Shown here piece after piece: positions 1 to 58,792 of a stretch of DNA of 58,792 nt. Source of the DNA: Acidimicrobiia bacterium (GTDB lineage: Bacteria; Acidobacteriota; Terriglobia; Bryobacterales; Bryobacteraceae); assembly GCA_016871315.1 (NCBI GenBank), contig VFZE01000035.1:1-58792 (forward strand). The letters are read 5' to 3'. Position 1 is the stretch's first letter; each line of letters opens with the position of its first letter. The position numbers and the translations under genes are program-made. The notes below the pieces were generated by a model. It saw only the letters and a program-made list of their open reading frames with translations. It made no database searches and had not been told where the DNA came from.

Positions 1-69
1 GTCCCAAACCCAAAAACCGAAGAAAGGAAGTCGGCCGCGATGCGGCCTCCTCATCTTCATTTTTCAGGA

Positions 70-354
70 TCATCTTGTGTTGGAAACGGCTGCCGCTTTC
101 AGGATCATTCTTGGATTAGAAAATGCTGGACCGCCATGCAGCACGAAGATCGCCCCGCCGCGTGTTTCTCTTGCCGGCACGACGATGAGGTTGAGCGGGA
201 TCCTGCGCCCGCCGGCAAGCGAGCGGTTTTCCGGCACCTCGGCGACGCCGCAGCGCGCGGGGAGATTCTCCACCCGGCATGGCTTCAGATCCAGTGCCGG
301 CGACACAGCGGCGAGCGCAACGAGCACCAGCATGCGGCACATGGTCTTCTCCAT
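70..354 (-). pseudogene. N-terminal remnant of a secreted alpha/beta-hydrolase
   Basis: This 94-codon frame starts with a signal-peptide-like stretch (basic start, then LVLVALAAVSPAL). It continues with a pattern typical of the TAP-like/proline iminopeptidase branch of alpha/beta-hydrolases: a CRVE..ARCG..EVPE segment, then IPLNLIVVPA, then the oxyanion strand IFVLHGGPAFS. Intact members run for 400-500 residues and carry the nucleophile Ser, Asp and His further on. Here the frame stops about a dozen residues after HGGP, so the whole catalytic triad is absent. A short imperfect direct repeat (TTTCAGGATCAT at about 62-73 and 97-108) lies at the broken end and may mark the deletion. The family assignment rests on the HGGP strand and upstream pattern only. 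Confidence 0.5.
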
Positions 355-403
355 TCTAGTGGAGCCTGGGGCAGCTCACCTGATGGCTGGGGCAGCCTCC
401 CGG

Positions 404-417
404 TATGATATTATGAT
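404..417 (+). promoter_or_regulatory. Tandem TATGAT repeat before the RHH antitoxin gene
   Basis: TATGAT occurs twice with an 8-base period (404-409 and 412-417), directly before the ATG at 421. The first copy fits a -10 element that would start transcription near 416. RHH antitoxins typically bind short tandem repeats over their own promoter, so this could also be the operator. No convincing -35 is visible. Confidence 0.35.
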
Positions 418-420
418 CTT

Positions 421-648
421 ATGAAACGCACAACCATCGTCCTCCCCGACGACTTGTACGAGCGGCTTCGCTTCGAAGCGTTTCAAAAGCGCGCCAGCCT
501 CTCCCGCCTCATTCGCTTCAAACTCGAGGGCGGGTCATCTCCTGCTCCACGCCGCCGCCGCAAAGATCCCATCCTGGAGGTGGCGGGCATGATCGAGAAT
601 GGTAGCCTTGCGTCGGGCATCGACGAAGCTCTCTATGGGGCTGACTGA
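421..648 (+). CDS. Ribbon-helix-helix (CopG/VapB-like) antitoxin
   Basis: A 75-residue protein. Its first 45 residues follow the ribbon-helix-helix pattern: strand RTTIVLPDDLYERL, then helices FEAFQKRASLSRLIRFKLE. The basic middle (RRRRKD) and acidic C-terminus suit an antitoxin that binds DNA with its N-terminus and its toxin with the rest. The downstream PIN-domain gene starts inside it (14-base overlap), the usual arrangement for translationally coupled toxin-antitoxin pairs. Expected role: neutralise the PIN RNase and repress the operon. It could also be a plain transcriptional regulator, but the neighbour makes the antitoxin reading strong. Confidence 0.8.
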   Translation: MKRTTIVLPDDLYERLRFEAFQKRASLSRLIRFKLEGGSSPAPRRRRKDPILEVAGMIENGSLASGIDEALYGAD

Positions 649-1081
649 GCAACGCTTCTTGTTTGTGGATACCTGGGGATGGCTCGTGCTTGCTGACCGG
701 GCTCATCCATTGCACCGAAAAGTCATCGAGATACGGAAGAGGGACTCAGACCGCGGCGTTCAGTGGATGACCAGCGACTTCATCCTGGATGAAATGATCA
801 CGCGGCTTTTCCAGCGAACACCGTTTCCCAAAGCCCGCGTCTTTTGCGCGGGAATCCTCGGAGCGGGCAAGGACACTTCCCTTCGCATCGAACGCATCGA
901 CGAGCGGCGGTTTGAGCAAGCGTATGAATTGCGCTTACGGTTTCGCGATAAACCCACGATCTCTTTCACGGACTTCACTAGCGCCGTGGTAATGAAGGAA
1001 TGCGGCGTTCGTCACGTACTGACAGGAGATACACACTTCCGTCAATTCGGCTTCGGTTTTGCATTGGTGCCGGAGGATTAG
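635..1081 (+). CDS. PIN-domain toxin (VapC-like ribonuclease)
   Basis: A 148-residue PIN protein. The four acidic positions are visible: Asp12 in FVDTWGWLVLAD, Glu in the FILDEMITRL helix, Asp in ISFTDFTSAVVM, and Asp in LTGDTHFRQFG. These would hold Mg2+ for single-strand RNA cleavage. The ATG at 635 lies inside the antitoxin gene and gives the N-terminus typical of the family. An in-frame start at 599 would add a meaningless basic extension. The target RNA cannot be inferred. All four acidic positions are kept, so it looks functional, unlike the scar at 51.8-52.0 kb. Confidence 0.82.
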   Translation: MGLTEQRFLFVDTWGWLVLADRAHPLHRKVIEIRKRDSDRGVQWMTSDFILDEMITRLFQRTPFPKARVFCAGILGAGKDTSLRIERIDERRFEQAYELRLRFRDKPTISFTDFTSAVVMKECGVRHVLTGDTHFRQFGFGFALVPED

Positions 1082-1084
1082 GGC

Positions 1085-2389
<1,305 letters not shown>

Positions 2390-2421
2390 GTTTGTGCTCC
2401 TTGGATTTCGGTTTTGCCCCG

Positions 2422-2427
2422 ATTATA
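2422..2427 (-). promoter_or_regulatory. Consensus -10 (TATAAT) for the Gfo/Idh gene
   Basis: Read on the minus strand this is a perfect TATAAT, overlapping the TAA stop of the upstream amidase gene. It sits about 33 bases before the ATG at 2389, with AAGGAG in between. It suggests the oxidoreductase has its own promoter as well as possible read-through from the amidase. No good -35 match was found. Confidence 0.45.
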
Positions 2428-3811
2428 GAACAGGGGGGCGAAGGTTCTTGTGCCCGGAAGCGTCCTCCAGCGCCGCGCCCACGCGGAACAGAGTCGCCTC
2501 ATCAAACGGTTTGCCGATGATCTGCGTACTCACCGGAAGCCCGTTATCGGCCAAGCCGCAGGGCATGGAAAGCGCCGGCAGTCCGAGCACATTGATGCCT
2601 CGCACCAGGCGCGTGGAGGCCAGACGCACATCCTCCCGCACGCCTCCCAATTCCACTTCGTTCTGATCAATGCGCGGCGCGGTGTTGGGCGTAGCCGGCA
2701 CCAGCAGACAGTCGGCGTGGTTCCACACGGCGGCAAACTCACGCTGGTAAAGACGCCGCAGCCGCTGCGCGTTGACGTAATCGACAGCGGGTATCAGGCG
2801 CCCTTGATCCAGCAGCGTGATCACCGCGTCGCCGATTTCCGCCCGCCGGTCCATGAAATTCGCCATCGCAGCGCTCGCCTCCGACAGGAGTATGACGCGG
2901 CCCACGGCGTTGATGGAGGCCATGTCGGGCACGCGCACACTCACCAGCCTCGCGCCGAGCTTTTCCGCAAGCGCCGCCATGGAGCGGACGCCACGCTCCA
3001 CTCCCGCATCCAGCCGCTCATAAAAGAAGTTCGCGGGAATGCCGATCCGCAGGTCCTTGATCGAAACCTCGGCGCCGGGCAGGTAATCGCTCACCGGCTG
3101 GCGGCTGGAGGAGTCATCGCGTGCGTCATGGCCGGCTATCGCCTGCAGGCAGAGGGCCGCGTCGCGCACCGAACGCGTCAGCGGGCCCATGTGGTCCAGC
3201 GTGAAATCCAGCGGCAGCACGCCGTAACGGCTGACCCGGCCCGTTGTCGGCTTGATCCCCACGGTTCCGCAAAATGCCGCCGGAATGCGAATGGAACCGC
3301 CGGTGTCGCTGCCCATCGCCATGAACACGATCTCCGCCGAGACCGACGTGCCAGAACCGCCGCTCGATCCGCCCGGCACGCAGTCTGTATTCCACGGATT
3401 GCGCACCGCGCCATAGTGAACGTTATTGGACGTGATGCCGTAGGCGAACTCGTGCATCGAGGTCTTGCCGATCAGCACCGCGCCCGCGGCATCGAGCCGC
3501 TCCACTACTGCCGCGTCATATTCGGGAACGTGATGGGCGAGGATCTTTGATCCGCACGTCGTGCGCACGCCGTTGGTGCAAAAGACATCCTTCACGGCCA
3601 CGGGAATGCCGTGCAGTGGACCGCGATTGCGTCCGGCGGCACGTTCCTCATCCATGCGCCGCGCGCGGTCACGCGCCGCGTCCTCCATCACGGTGATAAA
3701 CGAATTCAGTTTCCCTTGCAGTGCGGCGGCCGAAGCCAGCGCGGCCCGTGTCAGTTCGGCCGACGAGAGCTTGCCCGCCGCCATCTGCGCAGCTGCTTCA
3801 AGAATCGTCAT
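2423..3811 (-). CDS. Amidase-signature (AS) family amidohydrolase
   Basis: A 462-residue amidase of the GatA/AtzE type. The Ser-cisSer-Lys triad is readable: Lys74 in IPVAVKDVF, the cis-Ser in PGGSSGGSG (about 149-150), and nucleophile Ser173 in GSDTGGSIRIPA. FCGTVGIKPTTGRVS follows, as is standard. It would hydrolyse a small-molecule amide. The substrate is not predictable. Its ATG overlaps the stop of the small upstream gene (ATGA), so the two are translationally coupled. That partner looks like the GatC/AtzG-type subunit some amidases need. It is probably not the GatCAB tRNA amidotransferase, since no gatB is near. Confidence 0.85.
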   Translation of the reverse strand: MTILEAAAQMAAGKLSSAELTRAALASAAALQGKLNSFITVMEDAARDRARRMDEERAAGRNRGPLHGIPVAVKDVFCTNGVRTTCGSKILAHHVPEYDAAVVERLDAAGAVLIGKTSMHEFAYGITSNNVHYGAVRNPWNTDCVPGGSSGGSGTSVSAEIVFMAMGSDTGGSIRIPAAFCGTVGIKPTTGRVSRYGVLPLDFTLDHMGPLTRSVRDAALCLQAIAGHDARDDSSSRQPVSDYLPGAEVSIKDLRIGIPANFFYERLDAGVERGVRSMAALAEKLGARLVSVRVPDMASINAVGRVILLSEASAAMANFMDRRAEIGDAVITLLDQGRLIPAVDYVNAQRLRRLYQREFAAVWNHADCLLVPATPNTAPRIDQNEVELGGVREDVRLASTRLVRGINVLGLPALSMPCGLADNGLPVSTQIIGKPFDEATLFRVGAALEDASGHKNLRPPVL

Positions 3812-3990
3812 TTCGACGGCTCCGGATGGACAGCCTGCACATAGGAGGGCTCGGTCTCCAGAGGAATGCGCGCCACCAGCGGCCGGAACTGCGCCTCCAG
3901 CCCCTCCATTGGTTTCACCACTCCGTCGAGTTTCTCCGGCGGAATATCGGGGGCCAGCACGGCGGCCAATGCTTTAAAGTCCTTCTGCAT
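3808..3990 (-). CDS. Small GatC/AtzG-like amidase partner
   Basis: About 60 residues with the look of AtzG/GatC-type small subunits: a helix (FKALAAVLAPDIPPEKLDG), a second helix (MEGLEAQFRPLVARIP), then an extended tail with ETEPSYVQA, comparable to the EPxxxF/H tail of GatC-like proteins. In AtzEG and GatCA the tail wraps round the amidase. The gene overlaps the amidase start by 4 bases. The frame stays open to a GTG at 4008, but TACAAT at 4000-4005 reads as a -10, making the ATG at 3990 the likelier, near-leaderless start. The call rests on pattern and context; direct similarity was not tested. Confidence 0.55.
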   Translation of the reverse strand: MQKDFKALAAVLAPDIPPEKLDGVVKPMEGLEAQFRPLVARIPLETEPSYVQAVHPEPSK

Positions 3991-4041
3991 AGTAATGGCA
4001 TTGTACACGCCCGGCGGATAGGTTCTGGAGGTAGACTATGG

Positions 4042-5223
4042 ATGGATCTTATGGCCACCGTCACCGCGGCAACGGGAACCACCGGCCCGCTTACGCACCT
4101 GAATGAAGAAGAGCGCATGTTTGCTAATGCAGTGCGCCAGTTCGCGCGTGAGCAGATTGCCCCGCATGTACGCGAGATGGACGAGCAGGCGCAGTTCCGT
4201 CCCGGCATTCTGAAACAGCTGTTCGAACTGGGGCTGATGGGCATCGAGATTCCGGAAGAATACGATGGTCAGGGCGGCACATTCTTTCAGGCGGTGCTGG
4301 CGATTGAGGAACTGGCGGCAGTGGATCCCACGGCGGCGGTGATCATCGATGTGCAGAACACGCTGGTTAACAATGCCATGTTGCGCTGGGGCAACGAAGA
4401 TCAGAAGAGCCGCTACCTGCCGAAGCTGGCCACGGAGATGGTCTCCTGCTACGCTCTCTCGGAGGCCGGCTCCGGTTCCGATGCCTTCGCGTTGCAGACG
4501 CGAGCCGAGGAGACCGGCGATAACTACCTTCTCAACGGCCGCAAACTCTGGATCACCAACGCGAAAGAGGCGGGGTTGTTTCTCGTCTTCGCTAACGCGA
4601 ATCCCGAGGCCGGCTACAAGGGCATCACCTGCTTTCTGGTTGAGCGGGAGTTTCCCGGCTTCCAGGTGGGGCGTAAGGAGGACAAGCTCGGCATCCGCGC
4701 TTCCTCCACCTGCGAGCTGATTCTGGATAACTGCCGAGTACCGAAATCGAACGTCCTTGGCGAAGTGGGCAAGGGCTACAAGATCGCCATCGAGACGCTG
4801 AACGAAGGCCGGATCGCCATCGGCGGGCAGATGATCGGGCTGGCGCGCGGCGCGCTGGATCATGCCCTCGCCTACGCCAAGCAGCGAAAGCAGTTCGGCA
4901 AGCCGATCGCCGAGTTCCAGGCGGTGCAGATTGAACTCGCCGAAATGGCGACGGAGTTGGAAGCGGCGCGGCTGCTTGTCTACAACGCCGCGCGCCTCAA
5001 GGAAGCCGGCCTGCCCTTCTTGAAAGAAGCGGCGATGGCCAAGCTGTTCAGCTCGCAGGTCGCGGAAACCATCGCCAGCCGGGCGGTGGAAATCTTCGGC
5101 GGCGCCGGCTTCACCAAAGAATACCCGGTGGAGAAGTTGTATCGCGACGCAAAGATCGGGAGAATCTATGAGGGGACGTCGAACATGCAGCGTCTCACGA
5201 TCGCCAAGCAGCTGCTTGGGTAA
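4042..5223 (+). CDS. Acyl-CoA dehydrogenase
   Basis: A 393-residue FAD-dependent acyl-CoA dehydrogenase of the short/branched-chain group. It has the N-terminal helical domain, the flavin strand motif CYALSEAGSGSDAFA, WITNAKEAG, and the C-terminal FGGAGFTKEYPVEKLYRDAKIGR. The Glu in IYEGTSNMQ is the usual catalytic base. It oxidises an acyl-CoA to the 2-enoyl-CoA and passes electrons to ETF. The ATG at 4042 sits about ten bases after GGAGGT. A second in-frame ATG follows at 4051, and the frame upstream is antisense to the amidase. Chain-length preference cannot be read by eye. Confidence 0.88.
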   Translation: MDLMATVTAATGTTGPLTHLNEEERMFANAVRQFAREQIAPHVREMDEQAQFRPGILKQLFELGLMGIEIPEEYDGQGGTFFQAVLAIEELAAVDPTAAVIIDVQNTLVNNAMLRWGNEDQKSRYLPKLATEMVSCYALSEAGSGSDAFALQTRAEETGDNYLLNGRKLWITNAKEAGLFLVFANANPEAGYKGITCFLVEREFPGFQVGRKEDKLGIRASSTCELILDNCRVPKSNVLGEVGKGYKIAIETLNEGRIAIGGQMIGLARGALDHALAYAKQRKQFGKPIAEFQAVQIELAEMATELEAARLLVYNAARLKEAGLPFLKEAAMAKLFSSQVAETIASRAVEIFGGAGFTKEYPVEKLYRDAKIGRIYEGTSNMQRLTIAKQLLG

Positions 5224-5226
5224 CCA

Positions 5227-5245
5227 GATGCCGGGTTCCGGCATC
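5227..5245 (+). terminator. Perfect 8-bp hairpin after the acyl-CoA dehydrogenase
   Basis: GATGCCGG and CCGGCATC flank a 3-base loop just after the stop codon. No T-run follows, so it is either a weak or Rho-assisted terminator, or a stabilising hairpin between this gene and the next. Confidence 0.4.
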
Positions 5246-5266
5246 CAATAGCAAAGGAGGCGATTC

Positions 5267-6058
5267 ATGCGTGTTTTGCTGATTGCGATTCTGGCAGCAC
5301 TGTCGGCCGTTGCCGCTACCAATAAGGACCTGACTCAGGAACAGGTGGATGAGATTATCCGCAAGTTCGCCGCCAAGGAGGCCGAGTTCGCCGTGGCGCG
5401 GGAAAACTACACCTACCGGCAGACCGCAAAGGTCCACGAACTCGACGAAAGCGGCTCGGTACGCGGCCGCTACGAAATCGTCTCCGACATCATCTTTTCC
5501 AACGATGGCAAGCGCACCGAGCGGATCGTTCACGCCCCGGTCACGACGCTGAAGAACATCGGCCTGACCCCGGAAGACGAGCAGGACTTGCGCAGCGTTC
5601 AGCCGTTCGTGCTTACCACAAAGGACGTCGACAAGTACCACGTGCGCTACCTGGGCCACGAAGTGCTCGACGAGATTCCCTGCTACTCCTTCGCCGTCAA
5701 ACCGAAGAAGATGGAGCCCGGCCAGCGCTACTTCCAAGGCATCGTATGGGTGGACGACCGCGACCTGCAAATCGTGAAGAGCTACGGCCGGGGCGTCGGC
5801 ATCATCAAGAAGGGCTACGACAACCAGTTCCCCAAGTTTGAGACCTACCGCGAACAGATCGACGGCAAGTACTGGTTCCCCACCTACACGATCGCCAACG
5901 ACACGCTGCACTTCGAGAACCTCTCCCAGCGCATCCGCTTGACCGTCCGCTACGAGGACTATAAACAGTTCAAGAGCGACATCCGGATCACTTTCGGCGA
6001 CCCGGTCAGCGAAGGAGCCAGCGGCGAAGAAAAACCGAAGGAGCCCAAAAAGCCCTAG
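5267..6058 (+). CDS. Secreted protein of unknown function, LolA/LolB-like in layout
   Basis: A 263-residue protein. It has a clear signal peptide (RVLLIAILAALSAVAA), an alternating beta-rich body (YTYRQTAKVHELDESG, RYEIVSDIIF, GQRYFQGIVWVDDRDLQIVKS, KYWFPTYTIANDTLHF) and a lysine/proline tail. The pattern of an outer-membrane-lipoprotein-sorting-like half-barrel, with a 'DDRDLQIVKSYG' strand, resembles periplasmic LolA-fold proteins common in Acidobacteria. I do not recognise a named family and no catalytic motif is visible. A strong GGAGG lies 8 bases before the ATG. A role in handling lipid or envelope components is only a guess. Confidence 0.6.
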   Translation: MRVLLIAILAALSAVAATNKDLTQEQVDEIIRKFAAKEAEFAVARENYTYRQTAKVHELDESGSVRGRYEIVSDIIFSNDGKRTERIVHAPVTTLKNIGLTPEDEQDLRSVQPFVLTTKDVDKYHVRYLGHEVLDEIPCYSFAVKPKKMEPGQRYFQGIVWVDDRDLQIVKSYGRGVGIIKKGYDNQFPKFETYREQIDGKYWFPTYTIANDTLHFENLSQRIRLTVRYEDYKQFKSDIRITFGDPVSEGASGEEKPKEPKKP

Positions 6059-6149
6059 TTTTCCCCGTTAAACCCGCCATTGGACCCGCTAGACTTTTTT
6101 CCTGCGCCATCGGCCTAACCTTGTGCTTTAATAGTCTGTTAGCTCTCCT

Positions 6150-7190
6150 ATGGCGACCACCAGGGTCAGACTGCGCCGGCGTTGGGCCGCCACGACAAGG
6201 CGGGTGCGCGAACTGCGCATGATCGCCAAGGGACTCCTCCACAAGGACCACCCCGTCCTGGCTCACATCATCCCCATCCGCCGCTGCAATCTCAGCTGCA
6301 CCTACTGCAACGAATTCGACGATTTCTCCAAGCCCGTGCCGCTGGAAACCATGCTTGAGCGCGTCGATCAACTGGGGCGCCTGGGCACCACCGTCATCAC
6401 CATCAGCGGCGGTGAACCACTGATGCATCCGGACCTGGACCTGATCATCCGCCGCATGCGCCGCAACGGCATCATCGCCGGGCTCATCACCAACGGGTAT
6501 CTGCTCACCAAGGAGCGCATCGAGCGGCTGAACGAGGCCGGGCTCGATCACCTCCAAATCTCCATCGACAACGTCAACCCGGACGATGTCTCGAAGAAGA
6601 GCCTGAAGGTGCTCGACAAGAAACTGCAACTGCTGGCCGAATACGCCACCTTCCACGTCAACATCAATTCCGTGGTCGGGGGCGGCACGCACTATCCGGA
6701 AGACGCGCTGAAGATCAGCCATCGCGCGCTGGAGCTTGGCTTCACCTCCACCGTCGGCATCATTCACGACGGCACCGGACAGCTCCGGCCTCTCGGCCCG
6801 AAGGAACGCGAAGTCTACAAGGCCATCAAGAGCCTGGAAAAATCCAGCTACGCGCAGATCAATCATTTCCAGGAAGCGATCGCCGACGGCAGGCCGAACA
6901 ACTGGCGCTGCCGCGCCGGCGCCCGCTACCTCTACATCTGCGAAGACGGTCTCGTGCACTACTGCTCCCAGCAGCGCGGCTATCCGGCAAAGCCGCTCGG
7001 CGAATATGGTCTCGCCGACATCCGCCGCGAGTATTCCACCGCCAAGCGCTGCGCGCCCAACTGCACCGTCAGCTGCGTGCACCAGGTGTCGATGATCGAT
7101 TTCTGGCGTGATCCACAAACGCTGGTGACCGATCCTCAGGCGATGCCGGTGGGCGGAGAGCTGGTCCATATCGAAACCGGACGGCGCTGA
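6150..7190 (+). CDS. Radical SAM enzyme with C-terminal Cys cluster (SPASM-like)
   Basis: A 346-residue radical SAM protein. The cluster motif is C46-NLS-C50-TY-C53, followed by TVITISGGEPLMHPD (SAM-binding GGE) and GLITNGYLL. The C-terminal part has further cysteines (CRAG, YICEDG, HYCSQQ, CAPNCTVSC), as in SPASM or twitch domains holding an auxiliary Fe-S cluster. The N-terminus is very basic (RVRLRRRW). Such enzymes modify peptides, lipids or sugars; the substrate here is unknown. The methyltransferase gene follows after 5 bases, so the two probably act together. Confidence 0.8.
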   Translation: MATTRVRLRRRWAATTRRVRELRMIAKGLLHKDHPVLAHIIPIRRCNLSCTYCNEFDDFSKPVPLETMLERVDQLGRLGTTVITISGGEPLMHPDLDLIIRRMRRNGIIAGLITNGYLLTKERIERLNEAGLDHLQISIDNVNPDDVSKKSLKVLDKKLQLLAEYATFHVNINSVVGGGTHYPEDALKISHRALELGFTSTVGIIHDGTGQLRPLGPKEREVYKAIKSLEKSSYAQINHFQEAIADGRPNNWRCRAGARYLYICEDGLVHYCSQQRGYPAKPLGEYGLADIRREYSTAKRCAPNCTVSCVHQVSMIDFWRDPQTLVTDPQAMPVGGELVHIETGRR

Positions 7191-7195
7191 GGCGA

Positions 7196-7963
7196 GTGTC
7201 GGAGTCCGGCTCAAGCCTGTCCTGGTATCTTGATCCGCTGGTTGCCGCGCAAAAACGATCCGAGCATCAGAAGCTGATCCGCGATTGGGCTGGCGAGTCC
7301 TTCTCCGGTCATGTTCTCAAGACCGATCTGTTTGAAGAGGCCTACGGCTCCGACAGAATCCTGTTTGATCTGTTTGCCAGCGCCAGCCGCGTCACCGGCA
7401 TCGACATTGAATTCTCCACCGTTCAGAAGGCAATGGTCAATTGTCCGTTGCCGTCGGCGCGGTTCCTCACCACGGATCTGAGGCAGTTCGCGATTCAGTC
7501 CGCCAGCGTGGATCTTATCGTCTCCAATTCCACGCTCGACCATTTCGAAACGCGCGCGGAGTTCGAAGCGGCAGTGGCGCAGATCGCCGGCGTCCTCCGC
7601 CCCGGCGGGCTGCTGATCATCACGATGGATAATCCGTGGAATCCCCTGTACCATTTGCTGCGCTGGAGCTGCCGCCTCCGCCGTTGGCCCTTCGCCCTCG
7701 GCTACACCACTTCCGCGCCTCAACTCCGCCAGTCACTGGAGCGCGCCGGTCTGCGCGTCGAAGCCACTGCAGAGCTGATCCACAACCCGCGTCTGGTCTC
7801 GACCGTGCTGTTCCTTGCGCTTCGAAAACTGCTGGGCCGGTACGCCGACGCTCCGGTCCGCCTGCTGTTAGCGCTGTTTGCTTTGCTGGGCAGACTGCCT
7901 ACGCGCTCCTTCACCGCCTGCTTTGTCGCCGCCGCCGCCAGAAGACCGGCCGGCCGGGAATGA
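7196..7963 (+). CDS. Class I SAM-dependent methyltransferase
   Basis: A 255-residue methyltransferase of the Methyltransf_11 type. VTGIDIEFSTVQKA corresponds to the SAM-binding acidic loop, SVDLIVSNSTLDHF to motif IV, and GVLRPGGLLIITMDNP to the post-motif strand. A hydrophobic C-terminal stretch (RLLLALFALLGRLP) may touch the membrane. The start is GTG, 5 bases after the radical SAM gene, which points to one operon. The last 96 bases overlap the convergent Mur-ligase-like gene. Substrate unknown; a lipid or cell-envelope acceptor would fit the neighbours. Confidence 0.78.
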   Translation: MSESGSSLSWYLDPLVAAQKRSEHQKLIRDWAGESFSGHVLKTDLFEEAYGSDRILFDLFASASRVTGIDIEFSTVQKAMVNCPLPSARFLTTDLRQFAIQSASVDLIVSNSTLDHFETRAEFEAAVAQIAGVLRPGGLLIITMDNPWNPLYHLLRWSCRLRRWPFALGYTTSAPQLRQSLERAGLRVEATAELIHNPRLVSTVLFLALRKLLGRYADAPVRLLLALFALLGRLPTRSFTACFVAAAARRPAGRE

Positions 7964-9190
7964 GATTCCCGCGGCAGGAACAAACCCCAGTTCCTCGCAG
8001 GAGTCGCACGATGGTCTGCGGCATACCTGCTTCCTGCAGGCGACTTCGCCGAATTGCGCATAAAAGATACGCGTCAGGTGTTCCCCGGCTTGCCCCTTCA
8101 GCAAAACCAGGTCTCCGGGACCGAGTTCTGATTTCAGAAACTCGGAGGCTTCCGGAAGCTCGGCGAAGTGACGCACGCAATCGGGCGCCATTCCGTGCCG
8201 GATGGCGGCGCGCACGGCGTGTGCTCCGTAGACCGAAACGAACACCGCGAAATCGGCCCCTTCCGCCACGCGCCTTCCCAGGTCCTCCTGTCTCGGAACA
8301 GGATCGGCCAGACCGGTGTCCCAGGTGTCGCCGGCCACAACGACACGCCGGCGAACATCCGCGTCCCGCAACAGCTTCATCGCCGCCGGGATCGTGCTCA
8401 CCGATCCATGCGTTTCATCGCGCAACAGCACGGCCCCGGAGGGAAGCACAACAGGCTCCATGCGCGCGCGGAACGGCTGAACAGACTCCATTGCTTCGGC
8501 GGCCGCCGCCAGCGGCACTCCGCAATTGACCGCCGTGGCGATAGCGCCGAGCACCGTTGCCACCCACTGCACCCCCACGAAGTTCGTATTCACCCACGCC
8601 GATTCCCCCGCCGCATGTACGCTGAATTGCAGCCGCGAGGGCCAGCGCGCGGAAATCTCATCCGCACGGAAGTCGTTCCCGGCCTCCAGCCCGAAAGTAA
8701 CCACGCGGCAGTTGCACCGCTCCGCCATCGCCCGCACCCATGGGTCATCGCCGTTGAGAACGGCCAGACCGTTACTCGTCAAGCGACGCAGCAACTGCGC
8801 TTTTTCATGGGCGACATCGGCCAGCGTCGGATGGTGATTGCTGTGCGCCTTGTCGACTTTCAGGATCACCGCGATGTCGGGATTGAGCTGCCAGCTCGCT
8901 CGCCACAATGCGCCTCGCCTTCGCGTGCCAACTTCAATCACCGTATAACGATGTTGCGGACGCGTCCGAAGCAGTGTCAAGGCAATGCCGCGGCGCGTAT
9001 TATCGGCATTTCGCATTGCGTTCACCGCGAAGTGACGATCCAGTATCGCAATCAGGCTTTGCGTGCAGGTTGTCTTGCCAAAGCTGCCCGTGATGGCGAT
9101 CACACGCGTCCTGAAGATCAGCCGCCGCCAGAGAAAGCTCAATGCCGTGAGGGCATACGCGGCGCCGGCGTCTAGATAACGATGGACCAA
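7868..9190 (-). CDS. Mur-ligase-family ATP-dependent ligase (MurF-like, not cell-wall MurF)
   Basis: A 440-residue protein with the Mur ligase P-loop AITGSFGKTTCTQSL and the central pattern YTVIEVGTRRRG and VDKAHSNHH. It has GLAVLNGDDPWV, and a C-terminal domain with VVVAGDTWDTG and GDLVLLKGQAGEHL. It should couple ATP hydrolysis to an amide bond, but no wall-synthesis neighbours are present. It ends with an unusual cysteine segment, CRKQVCRRPSCDSC, then a low-complexity Gly/Arg/Gln tail that lies wholly antisense to the convergent methyltransferase gene. The tail looks like extension past a lost stop. The start is a TTG after TAGAAT and AAAGG, so the exact N-terminus is uncertain. Confidence 0.72.
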   Translation of the reverse strand: MVHRYLDAGAAYALTALSFLWRRLIFRTRVIAITGSFGKTTCTQSLIAILDRHFAVNAMRNADNTRRGIALTLLRTRPQHRYTVIEVGTRRRGALWRASWQLNPDIAVILKVDKAHSNHHPTLADVAHEKAQLLRRLTSNGLAVLNGDDPWVRAMAERCNCRVVTFGLEAGNDFRADEISARWPSRLQFSVHAAGESAWVNTNFVGVQWVATVLGAIATAVNCGVPLAAAAEAMESVQPFRARMEPVVLPSGAVLLRDETHGSVSTIPAAMKLLRDADVRRRVVVAGDTWDTGLADPVPRQEDLGRRVAEGADFAVFVSVYGAHAVRAAIRHGMAPDCVRHFAELPEASEFLKSELGPGDLVLLKGQAGEHLTRIFYAQFGEVACRKQVCRRPSCDSCEELGFVPAAGISFPAGRSSGGGGDKAGGEGARRQSAQQSKQR

Positions 9191-9234
9191 CCTTTATTCT
9201 AAAGAATCAGCTTCCAGCCATTCCGCGGGACAGC

Positions 9235-10703
9235 CTACTTCGGCTGGGCGTTCCCACCCACCAGATGGAGCGACAACACCTTGCCGGTCGAGGTACGGAA
9301 TGGCTCGGCGATGATCACTTCGACCGCTTCTGCGTGGCGCCAGACGCTGGAGGCCAAGCTGCCGCCATAGTAGGATCGGATTTCACGAAGGAAGGCTTCC
9401 CGCAACGCTTCCCTCGAGGTGGAGGCTGCGCGCGCTCACCCGCAGCATCAGCTGCGTTTGCCCGGCTCCTTCATATTCCACCGGTTGGTAATCTCCCGGG
9501 CTCCCGCCAAACAACGCCGGCATCTTTTCCTCCAGCAAACGCACGACATCGGTGCCCGTCAGTGTCATGCCCTGCCCGGTCAGTTTGCCGTAGCTGTGGA
9601 TGCCGTGAATCGTCTGCTGGAGGCCGATCTTCGAATAAGTGCAATCGCAGCCGGCCTCCCCGATGACGCCGTGGTCATCCATTTCCACGTTGATCAAAAA
9701 GTACGGCGCCACGGGAAGCAGCGTGGTGAAAAAAAACGAAGAAACCGGGGCCGATGGGTCCAACCTCGGCGATGCCGTAATGCGCAAACACCTCCGCGCC
9801 CGCCGCTTCAATCACCGCCCGCTTGCTGTCGGTCAGCGCCTCGCCGACGACTCGAAACAGAGTGCCGCCGATGTCCAGCTTGTTCTCCATGGCCGCCGCC
9901 GCAACACGCACCGCCGGACTCAGGAACGCGGAGAACAGGCATCGCCGGCCCTCACGCTTGAGGCGGGCCAAATGCGTTGCCACCGGCAAGAAATCGTTGG
10001 GCGGAAGATAGACGGGGAAAGGCATGGGCAGGCCCGCCAGCCTGACAGCCGCCACCATGAACCCCGTCGCCATCCGGTAGTGCAGGGAATCCTGCCCGCC
10101 GCCCATCGCATACCAGGCTTCCAAACGCCTCCCCTGGCGGAGTGTGCGCAGCGCCGGCAAAAGGCCGGAGGCGGACGGCAGAATCGGTTTCAGGTCCAGC
10201 CGGCATTGACCCTCCAGTCCGAACTCGGCCGCTGTCAGATCCTCGTAAGCCTCTCTGTGCGTCTCGAACGCCATGTTCAAAGGCGTCCGTGTTCCCTTGC
10301 TGCGGCTGCCGCTGCTCGAGTGATCCATGACACCTTCCACGAGCGGATTGAGAAAATCTTCCGGCTGCGCCTCGATCCGGAGGCCGGAGCGCACAATTGG
10401 CTGCTTGCCCTTGAACTCATCATGGGCGAGATAGACTCCGGCGCAATGAAGACCGGCAAGTGCGGCTTCCAATCCGTCGCGATGCACCGATTCCGCCAGG
10501 TCTTCATAGCTGCAACCGGCAAGCTGGAACATCGCGTGGTAGGGATGGCGGGTATTGCGGAACACGATGCGCCGCGCGAAGTCTAGAAACCGCGCCTCGC
10601 GCCGGGGAAGATTTTCTCGCAGACGACTGACAGGATCGGCGGCGCACGGCATGCGGGCCAAACAGGCCAGGCCCATCGCATTTTCGTTTACCTTGCAGCC
10701 TCG
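9235..10703 (-). pseudogene. Broken paralogue of the PaaK-like adenylating enzyme
   Basis: Its product is recognisably the same family as the intact gene at 16.1-17.7 kb. Shared blocks include RHPYHAMFQLAGCSYEDLA, the PPNDFLPVA segment, LSPAVRVAAAA, GEALTDSKRA.IE and EVGPIG, then in another frame FFFTTLLP, MDDHGV, SYGKLTGQGMTLTGT, and in a third frame YYGGSLASSVWRH with a LSLHLVG tail. About 31 residues between EVGPIG and FFFTTLLP are missing, next to a run of eight A's (+ strand) where the frame shifts. A second shift lies near 9420. The N-terminal homology continues upstream of the first Met to about 10703. The gene cannot make a full product. Confidence 0.85.
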
Positions 10704-10821
10704 GAAAACAGAATTCTCCTCCCCATCCCCTTTCCCCAGATAACCTCAGCCTAGTTCACACGCCGATCTAGTGTCTACTTCTCGCCGAGCCTTTCCACGC
10801 GCGGATGAAAAGCCTTTTAGC

Positions 10822-10902
10822 ATTCTTAGTCTGGTGCTTCTGTCCGCTACCATCGGGCTTCCGTATCTCCTTCCACCACCACGCCGGCCGCTTCAGGCCT
10901 GG
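10822..10902 (+). pseudogene. Shard of a second fused membrane/spermidine-synthase-like gene
   Basis: Direct nucleotide comparison within the window: both sites share the exact 20-mer CTGTCCGCTACCATCGGGCT, then near-identical TATCT..CT, then TCCACCACCACGCCG and CTTCAGGCCTGGT. The counterpart is 18913-18998. A small gap after TATCT breaks the frame. Nothing else of that gene is detectable by eye here. Its + orientation relative to the minus-strand PaaK-like pseudogene is the same as in the intact region. Confidence 0.85.
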
Positions 10903-11148
10903 TCACCGTGGTGGTCATGAACGCCGCCGGGAGTATGTTCGGCAACAGCGAACTTGTCCTGCGCCTGCCGTTCGCCGTCAGTGAGCGCTGTTCCCTGGTT
11001 TGTCTTCCGCTGGCTGTCGCTGATCTGGGACCGCTTGGCCGGACATGTCCACCGGTGGACTGCAGCCGGTGACCACACGTTTCGGCGTCACCCTGCGCCC
11101 GTTCCGCGTGTCGGCGGGATATATGCTCAGAAAATCGGCCGCATTGTC

Positions 11149-11262
11149 TGGCCGCCAATTCAGAACCCGGTTCATGCAGCGGCAGCAGCTTGCCAAAATG
11201 GTAGATGCCATGGTCGTCCACCTCCACGTTGATGATGAAGTAAGGAGCCAGCGCTGCATTCG
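11149..11262 (-). pseudogene. Third, minimal fragment of the PaaK-like family
   Basis: On the minus strand this reads APYFIINVEVDDHG then FGKLLPL. It parallels APYFLINVEMDDHG and YGKLTGQG of the pseudogene at 9.2-10.7 kb. The bases between the two blocks (about 75 in the other copies) are gone. The join lies where the other copies carry two short GCCGTG-like repeats, which suggests deletion by slippage. The fragment abuts the stop of the TonB receptor gene. Confidence 0.65.
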
Positions 11263-11263
11263 C

Positions 11264-14200
11264 TCAGAATCTATACTTCAGCGCGAGCTGGACCTGCCGC
11301 GCCGGGGTGGTGCTCTGTGTGATCCGGCCGGCGGTTCCCAACACATCACCGCGGTTGTTAAACAGCGCGGTTCCGGAAGGGATCTGAAGATTCGGGTGAT
11401 TGGTTAGATTAAAGGCTTCCAGCCGTAAACGGAGGGCTTGTCTGTCGTTGCCCCACAGTTGTTTGTGCACGGCCAGATCCAGCCCCGCCAGGTCCGGGCC
11501 TGTCAGTGTATGTCTGCCGAGAGTCCCGTGAAATCCTGCGGCCGGAAGAGCGAAAGCCCGGGGATCGAAATACCGCGCCGGATCGCCAAGGATCACCCGC
11601 TGCCCAGATGAGCCGGCCCAATCCGGACGCTGGCCGAAATCGTCGGAGCTGTGACTGATCCGCGCCTGGTCAAAGCCGACCCGCGGATTGAAGGGATGCC
11701 CGGTTTGCAGGGTCAGCAGGGAATGGATCTCCCATCCGGCAAGGAAGCGGCCGCCTCTGCCGCGCCAGGCAGGCAGGGCGTAGGAGTAGTTGAGGGCAAA
11801 GGAATGCCGCAAGTCGAAACTGGAAAGACCGCGGTTGAGCCGGAAATCGAAGATCGTCGGCACTCTGTCGGTGTTGAGGAATTCCGAAAAAACGGCGACG
11901 GAGGTTTCATCGATGGATTTCGCCCAGGCGTAGCGGCCCTGCATGCGAAAACCCCGGCGCCATTTCCGCTCCACGCCCAGCAGAAGCGAATGGTAGAAGG
12001 AATTGAACTCCATGCGGCGGATGCCTATCTGGTCAAACGCGGGGTTCAGGCGCGGCATGTTGGCAGGGAAGAACCATCGGCCATCGGGGAGCCGTTGCGG
12101 AGCGCTTGGATTGACGTTGCCAAGTTGGCCGGCCAGATGGAGGCCACGCGAGCCCGCATAGCCCAAGTGCACAACAAGGTCGGAACCGAACTGCCGTTCC
12201 AGTGATGCTTGAAACTGGAATAAGCGCGGCTGGTTGGGAGCGTAATCGAGCCCGTCCACCGCGGGGACCGGCGCCGTCGTGCTGGCGGCCGCCAGTAGAT
12301 TCGGAAACTGCGGACGAGCCGGGAACAGGCGCTCAAAGAAAGGCGGGACGCGCACGCCGGCGACCATCAGCTCGCGCGTGCTGATGAGGTCGAAGAAAAC
12401 ACCCGCGCCAGCCCGGAACACCGTCTTGCCGGAAGAAAAAGGGTCCCACGCAAGGGCGGCGCGGGGCGCGAAGTTCTTGCGCGAAGGATTCAGGAACAGC
12501 GGCCCGCCGGTGGTGACCCGCGTGTCGCGATCCGGCCTGGGCAGTGTCGCGACTTTGCCATTGACCTCCGAGGGCGGCGAATAGCTCTCGTAGCGCATTC
12601 CGAGCGACAGACTGAATTGCCGGGACACTTTCCAGTCCTCCTGCAGGAACGCGAAGAACTGGTGCTGCCGCCAGCCCCGGACGCTGTCGGAACCGGGTTT
12701 CATCAGATCCCCTGCGCGCGGCTGGGCCGTGAGAAGGTCGGCCACCGAGTCAAAGCGATACAGGCCGATGGCGTTGAGGTCGGCCCGCTGGTTGAAGCGG
12801 ATGCGATCGTACCCGGTTCCGAAACGCAGCGCATGAGGGCCGTGGATCCAGGCGGCGTCGTGCTGGAATTGGAAGTCGTCGACAGTATTGTGCCGTGGCC
12901 GCAGACGCGCCCGCAGCCCTCCGATATCGTCGAGCCCGGTGACCTGGATCACGCCAAGAAGTTGGCCTGGAATGAAGGACAGCGATGCCGGAATGGCATT
13001 CACCAGGCGCCCCGTCTCGGTGTTGCGGACCCGGCTGAATCCGGCCCGGAAAGTATGCAGCTGATTGGGCGAAGCCGTCCATTGCGCTTCCGTGTGCAGG
13101 AACTGGTAGCGCGAGTCGTGAATGAAATCCCAGATGCGGAAGGCTTCCGGCGCAGTGTTGAAGCCGTCATCAATGGTGTAGCGCGCGCCGATGCGCAGAA
13201 ACGGAGCGGCGATCCAGTCCAGCCTTCCGGTAGCATAGTCTTCCCGCGTTTGACTGGTCAGCTCGGTGATGAATTCTCCGGTTCCGTCGCCGAAGTCTCG
13301 TCCGTTGGGCCGGGGGTAAAGCTCCAGATAGGGAAGCACGGAGCGGGCGACCGGAACGGTCCGCACCCCCCCGGAGCCCGGCAGACGCCCCGCTCTGGCG
13401 TCGTCGCTCAGCGTGGAGGGCCGTTCGGTGCGGCCGGCCGATTCCCGGATGCCTTCATAGTTGGCGAGGAAGAAGAGTTTGTCGCGGCGCAGAGGCCCGC
13501 TTAGCAGTCCGCCGAATTGATTCCGGCGCAGTGGAGGAATCGGCTGGGAGTGCGGGTCAAAGAAGTTTTTTGCGTCCAGGGAACTGTTGCGGGCGAATTC
13601 ATAGGCGCTGCCATGGTGTTGGTTGCCGCCCGATCGGGACACGGCTGTCATCACCGCGCCCGCCGCGCGGCCGTACTCGGCGCTGAACGGGCTGGTGACA
13701 AGCCTAAGCTCGCTGATGCTCTCCAGACCCAGCAAGCGCCCGGCGGCGCTGGCGGGCGCTCCGCCGGCGGCGTCATTGATGTAAATGCCGTCGATGCGGA
13801 ATCCGTTCTGGTTTGGCCTTGCGCCGTTCACCGACAACGCGCTTCCGCTGCCCGTGGTGATCGACCGCGTTGCGGTGGCAGGCATTGTGGCCCCGGGCTG
13901 CTGCACGGCGAGATCGAAAAGATCGCGCCCGTTGAGCGGAAGTTCCTCCAAGCCACGGCGGGAAATCGAGCCGCCCCAATCCGCCGCACTTGCATTGACG
14001 AGTGGAGGATCGGAACTCACCACGATCCGCTCGGAGGTCGGACCCATGGCCATACGGAAGTCCACTCGCACCACTCTGCCGGCACGGATTTCGACATCCT
14101 GGCGCACTTCCGTTTTTAGCCCTGGATGCCGCACCTCAATCTCATAAACCGAAGGAGGGAGCCGCAGAGCCAGATACCGGCCCAGTGAGTCAGCCGCCAG

Positions 14201-14362
14201 CTTCCGCTCCGCCCGCGTGCTCACGTCCCGGATGCGGACTTCGGCGGCCGGCACAGGTTGTCCGGACGGATCGGCGATGATCCCTTCCACGGCTCCAGCC
14301 GTCTGCGCACACAACGGGCCCGCGAACAGAACCGGCAGCAACGCGGCGAAACTCCTCCTCAA
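11264..14362 (-). CDS. Oar-like TonB-dependent outer-membrane receptor
   Basis: About 1032 residues. After a signal peptide (FAALLPVLFAGPLCAQ) comes a carboxypeptidase-regulatory-like beta-sandwich (AGAVEGIIADPSGQPVPAAEVRI). A TonB plug follows (LEELPLNGRDLFDLAVQQPG, GFRIDGIYINDAAGG, ISELRLVTSPFSAEYGRAAG). Next is a long beta-barrel with repeats such as RHSFALNYSYALP and a terminal Phe (KYRF) typical of BAM substrates. It should import a bulky ligand across the outer membrane. I place the start at TTG 14362, one base past the permease stop and 6 bases after GGAGGA, so it is the last gene of the ABC/PaaK-like operon. A longer frame to 14413 would overlap the permease. Confidence 0.85.
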   Translation of the reverse strand: MRRSFAALLPVLFAGPLCAQTAGAVEGIIADPSGQPVPAAEVRIRDVSTRAERKLAADSLGRYLALRLPPSVYEIEVRHPGLKTEVRQDVEIRAGRVVRVDFRMAMGPTSERIVVSSDPPLVNASAADWGGSISRRGLEELPLNGRDLFDLAVQQPGATMPATATRSITTGSGSALSVNGARPNQNGFRIDGIYINDAAGGAPASAAGRLLGLESISELRLVTSPFSAEYGRAAGAVMTAVSRSGGNQHHGSAYEFARNSSLDAKNFFDPHSQPIPPLRRNQFGGLLSGPLRRDKLFFLANYEGIRESAGRTERPSTLSDDARAGRLPGSGGVRTVPVARSVLPYLELYPRPNGRDFGDGTGEFITELTSQTREDYATGRLDWIAAPFLRIGARYTIDDGFNTAPEAFRIWDFIHDSRYQFLHTEAQWTASPNQLHTFRAGFSRVRNTETGRLVNAIPASLSFIPGQLLGVIQVTGLDDIGGLRARLRPRHNTVDDFQFQHDAAWIHGPHALRFGTGYDRIRFNQRADLNAIGLYRFDSVADLLTAQPRAGDLMKPGSDSVRGWRQHQFFAFLQEDWKVSRQFSLSLGMRYESYSPPSEVNGKVATLPRPDRDTRVTTGGPLFLNPSRKNFAPRAALAWDPFSSGKTVFRAGAGVFFDLISTRELMVAGVRVPPFFERLFPARPQFPNLLAAASTTAPVPAVDGLDYAPNQPRLFQFQASLERQFGSDLVVHLGYAGSRGLHLAGQLGNVNPSAPQRLPDGRWFFPANMPRLNPAFDQIGIRRMEFNSFYHSLLLGVERKWRRGFRMQGRYAWAKSIDETSVAVFSEFLNTDRVPTIFDFRLNRGLSSFDLRHSFALNYSYALPAWRGRGGRFLAGWEIHSLLTLQTGHPFNPRVGFDQARISHSSDDFGQRPDWAGSSGQRVILGDPARYFDPRAFALPAAGFHGTLGRHTLTGPDLAGLDLAVHKQLWGNDRQALRLRLEAFNLTNHPNLQIPSGTALFNNRGDVLGTAGRITQSTTPARQVQLALKYRF

Positions 14363-14363
14363 C

Positions 14364-15116
14364 CTAATTCCTCCAGGGAACGAGCTTAAGCTCGATCCGC
14401 CGCATGACGGCATGCAGAATCGCGCCCAGCGCCGCGGTGAGAATCACCCCGATATAGAGCTTCTCCGTGGCGAAGGTCTGCCAGGACATCAGGATCATGC
14501 TGCCCAGTCCGTCCGGGGCGTTGATCAGCTCAATCGAGATCGTTACCACCAGCGCCCGGCCCGCGGCCAGCCGTAGCCCGGTGAACAGTTGCGGCATGCA
14601 TGCCGGCAGAAACACTTTCCGTAAAATCATCCATCGTCCCGCACCGTGATGCGATGCCAGCTCCACCCAGGAGCGATCGACTCCACGGATACCATCCAGC
14701 GCATGAAAGGCGACAAGAACGAACGCCGCCGCCGCCACCAGCAGAAGCCGCGAACTCTCGCCGACCCCGGCAAGCAGCATCACCATCGGCAGCAGGCTGA
14801 GCTTCGGCGCGGAGTACAAGGCCGACAATGACGGTTCCAGCGAGCGCCCTACGCGCCGCGACGCGCCCATCAGCGCGCCAAGGAGCAATCCGGCCACCGC
14901 GCCGCAAAAAAATCCAATCCCCATGCGGGTAACGGTGGCGCCGGCCTGCCTTCCCAGTTCCCCGGTGCCAGTCAGCCTCCATGCCGAAGCGGCCAGCCTG
15001 CTGGGAGCAGGAAAGAACAGTGGATCGAGAATCCCGAAACCGGAGCAGACCTCCCATCCCGTTACAGTTAGCAAAGGCAGCCAGAGACCCAGGGCAACTT
15101 GCTTGCTCATTTTCAT
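14364..15116 (-). CDS. ABC transporter permease (SsuC/TauC-like)
   Basis: A 250-residue membrane protein with about six hydrophobic segments. The binding-protein-dependent permease motif is SWVELASHHGAGRWMILRKVFLPACMP, the EAA loop that contacts the ATPase. The family is the NitT/TauT type, importing nitrate, sulfonates, aromatic acids or pyrimidine precursors. Its ATG overlaps the stop of the binding-protein gene (ATGA) and its stop is one base from the TonB receptor start. It should form the inner-membrane channel with the ATPase encoded at 17.7-18.4 kb. Confidence 0.85.
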   Translation of the reverse strand: MKMSKQVALGLWLPLLTVTGWEVCSGFGILDPLFFPAPSRLAASAWRLTGTGELGRQAGATVTRMGIGFFCGAVAGLLLGALMGASRRVGRSLEPSLSALYSAPKLSLLPMVMLLAGVGESSRLLLVAAAAFVLVAFHALDGIRGVDRSWVELASHHGAGRWMILRKVFLPACMPQLFTGLRLAAGRALVVTISIELINAPDGLGSMILMSWQTFATEKLYIGVILTAALGAILHAVMRRIELKLVPWRN

Positions 15117-16120
15117 AGCGTTCCCCGGGGCGCAGCGCCGGCCCACGCGCCAGCAGGTAGAAAGCGCCGGTCGATGAGCCGCTTCAGATCCACCGCCTGC
15201 GGGCAGAATCCCTTCTCCACGCTCCAGTTGATGAATCTCTGCAAACTGGTTTCATCGATGGCGCCATCCGGGGAGAATGTGGTTCTGCATGCTTCGCGCG
15301 TGTGTTTTGGATCCAAATTGTTGGACAGGGCGAAATCGTCCATGAATTTCGGCGTTGCCCCATTCTGAAAAGCTTCGGCAGCCCGGTGGTAGGCGGTAAG
15401 AAACGCGGTCCCGCGGCGTGGGTCACCGTCCAGGAGCGCGCTGCCGAACATGATGTGGGAATACTGAAATCCTGGCAGCACCCGGATTGCTCCTTTGACG
15501 GCAATGACACGCGGGTCGCCGCGGGCCGGATCCTTGTCGAAGTGGCCGTCGCTCAGCGTGGCGTCGATACGGCCCCCAAGCAGGGCGGCCAGCGCCTCCG
15601 CTCTTCTCAACAGGACAACTTCCACGTCCGTTGTTCTGAGACCGGCGTGGCGAAGGATCTCGTCGAGGAAGAATGCCGAAACTGTTGTCTTATGGGTGAT
15701 CGCGAGTTTCTTGCCTCGCAGTTGTTCGAAGCCGGCGAGCCCGTTGGGAAAAGCCTCCCTTCTGGTGTAGATGTCGCCCACCGTTCCGCAATCAGGAGTG
15801 AGCCTCTCTCGTCCAGCCACAACGGCGACACGCGCGCCACGCAAGACGGCGTTGAAGAGAGCGGGACCCGGCGAAAAGAAGGCCACGTCAAGTTTCCCGC
15901 CGGCTAGCAGCGGTATGGCTTCCGTGGAGTTGGGGCTCGCTACCAGATCCACGCCCAATCCCGCCTCGCGGAAATAGCCGCGCTCCCAGCCAAGATGCAG
16001 GCTGCTCATGCTGAGATATGGCGCCACCCCAACGCGGATCAACTGCTCATCCTCTTCCTTCCAGCGTGAGCAGCCGGCCGCCGTTACGGCCAGGACCGTA
16101 AGAGCTTTTCTACGAAGCAT
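15113..16120 (-). CDS. Periplasmic substrate-binding lipoprotein (NMT1/SsuA-like)
   Basis: 335 residues. The N-terminus MLRRKALTVLAVTAAGC carries a lipobox with Cys17. The body is a type II periplasmic binding fold of the NMT1/THI5/SsuA group: IRVGVAPYLSMSSLHLGWERGYF, EAIPLLAGGKLDVAFFSPGPAL, LRGKKLAITHKTTVSAFFLDEIL, EALAALLGGRIDATLSDG. It delivers substrate to the neighbouring permease. Its start overlaps the end of the PaaK-like gene by 11 bases. The group includes sulfonate, nitrate, aromatic-acid and thiamine-precursor binders, and the sequence alone does not choose among them. Confidence 0.85.
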   Translation of the reverse strand: MLRRKALTVLAVTAAGCSRWKEEDEQLIRVGVAPYLSMSSLHLGWERGYFREAGLGVDLVASPNSTEAIPLLAGGKLDVAFFSPGPALFNAVLRGARVAVVAGRERLTPDCGTVGDIYTRREAFPNGLAGFEQLRGKKLAITHKTTVSAFFLDEILRHAGLRTTDVEVVLLRRAEALAALLGGRIDATLSDGHFDKDPARGDPRVIAVKGAIRVLPGFQYSHIMFGSALLDGDPRRGTAFLTAYHRAAEAFQNGATPKFMDDFALSNNLDPKHTREACRTTFSPDGAIDETSLQRFINWSVEKGFCPQAVDLKRLIDRRFLPAGAWAGAAPRGTL

Positions 16121-17699
16121 GCTGGAAAGAAGCCTCCATGCCCACCAGATGCAGGGAAAGAACCTTGCCGTTGGAGGTCATGAACGGCTCTCCGATCTCC
16201 ACCTGAATGGCTCCCGAGTGCCGCCACACGCGCGATGCAAGGCTGCCGCCGTAGTGGGACCGCAGCTCGGTCAGAAAGAACTCCCTCACCGCATCGGCCG
16301 ATACAGGCCCGGCCCGCGGACTGATCCGCAGCGTAAGCTGCGTCTGTCCTCCGGCTTCATGCTCCACCAGTTGATAGTCGCCGGCACATCCTCCGAACCG
16401 CGCGGGGAGCCTTTGCTCCAGCAGTGCGACAATCCCGGTTCCGGCCAGCGTCATCCCCTGGCCGGTAAGTTTGCCGTAGCTGTAGATGCCATCGATGGTT
16501 GTCGTGAATCCGATGCGGGAGAACTGGCAATTGCAGCGTGCCCGGCCAAGCACGCCGTGATCGTCCATGCAGGCGTTGATGAGGATGCGCGGGTTGCACG
16601 GCAGCAGCGTGGTGAACAACAGGGCGTTGACCTTGGAGCCGGAAAGCGGCGCGGGACGGCTGTCGGCGATCACGGCGACCGAATCCTGGAACAGATGCAC
16701 GCGGTTGCCCACCCTCATCTGCCCGCAGGCATGGCCGATGGGGCCAACCTCGTGAATCCAGTAGTTGGGGAAAACCGAGGCGCCGCTGCTTTCGATCTCC
16801 GCGCGCTTGGCCTCCGTCAGCGCTTCTCCACCGACGCGGAACACCGCGCCGCGGATGTCCCATGCCTTCTCCTTCGCCGCCGCCGCGACACGCACCGCGG
16901 GGCTGACAAAGGTGGTAAGCAGGCACCGGTTGCCCTCCGCGCGGAGTTGCGCCAAAAACCGCGCCACCGGTGAAAAGTCGTTCTTGGGGAGATACTCCGG
17001 AAACCTCGCTCCGGCGCCCGCCAGATTGGCCAAAGCCACCATCAGATGCGTCGCCGCCCGATAGTGGCCCGAGTCCTTCATCCCGCCGCTCACCGTGAAC
17101 CACCGTTCGAGCCTTTGTCCCAGCCGGCGCGCACGCAGCCCCGCCGAGATTCCGATCGACGACGGAAGAATGGAAGCCAAGTGAACCCGGACATGGTCCT
17201 GCAGCGAGAGTTCCCGTGTAACGAGCACTTCATACATTTCGCGGTGCAGTTGAACGGCCACGCTGGTCCGCGTCCTTGTCCCCGCGCTCCTGCTCCCGCC
17301 GCTGCGGCCCTCCCACAGTCCCTTCTCCAGCGGATTCAGGAAACTCGCCGGGCTGGCCGGGATATGCCGTCCCGATCGCACGATCCCCGTCGTGCCCTTC
17401 ATCTCGTCATGGGTGAGATAGACGCCGGCGCGATTGACCGCCGCCAGCGCCCCCTCCAGACCCTCCTTGCGGACCATGCCGGCGAAATCCTCCAACGTGC
17501 AGCCCGCCAGCCGGAACATTTCCTGATAAGGATGCCCAGGCGAGGCGAATACGGTCCTCCGCAGCGTGTCCAGAAAAGTGCTCTCGCGGTTCTCCCACTG
17601 GCGGCGCAGCCGGCCCGGGGGATCGTCAAGCGGCTTGCTGCGCGCGATCTGCATCGCGCCCAACGCCATGCGCCCATAGTAGCCGGCTTCAAACAGCAT
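16110..17699 (-). CDS. PaaK-like/F390-synthetase-like adenylate-forming enzyme
   Basis: 529 residues of the phenylacetate-CoA ligase-like branch of adenylating enzymes. SGGSRSAGTRTRTSVA corresponds to the phosphate-binding Ser/Gly/Thr loop. VGGEALTEAKRAEIE and FPNYWIHEVGPIGHAC correspond to the GGE and YG.TE.G motifs, though Tyr-Gly-Met is replaced by Tyr-Trp-Ile. A C-terminal lid domain ends with TSNGKVLSLHLVG. It would activate a carboxylate with ATP and perhaps transfer it to CoA. The ATG at 17699 overlaps the ATPase gene by 11 bases; earlier in-frame codons are antisense shadow of that gene. Being inside an ABC operon suggests it activates the imported substrate. A broken and a fragmentary paralogue lie at 9.2-11.3 kb. 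Confidence 0.75.
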   Translation of the reverse strand: MLFEAGYYGRMALGAMQIARSKPLDDPPGRLRRQWENRESTFLDTLRRTVFASPGHPYQEMFRLAGCTLEDFAGMVRKEGLEGALAAVNRAGVYLTHDEMKGTTGIVRSGRHIPASPASFLNPLEKGLWEGRSGGSRSAGTRTRTSVAVQLHREMYEVLVTRELSLQDHVRVHLASILPSSIGISAGLRARRLGQRLERWFTVSGGMKDSGHYRAATHLMVALANLAGAGARFPEYLPKNDFSPVARFLAQLRAEGNRCLLTTFVSPAVRVAAAAKEKAWDIRGAVFRVGGEALTEAKRAEIESSGASVFPNYWIHEVGPIGHACGQMRVGNRVHLFQDSVAVIADSRPAPLSGSKVNALLFTTLLPCNPRILINACMDDHGVLGRARCNCQFSRIGFTTTIDGIYSYGKLTGQGMTLAGTGIVALLEQRLPARFGGCAGDYQLVEHEAGGQTQLTLRISPRAGPVSADAVREFFLTELRSHYGGSLASRVWRHSGAIQVEIGEPFMTSNGKVLSLHLVGMEASFQHAS

Positions 17700-18453
17700 G
17701 CGCCACGTCCCTGGTTTCCATTCCCAGCAGCCTCCAGATGTCGCGCTTGATCTGGATGAACTCGGGATCGACCGTTGTTTCCTGCGTGCGTGGCCTGGAA
17801 AAGCCCACCCCAAACTCCCCGATCACCGTGCCGGGCTGCGCACTCAGCACCAGGACGCGGTCGCTCATCAGAATCGCCTCCTCCACGTCATGAGTGACAA
17901 ACACGACCGACTTCGGCGCCTCCTGCCACAACGCCAGCAGTTCCTGTTGCAGGCTGGCGCGGCTTTGCGCGTCCAGCGCGGCGAACGGCTCGTCCATCAG
18001 CATCAGTTCGGGATTGCTGAGGAAGCACCGGCACAGCGCCACCCGCTGCTTCATGCCCAGCGAAAGCTCATGTGGGTAGGCTCGTTCCCGGCCCGTCACT
18101 CCGAACTTGGCCAGAAGGGCCAGCGCCCGCGCTTCGCGTTCGGCTTTGCCGAAACCCTCCATCTCCAGTCCGAATGCAGCATTTTCCAGCACCGTCATCC
18201 ATGGGAACAAGCTGTTTTCCTGGCGCACCATGCGCACGCATTCGCCATCGCCCCCGATCCGCTCCACCTCTCCGTCGGACGGCTTCAGCAGTCCGGCCAG
18301 GATCCGCAGCAGCGTCGTCTTGCCGCACCCGCTAGGCCCGACGATACTGAGAAACTCGCGCTCGCGTGTTCGCAGGTTGAGTTGACGGAGAGCCAGCACA
18401 CGTCCGCCATTGGATTCGAACCCTGCTCCCAACCCGGTGCACGAGAGCCTCAC
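17689..18453 (-). CDS. ABC transporter ATP-binding protein (SsuB/TauB-like)
   Basis: A 254-residue ATPase. Walker A is GPSGCGKTT and the Q-loop region is VRQENSLFPWMTVLENA. The signature is LSLGMKQRVALCRCF (Leu in place of the usual first Gly). Walker B is LMLMDEPFAALD and the switch His is in VFVTHDVEEA. It powers the permease encoded at 14.4-15.1 kb. It is the first gene of the operon: GTG start at 18453, a strong GGGAGGAGG just before it, and GATAAT further up. It is divergent from the fused spermidine-synthase-like gene. Confidence 0.9.
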   Translation of the reverse strand: MRLSCTGLGAGFESNGGRVLALRQLNLRTREREFLSIVGPSGCGKTTLLRILAGLLKPSDGEVERIGGDGECVRMVRQENSLFPWMTVLENAAFGLEMEGFGKAEREARALALLAKFGVTGRERAYPHELSLGMKQRVALCRCFLSNPELMLMDEPFAALDAQSRASLQQELLALWQEAPKSVVFVTHDVEEAILMSDRVLVLSAQPGTVIGEFGVGFSRPRTQETTVDPEFIQIKRDIWRLLGMETRDVAHAV

Positions 18454-18469
18454 CTAGCCTCCTCCCGGG

Positions 18470-18475
18470 ATTATC
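18470..18475 (-). promoter_or_regulatory. -10-like GATAAT before the ABC/PaaK-like operon
   Basis: On the minus strand GATAAT precedes GGGAGGAGG and the GTG start at 18453. It is the only good -10 match in the 163-base divergent spacer on this strand. Transcription would begin very close to the ribosome site, so the assignment is tentative. Confidence 0.3.
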
Positions 18476-18600
18476 TTGTCCCGTCAATGAGTGAGCCATT
18501 ATGACATAGTAGGAGGACCGTGCAGGTTCCCTCGCTCCCCCCGCTGCCGCCGTGCCTCCGGCGGGTGGAATGGCCTTTTACTTCTCCCTCGCCTTCCTTG

Positions 18601-18609
18601 TGCTAATTT
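18601..18609 (+). promoter_or_regulatory. Extended -10 (TGC TAATTT) giving a near-leaderless start
   Basis: TG at 18601-18602, then one base, then TAATTT at 18604-18609. The expected transcription start is about 18616, next to the ATG at 18617. It supports that ATG over earlier in-frame starts. Confidence 0.45.
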
Positions 18610-18616
18610 GGGCGGG

Positions 18617-20671
18617 ATGCTGCTCTATGCGCTGACCATTTTCCTAAGCGCATTTCTTCTCTTTCAAGTGCAGCCGATGATCGCCAAGGCAATCCTGCCG
18701 TGGTTCGGCGGCTCGGCGGCTGTCTGGACCACCTGCATGCTGTTCTTCCAGGTGGATCTGCTGCTCGGCTATGGCTACGCTCATTTCGTCATCAGAAGAC
18801 TCACCCCGAGGGCGCAGGCGGTCTTGCATTCCGCGCTGCTCACCGGCTGCATGCTGCTGCTACCTGTCCTGCCGGGTCCGCATTGGAAGCCGGGTGGAGA
18901 AGAGAATCCGACCATTCTGATTCTTGTGCTCCTGTCCGCTACCATCGGGCTTCCTTATCTGCTGTTGTCCACCACCACGCCGCTGCTTCAGGCCTGGTAC
19001 GCGCGCAGCGAGCGATCGGCGATGCCCTACCGGCTGTTCGCGCTATCGAATCTCGGCTCGATGCTGGCGCTGCTGAGTTATCCGCCATTAGTGGAACCGT
19101 ATCTGCCCACTCGCATGCAGGGCTGGATCTGGTCCGGCGCTTTTGTGGCATTCGCCGGCCTCTGCGGATTCGCCGCGCTGCGCAGTTCGCGCTTCCCTTC
19201 CCTGGCGCAGCAGGAGCAATCCTCCGCCTCGCAGGAGACCGAAACTGCGGCACCATCGCTATGGACAAAGCTGTTCTGGGTGTGCCTGGCCGCCTGCCCG
19301 TCCATCCTGATGCTAGCCGTCACCAACCACCTCACACAAGACGTCGCCTCCATCCCGTTCCTGTGGATCCTGCCTCTCAGCATCTACCTGCTCAGCTTCA
19401 TCCTCACCTTCGACGCCCGCGGCTGGTATGTCCGCAATCTCTTCCTTGCCTTGATGGCGCCCGCCTTGGGTGGCATGGCATACATGCAGTGGAGCGATTC
19501 CAAGGCCATCGACATGAAGCTCTCCATCGGGCTGTTCTGCCTGGCGCTGTTCGTCGCCTGCATGGTTTGCCACGGGGAACTGGCGCGGCGCAAACCGGCG
19601 CCCCGCCACCTGACCATTTTCTATCTGATGCTCTCGGCGGGAGGCGCCCTCGGCGGCTTCTTCGTCGGCATTGTCGCGCCGTACCTGTTTATCTCCAACT
19701 TTGAACTGCCCGTCGGCATCGCCATCTGCGGAGTGCTCTGCTGGATGATCGCTATTGAGGAGCCCGGCGTAAGTTTTGCCCGCGCCTCGATCTCGCTTAG
19801 CTCCATCGCCCTGCTGTTGGGGGTCTTCGGCCTTAGCCTCTTTCTCGGCCGCACGATGCTCGACGCGGTGAAAGATTACAAAGTAGCGCGCCGCAATTTC
19901 TATGGCACACTCCGCGTCAAGGAATCCGGCGGCCCCGGTGATTGGGACGGCTACCGCAGCCTGCTCCACGGATCCATCAATCACGGCGAACAGTGGACGC
20001 ACCCGGAACGGCGCCGCGACGCGATCACCTATTACTGCCCGGAAAGCGGCGTCGGCAAGGTCATGCGCAGGCATCGCGTCACCCGTCCCCGCACCGTCGG
20101 CGTGCTTGGGCTGGGCTCGGGCACGATGGCCTCCTTTGGCCGCCCACAAGACACCTTCCGCTTTTATGAGATCAACCCGCTAGTTCCGGTGCTGGCCAGG
20201 ACGGAATTCACTTTTCTCCCCGATTGCCGCGCCGAAAAAGTAGACGTAGTGATGGGCGACGGCAGGCTCTCTCTGGAAAGAGAGCCTCCGGGCACCTACG
20301 ACATTCTCATGATGGACGCGTTTTCCGGTGACTCCATCCCGGTGCACCTGGTCACGCGCGAAGCCTTCGGTCTCTATTTCCGCCTGCTCAAGCCCGATGG
20401 CGTGCTGGTCGTCCACATTTCCAACAAGTACCTGGATCTGGAACCCGTCATCGGCCGCGCCATGGTGGAGATGAAGAAGGCCGCCTTCGTCGTGGAATCC
20501 GATGAGGACGACCTGGGCGTCTGCTTTGGCACCACCTACGTGCTCATCGCCAATGACATGGACACTCTCGAGCGCGCCTCGCTCACCGAATCTGGACGCA
20601 GCCCCAAGCTCGACCAAAAAGTAGCCGCCTGGACCGACGACTACTCCAATATGTTCCGTATCCTGAAATAG
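18617..20671 (+). CDS. Fused membrane/spermidine-synthase-like protein
   Basis: 684 residues in two parts. The first roughly 430 are membrane-spanning (LLYALTIFLSAFLLFQVQPMIAKAILPWFGG onward, with a conserved WTTCMLFFQ and GLPYLLLSTTTPLLQ). The rest is a spermidine-synthase-like Rossmann domain: VGVLGLGSGTMASFG, FRFYEINPLV, VVMGDGRLSLE, DILMMDAFSGDSIPVHL. Family members of this fused type are widespread, but their reaction is not established. An aminopropyl- or methyl-type transfer near the membrane is plausible. A shard of a second copy lies at 10.82-10.90 kb. It is divergent from the ABC operon, and the next gene follows after 14 bases. Confidence 0.8.
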   Translation: MLLYALTIFLSAFLLFQVQPMIAKAILPWFGGSAAVWTTCMLFFQVDLLLGYGYAHFVIRRLTPRAQAVLHSALLTGCMLLLPVLPGPHWKPGGEENPTILILVLLSATIGLPYLLLSTTTPLLQAWYARSERSAMPYRLFALSNLGSMLALLSYPPLVEPYLPTRMQGWIWSGAFVAFAGLCGFAALRSSRFPSLAQQEQSSASQETETAAPSLWTKLFWVCLAACPSILMLAVTNHLTQDVASIPFLWILPLSIYLLSFILTFDARGWYVRNLFLALMAPALGGMAYMQWSDSKAIDMKLSIGLFCLALFVACMVCHGELARRKPAPRHLTIFYLMLSAGGALGGFFVGIVAPYLFISNFELPVGIAICGVLCWMIAIEEPGVSFARASISLSSIALLLGVFGLSLFLGRTMLDAVKDYKVARRNFYGTLRVKESGGPGDWDGYRSLLHGSINHGEQWTHPERRRDAITYYCPESGVGKVMRRHRVTRPRTVGVLGLGSGTMASFGRPQDTFRFYEINPLVPVLARTEFTFLPDCRAEKVDVVMGDGRLSLEREPPGTYDILMMDAFSGDSIPVHLVTREAFGLYFRLLKPDGVLVVHISNKYLDLEPVIGRAMVEMKKAAFVVESDEDDLGVCFGTTYVLIANDMDTLERASLTESGRSPKLDQKVAAWTDDYSNMFRILK

Positions 20672-20685
20672 GAGCCCAGCCACCC

Positions 20686-21381
20686 TTGCCGCCGGAACTG
20701 ATCCAGGTCGCTGGCATCGCCATCGCCGCCGCGGGCGGCGCCGCCATCGGCCTGGAGCGCCAGCGTTCCGGCCACGCCGAGCAGCGCTTCGCCGGCATTC
20801 GAACCTTCACCCTGCTCGGCGGACTCGCGGGCCTTGGCGGCTGGATGTGGAGCGCTGGGCATGAAGCCCTCGGCGCCATCCTGCTCGGCGCCGGCGCAGC
20901 GCTGATCGTCTCTGCTTATGTAATCTCCCGCGGCCTGGGCGCGGACGCCACCACCGAAGTAGCCGCGCTGGTCGTTCTCGCCGCCGGCCTGCGCCGGCGC
21001 GAGGCCACCTCGGACTTGCCCTTGCCCTCCAACCCTCTGCAATTCACCTCCGCACTGCAGATGGCCGCGCTGTTCCAATTGGTGTTGTTCGGCGTCTACT
21101 GGATGCAACGCGAGTGGGGGGAAGCGGGACTGTTGGTCTCCGGCGCCGTGCTCGGGCTGACCGATCTGGATGCGCTCACCATCTCCATGGCCCGTAGCGC
21201 CGTGGACTCGATTTTGCTCCCAAGCGCGGCACAGGCCACCGTGATCGGCACGCTGTCCAATACCGTGCTGAAACTTGCCGTTGCCGTCTCGCTCGGGCGC
21301 CATCGTTTTCGCCCCGTGGTTGCCTCGGGTTTGGCCGCACTGGCGGTCGCGACCTTGACCGCGATGTGGATCCTCCGCTGA
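20686..21381 (+). CDS. MgtC/SapB-like membrane protein, short DUF4010-type form
   Basis: A 231-residue membrane protein. It begins with the MgtC pattern IAAAGGAAIGLERQRSG and FAGIRTFTLLGGLAGLGGW. Then come TTEVAALVVLAAG and a C-terminal GLTDLDALTISMAR like the DUF4010 part of longer MgtC-DUF4010 proteins. Those usually have around 400 residues, so the middle is shortened here. The start is TTG at 20686, with GGAG at the end of the previous gene, suggesting one transcript. The role of MgtC-like proteins in ion or membrane homeostasis is known only in outline. Confidence 0.65.
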   Translation: MPPELIQVAGIAIAAAGGAAIGLERQRSGHAEQRFAGIRTFTLLGGLAGLGGWMWSAGHEALGAILLGAGAALIVSAYVISRGLGADATTEVAALVVLAAGLRRREATSDLPLPSNPLQFTSALQMAALFQLVLFGVYWMQREWGEAGLLVSGAVLGLTDLDALTISMARSAVDSILLPSAAQATVIGTLSNTVLKLAVAVSLGRHRFRPVVASGLAALAVATLTAMWILR

Positions 21382-21453
21382 GAAAAGCAAGTCATTTCAT
21401 TAAAATCCCGCAAACAACCAAGGCGAATTCGGCCGATACGTGTTAATACTCTT

Positions 21454-23550
21454 GTGTACCGACAGATTCGGAGGCTTCTGCCGGCCGCGGTTCTCCTCAC
21501 GGTTCCTGCATTGGCTTGGCAAAGCACTGTGCGCATTGCCTTTGAGGAGGAGTCTCGCCGCTGGCTGATCTCCAACGGCCTCCTCGAAGCCGCGTTTCAG
21601 TTGACCCCATCCGGTGATTTCCAGTTTCAGGATTTGCGCCACCTCTCCACCTCATGGACCAAAGCGGGAATCCCTGCCCCTTCCTTGATCCGCTTCCGTA
21701 TTAAGGACGGGGCCCAGGAGCGCTGGTGGGATGGCACCGCCGGTTATCAGCTCCTTTCCCACCGCGAAACTCCAACCAGCCGTGGCGGCCGTCAATTGAG
21801 CATCACGTTGCAGGATCATGCCCGCCGTCTCGAACTTACCGTAGATCTTGAGATGTTTCCCAAGGATCCCGTCCTTCGCTACGGCGTTCGCCTGAGAAAT
21901 CTTTCTGGGGAAACCCTCTACCTCACCGGCGCCGACATGCTCGCCGTGGATCTCGCCGCCGCCGGAGGGAACTACCAGGCTCTCCGCGTCGAGCAATGGA
22001 TGCCCGTGGAGAATCCCGCAGATTTCAAAGCCAACATCTCACCGCTGGATCCGTCCGGAAAACAGCTAGTGATCGAAAGCGGCGCCCACGGCAGGGATTG
22101 CGGCTGGCTGGCAGTGGCCGATGGCTCCGGCCGCGGCCTGGTCGCCGGCTGGGAGTTTGACGGGCGCGCCAATGCGGCCATCAGCCACGACGCCTTGCGC
22201 GACATCCTGAAACTGTCCGCCACCATTCAAGGGATTCACCATCCCGTGGAACCCGGCGAGGAGTTCACCCTGCCGCGGGCCTTCCTCGGCGCCTTCCAAG
22301 GCTCCTTCGAGGAGGCCGGCTGGGTGACGCAGCGTTTCGTGGAAAACGCCTTGGCGCGGCAGCCCGTTGTCCGCGGTGAGACCGTTAAGGAATTCCCCTT
22401 CGTGGGCTGGGACTCCTGGGCTTACGGCCAGGCGCTTCACGAAACGACGCTGCGCCGCAACGCCGAAGCCGCCGCTCGCATGGGAATCGAGCTCTTCATT
22501 GTCGACCTCGGCTGGGCGCGCAATATGGGTGACTGGCATGCCGACGCTTCCAAATTCCCCTCCGGTCTCCGCGCTCTCTCCGACTATGTCCACTTACTCG
22601 GCATGAAGTTCGGCCTCCATGTCGCTCTCGCTGAAAGCTCACCCCACGCTCCGGTGCTCAAACAGAACCCCGACTGGCGCAGTTCCAAATCCTACGGCTA
22701 CTACGGCGCCGACTCGCTCTGCCTGTCACACCAGCCGGTGAAGGAGTGGATTACCGCGGAGCTTGTCCGCATCATCGACGAGTTCGACGTCGACTGGATT
22801 CTCCAGGACGGCGAAAACATGGTCAAGGAATGCACGAAGACCACGCATACGCACCATCCGCTGGACAGCAACTACTCCAACGCGGTAGACGGGTTGAACG
22901 CGGTGGTTCGCGAAGTGCAGCGCCAACGGCCCGACGTGCTGTGGGAGAACTGCGAGAACGGCGGCAACCTGATGACGTTTCAAATGGTGCAGCAGTATGT
23001 TACCTCCATCCTCAACGATGCCAGCGGAGCACGCAGCGCCCGCCAGGCCGTCTACGGCGCCACGTATCCTTTTCCCGCGCGCTATGCCGACCGCTACATG
23101 CCCGAGGAACGGCTCGACAGCTACATCACGCGCAGTTACATGATCGGCGGCCCCTGGATCTTCATGAACCGCCTCACCGAAATGCGCGCCGAAGATATAC
23201 AGTTCGCCGCCGAAGAGATTGCGCGCTTCAAACAGATCCGCCCCCTCATCCGCAATGGCCGCATCTCGCGCCTCAGCCCTCCCCCGGCCGAAGGCATCAC
23301 CGACGCCATCGCCGTATACGATCCCGATTTTGGCCTGGGCGTCGCCGTCGTCACTCGAGACCAGTCCCCCGATTCCCTTCCACGCGTGCGCTTCACGAAT
23401 CTGCGCGCGCATATCACGTACCTCGTCTGGTTCGCCAATGACTCGCGCTCTCTCACCATGACCGGTCAGCAGCTGGCAGAGGACGGCGTGCTGATCTTTC
23501 TCCCCCTAGCCCAAAGCTCAGAGATTGTGTACGTCGAGGCATTGCGGTAA
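21454..23550 (+). CDS. Secreted GH36/melibiase-like glycoside hydrolase
   Basis: A 698-residue protein with a signal peptide (RRLLPAAVLLTVPALAWQ), an N-terminal beta-sandwich, then a GH36-like barrel. The barrel reads FVGWDSWAYGQALHETTLRRNAEAA, ELFIVDLGWARNMGDWHAD, LGMKFGLHVALAESSPHAP and a candidate nucleophile Asp in DWILQDGEN. The usual acid/base block (ENC.SGGGR.D) appears as WENCENGGNLMTF, so the acid/base Asp is not at its normal place. It probably cleaves an alpha-galactoside or related glycoside. The GTG start follows TGTTAATAC. It heads a run with a GT39-like gene, a sulfatase and a DUF1080 gene. Confidence 0.72.
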   Translation: MYRQIRRLLPAAVLLTVPALAWQSTVRIAFEEESRRWLISNGLLEAAFQLTPSGDFQFQDLRHLSTSWTKAGIPAPSLIRFRIKDGAQERWWDGTAGYQLLSHRETPTSRGGRQLSITLQDHARRLELTVDLEMFPKDPVLRYGVRLRNLSGETLYLTGADMLAVDLAAAGGNYQALRVEQWMPVENPADFKANISPLDPSGKQLVIESGAHGRDCGWLAVADGSGRGLVAGWEFDGRANAAISHDALRDILKLSATIQGIHHPVEPGEEFTLPRAFLGAFQGSFEEAGWVTQRFVENALARQPVVRGETVKEFPFVGWDSWAYGQALHETTLRRNAEAAARMGIELFIVDLGWARNMGDWHADASKFPSGLRALSDYVHLLGMKFGLHVALAESSPHAPVLKQNPDWRSSKSYGYYGADSLCLSHQPVKEWITAELVRIIDEFDVDWILQDGENMVKECTKTTHTHHPLDSNYSNAVDGLNAVVREVQRQRPDVLWENCENGGNLMTFQMVQQYVTSILNDASGARSARQAVYGATYPFPARYADRYMPEERLDSYITRSYMIGGPWIFMNRLTEMRAEDIQFAAEEIARFKQIRPLIRNGRISRLSPPPAEGITDAIAVYDPDFGLGVAVVTRDQSPDSLPRVRFTNLRAHITYLVWFANDSRSLTMTGQQLAEDGVLIFLPLAQSSEIVYVEALR

Positions 23551-23559
23551 AACCTCAGA

Positions 23560-25179
23560 ATGAGTTTGCGAAGCGGCGCTTGTGCCGCAGCCGTAGCATG
23601 CCTGTTCCTGATCGCCTTCGGCGCCGCCGATCTCCGAATCGGCCAAGGTAATCTGGATCCCGTCGGCGGCATCTCCGCCCAGGATGAAGCCGTCTATTCT
23701 CATGCCGCCCTGCGCATGGCCGAACAAGGCGGTTGGCTCACGCCCGTTTTTCTCGGCCGGTACTTTCTCTACAAGCCGCCATTGGTCTACTGGCTTTCCG
23801 GCCTCTCCGTAAAGCTCCTCGGCGCTTCGGCCTTCTCTCTCCGCCTTCCGTCCATCCTGGCGGGAACTGCCGTCTGCCTGCTCCTCTATCTATGGACCGC
23901 ACGTCAAGCCGGGCTCTGGCGCGCCGTACTTGCCGCGGCCTTGGCCGCCTCCAGTCCGCTCTTCCTCTCCCTCATGCGCCGCAATCTCACTGACTCCCTG
24001 CTCTGTCTCACTTTCTCCGCCGCCGTCTTTCTCCTCTGGCGCGACGCCTCGGCCGGGAAACGTTCCACCGCAATCATCCTGGCCATCGCGCTCGCCGGAG
24101 GCATTCTCACCAAGGGCGTTGCCGGTCTCACGGCCTTCGGCGTTGCCGGCATCCTAATGCTCATTGCCGAAACACCCGCGCGCAAGCGCATCGCGCTGGC
24201 CATGGCCGGGGGTCTCGCATTGGCGCTTCCGTGGTTCCTTTACCAGATGGCCGCGCACCCGCGCTGGTTCTGGGCCGAATTCGTCGAAGTCGAGCTGCTC
24301 GCCTGGGGCGCCAGCGCGCCGCCGCAGACTTCAGAGGAATCGCAGGCCTGGTTTTACCTCAAGCGCCTCTTTCTCACCGATCCCTGGCTTGCCGTCCTCT
24401 CTCTGGCCGGTGCGCCCGCGCTCGTCATGCGGCTGCGTGAGGCGAATCGTGACTCCTACCCTCTGGCTCTATGGATCGTTACAGCCGCCGCCTCGCCGCT
24501 TGTGTTTCAGTACCGCAACGCCACCTACCTGTTGCCGCTGATCCCGGCACTGGCGCTCGCCGCCGCCATCCATGCACCGCTGCCGCGGGGGCCACGCGCC
24601 TGGCTCAACGGCCTCGCCGCACTGGCGCTGGTGTCCGGAAAGTTCATGCTGCCGGGAGCGCCCTGGGGCCTCAACCAAGGAGCCACCGATCCGCCTCCCG
24701 CCTTCGCCCTCGCCGAACGCTATTGCGCCATGAACCGCGGCAACGAACTGATCATCGTCTCACTCGCCGAGGATTTCTACTCCACCGTGCTCCCGCTGCC
24801 GCGCGTGCGTTATGCGCTGGAGGGCACCGGACAGCCTCCCGCCGGATTCGCGCTCGACTTCCGCTCCATGGGTATCGTCGTCAGCTCCTTCGAGTTCCGC
24901 CAGTTGGACACTCACCGCCCAAGCTTTGCCGCCCGGCTCCGCCAATGGGGCCTCGACTCGGAAGACGCCCTTGCTACCGTGATCGCGTTGCCGAATCCTC
25001 CTGCCGATCTGGCCACCTTGGTCCGCCAATCCGCGCACGCAGATTTCCTCGTCCCCGCGCGATTCGCCGCTTTGACAGCCGACGCTCCCCATTGGCGCGT
25101 TGTCGACGGCCATGGCAATCTACTGCTCCTCGGCACTACCGCCGGCGCCAACCCGCACCATCGCGCATGCCGCATGTAG
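23560..25179 (+). CDS. GT39/ArnT-like membrane glycosyltransferase
   Basis: 539 residues with many transmembrane segments. The first loop carries the acidic Asp-Glu pair (AQDEAVYSHAALRM) that these polyprenyl-phosphate-sugar transferases use. It is followed by FLYKPPLVYWLSGLSVKLLG, a pattern shared by the PMT_2/ArnT family, then FSLRLPSILAG. The C-terminal 150 residues are soluble and periplasmic. It would move a sugar from a lipid carrier to lipid or protein in the periplasm. It starts 9 bases after the glycosidase stop. Acceptor and sugar are unknown. Confidence 0.75.
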   Translation: MSLRSGACAAAVACLFLIAFGAADLRIGQGNLDPVGGISAQDEAVYSHAALRMAEQGGWLTPVFLGRYFLYKPPLVYWLSGLSVKLLGASAFSLRLPSILAGTAVCLLLYLWTARQAGLWRAVLAAALAASSPLFLSLMRRNLTDSLLCLTFSAAVFLLWRDASAGKRSTAIILAIALAGGILTKGVAGLTAFGVAGILMLIAETPARKRIALAMAGGLALALPWFLYQMAAHPRWFWAEFVEVELLAWGASAPPQTSEESQAWFYLKRLFLTDPWLAVLSLAGAPALVMRLREANRDSYPLALWIVTAAASPLVFQYRNATYLLPLIPALALAAAIHAPLPRGPRAWLNGLAALALVSGKFMLPGAPWGLNQGATDPPPAFALAERYCAMNRGNELIIVSLAEDFYSTVLPLPRVRYALEGTGQPPAGFALDFRSMGIVVSSFEFRQLDTHRPSFAARLRQWGLDSEDALATVIALPNPPADLATLVRQSAHADFLVPARFAALTADAPHWRVVDGHGNLLLLGTTAGANPHHRACRM

Positions 25180-25185
25180 CCGCCG

Positions 25186-25194
25186 TGATATCAT
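25186..25194 (+). promoter_or_regulatory. Extended -10 (TGA TATCAT) before the sulfatase
   Basis: TATCAT at 25189-25194 places the transcription start at about 25201, one base before the ATG at 25202. No ribosome site is seen, consistent with a leaderless message. Confidence 0.4.
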
Positions 25195-25201
25195 CCCCGG
25201 C

Positions 25202-26575
25202 ATGGTGAAACCTCTGGACAGGCGCTCCTTCCTCGCCGCCGCCGCCGGAGCCGCTGCCGCGCCCGCAGCCACCACGCCTCCCAACATCATCGTCATCTAT
25301 TGCGACGATCTCGGCTATGGCGATGTCGGCTGCTACGGCTCCTCCCTCCGCACACCGAACATTGACCGGCTCGCCAACGAAGGCACGCGATTCACGCACT
25401 TTTATTCCGGCAATCCCGTCTGCTCTCCGTCCCGCGCCGCTCTGCTCACCGGCCGCTATCCGGTGCGCGCCGGCGTGCCTCGCGTACTGTTTCCCCGCGA
25501 CACGACCGGACTGCCGGACTCCGAAGTCACCATCGCCCAGATGCTCAAGAAGGCGAACTACCGGACCCTCTGCGTCGGCAAGTGGCACCTTGGCCACCTC
25601 CCCCAGTTCCTGCCCACCAACCGCGGCTTCGATTCCTACTTCGGCATTCCTTACAGCAACGACATGAACCCGCGCTGGCTAATGGAAGATACCAGGGTCA
25701 TCGAGGAGCAGGCGACGCTAGAGACCCTCACGCCGCGCTACACGGAGCGCGCCGTCCAGTTCATCGAAAAGTCCAAGGGTTCGCCCTTCTTCCTTTACAT
25801 GCCTCACACGTATCCGCACATCCCGCTCGCCGCCAGCGACCGCTTCCGCGGCCGCTCCCCGCAGGGCATCTATGGCGACGTGGTGGAGGAGATCGACTGG
25901 AGCATCGGCCAGTTGCTTGACGCCGTCCGGCGCGCCGGCGCGGATTCCAACACCCTGCTCATGTTCAGCTCCGACAACGGTCCCTGGTACCAGGGCAGCG
26001 CCGGCCGCCTGCGCGGACGCAAGGGCAGCACCTGGGAAGGCGGCCAGCGCGTTCCGTTCCTCGCCCGTTTCCCCGGACGCATTCCCAAAGGCAAGGTGAA
26101 CCACGGCATCGCTTCCGTGATGGACCTACTGCCTACCATCGGCAAGCTCTGCGGCGCAACACTGCCCGGTAATCCGCTTGACGGCATCGACATCTGGCCC
26201 TTGCTTTCAGGCGCCCGCCGATCGCTAGAACGCGAGCCGCTGCTCATGTTTGACGACATGAACCTGCAATGCGCCCGCTGGAGCCGCTGGAAGATTCACA
26301 CCGCACGCCATAATGTGCTCGCCTACTCACCGGCGCCTCCCGGCGGCAAGCAGAATCTCCCGTTGCGCGAGCCCGAACTCTACGACTTGGAAGCAGACCC
26401 CGACGAAAGCTACGATGTGGCGGACAAGCACCCCACCGTCGTCGCCGAACTGCGCCAGAAAATGGACCATATCATGGCCGGCATGCCGGAAGCCGTCCGC
26501 AACGTCCACAAGGAAAACCTGAGCAAGAAAGCCGCCCCCACTGCCACCGGCGCCGTGGCCAGGCCGGGACTGTAA
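25202..26575 (+). CDS. Tat-exported type I sulfatase
   Basis: 457 residues. The N-terminus [18 protein letters not shown] is a twin-arginine signal. Then [20 protein letters not shown] supplies metal-binding Asp35-Asp36. Cys74 in [20 protein letters not shown] is the C-x-P-x-R motif converted to formylglycine. GKWHLGH and [10 protein letters not shown] are the other active-site blocks. It releases sulfate from a sulfated carbohydrate or similar ester outside the cytoplasm. It needs a formylglycine-generating or anaerobic maturase not encoded in this window. The earlier in-frame ATG at 25100 is inside the GT39-like gene and would bury the Tat signal. Confidence 0.88.
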
Positions 26576-26588
26576 GGAGAAAGACCCT

Positions 26589-27224
26589 ATGAAACCGATA
26601 CTCTTCGCCCTCGCCGCGCTCTCTCTCTCCGCCGCAGAGCCCGGCTTCCTCACCCTATTCGACGGCAAATCGCTCAACGGCTGGACGCTCATGGAAAAAC
26701 GCAATCCCACGCCCGGCTACATCGTCGAGAACGGCATGATCGTCTGCCCCGCCAACGGCGGCGGCAACCTGCTCACCGATCGCGAATTCTCCAACTTCAT
26801 CCTCCGCCTGGAATTCCGCATGGAACCCGGCGGCAACAACGGCATCGGCATCCGCGCTCCGCTCGCCGGCGACATCGCCTACTCCGGCATGGAGATACAG
26901 ATCCTCGATCACGACCATGCACGCTACCGCGGCCGCCTCAAGCCCACCCAGTATCACGGCTCCATCTACAATCTGTTCCCCGCCAAGACCGGCGCCTTGA
27001 AACCCGCCGGCGAATGGAACGAGCAGGAGATCACCGCAGACGGCCGCCGCGTTCACGTTAAAGTGAACGGCATCGTGGTCGTCGACGCCGACCTGGACTC
27101 CATCAAGGACCCCGCCCTTTTGCAGAAGCACCCCGGCATCGCGCGCGCCGGCGGCCGTGTCGGCTTTCTCGGCCACGGCTCCCGCGTCGAGTTCCGCAAC
27201 ATCCGCATCAAAGAGCTGCCGTAG
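26589..27224 (+). CDS. Secreted DUF1080 (3-keto-disaccharide hydrolase-like) protein
   Basis: 211 residues with a signal peptide ([16 protein letters not shown]) and the DUF1080 concanavalin-like fold: [63 protein letters not shown], and RNIRIKELP at the end. Some members hydrolyse 3-keto-glycosides, in pathways where exported Gfo/Idh-type dehydrogenases first oxidise the sugar. An exported Gfo/Idh protein is encoded at 1.1-2.4 kb, though not adjacent. GGAGA lies just before the ATG, 13 bases after the sulfatase. Confidence 0.82.
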
Positions 27225-27903
27225 GAAACACCCGACGCATCCATGGCTGGATGATCGCACCCGCGCTGGAGGGGAACCGGTGCGGCCCGGAGAGGAGATG
27301 AAACTCTACTTCCGCCGCGCGATGCCGCAGACGTCCGGCGAATTGCTTAGCCACTTCCGGCGGATAGTACTCGTCCTGATCCCGCGCAATGTGCAGCAGT
27401 GCCGCCGTAACGGCCTGGTAGCCGTCCTGCTCCCAGTCCCGCGGAACCCCGCCGCAGATCCCGATCACACCGCCTATCGCCTCCGGGTATGTCGCCGCAA
27501 AGCGGTAGTTCAGCCCCACCGGCTGCGAGAATCCCAGCAACAGGCTCCTGTCCGGCGTGATGCCGAACTCCTCCCGGCACTGCTCCAGAACTCCTAGAAC
27601 CATCTCATGGTGCGCCGCAATCGCCGTCCTCCAACGTGCCCGTGTGCCCCAGTTGAAACCGATCTCCTCCGAGCCCGGCTTCGTGGTCAGGTAGTGCTGG
27701 TTGGGGGCTTCCAAAGAGGCGATCAACACATGGGGGCTGACCACGGATTGGCACAACTCCAACATCACAGACGGGTTCATCGCGTAGCCATGCGCAGCCA
27801 CCACCAGCAGCGGTCTTTCCGGCACCGGGCTCGGCGCCCGCAACAAGTAGTGCGTTTCCAACTGAATAGTAAGGCTCCGCTCCACGCTCGCGCTGGTGTG
27901 CAT
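27208..27903 (-). CDS. Phospholipase/carboxylesterase-like alpha/beta-hydrolase
   Basis: 231 residues of the small esterase group. [14 protein letters not shown] is the oxyanion strand, [17 protein letters not shown] holds the nucleophile Ser, [10 protein letters not shown] the Asp and SGPHRFPS the His. The nucleophile elbow reads G-F-S-Q-P instead of the common G-F-S-Q-G, which should strain the elbow but leaves the triad in place. It is cytoplasmic, with no signal peptide. It is convergent with the DUF1080 gene (17-base overlap). Substrate not predictable. Confidence 0.75.
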
Positions 27904-27982
27904 CTCCTTAGAGTATCAGCACATCTCTGGTATTATTGATAGGTTGATCGTTGCCGATAAGCAGTTCAGGGTTTTGACTCCT

Positions 27983-28336
27983 GTGAACGTTTCAGAACAA
28001 TTGTTGAGTTTCAATCGAAGCTTCGCCATGGAGCGTGTGGGGGGAGATGAGGAACTCCTCCGCGAGATCGCCGTCTTGTTTCTCGGCGAATACCCTGGCC
28101 TGATCGAGGACATCGGTGTCGCCGTTGCCACCTCCGACCCCGACCGGCTCCAGCGCGCCGCCCACACCTTGAAAGGCTCCCTCGGCACCCTCGGCGCCGA
28201 ACGCGCCTACCCGCTCGCCCTCGAGTTGGAAATGAAGGGCCGTCACAAGCAGATGGATGGCGCTTCCCAGTACTACCAGCAGCTCCTCACCTGCATCCAG
28301 TCCCTCCACGAGGAACTCGCCTCGCTCAACGCCTGA
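27983..28336 (+). CDS. Orphan histidine phosphotransfer (HPt) protein
   Basis: About 117 residues folding as an HPt four-helix bundle: SFAMERVGGDEELLREIAVLFLGEYP, then the phospho-acceptor His in RLQRAAHTLKGSLGTLGAERA, then the closing helices. It would relay phosphate between a hybrid kinase and a response regulator. Neither is encoded nearby. The start is uncertain: the frame is open from 27896, but a TATTAT at 27931-27936 suggests transcription begins later. GTG 27983 gives a domain-sized protein; TTG 27944 is an alternative. Confidence 0.75.
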   Translation: MNVSEQLLSFNRSFAMERVGGDEELLREIAVLFLGEYPGLIEDIGVAVATSDPDRLQRAAHTLKGSLGTLGAERAYPLALELEMKGRHKQMDGASQYYQQLLTCIQSLHEELASLNA

Positions 28337-28366
28337 TTCTCTCCGCACTCCGGCCCGCCACCTCCG

Positions 28367-28375
28367 TGCTATAGT
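28367..28375 (+). promoter_or_regulatory. Extended -10 (TGC TATAGT) before mqnD
   Basis: TATAGT at 28370-28375 would start transcription near 28382, six bases before the ATG at 28388, too little room for a ribosome site. Confidence 0.45.
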
Positions 28376-28387
28376 AATAGCCTTCGC

Positions 28388-29236
28388 ATGAAAGCTTCCT
28401 CGGCAGTCCCTGAGATCGTCTGTGCCCACAGCCCCGATTCAGACGACGCCTACATGTTCTACGCTCTCGCCACCCGCAAGATCCGCTCCTCCCTGCTCTC
28501 CATCCGCCATGTCCTGGAGGACATCGAAACCCTCAACCAAAAAGCCATGATGGGGGCCTACCCGCTTACCGCCATCTCCTATCACGCCTACCCCTACGTC
28601 GCCAACAAGTACGTGCTCATGGCAAGCGGATCCAGTGTCGGTGATGGCTACGGCCCGATGCTCATTTCAAACCGGCCCATGGCACCCGAGGATGTCAAGG
28701 GCAAGCGCATCGCCGTGCCCGGCAAGATGACGACAGCTTTCCTGGTGATGAACTTGTTTCAGCCCGACTTTGAACCCGTCCAGACTCCCTTTGACCAGAT
28801 CCCGGAAGCCGTCCGCAGCCAAAGCGTCGACCTCGGCCTGGTCATTCACGAGGCGCAGCTCACCTACTCCCGCGGCGGCTTCCACCACGTGCTCGACCTC
28901 GGCAAATGGTGGAAGCAGGAGCACGGTCTCCCCCTGCCACTCGGCGCCAACGCTCTCCAGCGCTCCCTGCCGGACGATATCCGCATCGAATGCTGCCGCC
29001 TGATGCGCGAGAGCATCCAGCACGCGATCGACAACAAGGCCGAGGCGCTGGAATACGCCATGCAGTTCGCCCGCGACATGGACTCCCAGCTCGCCGACAA
29101 GTTCGTCGGCATGTACGTCAACCACCACACCATTGACTGCGGCGAAGAGGTTCCCCGCGCCGCGCAAAAGCTCCTCGACATGGGTCATGAGGCGGGCCTG
29201 ATCCCGCACCGGATTGAAGTGGAGTTCATCCGCTAG
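28388..29236 (+). CDS. mqnD: 1,4-dihydroxy-6-naphthoate synthase (MqnD)
   Basis: A 282-residue periplasmic-binding-protein-like enzyme. The MqnD signature CAHSPDSDDAYMFYALATRKI is at the N-terminus. GYGPMLISNRPM, DVKGKRIAVPGKMTTAFLVM, DLGLVIHEAQLTY and LGANALQRSL follow in order. MqnD converts cyclic de-hypoxanthine futalosine to 1,4-dihydroxy-6-naphthoate in the futalosine route to menaquinone. The related MqnA lacks the SPD-DAFMFYAL signature. The rest of the pathway is not in this window. It points to menaquinone-based respiration. Confidence 0.85.
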   Translation: MKASSAVPEIVCAHSPDSDDAYMFYALATRKIRSSLLSIRHVLEDIETLNQKAMMGAYPLTAISYHAYPYVANKYVLMASGSSVGDGYGPMLISNRPMAPEDVKGKRIAVPGKMTTAFLVMNLFQPDFEPVQTPFDQIPEAVRSQSVDLGLVIHEAQLTYSRGGFHHVLDLGKWWKQEHGLPLPLGANALQRSLPDDIRIECCRLMRESIQHAIDNKAEALEYAMQFARDMDSQLADKFVGMYVNHHTIDCGEEVPRAAQKLLDMGHEAGLIPHRIEVEFIR

Positions 29237-29266
29237 TTGCAGCAGCTGCTATTTCGGAGTCTCAGG

Positions 29267-29275
29267 TGCTAATAT
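29267..29275 (+). promoter_or_regulatory. Extended -10 (TGC TAATAT), leaderless start at GTG 29282
   Basis: TAATAT at 29270-29275 puts +1 exactly on the GTG at 29282. No Shine-Dalgarno sequence lies between. Confidence 0.5.
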
Positions 29276-29281
29276 CTATTA

Positions 29282-30898
29282 GTGCCCTCTCTCCTCCTTT
29301 CCTCCGTCTTCGCTCCGTTCGCCCAAAACGACTCGTTTGGCTCACGCTCCATCAACCCCATGGAGCTCTACCATAACCAGGTCACCCGCGCACAAGGCCC
29401 CTTCTCCCTGCGCATGTTCCACCGCTCCTGGGGCATCATGATGATCCAGGAAAACCTCGACGCCCCCTCCACCCTTCTTGACTTCCCCTCCCGCGACCGC
29501 TTCGCTCAGGAACTCCAATCCCACCGCTACGACGTCGTCGGCATCTCCTCCATCATCGTCAACGTAGGCAAGGTCCGCGAGATGTGCCGCATGGTCCGCG
29601 CTCTCTCTCCGCACTCCACCATCGTCGTCGGCGGCCATGTCGCCGCCATCCCCGGCGTCGAACACTTCGTCGATGCCGACCACTTCGTGCGCGGCGACGG
29701 GATCGCCTGGATGCGCCGCTTCTTCCGGGAGAATCCTGATGCCCCCATACGCCATCCCGACATCACCTCCGGCTTCGGCCACCGTGTCATGGGCATCACC
29801 TTCCCACGGCAGCGCGGCTCCACCGCCGCAACCCTCATCCCCTCGGTCGGCTGCCCGCTCGGATGCAACTTTTGCACCACCTCCGCCTTCTTCGGCGGCA
29901 AGGGCAAGTTCCTCAACTTCTACGAAACCGGGCGCGAACTGTTTGCGCTGATGAGCCGCATGGAGCGCAGCCTCGGCGTCCATTCCTTCTTCGTCATGGA
30001 TGAGAACTTCCTGCTCTACCGCCGCCGCGCCATGGAACTGCTGGACTGCATGAAGCAGGCCGGAAAAAGCTGGGAACTCTACGTCTTCTCCTCGGCCAAC
30101 GCCATCTCCAAGTACAGCATCGAGGAGCTGGTCGAACTCGGCGTCGCCTGGATCTGGCTCGGGCTGGAATCGCCCAACTCACGCTACGACAAGCTGCAAG
30201 GCATCGACACGCGCCAGCTCTCGCGGACGCTACGCAGCCACGGCATCAAACTACTCGGCTCCACCATCATCGGGCTTGAGCACCACACACCCTCCAACAT
30301 CCACGACGAGATTGACTACGCCGTTTCGCACGAAACCGACTTCCACCAGTTCATGCTCTACACGCCCGTTCCCGGCACTCCACTCTACAGTCAGATGCAG
30401 CAGGAACAGCGTTTGATCGACGTCGACCTGGCCGACATCCACGGCCAGTACAAGTTCAACTTTGAGCATGCCGCCATTGCCCGCGACGATTCCAAGCGCT
30501 TTCTCGACTGGGCCTTTGAGCGCGACTTCCACCTCAACGGACCAAGCCTCTACCGCATCTGCCGCACCATGTTCGATGGCTGGCGCCGTTACCGCAACCA
30601 TCCCGACCTGCGCATCCGCGAACGGTTCGAGCGTGAAGCCGCCGCGCTGAAGACCGTCTACAGCCCCGCCCTTTGGGCCATGGAGCGACGCCTCCGCACC
30701 GTCAATGAGGATGTCGGCCGCCTTATCGCACAGCTTCGCCGGCAACTCACCGAAGAGCTCGGTTTCGCCGCCCGCCTTTCGGCCGCCGTGCTTGGTCCGC
30801 TGCTCTGGTTCACCAGCGGCCGCGAGGAGAAACGCCTCGCCTCCGGATGGACCTACGAACCGGCCACCATCGTCGAACGGCGCAACTGGCCGTCATAG
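29282..30898 (+). CDS. B12-binding-type radical SAM enzyme
   Basis: 538 residues. The first roughly 170 resemble a cobalamin-binding (Rossmann-like) domain: RYDVVGISSIIVNVGKVREMC, STIVVGGHVAAIPGV. The radical SAM motif follows: SVGCPLGCNFCTTSAFFGG (C-x3-C-x2-C). Next are FFVMDENFLLYRRRAMEL and IWLGLESPNSRYDKLQG. The B12 ligand His found in some members (DxHxxG) is not evident, as in many degenerate B12-binding domains. Such enzymes do methylations, ring contractions or lipid tailoring. It directly follows mqnD but has its own promoter-like element, so a functional link is open. Confidence 0.75.
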   Translation: MPSLLLSSVFAPFAQNDSFGSRSINPMELYHNQVTRAQGPFSLRMFHRSWGIMMIQENLDAPSTLLDFPSRDRFAQELQSHRYDVVGISSIIVNVGKVREMCRMVRALSPHSTIVVGGHVAAIPGVEHFVDADHFVRGDGIAWMRRFFRENPDAPIRHPDITSGFGHRVMGITFPRQRGSTAATLIPSVGCPLGCNFCTTSAFFGGKGKFLNFYETGRELFALMSRMERSLGVHSFFVMDENFLLYRRRAMELLDCMKQAGKSWELYVFSSANAISKYSIEELVELGVAWIWLGLESPNSRYDKLQGIDTRQLSRTLRSHGIKLLGSTIIGLEHHTPSNIHDEIDYAVSHETDFHQFMLYTPVPGTPLYSQMQQEQRLIDVDLADIHGQYKFNFEHAAIARDDSKRFLDWAFERDFHLNGPSLYRICRTMFDGWRRYRNHPDLRIRERFEREAAALKTVYSPALWAMERRLRTVNEDVGRLIAQLRRQLTEELGFAARLSAAVLGPLLWFTSGREEKRLASGWTYEPATIVERRNWPS

Positions 30899-30917
30899 TT
30901 CGGGATAATGGGAGGTG

Positions 30918-32216
30918 ATGAAGCGAATCCATTTCACGCCTCTTTTGCTTGTGGTTTCCCTGCTCGCCTCGCAATGGCCGGCCTTTGCCCAGGCCAGCGT
31001 CAAGGACCGCAAGAAAGTCGTCGAGCAGCTCGCCAAGTCAGGCGGCTCCACCGTCATCCCTGAGCTCCGCGGCTACTGGAAGGACCCCGAAGTCGAGGTT
31101 CGCCTGGAAGCCGTTAAGGCCATCGTCTCCATCGGAACCCAACACAGCCTGGACGCGCTGGTGGAGGCCACCGCCGACAACGATGCCGAAATCCAGGCCC
31201 GCGCCACCGACGGGCTCGTCAATTTCTTCTATCCAGGCTACGTGCAGACCGGCTTCACCGCTTCCCTGCGCCGCGTCGGCTCCTCCATCAGGGGCCGCTT
31301 CACCGACACCAATGATCAGGTCATCGACCAGTTCATCCGCGTCCGCCCCGACATCATCGAGGCGCTCGGCAAACTGGCCCGCGGCGGTAACGGCATGGAG
31401 GTCCGCGCCAATGCCTGCCGCGCCCTAGGCGTGCTGCGCGGCAAGGATGCCATCTCCGATATGGTGGAGGCGCTGCGCACCAAGGACAGCCAGGTGATCT
31501 ATGAGGTACTGATCGCGCTCCAGAAGATACGCGACCGCGATTCGGCCCACCACATTTTCTTCCTCCTCCGCGACATGGACGAGAAGGTCCAGATCACGGC
31601 CCTGCAAACCACCGGCCTGCTCCAAAACACCGAAGCCCTGCCGCAGCTCACCGAGGCGCTCAACCGCGCCCGCGACAAAGACGTCCGGCGCGCCGCCCTC
31701 ACCGCCATCGCCATGATCCCCGATGAATCCAGCCGCCCTATTTACGAGCGTTACCTCTCCGACCGCGATGACCAGATGCGCGCCGCCGCCGCGGAAGGCT
31801 TCGCTCGCCTCCGCAACCCGCAGGACATTTCCCGGCTCGAGGCCGCCTTTGAGGACGAAAAGAAAATGAATCCGCGTCTGAGCCTCGCCTTCGCCCTCGT
31901 CATGCTCGGCAAGAACGAACTGGCGCCATTCACCCCTCTGCAATACCTGGTGAATACGTTGAACTCCGGCGGCTACCGCGGGGTCGCCTGTCCTTTCCTG
32001 ATCGAGCTCACCCGCGACAAGGCGGTGCGCGAGAAACTCTACCCCGGCATTCATGAACGCACCAAGGATGAGAAAAAGGAATTGGCTACGATCTTCGCCA
32101 GAAGCGGCGACAAAGACAGTGAGCCCGTCCTGGAAGCTCTGAGCCGGGACGGAGACACGGAAGTGGCCCTGGAAGGTACCAGGGCCTTGAGGATCTTGAA
32201 AGCGAGACTTCCCTAA
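30918..32216 (+). CDS. Secreted HEAT-repeat protein
   Basis: About 432 residues. A signal peptide (IHFTPLLLVVSLLASQWPAFAQ) is followed by alternating amphipathic helices of 30-35 residues in HEAT/armadillo style (DPEVEVRLEAVKAIVSIG, EVRANACRALGVLRGKDA, DEKVQITALQTTGLLQNTEA, QMRAAAAEGFARLRN). HEAT arrays are protein-binding scaffolds, and here the scaffold would be periplasmic. No enzymatic motif is present. The start could also be GTG 30915: GGAGG is almost touching the codon and GATAAT lies 9 bases up. Confidence 0.75.
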   Translation: MKRIHFTPLLLVVSLLASQWPAFAQASVKDRKKVVEQLAKSGGSTVIPELRGYWKDPEVEVRLEAVKAIVSIGTQHSLDALVEATADNDAEIQARATDGLVNFFYPGYVQTGFTASLRRVGSSIRGRFTDTNDQVIDQFIRVRPDIIEALGKLARGGNGMEVRANACRALGVLRGKDAISDMVEALRTKDSQVIYEVLIALQKIRDRDSAHHIFFLLRDMDEKVQITALQTTGLLQNTEALPQLTEALNRARDKDVRRAALTAIAMIPDESSRPIYERYLSDRDDQMRAAAAEGFARLRNPQDISRLEAAFEDEKKMNPRLSLAFALVMLGKNELAPFTPLQYLVNTLNSGGYRGVACPFLIELTRDKAVREKLYPGIHERTKDEKKELATIFARSGDKDSEPVLEALSRDGDTEVALEGTRALRILKARLP

Positions 32217-32224
32217 AGGGAAAC

Positions 32225-32431
32225 CTACTTCGCTTTCTTCTGCTTCTGCTGGCCGACGCGGATCTTGAACTGCCGCTGCTGGGATTCGGTGTATGCCTTC
32301 CAGTCAAAACGGCTGGAGGCGTCCTTCAGATAGCCATCGACATCGGCGCCTTTCGGCAGCACTGCGACGATCGTCGCGAACTGGCCGTCGGGACCGGAGA
32401 TGCGGAATTTCCGCGCATTCGGAATTGCCAT
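32225..32431 (-). CDS. Small basic protein of unknown function
   Basis: 68 residues with no signal or membrane segment, ending in a lysine-rich tail (GQQKQKKAK). The order is RKFRISGPDGQFATIVAVLP, then GYLKDASSRFDWKAYTESQQRQF. I do not recognise the family. Reality is supported by AAAGGAG before the ATG, a TGG TAATAT element at 32441-32449 (minus strand), and a compact position between two well-defined genes. Confidence 0.55.
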   Translation of the reverse strand: MAIPNARKFRISGPDGQFATIVAVLPKGADVDGYLKDASSRFDWKAYTESQQRQFKIRVGQQKQKKAK

Positions 32432-32461
32432 AACTCCTTTATATTACCATGCCTGCGGCCA

Positions 32462-33361
32462 CTACTTGACCGCCTCCCGCAGCGCTGCGTACACTTCCGG
32501 ATGCTCGAAGCTGAAGCCTGCTTCCTGCGCCGCTTTCGGCACTGCGCGCTGGCTCGCGATCAGGATCTCCGACATCTCCCCGAACAGCAGCCGGATCGCG
32601 CACAGCGGCACCGGGAAGATCGCCGGCCGCGAAAGCGCACGCCCCAGCGCGACCGTGAAATCGGCGTTCGTCACAAGATTCGGCGCCGCGCCGTTCACCG
32701 GCCCGCTCAGCGAAGAGTTCTCCACCGCGAACTGCATCAGCCGCGCCAGATCCTCGATATGAATCCACGGCATCCACTGCTCCCCGGATCCAAGCCTGCC
32801 TCCCACTCCCACTTTGAACGGCGGCAGCATGCGTGCCAGCGCGCCTCCATCCTTGCCCAACACCACGCCCGTGCGAACCTGCACTACCCGCATCCCCAAC
32901 TTGCCGCACTCCGCCGCAGCCTTCTCCCATTCCTGGCATACATTGCTCAGGAATCCCGTTCCCGGCTTGGCGCTCTCCTCCAAAACTTCATCTCCGCGGT
33001 CCCCGTAGTAGCCCACCGCCGAGGCGCACACCAGCACCTTCGGACGCTGCCCGCATTGTCCCAGCGCCTCCACCAGTCTCTGCGTCCCAAGCACGCGGCT
33101 GTCCCTGATCTTTTGCTTGATCTTCGGCGTCCACCGCTGTGCCACCGGCTCCCCGGCCAAGTGAATCACCGCATCGGCGCTTTCCAGACTCTCCAGTGGC
33201 GGCAGCCCTCTCTCGGGATCCCATACGGAAAACAGCACCGCGGGCGACAGCCCCTTGCGCAACGTACGCCCAAGGATGTGAACCTGGTGTCCGGCCTCCT
33301 GCAACCGAATTACGAGTTCGCGCCCGATGAACCCAGTCGCGCCGCTCACCGTGATCCGCAT
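32462..33361 (-). CDS. TIGR01777-family NAD-dependent epimerase-like protein
   Basis: 299 residues of the atypical SDR group related to YfcH and SDR39U1. It has the N-terminal ITVSGATGFIGRELV nucleotide loop, then VIHLAGEPVAQRWTPKIKQ and VLVCASAVGYYGDRGDEVL. Then come VRTGVVLGKDGGALARMLPPF and a DUF1731-like end (LIASQRAVPKAAQEAGFSFEHPE). The reaction of the family is not established. TACAAT sits at 33371-33376 on the minus strand, leaving only a 2-3-base leader. The broken photolyase gene lies immediately upstream. Confidence 0.82.
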   Translation of the reverse strand: MRITVSGATGFIGRELVIRLQEAGHQVHILGRTLRKGLSPAVLFSVWDPERGLPPLESLESADAVIHLAGEPVAQRWTPKIKQKIRDSRVLGTQRLVEALGQCGQRPKVLVCASAVGYYGDRGDEVLEESAKPGTGFLSNVCQEWEKAAAECGKLGMRVVQVRTGVVLGKDGGALARMLPPFKVGVGGRLGSGEQWMPWIHIEDLARLMQFAVENSSLSGPVNGAAPNLVTNADFTVALGRALSRPAIFPVPLCAIRLLFGEMSEILIASQRAVPKAAQEAGFSFEHPEVYAALREAVK

Positions 33362-33368
33362 GTCTCGC

Positions 33369-34362
33369 TCATTGTAGACGATGCGGGTCTTCCCCGGTTA
33401 GTTCGAGCCGCCGGATCTCCTCCAGATACGCCTCCACATTCGTCCTGCGCTTCATCCCGCCCAGCGACAGGTAGCGCGCCATTCCGAACACATCGCGCTC
33501 CCGCCACGGCCGGTCATGCAACCCGAAGCACCACAAGATGTTCGCGTAAGTGTTCCGGTCCCTGCCATCCAGCGGATACTTATCGTGCAGATAGACCATC
33601 GTCTCCAGCGCCTCTTCGTGGCTTGCCGACCACTCGATGATCTTCTTGCCCCAGTACATGCGGTAGTAACCGTGAATCGTTCCGCCCAGCCGCTGCTCGC
33701 CTTCCAGCCTGCCTCCGCCGAAGCTTGCCGACGGCTTCACCGTGTGATCAATCTCGCAGGAAGCAACCAAGTCCGCCACGTTTTTCTCTGTCACCTCGGT
33801 GTGAAACTCCGGCGCCGCCCCCCGATAGCGTCTCTTCAACTCCACTCTCTCCACTGGCCGCAGATGCTCTTCCAGCATCCTGTGAATCTTTGGCCGGATC
33901 GTGTAGGCAGCGTATTCCTTCTTTTCGAGCAACGCCAACCTTCCTTGCGCGGCGGCACAACGCGCGGGTCCCGGGGCGGTTGAAGATTCCCTGTTGGGTA
34001 GGTCGGATAATCATCGGTCACGATCGACGTCGCCTCCTCCGCCAGCCGGTAGAGGATATTGTTCGCATCGCGCTTGGCCGCCGCAGGTGGAACACGTAGC
34101 CGATTCCCCGCGCCTCCAGCCTTCGCCCGGTTTCGGGAACGCCCGTCAGCAGGAACGAAGGAAAGCGGTCGCTCGCGAACGGATCATCGCACGTCAGCCC
34201 CTCATAGACCAGCAGCGGCACGTCGCGCTGATTGGCCAGCTGCGCCGCGAACTCCAGCGCGTGATTGGAATCGGCGCGTCGGTTCATCTGCGTCCAATAC
34301 AGCACGTACTTCCCCGCCCCGTTCTCCGGCGCGTCGTTCAGTTTTCTTGTTCGATCCTTCAC
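33369..34362 (-). pseudogene. Wrecked class II CPD photolyase
   Basis: The N-terminal part from GTG 34362 (VKDRTRKLND, GKYVLYWTQMNRRADSNHAL, PLLVYEGLTCDDPFASDRFP, FLLTGVPETGRRLEARGI) is clearly the class II photolyase antenna/Rossmann domain. A frameshift after HLRRP moves the reading to AKRDANNILYRLAEEATSIV and DDYPTYP. Another precedes LLEKKEYAAYTIRPKIHRML. Then TEKNVADLVASCEIDHTVKPS leads to GEQRL, joined directly to GTIHGYYRMYWGKKIIEWS. Intact class II enzymes have roughly 150 residues between those two blocks, including much of the FAD pocket. The enzyme cannot be active. Confidence 0.85.
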
Positions 34363-34393
34363 AGACTTTAGATGCCCACCGGCGCAGGCTCGA

Positions 34394-34399
34394 TACAAT
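34394..34399 (+). promoter_or_regulatory. -10-like TACAAT before the radical SAM gene
   Basis: Transcription would start near 34406, seven bases ahead of the ATG at 34413. Confidence 0.35.
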
Positions 34400-34412
34400 A
34401 TGGGAAGAACCC

Positions 34413-35462
34413 ATGCGGGCGTTCAACCGGGCCAAACTGCTCTGGGGCTACCTGCGCGGCCATCGCCGGCTGCCGGCGCTGCCCGTGGAGTACATCGTCG
34501 AGACCACCGCCAAGTGCAACCTCTACTGCCCGATGTGTCCGCGGGAGACCTTCAAGCAGCCCAAGCAGGACATGACGGATGACATCTTCCGCCGGCTCGT
34601 CGAGCAGTCCTCCCGCTCCGCCGAACACTTGATGCTGATCGGGCTCGGCGAGCCGTTTCTGGATCCGCTCATCTTTGACCGCATCGAATATTGTCAGGAG
34701 CATAACGTCCACACGCTGCTGTCCACCAACGGCACCTTTCTCGACGAAGAGACCTCCCGCCGCATCCTCGACGGGCCGCTGGCCCATATCACGCTCAGCT
34801 TCGACGGCGCCTCCAAGGAATCCTTTGAATACTACCGCAAGGGCGCGCGCTTTGATAAGGTGCGCGACAACTTCGTCCGCTTCGCGCGCATGAAGAAGGA
34901 ACTCGGCCGTGGCCCGCAGATTGTTGTCCAGATGGTGCGCATGGAAGGCAACTCCCATGAAGTGGACGAGTTTACCCGGTACTGGACCGCCGTGCCCGGC
35001 GTCGATCAGATCCGCGTCAAGGAAGACGAAACCAACCTGATGCGCCCCGATGCCGGCCACGAAGCCGCAGACTGGCAGCATCCTTGCCACTACCTCTGGC
35101 GCGGCCCCATGTACGTCAAGTGGAACGGCGACGTCTATCCCTGCTGCCAGAGCTACATGCTGGAGGGCCGGCCTGTCGGCAACGTCGGCGAGCAATCGCT
35201 TCCGGAGATATTCAACGCACCCGAGATGCAGCGCATGCGCAAGCTCCATGTGGAGCGCCGCGCCGGGGAAATCGACATCTGCTCGCGCTGCTGCACCACC
35301 ATTCCGCATCCGTTGCTTGTGGCCGGCAGTCTCCTCTTCCACGGCTCCACCGTGCGCAAGCTGCTGCCCGTTGTCGAGCGGCTGACGTACCTGGCGAAAC
35401 TGCCGCGCCGCCTCCTCAAGCCGCCCAAGCGGCAGCCGCTCGTCCAGATCACCAAGCAGTAG
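34413..35462 (+). CDS. Radical SAM/SPASM-like enzyme
   Basis: 349 residues. The cluster motif C35-NLY-C39-PM-C42 is followed by LMLIGLGEPFLDPLIFDR and VHTLLSTNGTFLDEET. The C-terminal half has HPCHYLW, YPCCQSY and EIDICSRCCTTIP, as in SPASM auxiliary-cluster domains. The pattern PALPVEYIVETTAKCNLYCPMCPRE is common among enzymes that modify peptides or act in cofactor and polysaccharide loci. No precursor peptide gene is visible nearby. The frame extends upstream to 34059, but that part is antisense to the photolyase remnant. Confidence 0.8.
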   Translation: MRAFNRAKLLWGYLRGHRRLPALPVEYIVETTAKCNLYCPMCPRETFKQPKQDMTDDIFRRLVEQSSRSAEHLMLIGLGEPFLDPLIFDRIEYCQEHNVHTLLSTNGTFLDEETSRRILDGPLAHITLSFDGASKESFEYYRKGARFDKVRDNFVRFARMKKELGRGPQIVVQMVRMEGNSHEVDEFTRYWTAVPGVDQIRVKEDETNLMRPDAGHEAADWQHPCHYLWRGPMYVKWNGDVYPCCQSYMLEGRPVGNVGEQSLPEIFNAPEMQRMRKLHVERRAGEIDICSRCCTTIPHPLLVAGSLLFHGSTVRKLLPVVERLTYLAKLPRRLLKPPKRQPLVQITKQ

Positions 35463-35465
35463 CGG

Positions 35466-36899
35466 CTATGGCGTCCGGAACCAGACCGGCCGTTTCACTT
35501 CCGGCTTCGCCTTGCCGTCCAGATAGGGCCTTGCCAGCTGCTCGGTGACATCGACGATCTTCGCCAACTCCTCGTAGCGGATCTTGTCCGCCGTGTCCGA
35601 CGGCTGATGATAATCCGGATGCACACCAGTAAAGAAGAAGAACGAAGCCACGCCTTGCCGCGCGAAGTGATAGGTGTCGGTGAGATAAACCAGCCGCCAG
35701 CTGGGCTGCTGATCCGGAATCACCTCCAGCCCCTTCGCCTTTCCTGCCGCCACCCCCTCCTCATACAGCGCCTCATTGCCGAACGGAACACCCTGCACTT
35801 TGCCTTCCGAGCGCCCGATCATGTCGAGGTTGAACTGCACTGCCATCCGGTCCGCGGGGACCAGTGGGTTGGCAGCGTACCAGGCCGAGCCGAAGATGCC
35901 GCGATCCTCGCCGCTGGTAAAGAACACGAGCGTGCTGCGCTTGCCTGGGCTTCGCGCGATGCGCCGCGCCAGCTCCATCACGCCCGCCGTGCCGCTGGCA
36001 TTATCGTCGGCGCCGTTCCAGATCCCGTCCTGCCCCGGCGGCAGCGCATGCGAGCCGATGTGGTCGTAGTGCGCCGTCAGCAGCACATGCTCTTCCTTCA
36101 ACTGCGCATCAGTTCCTTCGATGTGCGCAAGAACATTAGAGGCCTCGGCCTCGGTGATCGGGACATCAATCGCAATCTCGATCCCGCCGGCCGCGTACGC
36201 CTCCGGTTTCAGCACCAGCATCGGATTCAATGCCGAGGCATGCGCCAGGTTCGGCCTGACAAATCCGACTCCGGCGTTCTTCATCTGAGAGAAGAAACCG
36301 GCCTCGGCTTCCTCGCCGCCGTCCAACTCCGCGCTCAAATAGACCAGCAGCTTTGCTCCGCGAACCGTCGCCGCGATGAGCTTGCCCATCGCGCGGTCCG
36401 CGCCGAACACCGCGCTGTTGTCGAGCTCCCAGGGCGCTCCTTTCTTCGCCACCACTGCCTTGCCTTTCACGTCCAGGCTGGCGTAATCATCTACTTTCTT
36501 CTCTTCATCCACGATTCCGTTGCCTGCATCCACGATTGCCAGCTTCAGCGGACCGTTAGCCGGATCGTAGCCGAAGTTGATGAAGACGTATTGCCGCGGA
36601 TCCACCGTCTTGCCGTTAATGCGCACGGTCACCTTGGCCTGCGAAGGCGTGTAACTGCCGACGCGATACTTCTGCAGATAGCTCCCGTTCACCGCCGGCG
36701 CCGCGCCGGCCTTCTTCAACTCCGCCTCCAGATAGTGCGCCGCAATGTCCAGCCCGCGGCTGGGCGTTCCGCGGCCCTCCAGCGCATCCGATGCCAGGAA
36801 GCCGATGTCGGCGCGCAGACGCGCCACCGGGTCACCGTGATCGGCCTGCTTCGCACAGCCGCACAGCAAAATCGCTGCCACCGCCACCAGCGTTTTCAT
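35466..36899 (-). CDS. M28-family metallopeptidase lipoprotein
   Basis: 477 residues starting KTLVAVAAILLCGCAKQ, a lipobox signal. A PA-like insert lies in the middle and the M28 zinc site is complete by eye: TAHYDHIG, NGADDNASGTAGVMELA, FFTSGEDRGIFGS (with the catalytic Glu region), FNLDMIGRS, and HPDYHQPSDTADKI. It is an exported aminopeptidase-type enzyme, probably supplying amino acids from peptides. The ATG at 36899 has TTAGGAGGA upstream. The next gene upstream ends 14 bases away and may be co-transcribed. Confidence 0.85.
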   Translation of the reverse strand: MKTLVAVAAILLCGCAKQADHGDPVARLRADIGFLASDALEGRGTPSRGLDIAAHYLEAELKKAGAAPAVNGSYLQKYRVGSYTPSQAKVTVRINGKTVDPRQYVFINFGYDPANGPLKLAIVDAGNGIVDEEKKVDDYASLDVKGKAVVAKKGAPWELDNSAVFGADRAMGKLIAATVRGAKLLVYLSAELDGGEEAEAGFFSQMKNAGVGFVRPNLAHASALNPMLVLKPEAYAAGGIEIAIDVPITEAEASNVLAHIEGTDAQLKEEHVLLTAHYDHIGSHALPPGQDGIWNGADDNASGTAGVMELARRIARSPGKRSTLVFFTSGEDRGIFGSAWYAANPLVPADRMAVQFNLDMIGRSEGKVQGVPFGNEALYEEGVAAGKAKGLEVIPDQQPSWRLVYLTDTYHFARQGVASFFFFTGVHPDYHQPSDTADKIRYEELAKIVDVTEQLARPYLDGKAKPEVKRPVWFRTP

Positions 36900-36913
36900 G
36901 TTTGAGAGTCCTC

Positions 36914-37789
36914 CTAACGAAGCGCCTTTACCGGGACGGTAAAGGCAACTGTGTTGACCACGCTGTTCCGCTGGAACTGCACCCATACACGATATACCGC
37001 TTCCCGCGGGAACAGCACGTTGAACTGTATCTGCGGCAGGGTGGTGTAGAGCGGATGATCGTGAATCACGTCGATCAGATCGTCGCTTGCCACCAGCATG
37101 TGGCCCCAGGCGCCAAGATACTGCTCGATACCCTCCGCCGTGGAGAGCCGGAAAAAGAGGAGAGTCTCCTTGCCCGCGATCGGCTGCGGCGGCTCCATCA
37201 CCAGCTCCACCTTCAGGTTCTCGCCCTGCTGCGGCCCGAGGTCCGCCTGTAGCTTCGGCACGCCCGCCAGCCGCTCCCGCGTTGTCCCGCGTGTCAGCAG
37301 GCTCTTCACCAGAAACTGCGGTGTGCCGTCCTTCGGGTAGAAGTCGCTCACGATGCGATAGGCGCCAGGTCTGGGGAGGGTCGTTCGAAAGCGGTAGATG
37401 CCGTCCGGACCGGCGGCAGGATGCTCGTGAGCAAAGAAGTCCAGATCCTGGCTGACCAGGAACAAGTGATAAATCTTCTCGTGAACGATCTCAAAATCCT
37501 TCACCAGCTCGCCGGTCCGGGGATGGCGCACCTCAAAAGTGAACTCGACCGGCTTGCCCGCTTCTACCACTCGCGGCTGCGTCTTGATCTCCAGCGGATA
37601 CTCGACGTGATCGGGCAGGTTCGCCACCAGCTTCATGCCGCAGCGCGGACATTTGCCCGGCCCCTTCGCCTTCACATCCTTGTCCATCGGACAGGTGAAG
37701 TCGATGGGGATCTCTTCCTCGGCGCGGGGCGGTGGCTCCTGAGCCAGCCCCACCGCCAAAGCGAACCAGATCGCCAGCCAAAGCCTCAT
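36914..37789 (-). CDS. Exported protein with heavy-metal-binding domain
   Basis: 291 residues. A signal peptide (MRLWLAIWFALAVGLAQ) is followed by the small heavy-metal-binding motif IDFTCPMDKDVKAKGPGKCPRCGMKLV (given here only in outline: CPM...GKCPRCGMKL). This motif is widespread in copper-handling proteins. The remaining 220 residues are beta-rich with FLVSQDLDFFAHEHPA and YRIVSDFYPKDG blocks, like domains found beside CusB/copper proteins. It probably binds a metal in the periplasm. No efflux pump is adjacent. Earlier in-frame codons upstream of 37789 would place basic residues before the signal. Confidence 0.75.
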   Translation of the reverse strand: MRLWLAIWFALAVGLAQEPPPRAEEEIPIDFTCPMDKDVKAKGPGKCPRCGMKLVANLPDHVEYPLEIKTQPRVVEAGKPVEFTFEVRHPRTGELVKDFEIVHEKIYHLFLVSQDLDFFAHEHPAAGPDGIYRFRTTLPRPGAYRIVSDFYPKDGTPQFLVKSLLTRGTTRERLAGVPKLQADLGPQQGENLKVELVMEPPQPIAGKETLLFFRLSTAEGIEQYLGAWGHMLVASDDLIDVIHDHPLYTTLPQIQFNVLFPREAVYRVWVQFQRNSVVNTVAFTVPVKALR

Positions 37790-37796
37790 GCACCTA

Positions 37797-38573
37797 TCAT
37801 GGCTCAAACGGCCAGACACGGGTGGTCGAGAAACCGCCATCGACGGCGATGCACTGGCCGTTGATGTATCCGGCGCCGGCGGTGGACAGAAACACGGCCA
37901 GCGGAGCTACGTCCTCCGGCGTTCCAGGACGCGGGTCGCCCTGCACGCCTTTCAGCCAGTCCTTCATGTACTGCGGCTCCCACATCTTGCGGTTGAGGTC
38001 GGTGATGATGAAACCGGGCGCGATGCAGTTCACTTGAATGTTGTGCCGGCCCCATTCGGCGGCAAGCACGCGCGTCAGACCCCACAGCGCGCTTTTGGTC
38101 ATTGCGTAGACCGCCAAGTAGGGCAGCCCGAGGATCGACATCAGGCTGCCGATGTTGACGATCTTGCCGCCCTGGCCGCGGTCGACCATGCGCTTGCCCA
38201 CGCCGCGGGTCAACTGCACGATGCCATGCAGGTTGGTCTGCATGATGCGCTCATACTCTTCCTGCGTAAAGTCCGGGAAGCGCTTCCGGACATTGGTGCC
38301 GGCGACGTTGTGAAGAATGTCGATGTCGGGGAGCTTGCCGAGCGCTTTGTCGATGGAAGCCGGATCGGCGACATCCAGTTCCATGGCCTCCGCTGAGCCG
38401 CCGGCCTTCTTGATCGCGTCCACCTCCGATTTCAGTTTGTCCACCGACCGTGACGCCAGTATCGTGTGTGCTCCCGCCGCGGCCGTTTGATGCGCGATGG
38501 CGAGACCGATGCCGCGGCTGGCTCCAGCCACGAGCGCCGTCTTTCCAGAAAGAGAAAAGATTTCATTAGCCAT
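37797..38573 (-). CDS. Short-chain dehydrogenase/reductase
   Basis: 258 residues of the classical SDR family: ALVAGASRGIGLAIA (nucleotide loop), ILHNVAGTN, NIGSLMSILGLPYLAVYAMTKSALWGL (Ser...Tyr-x3-Lys catalytic pattern), QVNCIAPGFIITD, and GQCIAVDGGFS at the end. Substrate unknown; the sequence is of the gluconate/3-ketoacyl reductase-like type. The gene is divergent from the SIS gene with 39 bases between starts. Confidence 0.85.
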   Translation of the reverse strand: MANEIFSLSGKTALVAGASRGIGLAIAHQTAAAGAHTILASRSVDKLKSEVDAIKKAGGSAEAMELDVADPASIDKALGKLPDIDILHNVAGTNVRKRFPDFTQEEYERIMQTNLHGIVQLTRGVGKRMVDRGQGGKIVNIGSLMSILGLPYLAVYAMTKSALWGLTRVLAAEWGRHNIQVNCIAPGFIITDLNRKMWEPQYMKDWLKGVQGDPRPGTPEDVAPLAVFLSTAGAGYINGQCIAVDGGFSTTRVWPFEP

Positions 38574-38597
38574 AAGAGGACCAGTGTACAAGAAGCT

Positions 38598-38606
38598 TGC
38601 TACTCT
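38598..38606 (+). promoter_or_regulatory. Extended -10 (TGC TACTCT), leaderless start at ATG 38613
   Basis: TACTCT at 38601-38606 puts +1 on the A of the start codon. A minus-strand TACACT at 38585-38590 could serve the divergent SDR gene. Confidence 0.45.
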
Positions 38607-38612
38607 CAAAAG

Positions 38613-39671
38613 ATGTCACTCATGCTTGCCGAAATCCGGCAGCAACCGGATGTGCTGGAGCGAACACTGCGCCAGGAACTGCGCGGCGTGGAGCGGCTGC
38701 GCAAGCTGCTGGCCGACCGCAAGCCGCGGTTCATCATCCTGGCCGCGCGCGGCACCTCCGACAACGCCGCGCAATTCGGCCGCTACCTGCTGGAGATTAC
38801 CACCGGCATTCCCGTTTCCCTTGCCGCGCCTTCCATTTTCACTCTGTACGGCGCTTCAGTGAGCTTCGGCGATGCGCTGGTGGTTGCCATCTCCCAGTCC
38901 GGCGAGTCCACCGACACCAATCTCGTGCTGGAGCGGGCGCGCGAACAAGGCGCGCTGACGATCGGCATCACCAACGAGGCTAAGAGCTCGCTGGCGAAAC
39001 TGGCCGAGCATGTGTTCCTGGTTCGCGCGGGCCGCGAGAAGAGCGTCGCGGCCACCAAGACCTACAGCGGGCAGTTGATGATGCTGTACCTATTGGCCTA
39101 CGCCCTGGGGGCGGCCATACGCCCGGACGATCTGCGCCGTATTCCCGATTGGGCGTCGAAGTCACTGGACCTGGAGCGCGACATCGCTGAACTTGCGCCG
39201 CGCTACCGTTTCATGGACTACACGGTGGTGATGGGCCGCGGGCTCAACTATGCCAACGCCTTCGAGTTTGCTCTGAAGCTGATGGAGACCTGCTACGTGG
39301 TGGCCGAGCGTTTCTCCTCGGCCGACTTCCTGCATGGCCCGATCGCGATCGTCGAGCGCAGCTTTCCGGTGTTCCTCTTCGCGCCGGGCGGCGTGACCTG
39401 GCCTTCGATGCTGCCGATGCTCGAAATGCTGAAACAGGCCGGCGCCGAGACGCTGGTGATCACGGACCGCTCCAACCGCGAGGCGCTGGCGAGGAAGCAC
39501 TCGATCGGTGTTCCGGCCCGGTTGAACTACAGCGGCCCGCTGCCGGAAGAGGTATTTACGCCGATCCCGTACATCATTCCGGCGCAGCTGTTCGCGGCGA
39601 TGCTGGCCGCCGAGAAGGGTCTGGATCCGGACCGCCCGCGCGGGCTATCCAAGATCACACTGACGCTTTAG
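38613..39671 (+). CDS. Double-SIS-domain sugar-phosphate enzyme (GlmS C-terminal-like)
   Basis: 352 residues with two SIS domains: LAARGTSDNAAQFGRYLLE, VVAISQSGESTDTNLVLE and VAATKTYSGQLMML in the first; VVMGRGLNYANAFEFALKLMETCYV, FLHGPIAIVE and LVITDR in the second. It lacks the glutaminase domain of GlmS. Stand-alone proteins of this kind include glucosamine-6-phosphate deaminases (NagB-II type), AgaS and FrlB-like deglycases, so it should isomerise or deaminate an amino-sugar or fructosamine phosphate. The conserved LHGP supports this group. Confidence 0.8.
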   Translation: MSLMLAEIRQQPDVLERTLRQELRGVERLRKLLADRKPRFIILAARGTSDNAAQFGRYLLEITTGIPVSLAAPSIFTLYGASVSFGDALVVAISQSGESTDTNLVLERAREQGALTIGITNEAKSSLAKLAEHVFLVRAGREKSVAATKTYSGQLMMLYLLAYALGAAIRPDDLRRIPDWASKSLDLERDIAELAPRYRFMDYTVVMGRGLNYANAFEFALKLMETCYVVAERFSSADFLHGPIAIVERSFPVFLFAPGGVTWPSMLPMLEMLKQAGAETLVITDRSNREALARKHSIGVPARLNYSGPLPEEVFTPIPYIIPAQLFAAMLAAEKGLDPDRPRGLSKITLTL

Positions 39672-40708
39672 AGCGGCGGCCACTTGCGGCCGGGCAGCAA
39701 CGCACGGGGTGCGCCTCCGCGCGCCATCTTCTCGATCGTCTCCACGCGAGACTCCATCTCCGGGTGGGTGGAGAGATACTGAAGCGGCCCAGGTGCGTCG
39801 GCGGTTTCCCTGGCCATGCGGCGGTAGATTTTGACCATCGCGCGGTCATCGAAGCCGGCGCGCTGAATGAGCCGCATCGCTTCCCTGTCGGCGTGCTCTT
39901 CATCGTTGCGGCGGAAATGCATGTCACCGGCGAGCGCGGCGACATCGAAGACGAGGCCCGAAGTGTCGCCGGCGATAAAGCTCATCAGCGCGCGGATGCC
40001 GAGCGTGCGCAGCAGCGCGCGCGTGACGTGGCGCATCCTGACATGCTGCATCTCGTGCGCCATTACCGCGGCCAGCTCGTGTGGGGATCGAGTCATCTTG
40101 ATCAAGCCCCGGAAGATGACCACGTGGCCGCCGGGCGCGGCGAAGGCGTTCACCATCGGGTCGTCTGCTATGTAGAACCTGAACTGGTACCGAGTCCGGC
40201 CCAGCTCGGCGCGCAACAGACGGCCGATCTCTTCGACAGCTTCTTGGGCGCGCGGGTCTTCTATGCGTGAATCGGGCGGCGCGAAGCGGTCGGCCACGGC
40301 CCGGCCGAAGCGTTCCTCGAGTTCCACCGGGACGGAGGCGGCGATCCGCTCGCCGATGGCCGGCAGTACAAACTGATACAAGCTCCAGACGAGTGCGACG
40401 AGAATCGCCAGCAGCGCGACGATCTTGGCTGCGAGGCTGCTTTCCCCGGACTCGCGCCCGAGGCGCGCGGCTTCGAGGAATCCAGCTTCATTGATGATGA
40501 GTTCCTGCGGCGGCCGGCCTTTTCGGCACAGGCGCACCGGTTGGCCGCGGTCGGTGACCTCGATCTCTTCGGACGGCCACCAGACGGTGGAGGCGTCTGG
40601 CTTTGTGATCAGCAGTCCGGCCGCGGCGATGGTCACTTCCACCTGCTGGCGCTGAGCGGAGACTCCGTCGAAGAAGCCGGCCGGATACTGAAGTCGCGTC
40701 ACGCTCAA
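39668..40708 (-). CDS. M48-family membrane metallopeptidase
   Basis: 346 residues. The N-terminal 100 are beta-rich (WWPSEEIEVTDRGQPVRL), then one membrane segment (KIVALLAILVALVWSLYQFVLPAI), then the peptidase. Zinc motif HEMQH (HExxH) is in AVMAHEMQHVRMRH, and the third-ligand helix is in NDEEHADREAM. APGGHVVIFRGLI and YLSTHPEMESRVETIEKMA are typical. Probably a membrane quality-control peptidase of the BepA/LoiP type. It overlaps the DUF898 gene by 4 bases (ATGA), a pairing seen in other bacteria. Confidence 0.85.
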   Translation of the reverse strand: MSVTRLQYPAGFFDGVSAQRQQVEVTIAAAGLLITKPDASTVWWPSEEIEVTDRGQPVRLCRKGRPPQELIINEAGFLEAARLGRESGESSLAAKIVALLAILVALVWSLYQFVLPAIGERIAASVPVELEERFGRAVADRFAPPDSRIEDPRAQEAVEEIGRLLRAELGRTRYQFRFYIADDPMVNAFAAPGGHVVIFRGLIKMTRSPHELAAVMAHEMQHVRMRHVTRALLRTLGIRALMSFIAGDTSGLVFDVAALAGDMHFRRNDEEHADREAMRLIQRAGFDDRAMVKIYRRMARETADAPGPLQYLSTHPEMESRVETIEKMARGGAPRALLPGRKWPPL

Positions 40709-41748
40709 AAGCCCAACCCGATGTCCATGGCGTCGGCGTCAAACATGTCGCTCATCTCTTCCCCGGTGGCGGTGGCATCTGCCGCACGCTGTTGTATGGA
40801 GGCGAAGTCGATGACTCCTTCCAGCGGCAGGCGCGAGCACATGTAGCGTAGCCCGCGAACTTCCGCCCACGGATAACCGATGCCGAGGGTAAAGACAACG
40901 AGCAGCAGGTTGGTGAAGATGAGGAAGAAGTAACTGCTGAACGTGTAGGAAGGCCGGAAGCGCGCGCCGGCGAAACTCGAGTAGCTCCATTGATAGTTGG
41001 CCTGACGCATGGTGAACCAGAGAAGGCTCAACCCGAGAGTGGGAATGAACAACAACAAGGCCAGCAGCCACGGCCCCACGAGCGCCGAGTCCTTGCCGTC
41101 GTAGTCAAAGCGCGCCGTGCCATAAAAGGTGTGGCGGCAGAAGAAGCGCTGGATCTTGCTGGCGAAGACCGGGAAGTAGATGCCGAAAGTGATGATCGTA
41201 AGCAGGCTGCCGGCAACATAGAGCTTGAAGAATGGCATGACACGGCCGCGGAAGGCAAAGCGCAGGCCGCGATAGGAGGTGCGGCTGAAACGGTATCGCC
41301 ATGCACCGACCAGCGCGACCGGCATCAGCATCATGAAGCCGGCATAGAGGATGATTGTACCCATCACCTCGCCAGTGGCTGTTCCCAGCCCGAGCATGAA
41401 CAGCAGGTACTGCCCGATCAGAATGGCAAGCACGACCAATGCCTTCAGCCAGCCGATGAGCAATTCACCGCCGGTGCCGTGCCAGGCGAAGCGTTCGCCG
41501 TCAAGCTCTGTCATCGACAGGATGTAACGGCGGATGCGGGTGCGGCCCCAGAAGTAATAAATGCCCAGAGTCAAAATACTGAGCAGAAAAGTAACCAGGT
41601 AGATCCAGAGCATCGGCGCGCCGGAGCCGACAAACTTCAGCTCGTAGCGGCTGGACGAGGGTGGAGCAGGGACTGGCTCGGGGCTCTGGCAGGAAGGGCA
41701 GATCGCCGCTTCGGCCATCTCAGAACCGCACTGAGTGCAGTAAGGCAT
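40705..41748 (-). CDS. DUF898 (YjgN-like) membrane protein with N-terminal zinc ribbon
   Basis: 347 residues. The start MPYCTQCGSEMAEAAICPSCQ is a zinc ribbon. The rest is a repeated membrane unit: LVTFLLSILTLGIYYFWGRTRIRRYI, YRFSRTSYRGLRFAFRG, ITFGIYFPVFASKIQRFFCRHTFYG, FTLGIGYPWAEVRGLRYM. The repeated GIYYFW/GIYFPV/GIGYPW element marks DUF898. Function unknown. It is translationally coupled to the M48 peptidase downstream, so the peptidase may act on or with it. The Shine-Dalgarno AAGGAGG lies partly in a hairpin. Confidence 0.8.
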   Translation of the reverse strand: MPYCTQCGSEMAEAAICPSCQSPEPVPAPPSSSRYELKFVGSGAPMLWIYLVTFLLSILTLGIYYFWGRTRIRRYILSMTELDGERFAWHGTGGELLIGWLKALVVLAILIGQYLLFMLGLGTATGEVMGTIILYAGFMMLMPVALVGAWRYRFSRTSYRGLRFAFRGRVMPFFKLYVAGSLLTIITFGIYFPVFASKIQRFFCRHTFYGTARFDYDGKDSALVGPWLLALLLFIPTLGLSLLWFTMRQANYQWSYSSFAGARFRPSYTFSSYFFLIFTNLLLVVFTLGIGYPWAEVRGLRYMCSRLPLEGVIDFASIQQRAADATATGEEMSDMFDADAMDIGLGF

Positions 41749-41756
41749 CTTGATTG

Positions 41757-41778
41757 CGCCTCCTTGGGCAACCAAGGA
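41757..41778 (-). promoter_or_regulatory. Hairpin that can hide the DUF898 ribosome-binding site
   Basis: A 7-bp stem with 4-base loop, 41761-41767 pairing with 41772-41778. On the minus-strand mRNA the 3' arm contains most of AAGGAGG (41759-41765), ten bases before the ATG at 41748. Folding would reduce initiation. Confidence 0.4.
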
Positions 41779-41818
41779 AGTGTACCTTCTCCTCAATGGA
41801 AAGGCAATTGTAAGCTAG

Positions 41819-44275
41819 CTAACCCTTGACAACGATGTTGATGAGCTTGTCGGGAACGATGACGACTTTGATTACTTGCTTGCCGTCGACGTGAGCTTTG
41901 ACTTTTTCGTCGGCGCGGGCGAGCTGTTCGAGTTGATCCTTTGGAGTGCCAAACGGGACTGTGATGCGGGAGCGGAGCTTGCCGTTGACTTGAATGGGGA
42001 TCTCGGCGCCTTCTTCGCGGGCGAGTTCGGGATCGGCTTGCGGCCACTGTTGGCGGATGAGCTGGCCTTCGCGGCCGAGTTCGACGGACCAGAGTTCCTG
42101 GCTAAGGAAGGGAGCGAAGGGGTGGAGCATGAGGCAAAGCGTTTCGAGGATTTGGGCTGCGGCTTGGCCGGAGAGATTAGCTTCGTGCTCTTCGAGCGTG
42201 TTTTGCAGTTCGTTGAGCGCGGCGATGGAGGTGTTGAAGTGCCAGCGGCTGTCGAAGTCGGCGCTGACCTTGGTGAGGGTCTGGTGAAGTTTGCGGAGGG
42301 CCTTGCGGTCGGCTTCGGTGGGCTCGCCACCGACGTGGCGGGCTTTTTCGGTGTTGCGGCAGACGAAGCGGTAGACGCGCGAAAGGAAGCGGTGCTGGCC
42401 CTGCACGCCGGATTCGTTCCACTCCATGTCTTTTTCCGGAGGGGCGGCGAAGAGGGTGAACATGCGGCAGGTGTCAGCGCCGTACTTGGCGATCATCTCG
42501 TCGGGGTCAACGACGTTGCCGCGGGATTTGGACATGGCTTTGCCGCCGAGCTGCACCATGCCTTGTGTGAAGAGGTTGGTGACGGGCTCATTGTTGGACA
42601 CGAGGCCGATGTCACGCATGACCTTGGTCCAGAAGCGCGAATAGATCAGGTGCATAATGGCGTGGGTGACGCCGCCGATGTATTGGTTGATGGGAAACCA
42701 AGGCGCGGCCTTGGCGGGGTCTAAGGGAGCGTGTTCGTTCTTGGGGTCGCAGTAGCGGTAGAAGTACCAGGAGCTATCGACGAAGGTGTCCATGGTGTCG
42801 GTCTCGCGGCGGGCGGGGGCGTTGCAAGTGGGACAGGAGACGTTGACGAAGCTCGAAACCTGCTCGAGCGGCGAGCGGCCTTTGCCGCTGAACTCGACTT
42901 CGTAGGGGAGTTCGACGGGGAGCTGATCGTAAGGAACGGGCACGACGCCGCAGGCGGGGCAGTGGATGACGGGGATCGGGGTGCCCCAGTAGCGCTGGCG
43001 CGAGACGCCCCAATCCTTGATGCGGAAGGTGATGGCGGCTATGCCGAAGTTGTGGTTTTCGGCGTACTCGGCCATGGAGCGGCGCGCTTCGACGCTGGGC
43101 AGCCCGGACCATTGGCCGGTGTTCTCGCAAACGCCGTAGTCGACGAAGGCTTCCTTGATGGTGGCGGCATCGGCGAGCGCGCCATCAGCGGGGCGGATGA
43201 CGGGCCGGATCTCGATGCCGTACTGCTTGCAGAATGCAAAGTCGCGCTCATCGTGGGCGGGCACGGCCATAATGGCTCCGGTGCCGTAGCCCATGAGCAC
43301 GAAGTTGCCGACCCAGATGGGGACCTTTTCCTGGTTGTAAGGGTTGACGGCGTAGTGGCCGGTGAAGACGCCTTTCTTTTCGACGTCACCGGGGTCCTTG
43401 CGGCGGTGTTCGGCGATCATGGCGTTAACTTCGACGGCCGCGCCGCCGGAAACGAGGGAGGCGGTAAGGGGATGCTGGGGAGCAAGAATGACGCATGTGG
43501 CGCCGTAGATGGTGTCGATGCGTGTGGTGAAGACACGGATCTTGGAGCCGGTGGCTTCGTGCGTGAAATCGACTTCGGCGCCTTCGGAGCGGCCGATCCA
43601 GTTGCGTTGCATGGTGAGGACGCGCTCGGGCCAGCCGTTTTCGAGGCTCTTGTAGGTTTCCTCGAGCAGCTCGTCGGCGTAGGCAGTGATACGGAAGAAC
43701 CACTGTTCGAGTTCCTTCGGTTCGACCGCGGCGGAGCAGCGCCAGCAACGGCCTTCTTCGACCTGTTCGTTGGCGAGCACAGTGGCGCAGTCCGGACACC
43801 AGTTGACCTGGGCGTTCTTGCGATAGGCGATGCCGCGCTCAAGCATCTTGAGGAAGAACCACTGGTTCCACCTGTAGTAGTCCGGCAGGCAGGTAGTGAC
43901 TTCACGCGCCCAGTCGTAGCTGAAGCCGAGCCGGATAAGCTGCTGCTTCATGAAGGCGACGTTGGAAAGGGTCCAGTCGCGCGGATGCATCTTGTTCTTG
44001 ATGGCGGCGTTTTCCGCGGGCAGGCCGAAGGCGTCCCAACCAATGGGGTGGAGCACGTCGTGACCCTTCATCCACAGGTAGCGTGCGAGGGCGTCGCCGA
44101 TGGAGTAGTTGCGGACGTGGCCCATGTGGAGTTTGCCGCTGGGATAGGGGAACATCTCGAGGACGTAGTAGGGCGGGCGGCTGCCGTCGCCGCGGGCCTT
44201 GTATAGATCCGGGTCCCGCCAGAGGTCACACCACTTGGTTTCCATCGAGACAGGGTCGTAAGTTTTGTCGGACAT
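41819..44275 (-). CDS. leuS: Leucyl-tRNA synthetase
   Basis: 818 residues, normal length. It has the HIGH-type motif PYPSGKLHMGHVRNY and the KMSKS loop KAMSKSRGNVVDP. The CP1 editing insert includes TRIDTIYGATCVILAPQHPL and NPYNQEKVPIWVGNFVLMGYGTGAIMAVPAHDERD, and there is a zinc-like CPTCNAPARRETDTMDTFVDS segment. The C-terminal anticodon-binding and C-terminal tail domains are present. It charges tRNA-Leu and proof-reads norvaline and isoleucine. A TATATT at 44290-44295 (minus strand) lies 15 bases upstream of the start. Confidence 0.95.
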   Translation of the reverse strand: MSDKTYDPVSMETKWCDLWRDPDLYKARGDGSRPPYYVLEMFPYPSGKLHMGHVRNYSIGDALARYLWMKGHDVLHPIGWDAFGLPAENAAIKNKMHPRDWTLSNVAFMKQQLIRLGFSYDWAREVTTCLPDYYRWNQWFFLKMLERGIAYRKNAQVNWCPDCATVLANEQVEEGRCWRCSAAVEPKELEQWFFRITAYADELLEETYKSLENGWPERVLTMQRNWIGRSEGAEVDFTHEATGSKIRVFTTRIDTIYGATCVILAPQHPLTASLVSGGAAVEVNAMIAEHRRKDPGDVEKKGVFTGHYAVNPYNQEKVPIWVGNFVLMGYGTGAIMAVPAHDERDFAFCKQYGIEIRPVIRPADGALADAATIKEAFVDYGVCENTGQWSGLPSVEARRSMAEYAENHNFGIAAITFRIKDWGVSRQRYWGTPIPVIHCPACGVVPVPYDQLPVELPYEVEFSGKGRSPLEQVSSFVNVSCPTCNAPARRETDTMDTFVDSSWYFYRYCDPKNEHAPLDPAKAAPWFPINQYIGGVTHAIMHLIYSRFWTKVMRDIGLVSNNEPVTNLFTQGMVQLGGKAMSKSRGNVVDPDEMIAKYGADTCRMFTLFAAPPEKDMEWNESGVQGQHRFLSRVYRFVCRNTEKARHVGGEPTEADRKALRKLHQTLTKVSADFDSRWHFNTSIAALNELQNTLEEHEANLSGQAAAQILETLCLMLHPFAPFLSQELWSVELGREGQLIRQQWPQADPELAREEGAEIPIQVNGKLRSRITVPFGTPKDQLEQLARADEKVKAHVDGKQVIKVVIVPDKLINIVVKG

Positions 44276-44469
44276 GCGGGGGTCTTTTCAATATAGCTTG
44301 CATTGACGAAAACATGAGCGCAACAGGAGAAAGCAACGGACGACGACGCCGTTCTTGTAGGAATTTGCGTGAAGGCTAGGCTTTCGACATTGCGCCGATG
44401 AAATCGTCGGGACGAAAAATAAGGAGAGTGTATCGGTCCCGATGGCCGCGTTGCTATGACGTGAGCCGG

Positions 44470-45189
44470 CTAGGCGGCTTTGGCGACGGGCAGCGGCTTG
44501 ACCTTGGCGAGGCCGAAGGTCTCGAGTGTCCGGATGATGATCCAGGCGGGGTCGAATTCACCGCGCTTCATGGCGAAGTGGGAGGCGGTGGGGTGTTCAT
44601 GGTGGTTGTTGTGAAGCCCCTCGCCGCCGGTCATCCAGGCGATGATGCGGACGTTGGTGGCGAGGTTGTCGAAGTTGCGGTAACCGATCATGTGGCAGAT
44701 GGAGTTGATGGAGGAGTTGAGCAGGATGTAGGCGACGATGTGGAAGAGCCATGCGGCGAGGCCCCAGGCCCAGCCGAACATGAGAGAGAAGATGGCAAGG
44801 CCGGCGACGACGCCGTAATCGCGCAGGGGCAGGCGGTCGAGGACAGTGCCCTTGTAGTCGGGAGCGTACTTTCTGACGGCGACAGGATCCTTGGCGACCT
44901 TGCGGTAATAGATAAAATTGCCGAACAGGACGTTCCACATGCCGAACAGGTAAGGGCTATGCGGATCGCCTTCCTTGTCTGAGAATTGATGATGCTTGCG
45001 GTGAACCGCGACCCACTCGCGAGGAGAGATACTTGTGAACAGCATCAAGTGAAGATGCATGAGAAAAGCGATGGTGGGATGAACTTCCATGCCACGGTGG
45101 GTCAAGCAACGATGCAGGTAAATGGTGGTGCACATCACCGAAGCCTGCAGGATCACAACAGTGATCACGGCCATCCAGATAAACGACAT
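44470..45189 (-). CDS. Acyl-CoA/acyl-lipid delta-9-type fatty acid desaturase
   Basis: 239 residues. The three histidine boxes of membrane di-iron desaturases are present: HRCLTHR, HRKHHQ and HNNHHEHP, separated by hydrophobic segments (AVITVVILQASVM, VVAGLAIFSLMFGWAWGLAAWLFHIVAYILLN). It introduces a double bond into membrane acyl chains using O2, so the cell meets oxygen. It is slightly shorter than typical (around 300), mostly at the N-terminus. An AGGAG precedes the ATG. The 194-base spacer to leuS holds nothing I can name. Confidence 0.85.
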   Translation of the reverse strand: MSFIWMAVITVVILQASVMCTTIYLHRCLTHRGMEVHPTIAFLMHLHLMLFTSISPREWVAVHRKHHQFSDKEGDPHSPYLFGMWNVLFGNFIYYRKVAKDPVAVRKYAPDYKGTVLDRLPLRDYGVVAGLAIFSLMFGWAWGLAAWLFHIVAYILLNSSINSICHMIGYRNFDNLATNVRIIAWMTGGEGLHNNHHEHPTASHFAMKRGEFDPAWIIIRTLETFGLAKVKPLPVAKAA

Positions 45190-45308
45190 TCCGACTCCTG
45201 TTGGGGGGACTTCTCACGCCGCAGGGACACACCCTGGGCGCTTGAACCATAGTAGCAAAGTTCACGGATGGTACAATGGGCTCTTTTTGGGAGGACGGAA
45301 ATAATCTT

Positions 45309-46157
45309 ATGAGAATCGTGACGTTCGAGAAGCCGGGCGGCGGAGCCGAGGCAGGGATACTGGCGCATGACCAGGTGTTTCCCTTAGGCGCGGAAGGCTA
45401 CGGGAGCGTGATGGAGTTTATCGCTTCCGGAGAAGCGGGCGTGGCGAAGGCGGCGAAGCTGCTGGAGGGGAACGCGGAACGGTATCCGGCCGGCAGCGTG
45501 AAGCTGCTGGCCCCGATCCCGCGGCCGCCGAAGATCATCTGCGTAGGCTTGAACTACCGGGATCACGCCATGGAGTCGAACATGGAGATTCCCAAGGTGC
45601 CGACGATTTTCTGCAAGTTCCCGACGTCGGTGATCGGGCCGGGAGAGGCGATAGTGCTGCCGAAGAATTCCGAGAAGCCGGATTATGAGGCGGAGTTCGC
45701 GGTGGTGATCGGCAAGGAAGGGCGGCATATCGCGGCGGAGAAGTGGCGGGAGCACGTGTTCGGGTACACGAACCTGAACGATGTTAGCGCGCGGGATTTT
45801 CAGATGGCGACGACGCAGTGGATCATGGGGAAGACGTTTGATACGTTCTGCCCGATGGGGCCGGCGATTGTGACGGCGGATGAGATTGCGGACCCGCATA
45901 AGCTGGACATCAAGATCACGATCAACGGCGAGGTGCTGCAGAGTTCGAATACGGAGCATTTGATATTCCGGATACCGGATTTGATTGCGCACCTTTCGAG
46001 CGTGTTCACGCTGGAGGCTGGAGATATTATTTCGACGGGGACGCCGGCGGGCGTAGGGTTCGCGCGGAAGCCGCCGAGGTGGTTAAGGGCGGGCGATGAT
46101 GTGGTGGTGGAGGTGGCGGGGCTGGGTGCGCTGCGGAATCCAGTGGTGGCAGAGTAG
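45309..46157 (+). CDS. Fumarylacetoacetate hydrolase-family protein (cytoplasmic)
   Basis: 282 residues: KIICVGLNYRDHAMESNMEIPKVPTIFCKFPTS, then YEAEFAVVIGKEGRHI with the Glu metal ligands, NDVSARDFQM with Asp, and ISTGTPAGVGFARKPPRWL. Members are Mg-dependent hydratases, hydrolases or decarboxylases of 2-keto acids in sugar-acid or aromatic-acid breakdown; it is not necessarily true FAH. GGAGG lies upstream with TACAAT further back, giving a conventional leader. A second, exported family member lies at 47.8-48.6 kb. Confidence 0.85.
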   Translation: MRIVTFEKPGGGAEAGILAHDQVFPLGAEGYGSVMEFIASGEAGVAKAAKLLEGNAERYPAGSVKLLAPIPRPPKIICVGLNYRDHAMESNMEIPKVPTIFCKFPTSVIGPGEAIVLPKNSEKPDYEAEFAVVIGKEGRHIAAEKWREHVFGYTNLNDVSARDFQMATTQWIMGKTFDTFCPMGPAIVTADEIADPHKLDIKITINGEVLQSSNTEHLIFRIPDLIAHLSSVFTLEAGDIISTGTPAGVGFARKPPRWLRAGDDVVVEVAGLGALRNPVVAE

Positions 46158-46182
46158 AGGTTTTTGCGTGGGGCGGTAGGTC

Positions 46183-46368
46183 CTATCGGTGGCCGAAGTA
46201 CATGAGCCAGCCGAGGCCGAAGAGGGTGGCGATGAAACAGCCGAAGCAGTAGAGGGCGTAGCGGATGCGCTCGCGGTCCGTGCGCTTGGTGACGAGGCCC
46301 AGAACGATGGAGCAGCAGACGGCGAACAGGATGCTGGCTTCCAGGTGGGTGAGGTTCATTTTCGGCAT
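46183..46368 (-). CDS. Small two-helix membrane protein
   Basis: 61 residues with two hydrophobic helices (ASILFAVCCSIVLGLV and YALYCFGCFIATLFGLGWLMYF) split by a charged loop TKRTDRERIR. No family recognised. Its ATG shares one base with the stop of the preceding membrane-protein gene (TAATG), so they are translationally coupled and probably work together. Confidence 0.6.
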   Translation of the reverse strand: MPKMNLTHLEASILFAVCCSIVLGLVTKRTDRERIRYALYCFGCFIATLFGLGWLMYFGHR

Positions 46369-46769
46369 TACTGCTTCTTCCCCGTGGCGATTTCGTAGGC
46401 GTCGACGATGGCGAGGATGTTCATGAGGCCGGCGGCGACCAGGAGCTTGGTGCCGTAGTCATGGACGTGGCCCGGCATGTCGGGCTGGTCGTAGCCCATC
46501 CAGACGGTGAACAGGTAGAAGATGCCGGAGGCGAGGTCGCCGATGAAGCCGCCGCAATAGATGAGCGTGGTGAACAGGTCGCCGGTCTGGGGGCTGAACA
46601 TGGAGCCGCGGGTGAGGAGTCCGGCGAGGAAGGCGGTGAGGACAGTGAAGAAAAGGATGAGGCCGCGGGTGCGGCGCTGGAGCATGAAATGGCCGCCGCC
46701 GGGGATGAGCCAGGCGATGCCGACGATGGGCAGCCACACTGCGGGCGTGGCCTTGTCTTTCTGGGACAT
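46368..46769 (-). CDS. Small membrane protein (DUF6677-like)
   Basis: 133 residues with about three membrane segments: WLPIVGIAWLIPGGGHFMLQRRTRGLILFFTVLTAFLAGLL, LIYCGGFIGDLASGIFYLFTVWMG, LLVAAGLMNILAIVDAYEIATG. The PGGGHF.L.R..RG pattern is seen in small acidobacterial membrane proteins; I recall them as DUF6677 but could not check. Function unknown. TGC TAAAAT lies just upstream, so the message may be nearly leaderless. Confidence 0.6.
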   Translation of the reverse strand: MSQKDKATPAVWLPIVGIAWLIPGGGHFMLQRRTRGLILFFTVLTAFLAGLLTRGSMFSPQTGDLFTTLIYCGGFIGDLASGIFYLFTVWMGYDQPDMPGHVHDYGTKLLVAAGLMNILAIVDAYEIATGKKQ

Positions 46770-46777
46770 TCCTTAAG

Positions 46778-46786
46778 ATTTTAGCA
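46778..46786 (-). promoter_or_regulatory. Extended -10 (TGC TAAAAT) for the small membrane-protein pair
   Basis: Minus strand. The hexamer ends at 46778, so +1 falls near 46771, two bases before the ATG at 46769. Confidence 0.4.
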
Positions 46787-46791
46787 TGGGC

Positions 46792-47763
46792 TTAGCGGCC
46801 GGGCGGCTGGCTGGCGAGCTGTACGAGGGCTTCCAGGACGCGCGTGCGTTGCAGATCGTCGGCGATCAGATAGCGGTGTGGGCCGCCGGGGGCGGGGGTG
46901 TGGGTGGTGCGGCCTTCGGCGTCAACCTGGATGCGGCCGGGAGAGGAGAGGGAGAAGTAGCCGTGGTTGGCGCGGACGGCGTAGAGGACGGAGGTGAGAT
47001 CCCAGGTAGGGCGGTTGTAGGGCATCTTCATGTAGTGGCGGTAGGCTTCCGGGATGGGATGGTCCTTGACGTAGGAGAAGTCGTTTTCAATGCTGAAGGC
47101 GGGGTAGAGGATGGCTTCGCCGATTTCAAAGCCGCTGGCGACGATCGGGGTAGGCCAGGTGTGGAAGATGGCGCGTGAGGCGTCGAGATCGACGCGGACG
47201 TTGTATTCCGGGCGGCCGGTGGGGAATTGTCCGGCCATGATGGAGAGGAGGCGGACTTTTTTCTGGATGAGCTCCTTGCCGCCTGGGGAGGCGAGCAGGC
47301 GGGCGAGATTGGTGGAGAAGCCGACCTGGACGATGACGACGGAGGAGTCGGGCTGGGCGTTGAGGACGCGTTGCAGGATTTCGACGGCGTCGGGGGCGGA
47401 TTTGCCATCGGTGAGGGAGCGCGGATAGACGTAGGCTCCCGATGCGGTGCGGCGTTCAGAGGGGAGGCGGATGTAGTCACTGTCCTTGGGGGTTTTGCCG
47501 TTCTTGACGATGCCAACGGGGATGTTGGGGCGGCGGTAGAAGTGATTAACGAGATCGGTATAGGTGGCGGCGAAGGGGTTGTCCTTGGTGATGGTGACGG
47601 CGAGGAGTTGGGCTTCACCGCGGGACTCGAGGGCGTGGATGACGGCGAGGGCGAGAGCGTCGTCGATGTCGTTGCCCATGTCGGTGTCGAAGATGAGGCG
47701 GACGGGTTCGGCGTGGAGGAAGGAGGACAGGAGGAAGGCAAGCAAGATGGCGCGAAGCGTCAT
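46792..47763 (-). CDS. Exported nucleoside hydrolase-like protein
   Basis: 323 residues with a signal peptide (TLRAILLAFLLSSFLHA) and the nucleoside-hydrolase calcium motif LIFDTDMGNDIDDALALAV. It continues with LLAVTITKDNP, SVVIVQVGFSTNLARLLASPGGKELI and VRLLSIMAGQF. The family cleaves N-ribosidic bonds. Exported members in this phylum are often of unproven activity and could act on other glycosides. The start is divergent from the Tat-FAH gene with 25 bases between the start codons. Confidence 0.78.
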   Translation of the reverse strand: MTLRAILLAFLLSSFLHAEPVRLIFDTDMGNDIDDALALAVIHALESRGEAQLLAVTITKDNPFAATYTDLVNHFYRRPNIPVGIVKNGKTPKDSDYIRLPSERRTASGAYVYPRSLTDGKSAPDAVEILQRVLNAQPDSSVVIVQVGFSTNLARLLASPGGKELIQKKVRLLSIMAGQFPTGRPEYNVRVDLDASRAIFHTWPTPIVASGFEIGEAILYPAFSIENDFSYVKDHPIPEAYRHYMKMPYNRPTWDLTSVLYAVRANHGYFSLSSPGRIQVDAEGRTTHTPAPGGPHRYLIADDLQRTRVLEALVQLASQPPGR

Positions 47764-47773
47764 GATGGGTAAC

Positions 47774-47781
47774 AGTATACT
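47774..47781. promoter_or_regulatory. Palindromic AGTATACT serving two divergent genes
   Basis: The 8-base palindrome contains TATACT on both strands. On + it ends 8 bases before the ATG at 47789; on - it ends 11 bases before the ATG at 47763. It could act as the -10 of both genes, with both mRNAs leaderless or nearly so. Confidence 0.4.
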
Positions 47782-47788
47782 GAAACAC

Positions 47789-48634
47789 ATGGGAACAACC
47801 AGAAGACAGGTGATTGGATCGGTGCTGGCGGCCTACGGGATCTCGCAAGCGCAGGCGCCCGCGGGCGTAAAGAAGTATGTGCGGTACAAGGCGAAGACCG
47901 GCGATGCGAGCTGGGGATTGCTGGAAGGGGAAAGCATACGGCGGCTGACGGCGGCCCCGTATGAAGCGCACAAGGCGGAGACGAAGGCGGTGAAGCTGAG
48001 CGATGTGAAATTGCTGGCTCCGGCCGAGCCGCCGAAGATCTTCGCGGTGGGCTTGAATTACCGCAGCCATCTGGGGAACCGTCCAGCGCCGGCGAACCCG
48101 GAGATTTTCTATAAGCCGATTACGTCACTACAGGATCCGGATGGGCCGATTGTGATCCCGAAGACGGCGCTGAATGTGCACTATGAAGCGGAGTTGGTGC
48201 TGGTGATGGGCAAGAAGACGAAGAACGCGACGGCGGCCCTGGCCAAGAGCGCGATATTCGGGGTGACGTGCGGCAACGACGTGAGCGAGCGGGACTGGCA
48301 GAACGGGGAGAAAAAGGACTTGCAATGGTGGAGGGCGAAGGGGGCCGACACGTTCGCGCCCTGCGGACCGGTGCTGGTGAGCGGTCTGGATTACGGGAAG
48401 CTGCTGCTGACGGGGCGGCTGAACGGGGAGGAAGTGCAGAAACAATACACGTCGGATTTGTTGTTTGACGCGGCGGCGATCGTGAGCTACATCAGCCAGG
48501 CGGTGACGCTGCAGCCCGGCGATTTGATCTACACGGGGACGCCGGGAACGACGAAGAAGATGATGCCGGGGGACGTGGTGGAGGTGGAGCTGGAAGGCGT
48601 GGGGATCCTGAAGAACAAGGTGGCGGGCGCCTAA
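47789..48634 (+). CDS. Tat-exported fumarylacetoacetate hydrolase-family protein
   Basis: 281 residues. The N-terminus GTTRRQVIGSVLAAYGISQA is a twin-arginine signal. The FAH fold follows: PPKIFAVGLNYRSHLGN, IFYKPITSLQDPDGPIVIP, YEAELVLVMGKK (metal-binding Glu residues), GNDVSERDWQ and IYTGTPGTTKK. Family members are normally cytoplasmic, so export is unusual and suggests the keto-acid substrate is met in the periplasm. Only about a quarter to a third identical by eye to its neighbour at 45.3 kb. MscS follows after 13 bases. Confidence 0.82.
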   Translation: MGTTRRQVIGSVLAAYGISQAQAPAGVKKYVRYKAKTGDASWGLLEGESIRRLTAAPYEAHKAETKAVKLSDVKLLAPAEPPKIFAVGLNYRSHLGNRPAPANPEIFYKPITSLQDPDGPIVIPKTALNVHYEAELVLVMGKKTKNATAALAKSAIFGVTCGNDVSERDWQNGEKKDLQWWRAKGADTFAPCGPVLVSGLDYGKLLLTGRLNGEEVQKQYTSDLLFDAAAIVSYISQAVTLQPGDLIYTGTPGTTKKMMPGDVVEVELEGVGILKNKVAGA

Positions 48635-48647
48635 GCCGCGCCAAGGA

Positions 48648-49571
48648 ATGGACTGGCGCAACGCAGATTATTACCCGTACCTGATTCAGGCGGGGCGCGT
48701 CGGCGGGATACTGCTGATCGCGTTTCTAACAACGCTGGTGCTGAACCGGCTGATCCGTGGAGTGTGGCTGTTCTTCGTGCGGGCACTGCAGGACCGCGAC
48801 GGGCGACGGGACCGCGAGCTGGAGAAGCAGGCGACGACGATCGCGGGAATCCTCCGGAAGACGGCGACGGTGGTGGTGTACGCGTTCGCGCTGGTGATGA
48901 TGCTGAAGGAGCTGGGCTTTGATGTGGCTCCGTTGATCGCGGGCGCGGGCGTGCTGGGTTTGGCGGTGGGATTCGGGGCGCAGAACCTGGTGCGGGACGT
49001 GATCGCGGGGTTTTTCATTATTTTGGAGAACCAGATCCGGGTGGGCGATATCGCGGTGATCAACGATACGCCGGGCAAGGTAGAGGAGATCAACCTGCGG
49101 ACGACGGTGCTGCGCGATATCGAAGGCACGGTACACGTGTTTCCGAACGGGAGCATCGCGAAGCTGGCGAACCGTACGCAGGAGTTCTCCTATTTCGTGT
49201 TTAACCTGAACCTGTCGTACGTGGATGATCCGGAAGTGGCGGTGCGGATCTTGAAGGAGGTGTGCGCGGAGGTTTCGGCGGAGGATCCGTATAAGGAGGA
49301 GGTGATGGAACCGTTGGAGGTGCTGGGGGTGGATCAGCTGGCCGATACGTTTGTGCTGATCAAGGCGCGCATCAAAACGCATCCGGGTAAGCAGTGGGAC
49401 GTGGGGCGGGAGGTAAATAAGAGGTTGCGGCGGCGGTTCCTGGAGGCGGGGATGGAGTTTCCGGTGCGGCGTCCGGGGAAGATGGAGTTGGGCGGGAGCA
49501 CGCTGAGCAAGGAGCAGTTCCGGCAATTGGTGCTGGAGGCGCTGGCCGAGGACAGGAGCCGCGGTGTCTGA
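48648..49571 (+). CDS. MscS-family mechanosensitive channel
   Basis: 307 residues. There are two to three membrane helices ending in the pore helix GAGVLGLAVGFGAQNLVRDVIAGFFIILE, then the MscS beta-domain (QIRVGDIAVINDTPGKVEEINLRTTVLRDIEGTVHVFPNGSI) and the C-terminal alpha/beta vestibule. The Gly/Ala-rich pore helix is the family hallmark. It opens under membrane tension to release solutes. AAGGA precedes the ATG. Its stop overlaps the start of the next gene by 8 bases. Confidence 0.9.
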   Translation: MDWRNADYYPYLIQAGRVGGILLIAFLTTLVLNRLIRGVWLFFVRALQDRDGRRDRELEKQATTIAGILRKTATVVVYAFALVMMLKELGFDVAPLIAGAGVLGLAVGFGAQNLVRDVIAGFFIILENQIRVGDIAVINDTPGKVEEINLRTTVLRDIEGTVHVFPNGSIAKLANRTQEFSYFVFNLNLSYVDDPEVAVRILKEVCAEVSAEDPYKEEVMEPLEVLGVDQLADTFVLIKARIKTHPGKQWDVGREVNKRLRRRFLEAGMEFPVRRPGKMELGGSTLSKEQFRQLVLEALAEDRSRGV

Positions 49572-51813
49572 GGAGCATGGGTCGCGCGGAGCAGTGTGGG
49601 CGGCAATGGCCGCCTGCCTGTTCATGATGGCGCACCATGTGGCGGGCAAGGCGGTGCGTGACGCGCTGTTTCTGTCGAGTTTCGATGTGACGATGCTGCC
49701 GCGGATGGTGATCGCGGCCTCGGGCGTATCGATCGTGTCCATGATGGTGAGTTCGCGCGCAATGACGCGGCTGACGCCGGGGCGGGTGGTGCCGGCGGCG
49801 TTTGCGGCAAGCGCGGCGCTGCTGCTGGCGGTGTGGAGCCAGATCGAGAGGTTTCCGCGGCTGTCGGCGGTGCTGGTGTATCTGATGGTGGTGAGCCTGG
49901 GCTCGCTGCTGACGTCGGGTTTCTGGTCGATTGTGAATGAGCGGTTCGACCCGCGCACAGCGAAGAGGCTGGTGGGGAGGATCGCCGGCGCGGGAACGGT
50001 GGGCGGGATTTTGGGCACGGTGCTGGCGGAGCGGGTGGGAGCGATGTTCACGATGCCACTGATGCTGCCGGTGCTGGCGGGGTTCCACTTGGCGTGCGCG
50101 GCGCTGCTGCGTGGGCTGCATGGGGAACGCGGAGCGGCGGAGAGAGTGAAGGAGTTGGAGCCGCCGCCGGTTTCCGGGTGGAACATTCTGCAGCGTGCGC
50201 CGTACTTGCGGACGCTGGCGGTGCTGGTGCTGTTGGGCACGGTAAGCGCGGCGATGATCGATTACGTGTTCAAGGCGAAGGCGGTGGAGTTTTACGGGGC
50301 GGGGGACAACCTGCTGCGGTTTTTCGCGGTGTTCTATGGCTTGGTGGGAGTGCTGAGCTTCGTGGTGCAGACGGGGTTCAGCGCGCGGTCGCTGACGAAG
50401 CTGGGGATGGCGAAGACGGTGGGGACGTTGCCGTTTGCGGTGTCAGCTGGAGGATTGGGTGCGCTGGTGCTGCCGGGAGTGGTCACGGCGACGCTGGCGC
50501 GCGCGCTGGAGGCGATCTTCCGTGGGTCGCTGTTCCGGGCCGGGTATGAGTTGTTCTACACGCCGATGCCGAAGCGGGAGAAGCGGGCAGCGAAGCCGAT
50601 TGTGGATGTCGGGTTCGACCGGTTGGGGGATGCGGTAGGGAGCGGATTTGTGACGGTGCTGCTGGGGCTGGGGCCGGTGTTCGCCAACCCGTCGATTCTG
50701 ACGGCGGCGATTCTGGTCGGACTGGGAGGGATCTGGATGGCGAGCCGGTTGCAATCGGCTTATATTGATGCGCTGGAGCACGGGTTGCGGGAGCGGGGCG
50801 AGGCGCTGGATATTCTGGAGCCGCCGGATCCGATCGGGCTGTCGGGGGTTTACGATTCGTTCGTCATGCCGGCGTCGGCCATCCTGGATCCGCTGCGGAA
50901 GAATGTACCGTTGCCGGATGCCGGGATTTCGGTGGAAGAGATGCCGGTGTTCAGCGGGCCGATCTCGGCGCCGCTGCAGAATGATCCGGTGCTGCAGGAG
51001 ATCGCGGAGTTAAGATCCGGGGAAGCCGAGCGGGTGTTGCGGATGTTGAAGCATATCGAGCCGGTGCCGGCGTATCTGGCGCCGCATCTTGTGCAGCTGC
51101 TGGCCTGGGACGAGGTTTATGGCGAGGTGATCCGGGTGCTGCGCGGCTGCGCGGAGCAGCATACGGGACAGCTTGTGGACGCGCTATTGGACAAGAACGT
51201 GGACTTCACGATCCGGCGGCGGCTGCCGCGCGTGCTGAGCGTATGCGCGACGTCACGGACGGCGGAGGGATTGATCGGGGGGTTGAGTGACCGGCGGTTC
51301 GAGGTGCGGTTTCAGTGCGGGCGGGCGCTGGCGGTGGTGAAGGGAAAGATGCCGAAGCTGCGGATTCCGGAGAAGCGGATTTTCGAGGCGATCCGGCGGG
51401 AGGTGACAGTGAGCCGTGCGGTGTGGGAGAGCCACCGGCTACTGGACCGGGCCGAGGATGCCGAGGGGTCGCCGTTCATCGATGAGTTTTTGCGGACGCG
51501 GACGAGCCGGAGCTTGCAGCACGTGTTCACGCTGCTGTCGCTTGTGCTACCGGCCGATCCGCTGCGGATCGCGTTCCACGGGCTGCATACCGAGGACCGG
51601 CATTTGCGGGGGACGGCCCTGGAGTACCTGGAGAGCGTGCTGGAGCCGGACATCCGGTCGCGATTGTGGCCGTTGCTCGAGAAGGCGGAGGGTGCGCCGG
51701 CGGCGGGTACAAGGTCGCGGGATGAGCTGCTGGCGGAGCTGATGAAGTCGCACCAGTCGATTCAGGTGAGTCTGGAGGAGATGAGGAGGAAGACGGAGGA
51801 GGAAGGGGGCTAA
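49564..51813 (+). CDS. Nucleotide-transporter-like MFS protein with C-terminal HEAT-like domain
   Basis: 749 residues. The first roughly 400 form a 12-helix MFS/ATP-ADP-carrier-like transporter (VAGKAVRDALFLSSFDVTMLPRMVIAASG, TSGFWSIVNERFDPRTAKRLVGRIAGAGTVGGILG). The second part, about 430-740, is soluble and helical, with HEAT-like pairs (AERVLRMLKHIEPVPAYLAPHLVQLL, FEVRFQCGRALAVVKG, LRIAFHGLHTEDRHLRGTALEYLESVL). Related proteins have been likened to the Npt/Tlc nucleotide carriers of intracellular bacteria, but in free-living bacteria the substrate is unknown. The GTG start lies within the end of the MscS gene. Confidence 0.7.
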   Translation: MSEEHGSRGAVWAAMAACLFMMAHHVAGKAVRDALFLSSFDVTMLPRMVIAASGVSIVSMMVSSRAMTRLTPGRVVPAAFAASAALLLAVWSQIERFPRLSAVLVYLMVVSLGSLLTSGFWSIVNERFDPRTAKRLVGRIAGAGTVGGILGTVLAERVGAMFTMPLMLPVLAGFHLACAALLRGLHGERGAAERVKELEPPPVSGWNILQRAPYLRTLAVLVLLGTVSAAMIDYVFKAKAVEFYGAGDNLLRFFAVFYGLVGVLSFVVQTGFSARSLTKLGMAKTVGTLPFAVSAGGLGALVLPGVVTATLARALEAIFRGSLFRAGYELFYTPMPKREKRAAKPIVDVGFDRLGDAVGSGFVTVLLGLGPVFANPSILTAAILVGLGGIWMASRLQSAYIDALEHGLRERGEALDILEPPDPIGLSGVYDSFVMPASAILDPLRKNVPLPDAGISVEEMPVFSGPISAPLQNDPVLQEIAELRSGEAERVLRMLKHIEPVPAYLAPHLVQLLAWDEVYGEVIRVLRGCAEQHTGQLVDALLDKNVDFTIRRRLPRVLSVCATSRTAEGLIGGLSDRRFEVRFQCGRALAVVKGKMPKLRIPEKRIFEAIRREVTVSRAVWESHRLLDRAEDAEGSPFIDEFLRTRTSRSLQHVFTLLSLVLPADPLRIAFHGLHTEDRHLRGTALEYLESVLEPDIRSRLWPLLEKAEGAPAAGTRSRDELLAELMKSHQSIQVSLEEMRRKTEEEGG

Positions 51814-52221
51814 CATTTTAATGTCTGGATGATATGCTTTGATGCGTGAGGACGACGGTTTATCTGCCGGATGACCTGCTTTCCCAGGCCAAGCAGCAGG
51901 CGGCCGCTTCCGGCCGCACGCTCACAACCAGGTGAGTGATGCGTGGCTGGCGGCGCTGGCATTGGAGACGGGTTCGGAGTTGGTAACCACGGACCGGGAC
52001 TTTACGCGATTTCCGGGTTTGCGGATGAGTCATCCGCTGGAGGGGTGAGGAGGGCAAAGTTTGGAAGTAGGGCACAAGATGTTGTATGGTAGGGGCATGG
52101 CGGTACAGAATTGAGGGGTAGGGTGCTTTACAATCGGGCGTGAGTCGGCTAAGATGGGTTCAATCCCCCGAGACGCGGGCCTTTTGCCCCGTAATAATAG
52201 TTATTGGAGGGCGAGCCCCCT
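51814..52221. other. Spacer with toxin-antitoxin scar and pre-smc hairpin
   Basis: 408 bases. The first half holds the vapBC scar (51846-52048). A hairpin-capable sequence (ACG C GGGC, loop CTTTT, GCCCCGT) lies at 52173-52192, followed by an AT-rich stretch and GGAGG before the smc start. About 52049-52172 shows no gene or clear signal. Confidence 0.6.
51846..52048 (+). pseudogene. VapBC toxin-antitoxin scar
   Basis: GTG 51846 begins an antitoxin N-terminus (VRTTVYLPDDLLSQAKQQAA, then SGRTLT) that stops after 29 codons at 51935. Overlapping it, in another frame, is the C-terminus of a PIN toxin: NQVSDAWLAALALETGSELV, then TTDRDFTRFPGL and a stop at 52048. The antitoxin's C-terminal half and about 90-100 residues of the toxin, including the first catalytic Asp and the Glu, are missing. 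A single deletion joining the two genes explains it. Confidence 0.85.
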
Positions 52222-55200
52222 TTGCTAAGACTCAAGCGCGTCGAGATTCAGGGTTTCAAATCGTTCTTTGACCGTACCGAGATGAGGTTTCACGGTACGG
52301 GAATTGCAGCCGTCGTGGGCCCGAACGGGTGCGGCAAGTCGAACATGAGCGATGCCATCAGCTGGGTGCTGGGCGAGCAGAGCGCGAAGACACTGCGCGG
52401 GAGCCGGATGGAAGATGTGATCTTCGCCGGGACGCGGGACCGCAAGCCGCTGAGCATGGCGCAGGTGACGATGGTGCTGGTGGATCCGAACCATGTGGAG
52501 CCGAAGCCAGTGGAGTTGGGTGTGGAGACCAACGGCAACGGGCACGGCAACGGGAATGGGAACGGGCATCCGAAGGCGCATGCGCAGGAAGTGACGATCA
52601 CACGGCGGCTGTACCGGAGCGGGGAGAGCGAATACCTGATCGACGGGAAGCACTCGCGGCTGCGGGACATACAGGACCTGTTCATGGGGACGGGGCTGGG
52701 GCCGGAGAGCTACGCAATTATCGAGCAGGGGCGCATTGGGCAGTTGCTGAGTTCGCGTCCGCAGGACCGGCGTGCGGTGATCGAGGAGGCGGCGGGGGTA
52801 AGCAAGTTCAAAACGAAGCGGCGGCTGGCGGAAGCAAAGCTAGAGAGCGCGAAGCAGAACCTGTCGCGGGTGTTCGATATTTTGGAGGAGGTTGGGCGTC
52901 AGGCGAATTCGCTGAAGCGTCAGGCGGGCAAGGCGAAGCGGTATCAGGAGCTGCACGCGGATATGGTGGTGCAGCTGCGCAAGACGCTGGTGGGCAAGTT
53001 CCGGCTGCTGGAGAAGGCGGCGACGCAGATTGCAGCGGAGCTGGCGGAGGCGACGCAGGAGTTTCAGGCGCTGAATGCCGGTGTGTCGGAAAAAGAGCGG
53101 GAGCAGCACGCGCTGCAGGAAGCCTGTTATGCGACGGAAGCGAAGCTGACGGCAGTGCGGGCGGAGTTGGCCGAGTTGCGGCTGGAGGCGGAGCGGACGC
53201 GCGGGCGGCTGGAGTCGCAGGGGCGGGAGATTTCGACGATCGAGGCGCGGCTGATGCAGGGCGAGGTGGAGATTCAGGGGGTAGAGGCGCAGCGCGGCGA
53301 AGTAGCGGCGGAGGTGAAGGCGCACGCGGAGCGGCTGGCGGAGTTGGAGAAGCTGGCCGCGGAAGCGCGCGGGAACCTGGAGGCGAAGAATCAGGAGCGG
53401 GAGCGGGCGCAGGCGGCGCTACGGGAGCGGGAGCAGGCGATCGAGACGGGGCGGCAGCAGGTGCTGCGGCTCCTTGGCGAAGCGGCGCATCTGAAGAATC
53501 AACTGGCGCAGGTGGAGACGTATCTGGAATCGCTGGAGCGGGATCGGGCGCGGTTGAGCCGCGAGGAGCAGATGGCGGCGGCGGAGCTGGAGAGGCTGGA
53601 GGCGCGGAAGGCGGAAGTGAGCCAGCTGCTGAGCGAGCGTCAGCTGGAGTTGGAGACGACGGCGGATAAGCGGCGACGTGTGGAAGCGGACACGAATCAG
53701 CGGAAGCAGGCGGCATCGGATGCGCGGAAGCAGCTGGACCAGCTGCGCGCGGAAGGTTCGCGGCTGAAGGCGCGGAAGGATTCGCTCGAGGAGATACTGT
53801 CGCACCGGGCCTACACGACCGAATCGGTGAAGCGGTTGTTTTCGAGCGTGGAGCAGGGGCAGGCGCACGAGTTGAAGCCTGCCGGCGTGCTGGCCGATTT
53901 TGTGGACGTGGAAGCGGCGTACGAAAAAGCGGCCGAGGAATTCCTGCAGGAAGAGCTGGAATGGGTGATTGTGAAGGACTGGCCGCAGGCGGAGGTCGGG
54001 ATCGACCTGATGCGGACGGATTTGGATGGGCGTGCGACGTTCCTGGTGCATCCGGAACCTGGCGACGCAATGTCGATGATGCCGGCGCCGGAGCCGGCGA
54101 TCGGACCGGAGACGGGAATCGCGGCGCGGCTGAGCGATGTTTTGCGGATGACGAACGGGCTGACGCAGGCGCCTGCGGCGCTGATACCGCGGCTGTCGCG
54201 GTGCTTCTTGGTGGAGGATCGCGGGACGGCGCAGCGGCTGGCGCAGCAGTATCCGGACTTCTATTTCCTGATGACGGACGGCGTTTGCTATCAGGGCCAC
54301 GCGGTGAGCGGCGGGAAGAAGACAGGCAGCGGACCGCTGGGATTGAAGAGGGAACTGAGAGAGCTGACGACGCTGGTGGCGGCGAAGAAGCGCGCCGAGG
54401 AAGAGACGGCGGTGGAGCTGGAGACGCTGGAGCAGGAGCTGCAACTGCTGGGCGAAGAACTGGAGCGGCTGCGCGCGGAGCAGCAGGGTCAGGAGAAAGA
54501 GGCGCTGGCGCTGGATCATGAGATCCGGAGGCTGGCGGAGGAATTTTCACGGAGCAACTCGAAGGTGTCGGTGGCGCGGATGGAGTTGCAGCGGATCGAG
54601 AAAGAGCAGGAGCGTGCGGCGGCGCAGCGCGAGCAGAACCTGAAGCTGGCGGAGGAGAAGGACCAGGCCCGGCAGCAGCAGGAACAGGCGATGGAGGAGG
54701 CGCGGCATCAGATAGAAGGCTTGCAGGCCGAGGTGAGCCGTGTGTCGGAAGAGCATTCGGCGCTGCGGATCGCGGTGGCCGAGCAGGAGGAGCGGCGGCG
54801 TGCGGAACGTGCGGCGCAGTTGCGGCTGGAGGCGCAGGCGGAGGCGCTGGCGCGCCGGGGCGCGGAGATCGCGGCGGAGATGGAGCGGTTGAAGGCGGAG
54901 CGGGAGCGTCTTTCAGTGGACAATACGACGCTGGAGGAACGAGCTGGTGCGCTGGCGGGCGAGATCGCGGGGGCCGAGCAGCAGGCGAATGCGCTTGCGG
55001 CGGAGGAATCCGGACAGAGAGAGCAGCTGGCGGCGATGGAAGAGGCGCTGCGGGAGCTGCGGCTGAAGGTGCAGGAGTCGCAGGAGAAGCGCGCGCAGAT
55101 CGAGATGCAGATGGTGGAGCGGCGCGCGGAGCGGCGGTACATGGAAGAGACCTGCCAGAAGGAGCTGAAGGCCGGGCTGGAGGAGCTATCGGCGGCGGAG

Positions 55201-55908
55201 GAAGGCGAGATCGGCGAGATCGAGCTGGCGGAGGCCGAGGAGAAGTACAACCAGGTGAAGGCGCGTATCGAGTCGCTGGGTCCGGTGAATCCGCAAGCGC
55301 TGGAGGAGTACGAAGAGGCGCAGCAGCGGTACGACTTCTTGAACGCGCAGCGGCAGGATCTGCTGGATTCGATCCGGGATACGGAGAAGGCGATTCAGGA
55401 GATTGATGTGGAATCGCGGCGGCGGTTCACGGAGGCGTTCACGGCGATCAACGAGAATTTCAAGCAGACGTTCACGAAGCTGTTCGGGGGCGGGATGGCG
55501 GAGATGCGCCTGACGGACGAATCGAATGTGAACGAGAGCGGGATCGACATTGTGGCGTCGCCGCCGGGCAAGCGGCTGCAGAACGTGCTGCTGCTGTCGG
55601 GCGGGGAGAAGGCGCTGACGGCGCTGAGCCTGCTGATGGCGATCTTCCAATTCACGCCGAGCCCGTTCTGCGTGCTGGACGAAGTGGACGCGCCGCTGGA
55701 CGAGCCGAATATTCAGCGGCTGATGGGACTGTTGAGTGAGATGGCGGGCCAGACGCAGTTCATCATCATCACGCACGCCAAGCGGACAATGGAGGCGTCG
55801 GAGTCGCTCTACGGGGTGACGATGCAGGAGCCGGGGATTTCGAAGCTGGTGTCGGTGAGGTTCCAGGAGGGGCCCACGGCGCGGGTACCGGTGGGTGCTC
55901 GGGCGTAG
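52222..55908 (+). CDS. smc: Chromosome segregation ATPase SMC
   Basis: 1228 residues. Head: LKRVEIQGFKSF, Walker A GPNGCGKSN, SAKTLRGSRMEDVIFAGT. Two long coiled coils rich in Glu/Ala/Arg flank a hinge around residues 530-690. C-terminal head: signature LLLSGGEKALTALSLLMAIF and Walker B PFCVLDEVDAPLDEPN. It organises and separates sister chromosomes with ScpAB. The TTG at 52222 gives the usual short N-terminus, 11 bases after GGAGG; TTG 52204 would add six residues. Around residues 105-115 of the head is a repeated Asn-Gly/His insert (GNGHGNGNGNGH), probably a surface loop. scpA and scpB are not adjacent. Confidence 0.93.
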   Translation: MLRLKRVEIQGFKSFFDRTEMRFHGTGIAAVVGPNGCGKSNMSDAISWVLGEQSAKTLRGSRMEDVIFAGTRDRKPLSMAQVTMVLVDPNHVEPKPVELGVETNGNGHGNGNGNGHPKAHAQEVTITRRLYRSGESEYLIDGKHSRLRDIQDLFMGTGLGPESYAIIEQGRIGQLLSSRPQDRRAVIEEAAGVSKFKTKRRLAEAKLESAKQNLSRVFDILEEVGRQANSLKRQAGKAKRYQELHADMVVQLRKTLVGKFRLLEKAATQIAAELAEATQEFQALNAGVSEKEREQHALQEACYATEAKLTAVRAELAELRLEAERTRGRLESQGREISTIEARLMQGEVEIQGVEAQRGEVAAEVKAHAERLAELEKLAAEARGNLEAKNQERERAQAALREREQAIETGRQQVLRLLGEAAHLKNQLAQVETYLESLERDRARLSREEQMAAAELERLEARKAEVSQLLSERQLELETTADKRRRVEADTNQRKQAASDARKQLDQLRAEGSRLKARKDSLEEILSHRAYTTESVKRLFSSVEQGQAHELKPAGVLADFVDVEAAYEKAAEEFLQEELEWVIVKDWPQAEVGIDLMRTDLDGRATFLVHPEPGDAMSMMPAPEPAIGPETGIAARLSDVLRMTNGLTQAPAALIPRLSRCFLVEDRGTAQRLAQQYPDFYFLMTDGVCYQGHAVSGGKKTGSGPLGLKRELRELTTLVAAKKRAEEETAVELETLEQELQLLGEELERLRAEQQGQEKEALALDHEIRRLAEEFSRSNSKVSVARMELQRIEKEQERAAAQREQNLKLAEEKDQARQQQEQAMEEARHQIEGLQAEVSRVSEEHSALRIAVAEQEERRRAERAAQLRLEAQAEALARRGAEIAAEMERLKAERERLSVDNTTLEERAGALAGEIAGAEQQANALAAEESGQREQLAAMEEALRELRLKVQESQEKRAQIEMQMVERRAERRYMEETCQKELKAGLEELSAAEEGEIGEIELAEAEEKYNQVKARIESLGPVNPQALEEYEEAQQRYDFLNAQRQDLLDSIRDTEKAIQEIDVESRRRFTEAFTAINENFKQTFTKLFGGGMAEMRLTDESNVNESGIDIVASPPGKRLQNVLLLSGGEKALTALSLLMAIFQFTPSPFCVLDEVDAPLDEPNIQRLMGLLSEMAGQTQFIIITHAKRTMEASESLYGVTMQEPGISKLVSVRFQEGPTARVPVGARA

Positions 55909-55942
55909 GCGAGGCGGAAGCCTCGCGCGGGCTGAAGCCCGC
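55909..55942. repeat. REP-like double hairpin
   Basis: Two adjacent perfect hairpins with 4-base loops: 55909-55926 (GCGAGGC, loop GGAA, GCCTCGC) and 55927-55942 (GCGGGC, loop TGAA, GCCCGC). They sit between smc and the SDR gene. The form is that of a repetitive extragenic palindrome. It may terminate or stabilise the smc transcript. Only this copy was seen in the window. Confidence 0.6.
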
Positions 55943-55956
55943 CCCACGACGGACAT

Positions 55957-56760
55957 ATGGGACGACTGCAAGCAAAGAACGTGCTGATCACGGGGGCGTC
56001 GTCGGGGATTGGGCAGGCGATTGCGGTGAGGTTTGCGCGGGAAGGCGCGAATGTCGCGATCAATTACCGGAGCGGGGCGGAGGCGGCGGAGGAGACGCGG
56101 AAGATGGCGCGGGCGGCGCGGGGGGATGAAGAGGGGCGAGAGTTGGTGGTGCAGGGAGATGTTTCGCAGGAAAGGGCGGTGCAGGAGATGTTCCGGCGGG
56201 TGATCGGGGAGTTCGGGTGGCTGGATGTGCTGATCAACAACGCAGGGATCCAGAAGCCGGCGGCGAGTCACGAGATCGATGTGGAAGATTTTGACCGGGT
56301 GATCGGGGTGAACTTGCGTGGACCGTTTCTCTGCGCGCGCGAGGCGATCCGGCATTTTCTCCAACGGGGCAAGGGCGGGGCGATTCTGAATAATTCGAGC
56401 GTGCACGAGATCATTCCGAAGCCGAAGTATCTGGCGTATTCGATCAGCAAGGGCGGGATGGAGAATCTGACGAAAACGCTGGCGTTGGAATATGCGGACC
56501 GCGGGATCCGGGTGAACGCCGTGGGACCGGGGGCGGTGGTGACGCCGATCAACATGGCGTGGATCAACGATGCGAGGGCGCGCCAAGAGGTGGAGAGCCA
56601 TATTCCGATGTCGCGGGCAGCGGAGGCGGATGAGATCGCCTCGGTGTTCGCGTTTCTGGCGTCGGATGAGGCGAGCTACATCACGGGGCAGACGTTGTTC
56701 GCCTGCGGCGGGCTGACGCTGTATCCGGAGTTCCGCGTGGCGTGGTCATCGGGCGAGTAG
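55957..56760 (+). CDS. SDR oxidoreductase (glucose 1-dehydrogenase-like)
   Basis: 267 residues: VLITGASSGIGQAIAVRFAR, VAINYRSG, LINNAGIQKPAASHE, LNNSSVHEIIPKPKYLAYSISKGGME (Ser, Tyr-x3-Lys), VNAVGPGAVVTPIN and ITGQTLFACGGLTLYPEF at the end. The HEIIPKPKY...SK and TLYPEF elements resemble the glucose 1-dehydrogenase group of SDRs. It would oxidise a sugar or reduce a ketone with NAD(P). It is convergent with the next gene, the two overlapping by 15 bases. Confidence 0.85.
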   Translation: MGRLQAKNVLITGASSGIGQAIAVRFAREGANVAINYRSGAEAAEETRKMARAARGDEEGRELVVQGDVSQERAVQEMFRRVIGEFGWLDVLINNAGIQKPAASHEIDVEDFDRVIGVNLRGPFLCAREAIRHFLQRGKGGAILNNSSVHEIIPKPKYLAYSISKGGMENLTKTLALEYADRGIRVNAVGPGAVVTPINMAWINDARARQEVESHIPMSRAAEADEIASVFAFLASDEASYITGQTLFACGGLTLYPEFRVAWSSGE

Positions 56761-58566
56761 ATCCCAAGGGAACGCGGCGGTGGGCTGGTTGGCGTAGCGC
56801 TTCATTGCAAGAGTGAGGCGGCCGCCGGCGCCTGGGGCGAGGTGGACAGTGATGGCGCGGGCGTTATGAGGAGCGGTGAATTGATGCTCAGCGTAGGCTC
56901 CGGCCTGGAGGATGACATCGCGCGGCTCGACGGGGTTGATGTTGACGAGGGTGACGGTGACAGAATCGGCGGAGATTCTTTCGATCAGGGCAGCGACGTC
57001 TTCCGGCAGTCCGGCGCGGCGGCGGACGGGATCGAAGTAGCGAAGGCGGGCGTGGAGCGACCAGATGTTGCCGGATAAGTAGGCACCCAAGGTGAGATTG
57101 GCGAGGGCGTTGTGAGCGGCGGGGTTGAGGCCCATGGGATAGTCGGCGAGGCGGGTGTCGGGCGTGGTGTCATCCTCGCGGAGATCTTTCGCTTTGCGGC
57201 GGACGAAGTCTAGATCCTGGCGGAGGGCGCGGACGGGATAGTTGGGGTCCTTGCCATCGAGGAAAGCGAACCAGTCGGTTTTGGGAACGCGGGCGAAGTC
57301 GGCAGCGTCGCCGGACCACATGTAGATTTCCCCGAGGCGGTTGGTGTGGAGATTGGTGGTCCAGTGGTACCACACCTCGCGGCCAGTCTCCTTGTGGCCG
57401 CGCGGGTCACCGTACATTTGGGGGAGCATGTCATGGCCGTTGACGGTTTTCTTTTGGGCGTAGAGGTTGTTCATCTGCTTGCGGAGGGTTGAGAGGAAAC
57501 CGGGGTCGCCGCTGACGAGGAGGGCGTTGGCGAAGCCGGGCCATGAGCCGGCAGAGAAGGTGTTGCGGTGGGCGATCTGTTCGATTTCGCCATCGTAGAT
57601 GGTGAAGTTCCAGCCGTAGGTGCCTTTGTACCAGCGGCCGCCGTATTCACCGCCGACCTTGCCGTCGAGGCCGATATTGGTGGGGATGTTGCCGCCGTTG
57701 GAGTCGGTGCGCTGTTTCCATGCGCCGACGTATTCGAGAATCCAGTCGCGATACTTCTTTTCGCCGGTGAGGATGTAGGCGTTGAAAGCGAGTCCGGTGG
57801 AGGCGAGGTTGAGGGGATGGTCGCCGACGCTATCGAGATAATCGGCACAGTGGGCGAGCATTTTTTCGTAGACGGAGTTGAGGTTGACGAGCTTGCCGCG
57901 GCCGTGCGGACCGTGGAGGAGATGAAAACTGCCGGGGACGGGATCGCCGACCCAGTCATAAGTTGTGGCGCGGCGGAGCATGGGACCTTTAGAGCCGGTC
58001 CAGAGGCTCTTGATGATCTTGTGGACGGGATCGTAGTTGGGGGCTTCCGGGTCTTCATTCATGTAGAGGCCGGCGAATCGTTTCATGCGGACAGTGAGGA
58101 GCGGGTCGTTGGGGTCGGAGAGGGCGAGGAGCATGAGGGCGCGCATGCCTTCACCGGTGTGGAAGAAGTCGGACTGGGTGATGAACTCCTTGTAGTAGGC
58201 TCCGTTTTCGGCAAGCTTGGTAAGAGTGGTGCGGAGCTCGCCGTACTGGCGGAGGTGGCCTTCGTAAGCGCGCTTGTAGTTGCGGAGCACGGAGCCGGAT
58301 GCGCCCATGGCGTGGACGAGAGTCCAGTTGTAGAAGACTTCGATGGCGTCGTCGGGGCCGTCGAGGGTTCCCCAGCGCGGGGTGTGGAGGAGATAGCCGC
58401 GCTCATCGAGGTAGCGGGCGGCGAACTGATCCATGGCGAGGGAGTTGGCGCGGAGGAGTTCGCGCTCAAGGAGGGCCCATTCGGGGGGCGGCATGGGTTG
58501 GTCGAGGGTGATGCTGACCTGTGCGGGCAAGGACGTGGCGGCGAGGAGAAGAAGCGGCCATTTCAT
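56746..58566 (-). CDS. Large secreted protein of unknown function, alpha/alpha-barrel-like
   Basis: 606 residues with a signal peptide (KWPLLLLAATSLPAQ). Helical repeats rich in Trp/Tyr/His follow (WGTLDGPDDAIEVFYNWTLVHAMG, YEGHLRQYGELRTTLTKLAENG, DHPLNLASTGLAFNAYILTGEKKYRDWILEYVGAW, GRWYKGTYGWNFTIYDGEIEQIAHRNTFSAG). A beta-sandwich-like C-terminus ends it (VTVTLVNINPVEPRDVILQAGAYAEHQF). The layout recalls (alpha/alpha)6-toroid glycosidases or polysaccharide lyases followed by a carbohydrate-type beta domain. No known catalytic motif was recognised. The ATG at 58566 follows TAGCAT with almost no leader. Probably acts on carbohydrate. Confidence 0.65.
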   Translation of the reverse strand: MKWPLLLLAATSLPAQVSITLDQPMPPPEWALLERELLRANSLAMDQFAARYLDERGYLLHTPRWGTLDGPDDAIEVFYNWTLVHAMGASGSVLRNYKRAYEGHLRQYGELRTTLTKLAENGAYYKEFITQSDFFHTGEGMRALMLLALSDPNDPLLTVRMKRFAGLYMNEDPEAPNYDPVHKIIKSLWTGSKGPMLRRATTYDWVGDPVPGSFHLLHGPHGRGKLVNLNSVYEKMLAHCADYLDSVGDHPLNLASTGLAFNAYILTGEKKYRDWILEYVGAWKQRTDSNGGNIPTNIGLDGKVGGEYGGRWYKGTYGWNFTIYDGEIEQIAHRNTFSAGSWPGFANALLVSGDPGFLSTLRKQMNNLYAQKKTVNGHDMLPQMYGDPRGHKETGREVWYHWTTNLHTNRLGEIYMWSGDAADFARVPKTDWFAFLDGKDPNYPVRALRQDLDFVRRKAKDLREDDTTPDTRLADYPMGLNPAAHNALANLTLGAYLSGNIWSLHARLRYFDPVRRRAGLPEDVAALIERISADSVTVTLVNINPVEPRDVILQAGAYAEHQFTAPHNARAITVHLAPGAGGRLTLAMKRYANQPTAAFPWDLLAR

Positions 58567-58592
58567 ACTTGATATGCTACACTGCCGACTGA

Positions 58593-58792
58593 TTATGGCA
58601 AGCCAGAAGTGGAGGAGACGGGCACCGTGAGGGGTCCTATTTGAACGGCCACGGATGAACATGGATTCTGGGGTTGTGGGGTAGCGGGAAGTGGTTGAGC
58701 GGGTTGGGGTTGCTGATCCGGTAGGTTCGTTTCGCCGTTTTTTGCATCGCGGCGTAGTTTTTGGAGTTTGAGGAGGTCGGACTGGGCGCGGG
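58593..58792 (-). other. Possible 3' end of a gene running off the window
   Basis: The minus strand is open from the window edge to a TAA at 58593. It reads QSDLLKLQKLRRDAKNGET, then a Pro/Gln-rich linker (PDQQPQPAQPLPATPQPQ). The first part looks like a real helix and the rest like linker or noncoding. No start lies in the window, so it cannot be confirmed. Confidence 0.25.

Follow-up and report, generated by a model that had tools for sequence, protein, structure and literature searches.

We identified five consecutive genes that very probably work as one functional unit and that, on balance, are best explained as a cassette that captures an organic acid, imports it and activates it. They lie in a stretch of DNA of 58,792 nucleotides, the whole of which was analyzed and is referred to here as the window, and they run on the minus strand from 18453 to 11264 in the following order of transcription.

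17689 to 18453, minus strand: ABC transporter ATPase, NitT/TauT-like (254 aa, GTG start; PF00005, ABC_tran, 2.8e-29)
16110 to 17699, minus strand: PaaK-like adenylate-forming enzyme (529 aa; PDB profile match and motif alignment to E. coli PaaK)
15113 to 16120, minus strand: NMT1/SsuA-like substrate-binding lipoprotein (335 aa; PF09084, NMT1, 3.7e-14)
14364 to 15116, minus strand: ABC permease, NitT/TauT-like (250 aa; PF00528, BPD_transp_1, 2.9e-20)
11264 to 14362, minus strand: Oar-like TonB-dependent receptor (1032 aa; PF25183, OMP_b-brl_4, 5.7e-149)

The ATPase and PaaK-like genes overlap by 11 bases (ATGCTGTTTGA), the PaaK-like and substrate-binding protein (SBP) genes by another 11 (ATGCTTCGTAG) and the SBP and permease genes by four (ATGA), and a single base separates the permease from the TonB-dependent receptor (TBDR). 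The latter begins with TTG, with GGAGG just 5' of it; an alternative ATG start at 14413 would turn the gap into a 50-base overlap. Coordinates, strand, gene order and all four junctions agree with a preliminary description of this DNA. As judged from the spacing of the junctions, translation may be coupled across the operon. Since the gene order and both 11-base overlaps recur in G274, which has only its phylum in common with the window's genome, the operon is more than a chance arrangement, and recurrence in distant genomes rules out chance adjacency of the five genes.

We surveyed the PaaK-like family at 66 loci, drawn from 42 genomes, with importer classes assigned by hand from tblastn matches and Pfam checks on a part. 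Within the window's family, loci were taken from 25 of 29 positive genomes, including the window's own genome, G000 (G798, G818, G931 and G950 were omitted), and the extra copies G889:C111, G889:C97, G879:C63 and G923:C38 were left out of the 66. NitT/TauT-type ABC genes were present at 25 loci, a tripartite tricarboxylate transporter (TTT) at four and an Nramp-like protein at ten; two loci had an NMT1-like protein without a visible signal peptide, and 25 had no importer in view. The five genes thus recur as a set, in the same order in G274 and mostly shuffled elsewhere. The ABC-type loci occur in 22 genomes, and 20 of the 25 have all three ABC genes in view, rather than the random partial combinations that the preliminary description had named as evidence against a set. 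This class includes five loci with an incomplete ABC set in view (L010, L125, L129, L133 and L138), as well as L130, whose permease and nearest full ATPase matches lie on the other strand, and L118 and L128, with two permeases each. Retention of content despite shuffled order argues for a functional partnership and not mere inheritance of a block. Moreover, a same-strand TBDR was found at 30 of the 39 importer loci versus none of the 27 others. Flanks were shorter than 3 kb on one side or more at 18 of the 66 loci; where at least 3 kb was visible on both sides, the figures were 27 of 31 and 0 of 17, the four importer loci without a same-strand TBDR being L033, L034, L134 and L141. L115, a locus without an importer, has a TBDR on the opposite strand. 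A caution comes from a tree of the enzyme, from which L072 was omitted as too short: the importer label was clustered, with nine changes, and an underpowered independent-pairs test gave six pairs, of which about three agreed and none opposed (median p 0.25). A scan of genome contigs returned a single relative, in a Planctomycetota MAG, and the family was found in 2 of 246 genomes sampled from that phylum, the MAG included.

The window receptor combines CarboxypepD_reg (2.2e-15), Plug (1.1e-5) and an OMP_b-brl_4 barrel in an Oar-like layout. It looks dedicated to the cassette, as had been supposed, since a TBDR subclade tracks the enzyme and the best matches in G274 (1249.6 bits versus 211.5 for the next) and G339 (538.9 versus 340.6) are enzyme-linked receptors. 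Specifically, 29 of the 30 linked TBDRs fall in one clade of the receptor tree, with one unlinked row inside and the receptor of G017 outside; this tree, in which the L133 row fills 22% of columns and the L149 row is a fragment, was built with the mixture model off and gave a long-branch warning. The large enzyme and receptor trees were quick reconstructions with SH-aLRT support only. TonB receptors are very numerous in the window's genome, where one query gave 121 matches, counted as segments rather than genes, and for most receptors of this kind we know of no ligand. Oar-type TBDRs can also serve secretion: excerpts of one report (PMC6434023) describe Oar of Myxococcus, with the same architecture of CarboxypepD_reg, plug and barrel, beside a Ton system and in PopC secretion, whereas the window receptor lies beside importer genes. 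By analogy, and on the strength of the common layout, the Oar-like protein might export something for secretion or surface assembly, and the function of the ABC genes would be unrelated to it. We regard this as very unlikely, given that two unrelated kinds of SBP-dependent importer are paired with the receptor and that the 27 importer-less loci have no same-strand TBDR.

For the inner membrane, the window holds an NMT1/SsuA-type SBP, a BPD permease and an ATPase together, as in importers of the NitT/TauT type, and the N-terminus of the SBP ends in what by eye is a lipobox-like TAAGC. The top NCBIfam models for the ATPase, SaoA and taurine ATPase, were both under cut-off (best 25 of 205 families), as were SsuA_fam for the SBP (3.1e-21) and the SsuC/TauC models for the permease. 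Since none of the scores shown passed a named-substrate equivalog cut-off, the importer's substrate cannot be named from them. SsuABC and TauABC, which are among the best models, likewise comprise an NMT1/SsuA-like SBP, one permease and one ATPase, whereas the window genes score below the equivalog cut-offs and are rearranged about genes for a ligase and a TonB receptor. At four sister loci the ABC importer is replaced by a TTT, a transporter absent from the window operon; it was recognized by Pfam at L066 (TctC 8.1e-16, TctA 4.9e-118, TctB 3.4e-8), L112 (TctA 1.3e-119, TctC 3.4e-20) and L088 (TctC 1.7e-9), and at L110 by tblastn only. Carboxylates are described, in excerpts of PMC5812351, as the commonest cargo of TTT and TRAP systems. 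Because a carboxylate-type transporter stands in for the ABC importer, the idea of an acid that is imported and then activated fits these loci. The preliminary description had proposed passage through the outer membrane, then the inner membrane, then activation; the recurring set, the dedicated-looking receptor and the TTT favor that proposal, while the enzyme family is not always linked to an importer. In our reading, receptor and enzyme form a constant pair with which different importers can be combined, apparently by exchange between loci, because sister receptor/enzyme pairs use a TTT or an Nramp-like transporter for the inner-membrane step. Different importers beside a kept receptor and enzyme suggest that an outside acid is captured and activated on arrival, with import as the presumed direction and an acid as the presumed ligand.

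Nramp relatives are mostly metal carriers, and metal chelates are classic cargo of TonB receptors. Alternatively, therefore, the enzyme might use an acid from within the cell to build a small molecule for secretion, such as a metal chelator, and the receptor and importer might retrieve it loaded. Nramp-like importers at 10 of 66 loci are in line with this, as are methyltransferases and MOP flippases at several loci; likewise, NatL2, a PaaK-family enzyme, is described in excerpts of PMC7204872 as a biosynthetic ester former. However, all eight Nramp-like proteins compared with MntH lack MPH and carry GPQD, GPSD, GPTD or GPGS instead of DPGN (five of the ten, L034, L119, L123, L136 and L144, were checked by Pfam), and the Asp of this metal motif is called universally conserved in SLC11 in the excerpted text of PMC8806188. 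Metal uptake as a common theme is weakened by these proteins. The ABC genes, moreover, are NitT/TauT-like, and among the neighbors annotated an NRPS was recognized only beside an importer-less copy, L031. We consider synthesis, export and recapture unlikely.

The PaaK-like protein shows sequence homology to solved PaaK-type enzymes. The window copy had no Pfam match and 15 family members gave no meaningful one; no Pfam or NCBIfam model passed its cut-off, and the window protein hit only BagE_FevW, which scored 19 bits where 800 are required. A family profile nevertheless matched PaaK-type chains in the PDB (E 1.9e-9 to 8.8e-9 across about 115-140 positions), and the comparison with E. coli PaaK gave E 6.6e-5 and an hhalign probability of 63.9%. 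Among the closest solved relatives are phenylacetate-CoA ligases, AjiA1 and 6siw, which we take to be NatL2; they sharpen the comparison with phenylacetate-, benzoate- and F390-type enzymes suggested earlier and, since AjiA1 and 6siw are among them, the enzyme may form something other than a CoA thioester. A 15-row alignment revealed a Gly-rich loop, a Y..E/D motif and invariant C325, H335, C389, C391 and K512, and the loop, acidic residue and terminal GK region sit opposite those of E. coli PaaK. The Gly-rich loop, Y..E/D, C..H..C.C and terminal GK are common to the PaaK branch (PaaK, AjiA1, NatL2), whereas the window enzyme exceeds E. coli PaaK by 92 residues and has an altered A8-like segment, KLT..G where PaaK has RSDD. 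Because of this segment, and because an AlphaFold2 model made from few input sequences reached a mean pLDDT of only 43.9, activity of the enzyme is not assured.

PaaK homology would also suit a conventional degradative pathway, in which an aryl- or acyl-CoA ligase served by its own uptake system converts the imported acid to a CoA ester that is then broken down. The DDVA system of Sphingobium SYK-6, DdvT-DdvK, is a precedent: excerpts of PMC6874591 place a TonB receptor for an aromatic acid, a lignin dimer, near an inner-membrane transporter and the enzymes that act on it, as here, although they describe an MFS transporter and oxygenase-type catabolic genes, unlike the window operon, and mention no adenylating enzyme. 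The window does contain an acyl-CoA dehydrogenase-like gene at 3721-5223, but it is on the opposite strand and 6 kb from the operon. No other degradative CoA-pathway gene was recognized among the annotated flanking window genes, and a number of homologues lie beside glycosyltransferases or flippases; degradation of the ligand thus seems rather improbable. Other members of the enzyme family adjoin glycosyltransferases, methyltransferases or flippases (a neighborhood without base-rate control), so that conjugation to a glycan is plausible. Flippases accompany the G274, G245, G017, G309 and G339 loci, and at L140 a glycosyltransferase 2 domain is fused in frame to the permease; against this, the G274 flippase, used as a query, found no match in the window's genome. 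Since 25 of the 66 loci show no importer in view, several of them beside glycosyltransferases or methyltransferases, the enzyme can work without one and its family is not tied to transport. Two of these 25 are the G274 copies L028 and L029, which are close to the window enzyme (49-50% identity) and so tell against the simplest version of the proposal.

In the capture, import and activation model that we favor, the Oar-like receptor would bring a scarce organic acid, or an acid-bearing conjugate, across the outer membrane, and the lipoprotein and NitT/TauT-type ABC importer would deliver it to the cytosol. The PaaK-like enzyme, which probably acts on the imported compound, would spend ATP to form the acyl-adenylate, from which the acyl group may pass to CoA or directly to an acceptor. 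At sister loci a receptor and an enzyme of this kind would instead be served by a TTT or Nramp-like transporter. Conjugation, through an ester or amide bond to a glycan or some other acceptor, would be a likelier fate than breakdown, and we put it forward tentatively. A broader and more doubtful proposal is that Acidobacteriota take up an acid from their environment by way of a dedicated TonB receptor and any of three unrelated importers, and that a new adenylate-forming family, for which no Pfam model fits, transfers it to a glycan or surface acceptor; if true, cell-surface decoration would be built from scavenged parts. Three unrelated importers around a related receptor/enzyme pair make an unusual natural experiment on the transported molecule. 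The receptor subclade is also tied to an SBP and an enzyme that can be purified and screened, so that the ligand of the whole receptor clade is testable. Among the matches listed from the open literature (titles and abstract starts), no such combined system was found, and nothing on point was returned for PaaK with a TonB-dependent receptor plus an Nramp or tripartite tricarboxylate transporter.

Three further features flank the operon; a check for plasmid carriage gave no match.

9256 to 10680, minus strand: broken second PaaK-like copy (tblastn, three pieces, 54-68% identity)
7868 to 9190, minus strand: MurF-like ligase, beside the broken copy (Mur_ligase_M 1.1e-29)
7196 to 7963, plus strand: SAM methyltransferase (Methyltransf_11 1.5e-12)

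The broken copy, overlooked by the preliminary description, lies just downstream of the operon, with one stretch missing and two frame changes. The MurF-like ligase matched TIGR01143 murF under cut-off (2.5e-59) and has homologues at L126 and L078; its membership in the cassette is unproven. Homologues of the methyltransferase occur near the cassette or enzyme at L027, L116, L112, L126, L145 and L036. A radical SAM gene at 6150-7190 was rejected as a member of the module, relatives (E 1e-20) being present in 2 of 11 searched genomes (G000 and G156); L078 and L119 have weaker radical SAM matches close to the enzyme.

The five genes of the window operon were found in the order and with the junctions described in the preliminary description, and re-derivation of coordinates and overlaps reproduced these exactly: the first three junctions overlap by 11, 11 and 4 bases, and a 1-base gap separates the last two genes. 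Pfam backed four of the five proteins, the exception being the PaaK-like one. The operon and its flanks are laid out as follows.

18453-17689, minus strand: ABC ATPase (Pfam match)
17699-16110, minus strand: PaaK-like protein (no Pfam match)
16120-15113, minus strand: NMT1-type binding protein with lipobox-like TAAGC (Pfam match)
15116-14364, minus strand: permease (Pfam match)
14362-11264, minus strand: Oar-like TonB receptor, TTG start with GGAGG just upstream (Pfam match)
10680-9256, just downstream of the operon: broken second PaaK-like copy, three pieces, 54-68% identity
Next after the broken copy: MurF-like ligase
6150-7963, opposite strand, convergent with the operon: radical SAM and methyltransferase genes

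The divergent neighbour at 18491-20671 is related to fused MFS/spermidine synthase proteins, with no indication that it belongs to the cassette. The flanking methyltransferase recurs near the cassette elsewhere, and of the radical SAM gene only distant matches lie there (loci L078 and L119). At locus L124 of another genome, two open PaaK-like frames stand in tandem.

Loci of the enzyme family (66 in 42 genomes) were annotated by tblastn with 42 queries, Pfam checks being made on part of them only. NitT/TauT-type ABC genes were present at 25 of the 66, a complete set (binding protein, permease, ATPase) being visible in 20 and a partial one at five (L010, L125, L129, L133, L138). Among the full sets, L118 and L128 have two permeases each, and at L130 the permease and the nearest full ATPase match lie on the opposite strand. 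The five-gene order first described in the window was sought in other genomes and recurred exactly, the window included, at 7 of the 25 ABC loci (window, L027, L111, L116, L122, L131, L149); in the remainder the order is shuffled or a gene is missing. Genome G274, which has only its phylum in common with the window, keeps both 11-base overlaps. The cassette is thus a real, recurring unit and not a one-genome oddity.

Other loci carry other importers. Tripartite tricarboxylate transporter (TTT) genes were found at four of the 66: L066 (Pfam TctC 8.1e-16, TctA 4.9e-118, TctB 3.4e-8), L112, L110 (by tblastn) and L088 (TctC at the contig end). Ten more encode an Nramp-like protein (L119, L120, L123, L124, L134, L136, L137, L139, L144, L034; identity Pfam-checked in five), its gene immediately following the enzyme gene in nine and lying 3.1 kb upstream, ahead of the receptor, at L137. 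The importer of the cassette is apparently exchangeable. Neither importer nor NMT1-like protein was seen at 25 of the 66 loci. At L036 (7908-8771) and L078 (8465-8770; truncated) an NMT1-like protein without a visible signal peptide precedes the PaaK-like gene, and may be a cytosolic carrier or enzyme.

A TonB-dependent receptor (TBDR) gene on the same strand accompanied 30 of the 39 importer loci (ABC 19/25, TTT 3/4, Nramp-like 8/10) versus none of the 27 others, among which L115 has one on the opposite strand, 2.2 kb away. With the count restricted to loci flanked by 3 kb or more on both sides, the figures were 27 of 31 versus 0 of 17 (Fisher p 1.4e-9, which is not a calibrated probability since the loci are related); the four well-flanked importer loci lacking such a receptor were L033, L034, L134 and L141. 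The window receptor was also used as a query in eight genomes. The enzyme-linked receptor was its best match both in G274 (1249.6 bits, next 211.5; 14 matches) and in G339 (538.9 bits, next 340.6; 36 matches). In a receptor tree combining 30 linked sequences with 19 unlinked ones, the latter mostly best matches to the window receptor in G000 (the window's genome), G245, G274 and G339, one starred clade held 29 of the 30 linked receptors, although this was a quick run that returned long-branch warnings. Within it, the linked receptors divide by importer into separate starred groups: 3 TTT-linked, 8 Nramp-linked, 16 ABC-linked and 2 linked to two-permease ABC loci. The exceptions were a linked but very divergent receptor of G017, outside the clade, and an unlinked one of G000:C10 inside it (L081 8973-14007). 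The latter gene and a neighbouring sodium:solute symporter gene are divergent and may represent a further pairing with an importer. Taken together, the receptor looks dedicated to the cassette, as had been proposed from the window alone, and the simplest reading is that receptor and enzyme are an ancestral pair and that the inner-membrane importer beside them was exchanged on more than one occasion.

On an enzyme tree of 65 rows, labels changed once for Nramp (support only 74), twice for TTT, 9 times for ABC, 9 times for importer presence and 13 times for TBDR; all importer classes jointly required 12 changes versus 31.6 in shuffles. An independent-pairs test of importer against TBDR yielded only 6 supported pairs (about 3 agreeing, 0 opposing, median p 0.25), so that linkage through descent alone is statistically compatible with the data. 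Shuffled gene order and the different importers are stronger arguments than this test. Importers were absent throughout a clade of 13 enzyme copies, and likewise from L028 and L029, the G274 copies near the window's enzyme.

Pfam scans of 15 family members, each taken singly, gave one stray Ribosomal_S11 match (0.027) in one member. A profile built from 15 relatives significantly matched five PaaK-type PDB chains: phenylacetate-CoA ligase 9s3l (E 1.9e-9), two PaaK-like ligase chains of 6siw (3.7e-9), which we take to be NatL2, 4r1l (4.6e-9) and AjiA1 6wuq (8.8e-9). Two more chains (E 0.44 and 0.6) were dismissed as chance. Against E. coli PaaK alone, hhalign returned a probability of 63.9% (E 6.6e-5 across 182 columns). 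A Gly-rich loop, Y313, C325, H335, C389, C391 and K512 are invariant or nearly so in the 15-row alignment, and the acidic residue after Y313 is E in most rows and D in some. In a global alignment these face PaaK features, the loop SSGTTGK, the acidic residue a Glu and the terminal GK region EGK, whereas a KLTGQGMTL-type sequence replaces the RSDDMLIIRG of PaaK. By its profile matches and aligned motifs the protein is a divergent relative of PaaK, and its adenylation site is plausible. NatL2, of the PaaK family, is described as converting an adenylate to an ester and not a thioester (PMC7204872). An AlphaFold2 model built on few sequences had a mean pLDDT of 43.9, too low to be of use.

NitT/TauT-type importers handle small anions and heterocycles. 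The cargo of TRAP and TTT systems is most commonly carboxylates (PMC5812351). Eight Nramp-like proteins aligned with E. coli MntH have GPQD, GPSD, GPTD or GPGS in place of DPGN, and all eight lack MPH. Since SLC11 proteins are described as having a universally conserved alpha-1 aspartate, with the methionine acting as the soft metal ligand (PMC8806188), metal transport by the Nramp-like proteins is unlikely; they may be a non-metal branch of the family. Because the enzyme resembles carboxylate activators and adjoins these importers, an organic acid would be their common denominator.

We therefore adopt a scheme, drawn from importer and enzyme likeness and neighbouring genes, in which an organic acid would be captured via the TonB receptor, imported by the inner-membrane importer and activated by the PaaK-like enzyme; conjugation would then be the weakly favoured fate. 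The neighbours are raw occurrences without a base rate: MOP flippases at importer loci of G274, G245, G017, G309 and G339 and an importer-less locus of G719, glycosyltransferases (Pfam) at L033, L041, L066, L071 (there some 12 kb away from the enzyme), L132, L141 and L142, polysaccharide deacetylases at L066 and L071, and methyltransferases. Directly after the receptor gene, L140 2463-4160 is a single 565-residue open frame joining a glycosyltransferase 2 domain to an ABC permease domain. The window genome yielded no flippase relative with the G274 flippase as query.

The cassette is a variant of the known kind combining TonB receptor, inner-membrane importer and first enzyme, and its enzyme family is poorly catalogued; among the papers listed by our searches of the open library, none describes the receptor-importer-PaaK-like combination. 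The nearest published idea is the TonB receptor DdvT, whose ligand is an aromatic acid dimer and whose gene lies near those of its own MFS transporter and of catabolic enzymes (PMC6874591). Oar, namesake of the receptor type, is required for PopC secretion (PMC6434023), so that import by the cassette's Oar-like receptor is something we infer.

In samples drawn from the phylum, 11 of 297 genomes had the enzyme family by single-sequence search and 13 of 396 by profile search; it was also present in 5 of 193 genomes of the class of G245, 3 of 38 of that of G274 and 29 of 200 in the family to which the window belongs, these within-phylum samples overlapping one another. Among 246 genomes sampled from the phylum to which a Planctomycetota MAG belongs, 2 had it, the MAG itself counted, and a plasmid search with the family gave zero matches. 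Some genomes have many copies (7 matches in G821). At L031 (2500-10234) the PaaK-like gene is convergent with that of a 2041-residue protein with NRPS and malate/lactate dehydrogenase-like domains.
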